Shown: one piece after another, positions 1 to 24,803 of the stretch
Layout of the letters: the number at the start of each line of letters is the position of its first letter
Numbering within the stretch: the first letter of the stretch is position 1
Source: an uncultured bacterium
GTDB lineage: Bacteria > DUMJ01
Assembly: GCA_937958695.1 (NCBI GenBank)
Contig: CALGNK010000032.1
Location: forward strand, 1 to 24,803
DNA: 24,803 bases
Reading direction: 5' to 3'
Notes under the pieces: generated by a model
The model's database searches: none
What the model was told of the DNA's origin: nothing
The model's input: the letters and a program-made list of their open reading frames with translations, nothing else
Made by a program: the position numbers and the translations under genes

Positions 1-702
1 CTGCTAGCTGATCTACTGTTACATAGTCTGCTAGCTGATCTACTGTTACATAGTCTGCTAGCTGATCTACTGTTACATAGTCTGCTAACTGGTCTACTGT
101 TACATAGTCCGCTAGCTGATCTACTGTTACATAGTCTGCTAGCTGATCTACTGTTACATAGTCGGCTAGCTGATCTACTGTGACATAGTCTGCTAACTGA
201 TCTACTGTTACATAATCAGCTAACTGATCTACTGTGACATAGTCCGCTAGCTGATCTACTGTGACATAGTCTGCTAGCTGATCTACTGTGACATAGTCCG
301 CTAGCTGATCTACTGTGACATAGTCCGCTAGCTGATCTACTGTGACATAGTCTGCTAGCTGATCTACTGTGACATAGTCTGCTAGCTGATCTACTGTGAC
401 ATAGTCTGCTAGCTGATCTACTGTGACATAGTCCGCTAGCTGATCTACTGTTACATAGTCCGCTAACTGATCTACTGTGACATAGTCTGCTAGCTGATCT
501 ACTGTTACATAGTCCGCTAACTGATCTACTGTTACATAGTCCGCTAACTGATCTACTGTGACATAGTCTGCTAGCTGATCTACTGTTACATAGTCAGCTA
601 ACTCATCCTTAGTTACATAATTTGCTAAGGCATCAAATGTCACATAGTCTGCTAGCTGATCTGCTTTTACATAGTCCGCTAGATCGTCTAATTTTACATA
701 AT
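1..702 (-). repeat. 27-bp coding tandem repeat, 26 units (nonad peptide repeat)
   Basis: Contiguous 27-bp units begin at 1, 28, 55 and so on to 676. Units 1-22 (1-594) all translate to DYVTVDQLA; they differ only at silent positions such as GTA/GTC, CTA/TTA, GCA/GCG/GCC/GCT and GAC/GAT. Units 23-26 (595-702) are diverged, giving DYVTKDELA, NYVTFDALA, DYVKADQLA and DYVKLDDLA read in gene order from the right. The array reaches the window edge, so the total copy number is unknown. Confidence 0.97.
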
Positions 703-1009
703 CTGCTAAAGCCTCTACCAATTCAGCTTTAGTAACAAATTCGGAAACATCAATAGCCGGTCCCTTCGCAATCTTTTCTAGCTGTGGTATAAGACGAGAA
801 AGAATCATAGCCAGTTCATAACGAGTTAAAGGATTGTTTCCACGGAACGTCCCATCTGGATATCCAACAATTAGACCCCTAGCTGCTAACTCATTGACTG
901 CATCATACGCCCAATGAGTAGAAGGGACATCTGGAAAAGGTGCTGACATGACAGGAACACTAATAGCTAATGCCAACACCATCGTCAAAATTAATATAAT
1001 TCGTTTCAC
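1..1009 (-). CDS. SLH-domain envelope protein with nonad-repeat rod (C-terminus outside window)
   Basis: Secreted cell-envelope protein. I translated it by hand: GTG start at 1009, 336 codons in frame to the left edge, no stop. Residues 1-22 form a signal peptide (two Lys/Arg-type residues, then an Ile/Leu/Val core, cut near MSA). Residues about 24-80 are one SLH domain, with FPDVPSTHWAYDAV, GYPDGTFRG and LTRYELA visible. SLH domains bind modified cell-wall polymers. A short linker leads into 26 tandem nine-residue repeats of consensus DYVTVDQLA. A single N-terminal SLH plus a long rod is the layout of OmpM/Omp-alpha tethers that link the outer membrane to peptidoglycan in several diderm phyla. 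Whether a barrel or anchor follows cannot be seen. The GTG is preceded by AAGGAGG at good spacing; the GTG three bases upstream is closed by TGA after one codon. It has its own promoter and long leader. Confidence 0.9.
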   Translation of the reverse strand, partial: MKRIILILTMVLALAISVPVMSAPFPDVPSTHWAYDAVNELAARGLIVGYPDGTFRGNNPLTRYELAMILSRLIPQLEKIAKGPAIDVSEFVTKAELVEALADYVKLDDLADYVKADQLADYVTFDALANYVTKDELADYVTVDQLADYVTVDQLADYVTVDQLADYVTVDQLADYVTVDQLADYVTVDQLADYVTVDQLADYVTVDQLADYVTVDQLADYVTVDQLADYVTVDQLADYVTVDQLADYVTVDQLADYVTVDQLADYVTVDQLADYVTVDQLADYVTVDQLADYVTVDQLADYVTVDQLADYVTVDQLADYVTVDQLADYVTVDQLA

Positions 1010-1187
1010 TTCACCCTTCCTCCTTTCTAGAGGTTTTTCTCCTTACCCACTCTTAAGAGTCATCCTCAGTTTTCTCCCTGGTGAGTAAGGGCTCCCTGGC
1101 TCAACTAACCTTGGCCAAGACCTTTAAAAACTAAGAACTCACCTCCTCCCTGGCCTTAGACTAGCCTTAGCTAGTTTTACCAGTTTC
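1010..1187 (-). promoter_or_regulatory. Long structured 5' leader of the SLH gene
   Basis: About 178 nt lie between the inferred transcription start and the GTG. On the transcribed strand I see a hairpin with arms at 1160-1165 and 1170-1175 (ACTAGC/GCTAGT, four-base loop). A seven-base-pair long-range stem pairs 1080-1086 with 1137-1143 (GGTGAGT/ACTCACC). A 12-bp palindrome sits at 1049-1060 (ACTCTTAAGAGT). The octamer CCAGGGAG occurs three times (1074-1081, 1092-1099, 1146-1153). It matches no riboswitch class I know. Long leaders are common on abundant S-layer mRNAs, where they affect stability; that role here is inference. Confidence 0.5.
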
Positions 1188-1193
1188 GACCTA

Positions 1194-1221
1194 ATTATAT
1201 CATATTATTTTGATTTGTAAA
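1194..1221 (-). promoter_or_regulatory. Promoter of the SLH gene
   Basis: On the minus strand, -35 TTTACA (1221-1216), a 16-bp spacer and a perfect -10 TATAAT (1199-1194), about 185 bp before the GTG. An 8-bp inverted repeat AAGAGGTT (1220-1227) / AACCTCTT (1251-1258) touches the -35 and could be an operator; that part is speculative. Confidence 0.7.
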
Positions 1222-1772
1222 GAGGTTATACCTGAATAAATCAAAAAATGAACCTCTTGACAAATTTTTATTCTTAATTTTCAAGCTCATTTTGTCTATA
1301 TTAATCGAACATCTTACTTTCTTTGTGTAACTCCCTTGAAAACTACCCCTTCAGGTTTCGCCTGCTGTTCCTTCTGAGAAAGGAAGTTCTCCTTATAACA
1401 TTAATAAAATTTTCCGTTTAATCTTCTCCTGTTCTGCCAAGTTGCTTCAACCTTTTACACTTCAGTTCCATATCTGAACTTCAGTTATACTTACCTGAGT
1501 CTGTATATTCTTGCTTAAGTACTCTTTTATAAAAGGAATGGATCTGTCTTTAAAGGGGAAAGATGCTAGGTAGATGTAATGCGGTACTTCTCACAAATAA
1601 AGACTTAGCTTAAGCATAACTATTAAGATAATATTCTTAGCACACTTCTATTAAATATTGTATTAAATAGTACTAAATTTCCATTAATTTGTCATCTCCT
1701 GGAAGTCTTTGCTAATATTCTACCAAAAGCTTCCAGGAGATTTAATTTGATTACTGATCAGCAGCAACCCTC
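1222..1772. other. Gene-free stretch between divergent envelope genes
   Basis: No open reading frame, tRNA or known RNA family is recognisable. It holds two small adjacent hairpins (CAGG-TTTCG-CCTG at 1352-1364; TTCCTT/AAGGAA at 1368-1385), a 9-bp direct repeat ACTTCAGTT at 1459-1467 and 1478-1486 (starts 19 bp apart, possible regulator site), and the inverted repeat at 1694-1741 listed separately. A small RNA cannot be excluded. Confidence 0.5.
1694..1741. repeat. Perfect 12-bp inverted repeat
   Basis: Arms ATCTCCTGGAAG (1694-1705) and CTTCCAGGAGAT (1730-1741) surround a 24-nt spacer. It lies 31 bp upstream of the -35 of the barrel-gene promoter. The right arm is followed by TTAATTT, so a plus-strand terminator for an unseen transcript is possible. 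An operator or activator site for the downstream promoter is equally possible. Confidence 0.7.
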
Positions 1773-1802
1773 TTGACTAATTAAAGAGAGGTGATGTATA
1801 AT
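1773..1802 (+). promoter_or_regulatory. Promoter of the beta-barrel gene
   Basis: -35 TTGACT (1773-1778), 18-bp spacer, perfect -10 TATAAT (1797-1802). The start would be near 1809, giving a leader of about 149 nt to the GTG at 1958. Confidence 0.75.
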
Positions 1803-1808
1803 TAGTGA

Positions 1809-1957
1809 CAACTGTTGCCTGCGATAATAGTAGGTAGCAATTAGTGAGGTAGTATTAAGGGGAAGGTATTATGATAATGTGGTAGTATATAAATTGTTAC
1901 CTGTTTAATCGTAGGCAATAAGTTTATAAACAAAAATTTTTATGGAGGTGATTTGAG
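1809..1957 (+). promoter_or_regulatory. Leader with two-part long-range RNA helix
   Basis: Within the leader, 1813-1825 can pair with 1908-1920 (13 pairs, two of them G-U). Just inside it, 1831-1842 can pair with 1892-1903 (12 pairs including G-U). A small internal loop separates the two helices, and about 49 nt close the end. The same segments can instead form two local hairpins (1815-1840 and 1894-1918), so two folds compete. GGAGGTGAT at 1944-1952 is the Shine-Dalgarno sequence and lies 24 nt after the helix. This resembles a switch or a stabilising 5' structure; no known riboswitch class was recognised. Confidence 0.5.
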
Positions 1958-2845
1958 GTGTTTAAAAAGTTAACAGTAGCATTAGTTACGTTGGCATTAA
2001 TGGTGGGATTAACGTTGCCAGCGTACGCAGATGTAAAGATTACAGGTAGCTTGGGATTCAGACTAAATAGCTACAATCTTACTAATCCCCCAGGATTAGA
2101 CAAAGCAGACTTTGAAGGAAGACTTTGGCTAACCCTAAGTGGGAATGTAAACGACTTCATTACTTACAGAGCAGATGTTTACATTGGCTACACAGATTTG
2201 GTACTGTGGCAATCTCCATCTATAAGACTTAATAGAGCTTTTATAACAGCAGACTTAGCATCAAAAGGTCTACCCATAAAGATAGAAGGAGGATATCTTA
2301 GTATCGGTACTTACGGTGTTCTTACATGCTATAGCGATTCCTTCGATATTGGTAATGTCCCAGGAATCAATATTATTAGTTCTGCTCTATTCCCTGGGCT
2401 TACAACCTTCCTACTCTTATCTCCTGATGTATCATCTACAACAAGTGACAATCAGAAAGCTATCGCCCTAGGAGGTAACCTTGATGGTGCCTGGGGTAGA
2501 CTTACAGGAATAGTTTGGACAAGAGATGATGCAACTACCATGGGTTATAGAATAAGTGGTAGGTGGAATGTCGTTCCTAATCTTCTAACTCTCTACGGTC
2601 TTTATGGCCAAAGAGCAGGAGATACAGAGGCAAAATATCAGGTAGTTGGAATTAATCTACCAGGAGTAAAAACTGACACCGGATGGGATCCATATCTAGA
2701 ATACGATGTGTATAATAAGGCAATAGGATTCTATGTTAGTAAAACTTTGGCTCCAGGGATGTCTACTTCTATTTACTTAATCCAAGATACTTCTACTAAT
2801 ACTAAAGATCTAAAGTTAACTCCCTATCTATCTTTCAGCTTCTAA
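1958..2845 (+). CDS. Putative outer-membrane beta-barrel protein
   Basis: 295 residues. Residues 1-24 are a signal peptide (KK, hydrophobic core, cleavage after AYA). The rest alternates polar and hydrophobic residues in short strands rich in Gly, Tyr, Thr and Ser, with no hydrophobic helix and no catalytic motif. The protein ends ...LTPYLSFSF; a C-terminal Phe on an amphipathic strand is the usual signal for insertion by the BAM machinery. I infer a porin or porin-like barrel of roughly 12-16 strands, exact family unknown. The GTG start is set by GGAGGTG at 1944-1950 with 8-nt spacing from GGAGGT. It is monocistronic: its own promoter, a long leader, and a terminator 18 bp after the stop. 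Its neighbour is the divergent SLH protein; tether-plus-barrel pairs occur in Thermotogota (Omp-alpha and Omp-beta), so related envelope roles are plausible. Confidence 0.75.
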   Translation: MFKKLTVALVTLALMVGLTLPAYADVKITGSLGFRLNSYNLTNPPGLDKADFEGRLWLTLSGNVNDFITYRADVYIGYTDLVLWQSPSIRLNRAFITADLASKGLPIKIEGGYLSIGTYGVLTCYSDSFDIGNVPGINIISSALFPGLTTFLLLSPDVSSTTSDNQKAIALGGNLDGAWGRLTGIVWTRDDATTMGYRISGRWNVVPNLLTLYGLYGQRAGDTEAKYQVVGINLPGVKTDTGWDPYLEYDVYNKAIGFYVSKTLAPGMSTSIYLIQDTSTNTKDLKLTPYLSFSF

Positions 2846-2862
2846 ATCTTATAGAAACATTG

Positions 2863-2896
2863 ACCCGCCAGGATATCTTGGCGGGTTTTATTTTTT
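2863..2896 (+). terminator. Intrinsic terminator after the barrel gene
   Basis: ACCCGCCA (2863-2870) pairs perfectly with TGGCGGGT (2879-2886), followed by TTTTATTTTTT. The stem abuts the stop codon of the convergent operon (2888-2890). On the minus strand the downstream side is not T-rich, so it serves mainly the plus-strand gene. Confidence 0.92.
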
Positions 2897-5629
2897 CCCT
2901 TCTCTTTCCTGTTTTAATCTGGCTATATAAAGCCTAGCTGCATGTTCCATACTAGAAGCTTTTAAAGGAGACTCTTCCTTGGGCTTATAGGCCTTAAATT
3001 CTATAGGCGGATTTTCATAGGAAGATTCATACATAGAAATAGAGCTGGTAGATATTCTAAACCTAGAGAATCTATTTAAAAGAGAATTAAATAGCTCTTT
3101 CTGTTCTCTCAGTGCTGGTAATTTTCTCAGTACCAGTTCAGAGAGGAACAAGATACCTGATAGTAATAAAACAAACTGCCATATATCTATATATTCAACA
3201 TTTAAGCCTCTAATCTTATAATCAAAGACATCTTTGGGATTATTTAATACCCTTCCACCTGTAATCTCCGCAATAGAGTATAACAGTGAGTTATTGCTTT
3301 CTACATCTCTTAGTTCTTTAGAGATTGGGATATAGAATCCACTTAAACTATTTATAACAGTACTTCCCCTATTTAGTTCAATAGAGAGGGAATATATACC
3401 TTCTTCCTTTATATCTACTCTTCCATAATACCTGCCAGAATCTACCTGGGTAAGACTTCCTCTTATTAAATTCCCAGACGGAGAAAATACTTTAAAGGTT
3501 CCTTCTAAAAAGTTAACAAAGTTTCCATTATAGTCGAATACATCCGCTATTATATCTACCCAATTAGATCTCTCTGAGGTCTGTATAGATACATAGTAAC
3601 TAGTTATATCTTGTCCTAACCAACGAACAGCTTGGCTCCAAAATTTAGAGAAAGACGGATAATTAACCCAGCTACTTGTCCATCTCTTTCCCGAATCAGA
3701 GGTAAATGCCACAGCTTTACCAAGCCCATAGCGCCAGTATGCTAATAACGGTTCATTATCTAAAGCGCTCATCAGCTGTTTAGCCTTAGGCTTGATAGAG
3801 GTTGAGACATAACCAGACATAGTTGGAAACTTTTCTATCCCTTCAAGGAAGTCTATATAATCATTTATAATAGGAGCAAATGGCTTTTCTGTTATATAGG
3901 GCCTACTCTTTGTTAAAGTCTCTGTAAGAAATATCTGGGGGATAGAGTATATGTCATTTGTATAGTAGAATCTGCCCTGCCCCCATTCTGCTATATTACG
4001 CATAAGATTTATATCCGCATCGCTACCAATGGCTATAGTAGAAACTGTTATGTCTGATAGCCTCATCTGCTCGACTAAAGATTTAAATCTACCTGGTTCT
4101 GTTTGACCATCAGATAGAACTATCACATGTTTTACTCTAGCTTTCTCATCTTTGAGTGCCAGATATGCAGACTCCATAGGAGGATACATTGCAGTTCCGC
4201 CACCAGGCTGTATCATTGATATCTTCTTAGCAATGCTTTCTCTATTTTTAGCACTTGTAAGGTCTACAATCCACTGGAATGAGTGGTCAAAGGCTATAAC
4301 CCCCACCCTATCCTGATCTTTTAATAGGTCCACAACCAATTGCGCTGACTCTTTAGCCAAATCTATCTTAGCAAGTTCACCTTCCTGTCCACTCATACTT
4401 CCAGATGCGTCAATAACAAGAACCAATGCTATATTAGAAAGACTGGCTGTCTGTGTAATTCTAGAATCTACTGGAAGGGTCTCTTCTAGAGGAGTTCCCA
4501 TATAAGACCCCATACCAAAACTATTAGGACCTCCTATGACAATAAGTCCACCCCCAGCATCTCTGACAAAGGATTGAATAGCCTTCATCTGATTTAAAGT
4601 AAGGAGTGATGCTGAGACATCGTCTAATATCAATGTAGAGTATCCGGAAAAGCCAATAGTACTATCTGGTATCTTCCCTGGGGTTACTATCTCTAAGTCT
4701 ATACCTTGAGCCTTAAGGGCAGACAAAACTTGACCATAACCTACACTGGGATTATATACATAGAGGACCTTCGGAGGGCCTTCTACAACCGTAAACGCTT
4801 CTGCAGTGTTATTTTCAATTCTGGTATCCTTTTTTGGGAAAATCTCCGCCTTAAATTTATGAAAACCTACACTTTTAGAAGTTACGCTGAATAAAAAGAG
4901 ATTTCTTCCTTCTTTAATAGGTAGATTCTGAGAGATGATCTTCTTACCATCCTGGTACAAATCAAAACCTATATTCTGAATAGTTGAACTTACTACTATA
5001 ACCTTTATAACAAAGGGTTCCCTAAGTTTTACCTTATTAGGCATTTCCAACTCTTCTATAGCAACTTCATCAAGAGGTTCTCTTACTATAGGATATACAT
5101 CTATCTTGATATCCTTTCCTCTAGCCCTATAAGAAGCCTCTATAGCTGACCCGTCCGTCTCATTTCCATCGGTAATTAGGACTAACCTTCTATTATTTCT
5201 GTCAGATTGAGAAAGAATCACATTAGAAAGGTCTATTGCCTTTTCTATATCTGTTCCCTTTGAACCAGGGTAAGCTTTTATCTCTATAGAAGGAGTATAA
5301 GATAGGGGGGATTGAGTTAGAGCGTCTTCACCAAACACAATAAAACCAACCCTATCATTCTCTTCCTTATAGTCTAAAGATCTTTCTATGAATGTTAAAC
5401 CTTCACTCCTAAGATTAGAGGGGATACTATCTGACACGTCTAATGCAAAGACTACATCTAAGCTATTATCCTTTTTTATAATCTGAGGCCCGGTTAGAGC
5501 AAAGATTAAAAGAGTCATAGCGATAACCCTTAGCCAAAGACTTTTTTTATGGAGTCTACTTTTATTTAACCAGATGAATAGAAAAACTAAAGATAAAAGT
5601 AATAATGAATAGATATAACTAATCCTCAA
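2888..5629 (-). CDS. Membrane protein with two vWA domains and a GATase-like domain
   Basis: 913 residues, last gene of the MoxR/vWA operon. Order: two N-terminal membrane helices (about 7-21 and 31-51); first vWA domain with MIDAS motif DVSDS (64-68), Thr126 and TDG (153-155); a beta-sandwich-like stretch (about 195-282); a class I glutamine-amidotransferase-like fold (about 286-385) in which I see no catalytic Cys at the usual elbow (IGGPNSFGMGSY); second vWA domain with DASGSM (407-412), GGGT (476-479) and LSDG (505-508); a beta-rich region (about 625-770); a C-terminal helix (816-834) and a charged cytoplasmic tail. Both MIDAS sites look complete, so both vWA domains should bind a metal and a partner. 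The bulk probably lies outside the cytoplasmic membrane. The start overlaps the upstream stop by 4 bp. Large vWA/GATase-like proteins of this type are common in MoxR operons; their target is unknown. Confidence 0.85.
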   Translation of the reverse strand: MRISYIYSLLLLSLVFLFIWLNKSRLHKKSLWLRVIAMTLLIFALTGPQIIKKDNSLDVVFALDVSDSIPSNLRSEGLTFIERSLDYKEENDRVGFIVFGEDALTQSPLSYTPSIEIKAYPGSKGTDIEKAIDLSNVILSQSDRNNRRLVLITDGNETDGSAIEASYRARGKDIKIDVYPIVREPLDEVAIEELEMPNKVKLREPFVIKVIVVSSTIQNIGFDLYQDGKKIISQNLPIKEGRNLFLFSVTSKSVGFHKFKAEIFPKKDTRIENNTAEAFTVVEGPPKVLYVYNPSVGYGQVLSALKAQGIDLEIVTPGKIPDSTIGFSGYSTLILDDVSASLLTLNQMKAIQSFVRDAGGGLIVIGGPNSFGMGSYMGTPLEETLPVDSRITQTASLSNIALVLVIDASGSMSGQEGELAKIDLAKESAQLVVDLLKDQDRVGVIAFDHSFQWIVDLTSAKNRESIAKKISMIQPGGGTAMYPPMESAYLALKDEKARVKHVIVLSDGQTEPGRFKSLVEQMRLSDITVSTIAIGSDADINLMRNIAEWGQGRFYYTNDIYSIPQIFLTETLTKSRPYITEKPFAPIINDYIDFLEGIEKFPTMSGYVSTSIKPKAKQLMSALDNEPLLAYWRYGLGKAVAFTSDSGKRWTSSWVNYPSFSKFWSQAVRWLGQDITSYYVSIQTSERSNWVDIIADVFDYNGNFVNFLEGTFKVFSPSGNLIRGSLTQVDSGRYYGRVDIKEEGIYSLSIELNRGSTVINSLSGFYIPISKELRDVESNNSLLYSIAEITGGRVLNNPKDVFDYKIRGLNVEYIDIWQFVLLLSGILFLSELVLRKLPALREQKELFNSLLNRFSRFRISTSSISMYESSYENPPIEFKAYKPKEESPLKASSMEHAARLYIARLKQEREGKK

Positions 5630-7425
5630 TTGACTTTCCTCCTATCATAAAAGAGATAACCTTCTAAGAATACGATACCTAGAGTCCCTAAGGCTAGAAA
5701 TCTCCATATGTCCGTATTTAATATGGTTCTTTCCTGATAAGCAGTATCTCCTTTAAACTCCCTAGGAGAAACTTTAGGTGATATATCAGATTCTGAAAAG
5801 GAACAGAGATTAACACCTACATCTATATTCCCCAAACTGCTTTTAAATGAATAGACCCCAACCTTATGTGTATCACCAAAAGATACTGACCTTCTATCAT
5901 CAGTTGTCCTCTTTACAATACCATAGGGGGTAGTTATAGTAATGTTTTCATTCATCTCTCTGGTTCTCAACGTAATGACATTACTAGTATAGGCTACACT
6001 GGGAGATGGATTCTCACCTAACCAGTCTACAATATTCTTTATTAGTATTGGAAAGTTAGGTGACTCAATTAAGGAACTCTCCTCAGGATAAAAACCAAAG
6101 GCAACAATCCTGCCAAAATTTCCCTCATATCTCCAAAGAATAGAACCATTTTTAACCCTAATAAGATTTTCACCCTGGCTGCTTTCGAATACGGCTGACC
6201 TTTTTATATTTATATCTTTTAGATCTACAAATCTCATGATAGGATTAGTAGCATCTACACGAATTATAGTTGGCCTTTCTTCCACCTCTACAACCTGTAA
6301 AGGCATGTTAGATGGAATCTTCCCTATAAATATATAGTTACCAGGTAAGATCTCATTGGGAGCAGTACCATCAAATATCACGATATCATACTTAGATAAC
6401 ATCTCTAAATCAAATGATTCTACTTTATCAAGAACACCTATATCTGCAAGTGAGAGCGCTATCTCTAAGTATGGATTCTCCTTACTTACAAGTAATACGG
6501 ATGGTTTAACTCTAGGAAACGTTAGATAAGCTTTATCATCTATAGAAAGCAGATCGTTCGGATATATTATTGCCTTTACTACACCACTAAATCTTTTAGG
6601 CCCAACAATAACAACTCTTTCTTCCTTTGAATTCAACTCTAAGGTAGTTGTATCTATAAGCTTTTCACCTTCCCAAATCTGTAGAGGGACAGATCTTTTA
6701 TTTTTAGAAAAGTTTTTAACCTTTATAAATATCTCTTTCTCTCCCTTTATTCCAGTATCTCTTGCACTGATACCGGTTATACCAACATTATTATCATCTT
6801 TAGAGAAGGTTAAAAGTTCTATGGGTAAAGTATAAGGAATATCTTCTTCAAAAGCTCCATCAGTAAAGATATATATTACATCAGGTTTTTTACTAAGCTT
6901 TTCTATATAATTTAACGTCTCAATTATATTACCTTCTGTATCCGTTGGATAAAGATTATTTACAACATCTTTTGCTCTTCTTTTGTCTGTAGTGTAATCT
7001 AAAAGAAACCTAGTCTTTGAGTCTGATGCAAAAACAGAAATACTAGTTCCTCTTCCTAAAGAGTCTAAAACTTCTAGTGCCCTCTCTCTTGCCAGATCAA
7101 ATCGAGTCGGCTTTATATCCTTCGCCTGCATACTACAGGAGGTATCGATTATGAAAACAACATTCTTAGCCTTTACAGAAAAGAACATCGCCGGCTTAAC
7201 AAGACCTAATGTTATTAGAATAATGGCTAAGATCTGTAAGATTAAGAGGATATCTTTTAGGAATTTCTTAAATACTGAGTATCTTAACTCTTCCTTAGTA
7301 TACCTCTTCCACAGATATGTACTTGAAACTATAAGGACCTGTCTTCTTGTCCTTAGTAGGTATAGAAGTATAACTATAGGGATTGCCAAAAGAAAGAAGA
7401 AATATATTGGTGCAAGAAAGCTCAT
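5626..7425 (-). CDS. BatA-like membrane vWA protein
   Basis: 599 residues. The N-terminus matches the BatA/aerotolerance-regulator N-terminal region: FLAPIYFFFLLAIPIVILLY (helix 1, about 3-24), a basic loop, then helix 2 (about 57-80). A vWA domain follows, with MIDAS motif DTSCSM (94-99), candidate Thr at 161/163 and FTDG (187-190). The remaining 380 residues are beta-rich, with a possible degenerate GATase-like segment around residues 320-360, and end in a C-terminal membrane helix (about 574-592) and a basic tail. This fits a protein with a vWA domain and a large extracytoplasmic part between membrane anchors. It overlaps its neighbours by 4 bp on both sides, indicating translational coupling. 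The Bat name comes from Bacteroides aerotolerance genes; no such role is shown here. Confidence 0.85.
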   Translation of the reverse strand: MSFLAPIYFFFLLAIPIVILLYLLRTRRQVLIVSSTYLWKRYTKEELRYSVFKKFLKDILLILQILAIILITLGLVKPAMFFSVKAKNVVFIIDTSCSMQAKDIKPTRFDLARERALEVLDSLGRGTSISVFASDSKTRFLLDYTTDKRRAKDVVNNLYPTDTEGNIIETLNYIEKLSKKPDVIYIFTDGAFEEDIPYTLPIELLTFSKDDNNVGITGISARDTGIKGEKEIFIKVKNFSKNKRSVPLQIWEGEKLIDTTTLELNSKEERVVIVGPKRFSGVVKAIIYPNDLLSIDDKAYLTFPRVKPSVLLVSKENPYLEIALSLADIGVLDKVESFDLEMLSKYDIVIFDGTAPNEILPGNYIFIGKIPSNMPLQVVEVEERPTIIRVDATNPIMRFVDLKDINIKRSAVFESSQGENLIRVKNGSILWRYEGNFGRIVAFGFYPEESSLIESPNFPILIKNIVDWLGENPSPSVAYTSNVITLRTREMNENITITTPYGIVKRTTDDRRSVSFGDTHKVGVYSFKSSLGNIDVGVNLCSFSESDISPKVSPREFKGDTAYQERTILNTDIWRFLALGTLGIVFLEGYLFYDRRKVN

Positions 7426-8297
7426 TTAAGCCACCCCGCTAGCCTCATATAGTAAAGAACAACCCTATCTATAGGGATACCTGAACTAGCCCTAATGTAT
7501 TCTATGCTATGGTCAAGACAGAAGGATTCAATCTCTTCTAAGAATCTCTTAAGGGTTTGCTTATACCCATTTAATATATCGTCAACCTCGTCCAGTTCTA
7601 TAACTTCACCCGTCTCTGAATCTATAAGTTTTACACTCCCAGAGATTGGTGGAGATATCTCTTCTTCTGAGAGTATATGAAATACAAACGTCTCATATCC
7701 TCTAGCGCTTAGAATTTTTAGTCCCTCCTCATATCCATTTGGATCCAAAAAATCAGAAAGTATTATAAATACAGCTTTACCTCTTAATCCTTTAAGAGAT
7801 TCCTTTACTGCATTATTTAAAAATGTAACTCCTTGAGGTTCTAAAATATCTAAAAATTTTAAAAGTCTCATAATATTAGCTCTACCACGTAGAGCTTCTA
7901 ATCTTTTCTCTAAAGTTGAAGAAATACAGTAAACATTTACTAGGTCATAGTTAACAAGCCCTATATATCCAAGACTTGCAGACAATTGTTTACCAAAGTA
8001 TATCTTAGAAGGATCTCCAAACCCCATAGACTTACTTATATCAAAAAGTATATTTATAACACTAATCTCTTCTTCTCTAAAGAGTTTTACAAAAAGCTTA
8101 TCAAGTCTTGCGTATATATTCCAGTCTATATAACGAAAATCGTCTCCTATCTCGTAACTTCTATAATCTTGAAATTCTATCCCTCTGCCATATCTAGAGC
8201 TCAATCTTTCTCCAACACTAGATCCTTTGACTGACCTCTTTATAATTAAATCTAATCTCTCTAAATAGCTGAGAAATTCAGGACTTAACAGGCTCAT
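7422..8297 (-). CDS. DUF58 (vWA-like) protein
   Basis: 291 residues, soluble. The DUF58 signature is clear: GRGIEFQDYRSYEIGDDFR then RYIDWN (55-60), AR and LFVKLFREEE. A vWA-like fold follows, with DISKS (86-90) as a MIDAS-type DxSxS motif and a later FIILSDFLDP segment. DUF58 proteins are almost always encoded next to MoxR ATPases and membrane vWA proteins, and are thought to work with them as an adaptor. The gene starts 20 bp inside the end of the MoxR gene and overlaps the next by 4 bp. The extended overlap with moxR is typical of these pairs and supports coupled synthesis. Confidence 0.93.
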   Translation of the reverse strand: MSLLSPEFLSYLERLDLIIKRSVKGSSVGERLSSRYGRGIEFQDYRSYEIGDDFRYIDWNIYARLDKLFVKLFREEEISVINILFDISKSMGFGDPSKIYFGKQLSASLGYIGLVNYDLVNVYCISSTLEKRLEALRGRANIMRLLKFLDILEPQGVTFLNNAVKESLKGLRGKAVFIILSDFLDPNGYEEGLKILSARGYETFVFHILSEEEISPPISGSVKLIDSETGEVIELDEVDDILNGYKQTLKRFLEEIESFCLDHSIEYIRASSGIPIDRVVLYYMRLAGWLK

Positions 8298-9261
8298 TCT
8301 CTAACTCAGGGACCTCCTCCAAGATATGATCAATAATGGTATCTGTATCTAGCCCTTCTGCTTCTCCTTCAAAATTTAGAATAATCCTATGTCTTAAAGA
8401 AGACTTAGCAACATATCTGATATCAGAAAAGCTCACATTGTATCTACCTTCTATAAGAGCCTTAACCTTGGCTCCAAGTATAAGTGACTGAACTCCTCTT
8501 GGGCTAGCCCCATAACGGACATATCTTCTAACCATAGAAGGTGAAGACTCAAGCTCAGGATGAGTTGCTAGGACAAGTCTAACCGCATAATCCTTCACTG
8601 GGCTAGAAACAGGAACACTTCGTATCTCTTTCTTTTTTATCTCTATAGCTTCTCCATCCAAAACCTTATCTGCTCTTGGTATTTGAGGATTTGTTGTTCT
8701 ATCAATTATATCAATAAGCTCTTCTTTATTGGGAAAACCTAATTTAAGCTTAAAAAAGAATCTATCTAACTGTGCTTCAGGTAAAGGATATGTTCCTTCC
8801 ATCTCTATAGGGTTTTGTGTAGCCATTACAAAAAATGGCTCTTTCAGTCTATGAATAGTGCCAGAAACGGTTACGCTATGTTCCTGCATTGCCTCAAGTA
8901 ATGCAGATTGTGTCTTAGGTGTAGCTCTATTAATCTCATCAGCCAAAACTATCTGGGCAAAAATAGGCCCAGGCTGAAACCTAAATGTCCTATCCTGTTC
9001 CATAACATTTGTCCCTATAATGTCTGAAGGCATAAGGTCTGGAGTAAATTGTATCCTCGAAAATGTAAGGTCTAGGGCCTCTGCTAATGTCTTTACCATT
9101 AATGTCTTTCCTAGCCCTGGAAGTCCTTCCAATAATATATGCCCACCACTAAATAGAGCTATTAAAACTTGCTCTATAATGTCATCATATCCTACTATTA
9201 CTTTTGAAATCTCTCCCTTGAGTTTATTAAATATATCCCTAAATTCTTCTCTAAATTCCAT
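8278..9261 (-). CDS. MoxR-family AAA+ ATPase
   Basis: 327 residues. Walker A is GLPGLGKT (46-53), Walker B is VLADE (105-109) followed by INRATPKTQSALLEAMQE, sensor 1 lies in MATQNP (Asn150), and Arg167 in EAQLDRF is a likely arginine finger. These are hallmarks of the MoxR (AAA_3) family. MoxR ATPases use ATP hydrolysis to remodel or load cofactors into partner complexes, usually together with vWA proteins; the classic case is activation of methanol dehydrogenase. The substrate is unknown here. The ATG at 9261 follows AAAGGAGAG and comes 3 bp after the upstream stop. It is the motor of the operon, placed directly before its DUF58 partner. Confidence 0.95.
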   Translation of the reverse strand: MEFREEFRDIFNKLKGEISKVIVGYDDIIEQVLIALFSGGHILLEGLPGLGKTLMVKTLAEALDLTFSRIQFTPDLMPSDIIGTNVMEQDRTFRFQPGPIFAQIVLADEINRATPKTQSALLEAMQEHSVTVSGTIHRLKEPFFVMATQNPIEMEGTYPLPEAQLDRFFFKLKLGFPNKEELIDIIDRTTNPQIPRADKVLDGEAIEIKKKEIRSVPVSSPVKDYAVRLVLATHPELESSPSMVRRYVRYGASPRGVQSLILGAKVKALIEGRYNVSFSDIRYVAKSSLRHRIILNFEGEAEGLDTDTIIDHILEEVPELENEPVKS

Positions 9262-9264
9262 ACA

Positions 9265-10611
9265 TTACTCTCCTTTCAGTCTTTCAAAATAAAGTTTTAT
9301 CGTCTCTCTATATTCAGAGGGAACATTCTCTTTTCTTATAGGATCCTCTATTGACTTAATAGGGCTACCTACACTTTCTTCTATCGAAGGGGAAACCTCC
9401 TTACCCACATTCTTTATTTTTAATCTTATATCTCCTTCTTCTTTGGCTATACCTGAGACATATTGTGGTATACCTTGGTTAAAAAGTCTTTCAGATTCTT
9501 CGCCTAGCTTATTTTCTCTTTCTCCTTTACCAGGTAAAGATCCACCCTCTTCAACGGTCTCCTTACCTCCTACAGCATCTTCTCCTCTTTTATTTTCTTT
9601 AGATGAAGCATCAATATCTCCTTGAGAACCTCCTTCCATCTTATTACCCGTTCCCTCTTTCTTATCTAGATTAGATGTAACATCAGTGTTTTCCCCTGTA
9701 GAAGAATCTTTACCGCTACCATCACCACTGTCTAACTCACTCCTATCCTTCATTGGATAATCTCCACTTTCAGACCCTGATTCTTCACCAGATAAACCTC
9801 TATTAGAGGCAAGTTGCCTTTCACCTTCTTTACCTTTGCCTCTATCATCTTGAGAAGTATTACTAGTATTATCACTATTCATCTTATTCATAACTGCCTC
9901 TAACATCCTTTTTATATCCATCCTAGTATTTGTATCCATACCACTACTAGCTTCCTTTTCTATTTCTTTAGTTATCTCCTTCAAAACACTCAAGCCATCC
10001 TCTTTCTTAATCTTCTTCTCTTCAATCTCCTTCCTAAGGATCTCCAACCTCTTGGCTAACTCTGGTCTCTCAGAGACCAACTTTTGTTCTAATCTAAGAA
10101 TATCTGACTCTATAATACTTTGAGTAGCTATGTTTGTTTCTCTAGAGGAGATAAATTTAGGGTAGAAGATATTCTGATAGAACATCAGGGATAAAAAAAG
10201 TATTGAAGGAACAAGAAGTGCATACTTAATCCTCTTTCTAAATCTTAAAGGATAAACCCTCTTTAAATCCACAGTTTTTAGTAAGTTTAATGTATCATCT
10301 AAAAGTCTTTTTATAATGGGAGAATCATCTTTAGAAAATTCCAAACTAGTTATAACCCTCTCTTTAAGATCTAGATCTCTATCTATTACTATAGCTACCT
10401 TATCATCATCTATAGGCTTAATAATAGAGAGCACTAGAGCAATGAAAAAGGGGATTAGTAGATACAAATATGATATATCAAAATGGAAGAAGTATCCCAA
10501 TACAAATATGGTAGAAGTATATATTGATAATTCCAGGGTCCAATTTAAAAACATAACAGTTCTTATTTTCAGTCTAACTAGTGAGATAAACCTTCTAAGT
10601 TCTGCTGACAT
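9265..10611 (-). CDS. MoxR-operon membrane protein with coiled coil and acidic linker
   Basis: 448 residues. Three membrane helices (about 22-42, 47-65, 129-146) hold a cytoplasmic loop with IDRDLDLKERVITSLEF (a segment of this type recurs in DUF4175-like MoxR-operon proteins). A charged helical or coiled-coil part follows (about 160-240). Residues about 240-375 are a low-complexity linker rich in Ser, Gly, Glu, Asp and Lys. The conserved-looking C-terminus ends VPSEYRETIKLYFERLKG, similar to tails I know from proteins encoded beside MoxR. The ATG follows GAGGAGGT at 6-nt spacing and lies 17 bp inside the end of the permease gene. Function unknown. The layout suggests a membrane scaffold whose flexible arm presents a short C-terminal binding motif to MoxR or the vWA proteins, which is inference. 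Confidence 0.75.
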   Translation of the reverse strand: MSAELRRFISLVRLKIRTVMFLNWTLELSIYTSTIFVLGYFFHFDISYLYLLIPFFIALVLSIIKPIDDDKVAIVIDRDLDLKERVITSLEFSKDDSPIIKRLLDDTLNLLKTVDLKRVYPLRFRKRIKYALLVPSILFLSLMFYQNIFYPKFISSRETNIATQSIIESDILRLEQKLVSERPELAKRLEILRKEIEEKKIKKEDGLSVLKEITKEIEKEASSGMDTNTRMDIKRMLEAVMNKMNSDNTSNTSQDDRGKGKEGERQLASNRGLSGEESGSESGDYPMKDRSELDSGDGSGKDSSTGENTDVTSNLDKKEGTGNKMEGGSQGDIDASSKENKRGEDAVGGKETVEEGGSLPGKGERENKLGEESERLFNQGIPQYVSGIAKEEGDIRLKIKNVGKEVSPSIEESVGSPIKSIEDPIRKENVPSEYRETIKLYFERLKGE

Positions 10612-11290
10612 TAATTGACCTCCTCAAATAAATTGTTCTCCAAAGAGTGAGGATTAAACCTAAAAGTCCAATAAAAAGATAGTAAACTAACCCTTCTCTC
10701 TTTGAATGATATACGAGAATCAAAGGATTCATAAGATTTAAAGGGGTAGAAAATCTTGCAGTAAATACTAATAAAACGACTATACCAATCCAAAAAAGGA
10801 TTACTGGGAATATCTTCTCTTTTAATGTTGAGACAAAGTATCCCCAACAAGCTAGGCTTAAATCTACTACTATCAGGATTGAGAAGAAATATTTAAGATT
10901 CCCATCTATGCCTAGATTAAGAGCTAAAAGATTAAACGGCAATACAGAGATAAGCATAATCAGAAGGTGAATAAAGAATGCTATAAGTTTACCAAAAACT
11001 ATACTAAAGACAGAAAAATTGCTGCCAATAGCTAGATCCCTAATAGTCTTCTCACTATCTGCAAGAGAGTTACCCATAGTTATTACCGCGGTGAAAGCCA
11101 AGAAGATAAAAAATTCCGAAATAGCCATAACTATAAAAAGCTTTGGAATAAAGCTATTCATAACTCTCTGAGATCCGGGAGCAGATAACACAAAGACAAA
11201 GAAGAGTATAAATAGAGATATACTCCAAAACTTTATAAAATCTAAGCTATTTATCCTAGCTTCTAGATCTTTCCAAATTATAGTAATTAT
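10595..11290 (-). CDS. ABC-2-type transporter permease, apparent non-AUG start
   Basis: About 231 residues with six hydrophobic segments. The N-terminus TIIWKDLEARINSLDFIKFW has the amphipathic 'KxL..R..S' helix typical of ABC-2 permeases, then a helix, LSAPGSQRVMNSFIP and five further helices. The first canonical start codon in frame is GTG at 11191, but that would cut off the conserved N-terminus and half of the first helix. The frame is open up to 11341 with no ATG, GTG or TTG above 11191. A strong GGAGGT at 11304-11299 sits 8 nt before an in-frame ATA (11290-11288) and 11 nt before ATT (11287-11285), so I place the start there. No ABC ATPase gene is adjacent. The 3' end overlaps the next gene by 17 bp. 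Confidence 0.75.
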   Translation of the reverse strand: MITIIWKDLEARINSLDFIKFWSISLFILFFVFVLSAPGSQRVMNSFIPKLFIVMAISEFFIFLAFTAVITMGNSLADSEKTIRDLAIGSNFSVFSIVFGKLIAFFIHLLIMLISVLPFNLLALNLGIDGNLKYFFSILIVVDLSLACWGYFVSTLKEKIFPVILFWIGIVVLLVFTARFSTPLNLMNPLILVYHSKREGLVYYLFIGLLGLILTLWRTIYLRRSINVSRT

Positions 11291-11304
11291 AGTTTCAGAC
11301 CTCC
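11285..11304 (-). promoter_or_regulatory. Shine-Dalgarno that sets a non-AUG start
   Basis: GGAGGT (11304-11299) precedes ATA (11290) and ATT (11287) and overlaps the last codons of the upstream gene, whose TGA is at 11297-11295. This spacing matches the 8 nt seen at other genes in the window, so ATA or ATT is the probable initiation codon. Confidence 0.55.
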
Positions 11305-12767
11305 AAGAGATATAGTGTGAAAATATTAATATTACTTGATTTTAACTCGATATCTACTGGTACTGTATATATCCATCCTAGTATATAATTCTTCTCACCT
11401 AATAATATTATACCACTATCTATAAGCCAAGATAGAATTTTCCCTCTAATATCCTCTCTATTTACTCTTGACAATCTTGATAGCTCTATTAAGAACCTAT
11501 TCGTTCCAATCTTTATATCATCTAGGGGGATGTAACCATTACTATCCAGAAAGTAGACATTATGTAGGATATAAGAGGAGTTATTAATAACTGTAACATT
11601 ATTGCCGTCTTTATATGCCTTAATATTATGCTCTAGAACTCCCCAACCCCTAAGAAGGCCAAACTTATTCAGTCCTAGATTTATCCGCACTAAAGTTCTA
11701 CCTTTATCTTCATTATTAAAGGTTGTCTCTGCAATTCTTCTTTCTCTTCTACTTATCCAGAAAACAAGATCCTTTGGGTTATACGAAAAACTCCAAGTTC
11801 TATTATAAGGAGAAAAGACCGCTAACCCTGAATAAAATTTTGCATACTGAGAGTTTTTATTTACTGCTATAAGGTTAACCTGTATACCTATATCACTACT
11901 ATCCTTTGTTCTTAACGTCAAATTAAAGAGTAGATAAGAAAAGGCAAGACTAATTAGAATATATATCCCAATTCTCTTTAAGAAATGTCCCTTGGAATAG
12001 TATAGAAAAAGGAAAATTGATAATACATGAAGAAAAAGTATCAGTGATATAAATGCCTTAGACGGTAATGGCACATCCTGTTCTTTCACTAGGTCTAAAA
12101 CTAAGGGAGAAAGGTCAACATCTCCTGGATAAGAATCTCGTCTAAACTTATCTATAGTACTAGAAGGATCCTTCAAAACCACTCCACCTAAAGCTACCCA
12201 TTTATCTAATAAATTCTTCAATCTATGGAAAGAGAGAGGACTAAGAGAAACTATATCAAATGGATCTAGTATAAAGACTGGCTTATCTAAAAGCCTATCA
12301 GACTCAAGAGATAAAACCCTACTTCCTCCTCTGTAAGGCAATGTCCAATTATCTATAAAGCAGATAATCGGTAATCTCATATCCAATTCTTTTATCTCAT
12401 AGTCTAAAGACCTTAATAGTTTTCCATCTCGAGAGTATATAGATACTTTTACAGGATGTCTCACATCAGAAATAGGAACTAAGAAAAGGTATTCTCTCTT
12501 AGAGTACATTGGTATATCTACTTCTGACTTTAGTATAACAGTTGTTATATTTTCTAATATTATGCTTCCCTCTTTTACCTCTATCTCTATGTTACCCTTA
12601 AATGGAACACTGTAGGTCTTTATAATTACACTAATGGGATTCCATCTACCAGTCTTTACTACTCCATTGAAGCCAAACTCTACATTTATATCTACCCCCA
12701 CCTGGGAATAAGCCTTAGCGGAAATAAATAGAAATATCAATAGAAAAGGGAAAAATCTAAATTTCAT
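11295..12767 (-). CDS. Secreted/membrane protein heading the MoxR/vWA operon
   Basis: 490 residues. A signal peptide covers 1-21 (ends SAKAYS). A beta-rich domain begins VDINVEFGFNGVVKTGRWNP; this 'FGF.G..K.GRW.P' pattern recurs in proteins encoded with MoxR/DUF58 genes. Around residues 165-205, FDIVSLSPLSFHRL followed by WVALGGVVL looks like the core of a GATase-like fold without catalytic residues. Two membrane helices lie at about 238-255 and 264-283, followed by a second beta-rich domain to the C-terminus. The ATG follows GGAGGT (12776-12771) closely. It is the first gene of the operon; the permease start lies 4 bp beyond its stop. Role unknown; an extracytoplasmic partner of the permease or of the vWA proteins is my best inference. 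Confidence 0.65.
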   Translation of the reverse strand: MKFRFFPFLLIFLFISAKAYSQVGVDINVEFGFNGVVKTGRWNPISVIIKTYSVPFKGNIEIEVKEGSIILENITTVILKSEVDIPMYSKREYLFLVPISDVRHPVKVSIYSRDGKLLRSLDYEIKELDMRLPIICFIDNWTLPYRGGSRVLSLESDRLLDKPVFILDPFDIVSLSPLSFHRLKNLLDKWVALGGVVLKDPSSTIDKFRRDSYPGDVDLSPLVLDLVKEQDVPLPSKAFISLILFLHVLSIFLFLYYSKGHFLKRIGIYILISLAFSYLLFNLTLRTKDSSDIGIQVNLIAVNKNSQYAKFYSGLAVFSPYNRTWSFSYNPKDLVFWISRRERRIAETTFNNEDKGRTLVRINLGLNKFGLLRGWGVLEHNIKAYKDGNNVTVINNSSYILHNVYFLDSNGYIPLDDIKIGTNRFLIELSRLSRVNREDIRGKILSWLIDSGIILLGEKNYILGWIYTVPVDIELKSSNINIFTLYLLEV

Positions 12768-12787
12768 AGAACCTCCATTTTACTTTT

Positions 12788-12817
12788 ATTATAACAACCT
12801 TATGGTATACTATTCAA
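12788..12817 (-). promoter_or_regulatory. Promoter of the MoxR/vWA operon
   Basis: Minus strand: -35 TTGAAT (12817-12812), 18-bp spacer, perfect -10 TATAAT (12793-12788), start near 12782, then GGAGGT and ATG at 12767. The leader is only about 15 nt, unlike the envelope genes. Confidence 0.75.
12806..12811 (+). promoter_or_regulatory. Possible -10 of the ribokinase operon
   Basis: TATACT on the plus strand with only a weak T-rich -35 (TTTTAT at 12784-12789, 16-bp spacer). It lies between the -10 and -35 of the divergent operon promoter, so the two promoters would compete for the same DNA. Confidence 0.35.
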
Positions 12818-12841
12818 GAGAAATCTAAATTGGAGGAGTAT

Positions 12842-13780
12842 ATGAGTAACAGACCTATTTTAGTTATAGGGAGTATAAATATGGACCTAGTAATAAAATC
12901 TAGCTTTATTCCAAAACCAGGAGAAACAGTTATTGGTGAATCCTTCTATAGGGCTTGTGGAGGTAAAGGTGCAAATCAGGCGGTAACTATATCTAAGTTA
13001 GGAGGAAACTGTTACTTTATAGGAAAGATAGGAAGCGATTCTTTTGGTGCTGAATTAAGAGAAAATCTTATAAAAAACGGAGTAATTATAGATTATCTAA
13101 CTGAAGATGATCTAGAACCTTCAGGTATAGCCTTTATTATTGTGGATAAAAAAGGCGAAAATAGTATTGTAGTTGCTCCTGGTGCAAATATGAAGTTAAA
13201 AAGAGAGGACGTAGAAAGAGCTTTGCCAATAATACTTCAAGCTGGAACTCTACTTATTCAATTAGAGATACCAATTGAAACAGTAGAATTTTCTCTTAGC
13301 CTGGCTAAGAAATATAACCTTATGACTATATTAAACCCTGCTCCAGTAAGACAGAGGATAGATAAAGAGATTATATCTCTAGCAGACATTATTACTCCAA
13401 ATAGGTCAGAATTGGAGAAAATAACAGAAACCGAATTAAAGGATGATGGAGATATTATTAAGGCAGGAAAGAAAATCTTAGAGTACGGAGTTAAATGGGT
13501 TATAGTAACTTTAGGCTCTCGTGGAGTTATAGGTATAGGAAAGGATAGAGAGATCTTTATCCCAGCTATAGAGGTGTCCCCTATAGATACAACTGGGGCT
13601 GGAGACGTCTTTAATGGGGCTTTAACCCTAAGGATCTCTCAAGGCGAGTCTTTAGAGAAGGCAATGAGATTTGCAGTTATCTGTGCTGGGATTTCTGTAA
13701 CAAGAAAGGGAGCACAGAGTTCTATACCAACATTGGAAGAGGTTAACAATTTTATTGAAAAGGAGGGAATAGAGGTATGA
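12842..13780 (+). CDS. rbsK: Ribokinase (PfkB family)
   Basis: 312 residues from ATG 12842. I prefer this start to the in-frame TTG at 12830 because GGAGGAG (12832-12838) lies between them at correct spacing. Ribokinase phosphorylates D-ribose to ribose 5-phosphate with ATP. Both PfkB signatures are present: GGKGANQAV (40-48), which contacts the sugar, and DTTGAGDVFNGAL (249-261) with catalytic Asp255 and the anion hole. The N-terminal GSINMDLV and the length fit ribokinase well. The stop overlaps the start of the nucleoside hydrolase gene (ATGA), so the two are translationally coupled: the hydrolase should release ribose from nucleosides and this enzyme should trap it. Other PfkB sugar or nucleoside kinases remain possible, but the context favours ribokinase. 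Confidence 0.88.
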   Translation: MSNRPILVIGSINMDLVIKSSFIPKPGETVIGESFYRACGGKGANQAVTISKLGGNCYFIGKIGSDSFGAELRENLIKNGVIIDYLTEDDLEPSGIAFIIVDKKGENSIVVAPGANMKLKREDVERALPIILQAGTLLIQLEIPIETVEFSLSLAKKYNLMTILNPAPVRQRIDKEIISLADIITPNRSELEKITETELKDDGDIIKAGKKILEYGVKWVIVTLGSRGVIGIGKDREIFIPAIEVSPIDTTGAGDVFNGALTLRISQGESLEKAMRFAVICAGISVTRKGAQSSIPTLEEVNNFIEKEGIEV

Positions 13781-14664
13781 AAAAGATAATTATAGATACT
13801 GATATCGGAGGAGACATAGACGATGCATTAGCAGTGGCATTAGCTCTTAACTCTCCAGAGATAGAAATCATAGGTATTACTACTGTCTTTGTAGATACTG
13901 CATCAAGAGTAAAGCTAACTAAAAAGTTATTAAGTCTTTATAACAAGTCAGATATACCAGTAATTAAAGGGGCTGAAAAGCCTTTGATAGGTAGCTGGGA
14001 CAAGAATCTTATCCCTTTACAGGCTCAGGCGGTAAAAGATAACATAGAAATAGATGAGAGTATAAATGTAATAGACTTTATAGTAAATACAATAATGGAT
14101 TCGAAAGAAAAGATAACGCTCATCCCCATAGGGCCTCTAACAAATATTGCAAGTGCAATAATAAAAGAACCAAGATTAAAGGAAAAAACAGAGATATACA
14201 TGATGGGAGGTATGTATTCTCAGGCATTTCCAGAGTGGAATATATACTGTGATCCAGAATCAGCTAGGATAGTATTTGATTCTGGAATAAAGATAACAAT
14301 GGTAGGATTAGATGTGACACTAAGATGTAGACTAAGTAAAGAAAATCTAGATAAAATCTTCAATTACAATAGCGAAAGAACTAGATTTTTATCAGAACTG
14401 ATCAAAATATGGCAAGAAGGGAATGAAGAGCGCTACCCAATACTTCATGATCCGCTTGCTATAGCTAGCTTTATAGATCCATCACTTGTAAAAAAGGAAA
14501 ATATGCACATAAAGGTCGAGACAAAAGGCGAATTTACTAGGGGAGTAACGGTAGTAATTGATACGCCCTATACTAGCAAGAAGGGAGACTCAAATGTAGA
14601 CGTATGTGTAGACGTAGATAGTGATAGATTTATAAACTTTTTCTTAAACAGGATATTAAAATAA
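13777..14664 (+). CDS. Inosine-uridine-preferring nucleoside hydrolase family
   Basis: 295 residues. These enzymes hydrolyse the N-glycosidic bond of ribonucleosides, giving base and ribose. The calcium-binding N-terminal motif IDTDIGGDIDDALAVALAL (6-24) is intact, as are PIGPLTNIA, YMMGGMY and HDPLAIAS; the His of the last motif is the usual catalytic proton donor. Purine or pyrimidine preference cannot be read from sequence. The ATG overlaps the ribokinase TGA by 4 bp with AGAGGT in front. I see no nucleoside transporter or base phosphoribosyltransferase alongside, so uptake and base reuse must be encoded elsewhere. Confidence 0.92.
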   Translation: MKKIIIDTDIGGDIDDALAVALALNSPEIEIIGITTVFVDTASRVKLTKKLLSLYNKSDIPVIKGAEKPLIGSWDKNLIPLQAQAVKDNIEIDESINVIDFIVNTIMDSKEKITLIPIGPLTNIASAIIKEPRLKEKTEIYMMGGMYSQAFPEWNIYCDPESARIVFDSGIKITMVGLDVTLRCRLSKENLDKIFNYNSERTRFLSELIKIWQEGNEERYPILHDPLAIASFIDPSLVKKENMHIKVETKGEFTRGVTVVIDTPYTSKKGDSNVDVCVDVDSDRFINFFLNRILK

Positions 14665-14677
14665 GAGGAGTCTATGA

Positions 14678-14683
14678 TATAAT
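14678..14683 (+). promoter_or_regulatory. -10 element of a probable leaderless gene
   Basis: A perfect TATAAT ends 9 nt before ATG 14693, and no Shine-Dalgarno lies in between. The -35 region is weak. A GAGGAG at 14665-14670 belongs to a tiny AUG-AUA-UAA frame starting at 14674, not to the methyltransferase. Confidence 0.5.
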
Positions 14684-14692
14684 TTAATAGCT

Positions 14693-15733
14693 ATGGAAAG
14701 TAAGATTGAAAACTGGATAAAGACACATCTATCCTGTGTAAGAACTACTAGTGCTGAGCTTACATATGAAAGATTAGATTCACAGGCTTATGCTAATTTG
14801 CCTGTTATATATCAGCCATTAGATGTAAATAATAAGTCACATTGGTATGATATAGCTATATGTAGTGCATTTAGCTATGCAGTAAGAGGTTCTAAGGTGA
14901 TACTTGATGTAGGTCCAGGTGATGGTTGGCCATCTCTAAGAGTAGCACATAATTTTGAAAAGGTCATTGGAATAGACCCCTCTCATAGAAGAGTAAGTGT
15001 GCAACGCCAGAATGCTAAGAGGTTAGGGATAAGAAATGTAGAGTTTTTAGAGATGGATGTAATCAATATGAGTTTTCCTGATAACAGTTTTGATGGAGTT
15101 ATAGCAGCAAATTCTATAGAACAGAGTAATAATCCTATATTAGCTCTAGAGGAAATCTTTAGAATCTTAAAGCCTGGTGGTAAGCTGGCTATGATATTTG
15201 AAAACTACGACCGCTATATACCAACACATGAGAGAGATGAATTTCTCTGGGCAGAGATAATAGCAGATGAATGTATACTTTTCTACTCTCTGAAAGAGAA
15301 GCGCCCACCGAGAGAAGTAAAATATGCTCTATTTTTAGATGAAGAATGGCTTATGCAAGAACATGACCTAAGGAGAAAGATAAATGAACTATCAGAGAAA
15401 AAATACAGAACGTATGATGATGAAAGATTTGGAATATCTTTCTTTGAAAGATTAGCACCCTTTGTTATACAGACAAAATATTATGAGCTTTCCCATTTTA
15501 CTTCAGACTTACTCTATGAAGTATTAACCAGGATAGGATTCGTTAATATAAAAGGGGTGGATATAAATATTCCTCAGCTATCAGAATTCTTTGAGGCAGC
15601 CAAAAAAGAAGGAAAACTAGAAAAACTAGAGCCTGTAATGGAAACCATAGGAGAGATCTTTGGAATAGTAGCTGTTGACTCTAGCGTTCCTAGAGTCTTA
15701 GACTTTACTATAGCTCAGAAACCTTCCCTATAA
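14693..15733 (+). CDS. Class I SAM-dependent methyltransferase
   Basis: 346 residues. The Rossmann-type methyltransferase core spans about 65-175: motif I VILDVGPGDGW (69-79), the acidic end of strand 2 in GIDPS (94-98), VEFLEMDV before DNSFDGVIAANSIEQ, and LKPGGKLAMIFE. This is the Methyltransf_11/25 type. The 64-residue N-terminal extension and about 170-residue C-terminal region are not recognised and probably set the substrate, which is unknown. No upstream ATG, GTG or TTG is available because an in-frame TGA lies at 14675-14677. The start is probably leaderless. The 3' end overlaps the convergent PHP gene by 6 bp. Confidence 0.85.
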   Translation: MESKIENWIKTHLSCVRTTSAELTYERLDSQAYANLPVIYQPLDVNNKSHWYDIAICSAFSYAVRGSKVILDVGPGDGWPSLRVAHNFEKVIGIDPSHRRVSVQRQNAKRLGIRNVEFLEMDVINMSFPDNSFDGVIAANSIEQSNNPILALEEIFRILKPGGKLAMIFENYDRYIPTHERDEFLWAEIIADECILFYSLKEKRPPREVKYALFLDEEWLMQEHDLRRKINELSEKKYRTYDDERFGISFFERLAPFVIQTKYYELSHFTSDLLYEVLTRIGFVNIKGVDINIPQLSEFFEAAKKEGKLEKLEPVMETIGEIFGIVAVDSSVPRVLDFTIAQKPSL

Positions 15734-16762
15734 GATATAAATAGGATTAGTAAAAACCCAAGGTTTCCAGAAAAGTCGATGATAGATCTCTGTCTCTATT
15801 CTATAAACTCCAGGAGTTTCAACATTATACTCTAAGAAATTTCCTATCTTCTCCAAGATAGGAGTTCCATTTTTCATAAGTCTTATTTTTATTAATATTG
15901 GAGAACGAACAAATAATCTTATTCCTTCCCTAAATCTCAACTCATCACCTATTATATAAATTGTTCCTCTATCATCGACCCAAAAGAGAAAACCTTTAGG
16001 ACTCCCAAGATAGTTATGGGATATGTAACAGTGGCCTTCTTTGAGGGATAAATAGACTTCCTCCGGACTCAAAAGATTTTTAGTAAGTATATGAGTCCTT
16101 ATGGAATTAAAATAGTAAGTAAAGGGCCAAGCAGGTGCATTAAAAAACAATAACTTCACTGTATAGAGATGGGCATCTGCAGTTCCTATACCAACAGTTT
16201 TTCTACTAAGAGTAAGCTCATCCCACTTCTTTACAGTATTAACATTTGGACGGTCCTTATCTAAACCTGGAAAGGCATAAAATATAGGAAAACTATAAAG
16301 TCTCATTCTTTCTCCGCCGTCTGAGGTATAGTTAAAGATAGAAAGACCCGTAAACCCTTCTACATTCCAATCTGTCCAAGGACTAGGTGCTATATTAAAT
16401 GGATGTATGTGGTGATTGCCATAAAAGAAGGGGTGTTCTATAAAACCAAAACCACCTTGCGCTAAGACCTTATTAATAAAATCCTGGGGATTAGAAGAAG
16501 GCTCTATAACTTCTTTTATATCTAGTGCCAGATAATGGTTTCCTTCTGGAGGAGATATCTCTTCTCCAACTAGGACTAGGGTATTGTTATGCCAGCCTTC
16601 AAAGGGTTTATATCCTAGAGAATTATGATCTGTTATAATAACAAAATCCACATCAAACCTTTTAGCACAATTTATTACATCTGATAGCTCTGCAGAACTA
16701 TCGCCAGAGTATACTGTATGAATATGTATCACACCTGTATAATCTTTAAGGTCCTCTAACAT
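15728..16762 (-). CDS. PHP-domain metal-dependent phosphoesterase (CehA/McbA-like)
   Basis: 344 residues. PHP metal ligands are visible: HIHTVYSGD (13-21), ITDHN (43-47), VGEEIS (65-70), GNHYLAL (74-80), FIEHPF and GIGTADAH. The C-terminal region ends KPWVFTNPIYIL; 'PW...TNPIY' is a typical ending of the CehA/McbA PHP subgroup, which includes a carbaryl hydrolase. Members hydrolyse phosphoesters or other esters using two or three metal ions; the substrate is unknown here. The gene is divergent from the radical-SAM gene and convergent with the methyltransferase. The ATG lacks a Shine-Dalgarno and lies 8 nt after a TATAAT, so it is probably leaderless. Confidence 0.87.
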   Translation of the reverse strand: MLEDLKDYTGVIHIHTVYSGDSSAELSDVINCAKRFDVDFVIITDHNSLGYKPFEGWHNNTLVLVGEEISPPEGNHYLALDIKEVIEPSSNPQDFINKVLAQGGFGFIEHPFFYGNHHIHPFNIAPSPWTDWNVEGFTGLSIFNYTSDGGERMRLYSFPIFYAFPGLDKDRPNVNTVKKWDELTLSRKTVGIGTADAHLYTVKLLFFNAPAWPFTYYFNSIRTHILTKNLLSPEEVYLSLKEGHCYISHNYLGSPKGFLFWVDDRGTIYIIGDELRFREGIRLFVRSPILIKIRLMKNGTPILEKIGNFLEYNVETPGVYRIETEIYHRLFWKPWVFTNPIYIL

Positions 16763-16770
16763 TTTAGATA

Positions 16771-16776
16771 ATTATA
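16771..16776 (-). promoter_or_regulatory. -10 element of a probable leaderless PHP gene
   Basis: Minus-strand TATAAT (16776-16771) followed by TATCTAAA and the ATG. No Shine-Dalgarno is possible in the gap. The -35 is weak (T-rich around 16793-16800). Confidence 0.55.
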
Positions 16777-16845
16777 CCATAAGATTCCCTTTCTAAAAGT
16801 ATCTTTATTAGATATTAACTGTTCCAAAAAATATTTTTGCTTAGC

Positions 16846-16875
16846 TTTACAAAGAGAAGAGATTTGGCATATAAT
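16846..16875 (+). promoter_or_regulatory. Promoter of the radical-SAM gene
   Basis: -35 TTTACA (16846-16851), 18-bp spacer, perfect -10 TATAAT (16870-16875). A GGAGG at 16882-16886 serves the ATG at 16893, 6 nt downstream, so the leader is about 12 nt. Confidence 0.75.
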
Positions 16876-16892
16876 AAATCTGGAGGCTAATT

Positions 16893-18056
16893 ATGAATAC
16901 TGAAGAAAAGCTTCTAATATTAGGAAGGTCTGCTCAGTATGACCTCTGCGGTAATTATCTCTGTCAGGGGGCACATAGGATAAGGAGTGGATATGGACAG
17001 TGGATTTATCCCGCAGTGCTTCCTGATGGAAAGGAAATAAAACTATTTAAGGTCCTTTTATCTAACAACTGTTCGAATAACTGTAATTATTGTGCTAATA
17101 GATATGAGAGAGATTTTACCAGGATAAAATTTACCCCTCAAGAACTGGCTAAGGCATTTATCAACTTAAAAGGAAAAAAGCTAGTCCAAGGACTATTTCT
17201 CAGTTCTGCAGTCGATTATGATCCCAAAAAGACAATGGAAGATATGATAAAGGCTGTGGAGATTCTAAGATTTAACTATAGATTCAACGGATACATCCAT
17301 CTTAAGATACTACCAGGTGTAACTAGGGACTATATAGAGCAGGCTATGAGACTAGCAGATAGGGTCTCAGTAAATCTTGAGGCTCCAAGTGGAGAAAGGC
17401 TAAAGAAATTAAGTATAGACAAAGACTTTAATAGGGACCTCATAGGAACTATAAAGGTCATAAAGGAATTGGTAGATAGAGGTATAAAACCAAGGGCAGG
17501 TTATACAACACAGTTTGTAGTTGGTCCTGCAGGTGAATCTGATAAAGAACTAATATATCTAGTAGATAGATTATATAAAGAGCTAGGATTAAAGAGGGCA
17601 TACTTTAGTGCCTTTCAGCCTATAAGAAATACTCCATTGGAAGACTATCCTCCTACTCCTCTGATAAGAGAACATAGATTATATCAGGCGGACTTTTTAT
17701 TGAGAGATTATGGATTCTCTGCCGATGAACTTGTATTCAACAGGGATGGAAAACTCTTCCTGCCCGTGGACCCAAAGCTCGCTTGGGCAATGAACCATCC
17801 TGAATATTTTCCAGTTGAGATTAATACAGCAGATATGACAAGGCTTCTTAGAATTCCAGGGATCGGACCCAAGTCTGCAAGAAGAATTATAGAATATCGG
17901 AAAAAGGAAAAGATAAAAGACCTAGAGACATTAAAAGGATTAGGGGTGGTAGTTAAAAGAGCAAAAAATTTTATACTTATCAGTGGCAAAAAGGTTAAAG
18001 AAGAAAAATATACCCAACTCCCACTTATATCCTCTGAACTATTACAAGCTGTCTAA
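16893..18056 (+). CDS. Radical SAM/HhH protein, putative DNA modification/repair type
   Basis: 387 residues. The 4Fe-4S motif is NNCSNNCNYCANR, with Cys60, Cys64 and Cys67 (CX3CX2C). The core continues with FLSSAVDYDP, GYIHLKILPG, VSVNLEAPS and YTTQFVVGPAGE. A C-terminal helix-hairpin-helix region (about 311-340, LLRIPGIGPKSARRIIEYR) suggests nucleic-acid binding. The N-terminus (LGRSAQYDLCG) and overall layout match the family annotated as 'putative DNA modification/repair radical SAM protein', normally encoded with a uracil-DNA-glycosylase-like partner. No such partner is in this window. The activity of the family has not, to my knowledge, been established. Expressed from its own promoter, monocistronic, convergent with the UroD-like gene 30 bp away. 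Confidence 0.88.
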   Translation: MNTEEKLLILGRSAQYDLCGNYLCQGAHRIRSGYGQWIYPAVLPDGKEIKLFKVLLSNNCSNNCNYCANRYERDFTRIKFTPQELAKAFINLKGKKLVQGLFLSSAVDYDPKKTMEDMIKAVEILRFNYRFNGYIHLKILPGVTRDYIEQAMRLADRVSVNLEAPSGERLKKLSIDKDFNRDLIGTIKVIKELVDRGIKPRAGYTTQFVVGPAGESDKELIYLVDRLYKELGLKRAYFSAFQPIRNTPLEDYPPTPLIREHRLYQADFLLRDYGFSADELVFNRDGKLFLPVDPKLAWAMNHPEYFPVEINTADMTRLLRIPGIGPKSARRIIEYRKKEKIKDLETLKGLGVVVKRAKNFILISGKKVKEEKYTQLPLISSELLQAV

Positions 18057-18086
18057 CCAAACTTAATGCAATAAAAAAGGTATTAC

Positions 18087-19139
18087 TTAGTATTTACCAT
18101 ACTTTTTAACTAACTCTATTACACGTTTATAATTCTCAAAACTTATATTTTTGGGTATAGAGTGATCGCTATGGTATATATAACCTCCACCTTTCTTAGC
18201 GACTTCGAATTTTTTACTAATCTCTTCTTCTATAGCTACCGGATCTGTCATCTTCCTTACGTCTATACCGCCCATAAAGGCAATCTTATCTCCAAATTTA
18301 GGTTTAAGCTCCAAAAGGTCCATTCCAGCTTTGACTTCTAGAGGCTGAAGGCAATCAAATCCTGCCTCTATCAAATAAGGAATAAGCTCCTTTACATTTC
18401 CACAGGAGTGAAGTATAACAGGCATATTATGTTTATGGAAGAATTCACAGATCATAGCATCAGTCTCTTGAAGAACTCTCTGATATGTCTTTGGAGAGAA
18501 TAAAGATGCATTTCTATAACCCATATCATTAAATAGGAATGCTCCATCAAACTTGAATCCGTGCTCCATCATAATCTTTGCCATTTCTATAAGTAAAACA
18601 GCATGTGTTCTAAACATATCTTTAGCCCATTCTGGATCTTCTATCAGTATGATAAGCAATTCTTCCGTCTTTATATAAGACTGAAATAGGTCATATCCCA
18701 TAGCTGCATTATAGGTAATAAATTTCCCATCCTCATAAGCCCTATTATAGGCATTCAGAGATGAAACCCAATCAACCCTAGTAATATCTGGCTGTAATCT
18801 ATCCTTTATCCTATACCAATCATCTTTACTCTTTATAGGCCAATCTATAATTTCTGGTGTGGTGGAATAATCTCTAAAGTTCTTTCTTATTCCCCCATAA
18901 GGAGTAGTTTCTACTATGTATGTTTCATTTCTCTCTAATACTTTAATGGGGAATCTTGGAGAAAGGTCAGCTCCAAAGCCTACTATCTCAAAATCAAAAT
19001 ATTCTGATACAGGGATTTCCTCAGGTAGTCCCTCTTTATGCCATCTACTTACAGTTGCACTCCAAATGCTATCCTGAATAGGAACTCTATCAGGCTCCTT
19101 ATGTTCCAAAGCCATTCTTACCCGCTCCCTACTAGTCAT
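18087..19139 (-). CDS. Uroporphyrinogen decarboxylase-like (URO-D superfamily) protein
   Basis: 350 residues. N-terminal TSRERVRMALEHKEPDRVP is typical of the URO-D superfamily, as are VILHSCGNV, FMGGIDVR and GGGYIYHSDHSIP. The His-x-Cys of HSCG is the zinc-type motif seen in corrinoid methyltransferase relatives (MtaA/CmuA-like), whereas true HemE enzymes are shaped for a tetrapyrrole. I therefore expect a methyltransferase-like or uncharacterised activity rather than heme synthesis, and no heme gene is nearby. Strong AAGGAGGT before the ATG, 14 bp after the M23 gene, so it is probably the last gene of the mnm operon. No corrinoid protein or reactivase is visible, so the methyl-transfer role is only inferred from the family. 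Confidence 0.8.
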   Translation of the reverse strand: MTSRERVRMALEHKEPDRVPIQDSIWSATVSRWHKEGLPEEIPVSEYFDFEIVGFGADLSPRFPIKVLERNETYIVETTPYGGIRKNFRDYSTTPEIIDWPIKSKDDWYRIKDRLQPDITRVDWVSSLNAYNRAYEDGKFITYNAAMGYDLFQSYIKTEELLIILIEDPEWAKDMFRTHAVLLIEMAKIMMEHGFKFDGAFLFNDMGYRNASLFSPKTYQRVLQETDAMICEFFHKHNMPVILHSCGNVKELIPYLIEAGFDCLQPLEVKAGMDLLELKPKFGDKIAFMGGIDVRKMTDPVAIEEEISKKFEVAKKGGGYIYHSDHSIPKNISFENYKRVIELVKKYGKY

Positions 19140-19153
19140 CTCTAATTACCTCC

Positions 19154-19984
19154 TTATAAATAATCTTTTGGGTCCACCGGCCTATCATTTACCCTTATCT
19201 CATAGTGTAGATGAGGTCCGGTAGTATATCCTGTCATACCAGTATGACCGATAATATCTCCTCTCTCAACCCTCTTACCAACACTTACTGATATCTTAGA
19301 AAGGTGGGCATAAAGAGTACTAAATCCAAAATTATGTCTTATAATTATTGTAAGTCCATATCCACCCTTCCATCCTGCATAAGAGACTATCCCATTAGCT
19401 GTAGCCTTAACTGGAGTCCCTATACCTGAACGTATATCTACGCCTGTGTGAAATGACCTTCTTCTATAACCAAATCCAGAATTTATAGGACCCAAGACAG
19501 GCTTACCACTTGGCACAGAATATTTCCATTCATACAGGATCTCTAACTGAGACTTTACTTGGCTTAGATTATCCTTTTGAATTTCTATAGTACTGTCTAG
19601 CTTGTCAATCCTTTCATGAATCTCTTCAAGAGAAACATTTCCTCCCCTAGAAGAATATTTTCTCTGACTTCTCTTATATGAAAGATCTACTTTTAAAGCC
19701 TTTTCTGCCAAAGCCTGAACCTGCCTGCTTAGATTTTCTAAATCTTCTATCTTACTCTTTAATTTTTCAGTTTCATCATTTAATCTATCGATTTCTATCT
19801 TCTGTTTATTGTTTATCTTCTCAAGGTTTCTTAATTCTTGAATATTTGCCTGAGCTAAAGAGAGACTATACTCAAGTTTAGATATATATAATTTGGACCT
19901 GTATAGATAAGAAGAAAGAACAACCACCACAGCAATCAAAGAGGTTATAAATATCTTTACAAATTCCCATCTATCTTCATTCAT
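19154..19984 (-). CDS. Membrane-anchored M23 peptidase with coiled coil
   Basis: 276 residues. An N-terminal membrane helix (about 9-27) is followed by a coiled coil (about 35-155) and a LytM/M23 domain (about 163-276). Zinc and catalytic residues look intact: His179 and Asp183 in HTGVDI, His227 in YAHLS, and His258/His260 in HLHYE. It should cut peptide cross-links in peptidoglycan on the outer side of the cytoplasmic membrane. Because all ligands are present it is probably a true endopeptidase, unlike the degenerate EnvC-type activators, although the coiled-coil layout is similar. SD GAGGTG before the ATG; 9 bp after the DUF4446 gene. Confidence 0.9.
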   Translation of the reverse strand: MNEDRWEFVKIFITSLIAVVVVLSSYLYRSKLYISKLEYSLSLAQANIQELRNLEKINNKQKIEIDRLNDETEKLKSKIEDLENLSRQVQALAEKALKVDLSYKRSQRKYSSRGGNVSLEEIHERIDKLDSTIEIQKDNLSQVKSQLEILYEWKYSVPSGKPVLGPINSGFGYRRRSFHTGVDIRSGIGTPVKATANGIVSYAGWKGGYGLTIIIRHNFGFSTLYAHLSKISVSVGKRVERGDIIGHTGMTGYTTGPHLHYEIRVNDRPVDPKDYL

Positions 19985-19993
19985 CCAACACCT

Positions 19994-20365
19994 CTATATA
20001 TCTTTTATAGTATACCCCTCTTTCAATGCTATTTCTACCGCCTTCTTTTCCTCTTTTGTAAGATTATCATTGCCTCCCACCATATAAGGTTTAAGGTAAA
20101 GATAAGACTGATCTCTGGTATGTATAGAGGTAAGTATAATTCCTTTATCTCCAGCCATAAAAGCTAGAGAAAAACTAAGCTTGCCAGACATCCCTTGAAA
20201 AGCATCGTATCTAGTTCCACCTATAGATAGAGAAGAAAGGATCAATTCCCCCTTTTGTCTCTCCTCAATCCTCTTTATATTAGTCCTTAAAATAATAACA
20301 ATCACAAGAAGAATTATGTTTACTACTATTAATGCACCAATAGAAAATAAGATTATCTCATTCAT
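19994..20365 (-). CDS. DUF4446 family membrane protein
   Basis: 123 residues. One N-terminal membrane helix (about 5-27), a short coiled helix (IKRIEERQKGE), then a small domain with GTRYDAFQGMSGKLSFSLA, GIILTSIHTRDQSYLY and a C-terminal LTKEEKKAVEIAL. These fit DUF4446, which in many Firmicutes lies near the origin beside the rsmG/parB region. Function unknown. It overlaps the end of rsmG by 8 bp and is followed by the M23 peptidase, hinting at a cell-envelope or division-related role (inference). Confidence 0.8.
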   Translation of the reverse strand: MNEIILFSIGALIVVNIILLVIVIILRTNIKRIEERQKGELILSSLSIGGTRYDAFQGMSGKLSFSLAFMAGDKGIILTSIHTRDQSYLYLKPYMVGGNDNLTKEEKKAVEIALKEGYTIKDI

Positions 20366-20915
20366 ACCTTTTTTCTTCCAATAGAACCAAACCTGGTTTA
20401 ATCTTATATCCTACTCCTTCTGATTTAAATAGTATCATTCTTCCACCAATCTTTAATAAGGGAAAGATAATAGACCTCAGATAATCGGTCTCTCCCACCC
20501 CTCTTGATAAAGCAATATCAAAAGCTTCAATAAACTTTGTGTCTTCCCTTAACTTATTAGCATCCACACATAGAACCTCTACATTTTTAAGTTGAAGTTT
20601 AGTCTTAACTAAATTTAGAAAAGCAGTCCTCTTAATAGAAGCATCAACTAATAAGAAATTAGCATCTTCTTGCACTATAGCTAAGGGAATACCTGGAAAT
20701 CCTGCCCCAGATCCTATATCTATAACCCTTTTATCTCTCCAATCCTCAATAACTAGGAGTGGAGCTAAGGATTCCTCTATAAGTTTTATAAATTCCTCCT
20801 TTTGGCGTGCACCAGAAAGATTAAAACTCTTTCGTGCTTTCAAAAGTTCTTCCAAATACATATTAAGCCTTGGATATCTCTCGCTTATATAACTCCAAGT
20901 ATACAAGTAAGACAT
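20358..20915 (-). CDS. rsmG: 16S rRNA (guanine527-N7)-methyltransferase RsmG, short form
   Basis: 185 residues. The SAM-binding motif [17 protein letters not shown] (64-80) and [12 protein letters not shown] are diagnostic of RsmG, which methylates G527 (E. coli numbering) of 16S rRNA. The usual N-terminal helix is present ([15 protein letters not shown]). The protein is shorter than the common 205-240 residues and stops at EEKRYE, without the usual last beta-strand. From ATG 20915 it overlaps mnmG by 53 bp; an in-frame ATG at 20861, directly after the mnmG stop, is an alternative start (167 residues). I keep the longer form because it restores the family's first helix, but neither has a strong Shine-Dalgarno. 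The position after mnmG is conserved in many bacteria. Confidence 0.85.
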
Positions 20916-22698
20916 CTATATCTGCAGGACTAACCCCTTGTAATCTACTAGCCTGCCCTAATGTTCTAGGCCTAATCTGATTTAATCTGTCCCGAGCTTC
21001 AAGGGAAAGTCCCTTAATAGCATTGTAGTCTATATCTTCAGGCAAAACTTTATCATCTAGTTGACTAAATCTCTTAATCCTTTCTTCTTCTCTTTTTATA
21101 TACCCCTCATATTTTACCTTAGCTTCTAATCTACTTATGAGTTCAGAGGATAGGGTAGTCTCCATACCTAATCTTTTTAAAAGGTCCAAATAGGATATTT
21201 CGGGTCTCTTTAGATAGTTGTAAGCAGATATCTTCATTTCAGGGATGCTAATCCTTTTAAGTCTCTCTATCTCTTCCTCTATAAGTTCTTTCCTCTCTAG
21301 CATCTCTCTGTATGTTCTTTCATCTATTAAACCAATCCTGTATCCCTTTTCCATAAGCCTTTCATCCGCATTATCCTGCATAAGTACAAGGCGATACTCT
21401 GCTCTAGATGTAAGTATCCTATATGGTTCTACTATCCCTTTAGTTATTAGGTCATCTATAAGAACACCAATATAGGCTTCGTTCCTCTGAAGATAAAAAG
21501 GCTCTCTATTTTGAACATAGAATGCTGCATTTATACCTGCTATAAGCCCTTGAGCCGCCGCCTCTTCATATCCAGAGGTCCCATTTATCTGTCCAGCGAG
21601 GAAAAGTCCAGAAATTCTTTTAGTCTCTAGTGTCTCTTTTAGTTGATCAGGATATACCATATCATACTCTATAGCATAACCTGGTCTCATAATTTCAACT
21701 TCTTCTAAGCCAGGTATTGATCTCAAGAGCTCTATCTGAACCTCTTCAGGCAAACTAGTATACATACCTTGCACATACATCTCATTGGTATGTATCCCTT
21801 CTGGCTCTATAAACACCTGATGTCTCTCTCTGTGCGGGAAATGTACAACTTTAGTCTCAAAAGAAGGGCAGTACCTAGTTCCAGTTCCAGTTATCTTTCC
21901 TGCATACATAGGAGCCCTATGGAGATTCTTTAATACTATCTCTCTGGTCTTCTCAGTTGTAAAGGTAAGCCAACAAGAAAGCTGTTTTCTGCCAATAACT
22001 TCAGCTAATTCTGTTCTATAGGAAAATCTAAGGGGAACCTCACTTGGTGGCTGTTCTGTCATTTTAGAAAAATCTACCGTTCTTCCATCTACCCTAGGAG
22101 GTGTTCCAGTCTTAAATCTACCAATCCTAAAACCAAGATTTCTAAGGGACTGAGTCAACTCTTCGCTAGGAGGTTCTCCAGATCTTCCGGCAGGATAAGA
22201 TACTTCTGTACCTATAAAAACCCTGCCACCAAGGAATGTCCCAGTAGTTATAACAACTGCCCGACCATAGAACTCTTGGTTAGTCTTCGTTTTTACACCT
22301 ATTACCCTATTACCATCAACCAAGACATCTGTTACTTGGGCTTGTCTTAGGATAAGGTTAGGTGTATTTTCAAGCTTCTCCTTCATATAGATATGATAAA
22401 ACTTCTTCTCTACCTGAGCCCTATAAGCCCTTACAGCTATACCTTTTCCGGAATTGAGGACCCTTATATGTATATAAGTAGCATCGGTAGCTCTGCCTAT
22501 CTCTCCGCCAAGGGCGTCTATCTCTCTGACTAGATGGCCCTTACCAGGACCTCCTACTGCTGGATTACAAGGCATCCAGCCTATAGTATCTAGGTTTCCT
22601 GTCAAAAGCAAAACACTACAGCCCAATCTATTGGCAGAAAGGGCAGCCTCTATACCAGCATGTCCTGCTCCTACTACAATAACATCAAAAGTCTTCAT
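20863..22698 (-). CDS. mnmG: tRNA uridine-34 carboxymethylaminomethyl synthesis enzyme MnmG (GidA)
   Basis: 611 residues. FAD-binding [14 protein letters not shown] (7-20), the family motif [27 protein letters not shown], the FKTGTPPR segment, [13 protein letters not shown] and the C-terminal [15 protein letters not shown] are all present. With MnmE it modifies the wobble uridine (xm5U34) of certain tRNAs, using FAD and methylene-tetrahydrofolate. Length is normal. The start overlaps the mnmE stop by 4 bp (ATGA), matching the MnmE-MnmG complex. Confidence 0.97.
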
Positions 22699-24050
22699 TT
22701 TCCCACGCAGAATCTAGAAAAGATTTCCTCAACTATATCTATACCAGCAGTTTCTCCTGTAATCTCTCCTAATATATTATAACTCTCCCACACTTCACCT
22801 GCTACAATATCGATAGGTAGTTTAGTATTAATACCTTCTAGTGCAGTTAAAAGTCTATTAATACATCTTTTGATAAGTGCCTCATGTCTAGTATTTATAG
22901 GGATCACAAACTCTGGAGAGGGGACGTTCCCCAAAAGTTCCTTTAGCTTTAACCTTAATCTATCTATACCTTCTCCTGTCTTACAAGAGACTTCCACTAC
23001 TGGTCCATATATCTTTAAATCTTCAATATAAAGCAATCTATTATTCAGGTCTATCTTGTTTAAGGTTATAATCCTTTTTTTATTCCTAGTAATCTTTTCT
23101 ATCTCTAAATCTTCTTCTTTTAGAGGTTCTGTTACATCTACTACCCAGATAACTATATCTGCATTCTCTATTGAGGACATAGTCCTATTAACTCCAATGC
23201 TTTCTACCAAATCCTGGGTCTCCCTAATACCGGCAGTATCTATTAATGTAAGAGGAATACCTTCTATAGAGATAGATTCAGTTATTGTATCTCTTGTAGT
23301 ACCTGGTATAGGAGTTACTATAGCCCTCTCCTCTCCAAGTAAGATGTTTAAGAGACTAGACTTTCCAACATTTGGTCTTCCAACTATTGGACAATAAAGA
23401 CCCTTTCTATATAATCTAGTGAAGTATGCACCATCTAAAAGATTATTAAGCCTTTCTATAATTTTAGAGACCTTTTCGCTTATAGACTCATAGGAAAGCT
23501 CTACTTCTTCAGGGAAATCTATTCCAGCCTCTAATTCTGCTATAAGCTCTTTTAAATTCTCCATAATTGGTTTTATCTCCCTACTCAATACCCCTTGAAG
23601 CTGAGAAAAAGAAGACCTAAGGCCAGCTTCACTTCTAGCTTGTATAATATCTATAATTGCCTCTGCCCTAGAGAGGTCTAATTTCCCATTTAAAAAAGCC
23701 CTCTTAGTAAATTCTCCAGGCAATGCTAATCTTGCGCCCAACTCTATCAAGAGCTTAATTATTAGCTCTTCTAGGACTGGACTTCCATGCACATAAAATT
23801 CTACCGTATCCTCCCCTGTATAACTATGTGGAGCCCTCATAACAAGCAAAAGGCACTCGTCTAGTTTCTCCTCTGTCTTTGGATTGATGATATATCCAAA
23901 GACAACCCTATGAGAAGGTACATTCTTTAGACTCTTCTTACCCCTGAAAATTTTCTGAGCAATTTCTATAGAGGTCGATCCACTTAGTCTTATTACCCCT
24001 ATACCAGATTCCCCATAAGGGGTGGAGAGGGCTACAATAGTATCATACAT
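22695..24050 (-). CDS. mnmE: tRNA modification GTPase MnmE (TrmE)
   Basis: 451 residues. An N-terminal folate-binding domain ([39 protein letters not shown]) is followed by the G domain with GRPNVGKS (224-231), [13 protein letters not shown] (271-278) and NKIDL. The C-terminus is FCVGK, the family's CxGK motif. It partners MnmG in wobble-uridine modification. The ATG overlaps the khpB stop by 8 bp and has only a poor Shine-Dalgarno, so translation is probably coupled to khpB. Confidence 0.97.
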
Positions 24051-24516
24051 TTCTAGGTTTTAACGCTACTATAACCCTCCTCTTAGGTTCCTTTCCTTCA
24101 CTGTAGGTGATAACTTCCGGATTATTCTCCAAAGTCTTATGAATTATCCTCCTTAATGCAGCAGGCATTGGTCTAAACACAAACTTCTTTCCAGTCTTTT
24201 TAACCCTAAATGCGGCTCTTCTAGCCAAGAATACTAGTTTTTTCTCCTTATCTGCTCTGTATCCATTTATATCTAAAGTAACCATTACTTCTTCGTCTAT
24301 ACTCCTTCTTACATATAGCCTCAAAAGATGCTGAAGAGAATATAAAATTACCCCTTTTCTTCCTATAAGAAAAGATATATCTTCTCCTTTTAGATTTACC
24401 CAATATATGTTATCTTTCAACTCTACAGATATGTCATACTTAAGTTTATATGGAGCAAGTAATTGGTTTATAAACATCTTCGCAATACTCTCTATACTAG
24501 GTTTTTGTCTCAGCAT
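24043..24516 (-). CDS. khpB: KH/R3H RNA-binding protein KhpB (Jag)
   Basis: 157 residues from ATG 24516. GGAGGT at 24527-24522 lies 5 nt upstream of this ATG and overlaps the possible TTG at 24522, so the ATG is the better start. A KH domain contains IGRKG (51-55), and an R3H domain contains PAALRRIIHKTLENN and the final PKRRVIVAL. The N-terminal Jag_N domain of many homologues is missing, which is common in short forms. KhpB binds RNA and in Firmicutes affects cell elongation and sRNA function. It sits between yidC and mnmE, the conserved place near the origin. Confidence 0.93.
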   Translation of the reverse strand: MLRQKPSIESIAKMFINQLLAPYKLKYDISVELKDNIYWVNLKGEDISFLIGRKGVILYSLQHLLRLYVRRSIDEEVMVTLDINGYRADKEKKLVFLARRAAFRVKKTGKKFVFRPMPAALRRIIHKTLENNPEVITYSEGKEPKRRVIVALKPRNV

Positions 24517-24532
24517 ATGCAACCTCCATCCA

Positions 24533-24803
24533 CTATTTTAATACCCTCATTACATATACCTGTTGAATAGTCGTAAGGATATTGAAAACAAACCAGTAAA
24601 GGATAAAAGCAGCAGGGAAGTTCTTAAATAACACAGTAAAGATTATAGGCAATCCAATATTCATAAATAACTGACTACTACGCTGCGATGGATCGTCGCT
24701 TAACGGTGTTGATAGAAAACTAGAAGCAACCATACTGATTCCATATATAATAAGTAACGGCAAATCTGGTGCTGCTAAACTCTTTATCCATAAAAAGTCC
24801 GCA
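24533..24803 (-). CDS. yidC: Membrane protein insertase YidC/Oxa1 (C-terminal part)
   Basis: The last 90 residues lie in the window; the frame is open to the right edge. It begins ADFLWIKSLAAPDLPLLIIY, the classic YidC segment, followed by QLFMNIGLPIIFTVLF and AAFILYWFVFNILTTIQQ, two membrane helices. YidC inserts and folds proteins in the cytoplasmic membrane. The usual basic C-terminal tail is very short here (ends VYVMRVLK). It lies 16 bp upstream of the khpB start. The N-terminal part, and possibly rnpA/rpmH, should lie beyond the window. Confidence 0.92.
   Translation of the reverse strand, partial: ADFLWIKSLAAPDLPLLIIYGISMVASSFLSTPLSDDPSQRSSQLFMNIGLPIIFTVLFKNFPAAFILYWFVFNILTTIQQVYVMRVLK

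Follow-up and report, generated by a model that had tools for sequence, protein, structure and literature searches.

The analysed window, a stretch of 24,803 nucleotides that makes up contig C32 of a 2.09-Mb genome (57 contigs, 98% complete), carries at its left end a gene that we read, with a probability of about three in four, as the N-terminal half of an OmpM/SlpA-type connector. According to this reading an SLH anchor would be followed by a trimeric alpha/beta coiled-coil rod of at least 32 nonads, a heptad coil and a barrel encoded on a second contig, C33, the whole serving as a tether or spacer of the outer membrane. The reading starts from the repeat itself, the domains, the homology to other connectors, the synonymous-only variation of the repeat units and their sequence match to the PDB entry 5APZ; the joining of the two contigs, the trimeric state, the fold of the barrel, the length of the rod, the wall ligand and the tether function are inferred. 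The features are collected in Table 1.

Table 1. Features of the putative connector gene on the window (C32) and on contig C33 of the same genome (G000).
Feature	Position	Strand	Remarks
N-terminal half, OmpM/SlpA-type outer-membrane connector gene	2..1009	-	probable remainder at G000:C33 163-1977 (+)
Signal peptide, aa 1-23	941..1009	-	hydrophobic N-terminus MKRIILILTMVLALAISVPVMSA; aligns with the signal peptides of homologues
Single SLH domain, aa 24-67, putative cell-wall anchor	809..940	-	HWAYDAV and TRYE motifs; Pfam E 2.3e-15; SLH match of the genome's own search at C32:809-940
First beta-layer motif FVTKAEL, aa 91-97	719..739	-	alignment and motif scan; counterparts LVTKADL (Riflebacteria) and YVTKPEL (L045)
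26 gap-free nonads, candidate alpha/beta coiled-coil rod, aa 103-336	2..703	-	array cut by the contig end; apparent continuation with six more nonads at G000:C33:1-162 (+)
Probable C-terminal half, six nonads, heptad-like segment and putative barrel	G000:C33:1-1977	+	outside the window

The open reading frame begins with a GTG start codon, encodes 336 aa and remains open at the contig end. Tandem Repeats Finder reports a repeat at 1-708 with a period of 27, 26.2 copies, 89% matches and zero indels, and residue identity within the array protein is 0.95 at lag 9 and 0.94 at lag 18, all other lags up to 19 staying at or below 0.11. The nonad periodicity is far beyond chance, and these results, together with the Pfam match, confirm the original prediction of at least 26 contiguous nonads behind one SLH domain, 22 of them being DYVTVDQLA. 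The first four of the 26 units read DYVKLDDLA, DYVKADQLA, DYVTFDALA and NYVTKDELA. The 22 identical units are written in 10 DNA spellings that differ at five variable sites, all synonymous, so the protein unit is apparently under constraint and the array does not stem from one fresh duplication. It could be argued that the array length is an artefact of assembly or replication, or that the array is a neutral minisatellite with neither unit number nor unit sequence under selection, as the 27-bp units are near-identical, contigs break inside the array in two genomes, and the interior units of a sister species have turned over. We hold this to be improbable, since the differences are synonymous only and neither indels nor frame breaks occur, which points to selection on sequence and register and says nothing about unit number.

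When the genome was searched with the N-terminal region, one other array end was found, inside a 658-codon open frame at the beginning of C33. There, following an initial Ala, six nonads stand in frame (DYVTVDQLA, NYVTFDTLA, DYVTFDDLA, NYVTLDVLA, DYVTFEDLA and NYVTTDDFD), succeeded by a heptad-like coiled coil about 85 residues long and then by about 520 residues with the C-terminus ATTLAVSF; the stop codon is followed by a hairpin-like stretch rich in GC and by a T-run. The in-frame arrays at the ends of C32 and C33 are the only two array ends in the genome, and no contig carries both. Gln is encoded by CAA in the first C33 unit and in no C32 unit; hence, there is no overlap between the two ends and the array counts at least 32 nonads. 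We infer that a single gene is divided between C32 and C33, the assembler having failed to get through the repeat. The C-terminus and the total copy number, which were to be sought to the left of the window, would thus be supplied by C33, as a lower bound in the case of the copy number. The idea of a rod made only of nonads has to be relaxed, as the stalk ends in the heptad-like segment, but nonads do make up most of it.

The sister genome G001 is likewise broken inside the array, with an 81%-identical barrel end on another contig, and in a third genome of the same genus, G002, neither half was found, owing to loss or to a missing contig. The sister species has conserved units at the array edges and different ones inside (DYVTTDALA, DYVTKDELA), which indicates turnover of units, and its nonad register is perfect and gap-free. 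That the halves never share a contig in either broken genome would also suit a separate, paralogous gene on C33, in which case the window protein would end otherwise, for instance in a transmembrane helix like that of Thermotoga Omp alpha, or would be a secreted S-layer protein; the one Thermotogae homologue inspected (L077) does carry a hydrophobic helix at its end instead of a barrel. This arrangement appears very improbable, given that a genome of such completeness has a single start and a single end of an array and two SLH genes only, that the junction is in frame, that the C33 half has no SLH domain of its own, and that barrel-type C-termini occur in SLH relatives from Armatimonadota, Riflebacteria, Negativicutes and Halanaerobiales, all of which favours a single gene.

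Concerning the anchor, the W and TRYE positions of the SLH domain are conserved in the alignment of homologues, and the best PDB relatives of this part are Deinococcus SlpA (7zgx, E 2.6e-17) and Veillonella OmpM1 (8bys, E 4.3e-14). Between the SLH domain and the array, the motif FVTKAEL precedes the first array beta-layer by 13 residues and is hence outside the nonad register. Pfam matches of the N-terminal half to SWIB, PP-binding, DUF7515 and DUF3618 all fall in the stalk or the repeat, with no stretch passing alone, and were rejected as matches to repeat composition.

The structural interpretation of the nonads follows the work of Hartmann et al. (2016, PMC4786415), in which two-residue insertions into heptads yield nonads, with a β-layer formed in the trimer by the three residues at the centre of each. 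The structure was solved for a construct of Tcar0761, a protein that naturally has 14 MATKDDIAN repeats; in the nonad notation IAN-MAT-KDD corresponds to abc-βββ-efg, and small hydrophobic residues are reported to be preferred at the centre of the β-layer (PMC4786415). The unit found here, LAD-YVT-VDQ, has this pattern, with L at position a, YVT as the beta-layer with V at its centre and VDQ at e-f-g, the Val at e being less polar than the Lys of 5APZ. A plain α-helix turns by about 900 degrees over nine residues, so that successive nonads would point their hydrophobic residues to opposite sides, leaving no continuous stripe, a problem solved by the β-layer. A fibre of this kind would be a parallel trimer in which each chain is turned by 120 degrees through short beta-strands. 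Compared with the PDB, the C33 stretch alone matches 5APZ (Tcar0761) at E 7.4e-5, and with a profile built from nonads of this genus only, 5APZ is the sole significant PDB sequence, at E 6.4e-6 and in register. The dominant unit, Y-V-T-V-D-Q, departs from the Tcar0761/DUF3782 beta-layer consensus [aliphatic]-A-T-K-[polar]-[DE], to which only the flanking units YVTKDE and FVTKAE come close, and the protein is therefore not assigned to that family. YVT is a crystallographic β-layer of MPN010, in YVTHKQLDE (PMC4786415); hence, the structural element can form without the consensus. The idea that the nonad rod is an alpha/beta coiled coil is well supported by its sequence.

The AlphaFold2 monomer of the N-terminal half, computed with a 38-row alignment, has a mean pLDDT of 69.7 (about 80 in the rod), and the five models are discordant, down to 40.2. 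It depicts a nine-periodic chain with a 4-5-residue helix at VDQL, a break over ADYVT and no strands in the rod, and must be regarded as unreliable. Such a local alternation of helix and break would be compatible with the α/β assignment, and neither a beta-solenoid nor a disordered chain, the two outcomes named beforehand as speaking against a coiled coil, is seen, a monomer being however no test of a trimer. The same geometry could be taken to mean that the protein is still a connector but each of its chains folds by itself, into a solenoid to which every nonad contributes one very short helix, or into another elongated single-chain fold. The helix of 4-5 residues plus five non-helical ones per nonad at a rod pLDDT of about 80 agrees with this, and VIA-align, with nothing above noise, lists helical-repeat proteins such as MgtE-N and PUF among weak neighbours (Z under 4). 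Nevertheless we consider it unlikely: Foldseek returned no match to the monomer model at E <=0.001, the discordance of the five models spans 69.7 to 40.2, and AlphaFold2 has been reported to be confident but unrealistic on perfect repeats, in a report that concerns beta-solenoids (PMC11795689). Moreover, the match to 5APZ, a solved trimer, is in register and the flanking anchor aligns with OmpM-type stalks. That 5APZ is missing from the fold matches shows nothing, because it was the monomer model that was compared. The alpha/beta coiled coil of the original prediction is thus partly supported, by the in-register match to 5APZ, the YVT of MPN010 and the nonads of the sister species, the structural modelling covering the monomer.

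As for the relatives, homologues in the four phylogenetic groups named above share the order of SLH domain, stalk and barrel-like C-terminus. To compare their stalks we counted β-layer motifs between the SLH domain and the stalk anchor with the regular expression [aromatic/aliphatic]-[VAIT]-[TK]-x-x-x-[aliphatic], leaving out MVTAKML, a chance match at the SLH end; a stalk with no match may still contain a β-layer. Negativicutes show 0 motifs, Riflebacteria typically 1 (LVTKADL, at a fixed place), Armatimonadota and Abditibacteriota 1-4, and this genus at least 33. Repeats in homologues that are not multiples of nine had been put forward as evidence against the continuous fibre, and here the picture is divided, the genus having strict nonads while distant relatives deviate, as in L026, whose motifs YVKRGEI, FVKRGEL, YVKTSDL and LATKADV follow one another in steps of 9, 9 and 12.

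On the C-terminal side of the array, its last unit and the coiled coil, NYVTTDDFDALKSLVADLSDQLEAVGVDVGDLK, align with NLATKADVDALRKLVDEFRDELAALGVDVDALK of L053, and the alignment of the last unit plus downstream residues, NYVTTDDFDALKSLVADLSDQLEAVGVDVGDLKDRISALE, with NLATKADVDALRKLVDEFRDELAALGVDVDALKRDVAALD of the same protein is gapless. Homology of the C33 stalk is further indicated by phmmer, with E values from 4e-9 to 2e-6 for six Armatimonadota/Abditibacteriota proteins. On the N-terminal side, FVTKAEL aligns with the LVTKADL and YVTKPEL of the relatives. Since both flanks align with the relatives' stalk, the array sits between two ancestral β-layers, and is hence best read as their amplification.

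The C-terminal region of about 520 residues on C33 is a putative outer-membrane beta-barrel. Its last 518 residues have an excess of amphipathic ten-residue stretches with z 6.7, against -0.3 to 1.2 in four soluble controls; homologous barrels, taken as positive controls, score 1.2 to 4.0, and as the C33 value lies above some of these, the score is supportive only. The terminal Phe pattern ATTLAVSF resembles the AATLNVKF of relatives. The region gave no Pfam or PDB match, and the AlphaFold2 single-sequence model of the C33 half was set aside with a pLDDT of 31.

We propose that the SLH domain would bind the cell wall, probably via a pyruvylated or otherwise modified wall polymer, that the periplasmic stalk would be mostly a homotrimeric alpha/beta coiled coil of those 32 or more nonads, and that a short heptad coiled coil would connect this rod to a C-terminal beta-barrel, encoded on C33 and embedded in the outer membrane. 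The array would have been amplified between two ancestral beta-layers of an OmpM stalk, its protein sequence being kept uniform, and the rod would act as a stiff spacer, perhaps 30-40 nm long, that fixes the distance from wall to outer membrane. As an estimate, 32 units at about 10-13 Å per nonad would amount to roughly 32-42 nm, to which about 12 nm of heptads are added, and the true unit count may exceed 32. Nine helical residues measure 13.5 Å, which is an upper bound for the rise of a nonad, and a torsion-angle model gave rises of about 2-13 Å per nonad depending on handedness, a range too wide to fix the rod length.

The genome is that of a diderm, with BamA and an adjoining LpxD-like gene (LpxD being named from the sequence by eye), and contains one polysaccharide pyruvyl transferase, a possible source of the SLH ligand. 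Besides the connector gene there is just one further SLH gene, L008 (G000:C24, 2118-2831, +). It encodes 237 aa with an SLH and a soluble domain, the latter without Pfam match, lies near a GroEL-like chaperonin gene and has a counterpart in the sister genome (G001:C23). A family search of the genome found no Pal/OmpA-type tether; a single OmpA-type domain lies between MotA-like and FliM-like genes and hence probably belongs to MotB. With no such tether found, the role of main tether probably falls to the SLH-barrel protein. The original prediction had the rod spanning the periplasm, and bridging of the envelope is indeed plausible because the C33 half supplies a putative barrel, but the span would run from peptidoglycan to outer membrane and not across the whole periplasm. 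Chances are roughly even that this nearly pure alpha/beta fibre of at least 32 beta-layers, longer than any we found described, is a periplasmic ruler whose length evolves by gain and loss of 27 bp.

The distribution of such arrays was analyzed with a nonad profile that included the Tcar0761 repeat. Across 386 genomes, mostly one per family, matches in SLH proteins are confined to this genus, and among 291 Armatimonadota genomes L026 is the only SLH match. Matches in other phyla (G113, G132, G251 and G378) and in G606 of the Armatimonadota are short non-SLH coiled coils with ATKDDL-type units, several of them ending in a hydrophobic helix, and were rejected as different from these tethers; L118, a non-SLH protein from Armatimonadota with a few YAKLSDL/YATLTDL-like units, and L117, which shows no clear gene, were likewise discarded. 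The short non-SLH proteins L105, L106 and L109 (G251, G378) and L103 (G132) have nonad arrays of FATKEDL/FATKDDL in unrelated genomes, and array length differs between closely related genomes (L105 versus L106). A search of Riflebacteria, run without a positive control, was empty. Open-licence papers on nonads and β-layers describe α/β coiled coils (2016) and, in SlpA, one or two β-layers, but none was found to report a tether that carries an array. Neither the fold nor the connector family is new; the novelty lies in a tether with a rod made up almost entirely of nonads.

The remainder of the window gave no Rfam match, nor did the connector gene. An intergenic stretch of about 950 bp (1010-1957) separates the latter from a divergent gene (1958-2845, +) for a 295-aa protein with a signal peptide, the C-terminus LTPYLSFSF and no Pfam match, which resembles a second, SLH-less outer-membrane barrel. 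Overlapping genes at 2888-9261 (-), encoding a MoxR ATPase, a DUF58 protein, a BatA-like VWA protein and a large protein with two VWA regions and a GATase1-like domain, form a Bat/MoxR-type operon, beside which three predicted membrane or secreted proteins without Pfam match are encoded (9265-10611, 10595-11191 and 11295-12767, all -). A radical SAM protein with a helix-hairpin-helix end (16893-18056, +) matches TIGR03916 (putative DNA modification/repair) above cut-off. At 20358-24802 (-), a YidC-like end, Jag, MnmE, MnmG and an RsmG-like methyltransferase stand in a row, a gene order (YidC-Jag-MnmE-MnmG-RsmG) that is frequent near the replication origin.

The α/β coiled coil was a new kind of fibre in 2016, known from a construct with four consecutive β-layers, and structures of this rare nine-residue coiled coil have so far covered short stretches only. 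If the present reading is true, a long natural α/β fibre gains a concrete job, that of tethering the outer membrane. Its relatives, with zero matched motifs up to at least 33, offer intermediate steps that make the growth of the spacer, and the relation of rod length to envelope spacing, testable. The uniform 27-bp unit would also be a handy, length-tunable block for protein design.

Among known systems, SlpA (DR_2577) of Deinococcus radiodurans links peptidoglycan and outer membrane through a 28-nm trimeric stalk with two β-layers (PMC9388160), termed an α-β coiled coil in a second study (PMC9823218), and in Veillonella parvula the trimeric porin OmpM1 also serves as a tether (PMC10628300). 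The present protein resembles both in its signal peptide, one SLH domain, stalk and C-terminal barrel, here putative and on C33. It differs from SlpA, whose stalk is heptad-based apart from its two beta-layers, and from the short-stalked OmpM1 in having tandem nonads, at least 32, as most of its stalk, and its barrel has no detectable sequence relation to theirs. With Tcar0761 (5APZ) it shares uninterrupted nonads of the same pattern (IANMATKDD there, LADYVTVDQ here), whereas the 14 nonads of Tcar0761 lie between long heptad segments, in a family of DUF3782 coiled coils rather than SLH-barrel proteins, and use MAT instead of YVT. The DUF16 protein MPN010 of Mycoplasma pneumoniae (2BA2) comes near the unit found here with its beta-layers YVT and FVT in YVTHKQLDE and FVTKTEF (PMC4786415, Table 2), but it has two beta-layers only, in a hendecad/heptad context, and no SLH-barrel architecture. 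Also close are the SLH-barrel proteins of Armatimonadota (L026, L045, L053, L039) and Riflebacteria (L031, L044), with a homologous SLH domain and coiled-coil anchor and with 1-4 beta-layer motifs at the same place; unlike the protein described here they have no array, at most three consecutive nonads being found, in L026.
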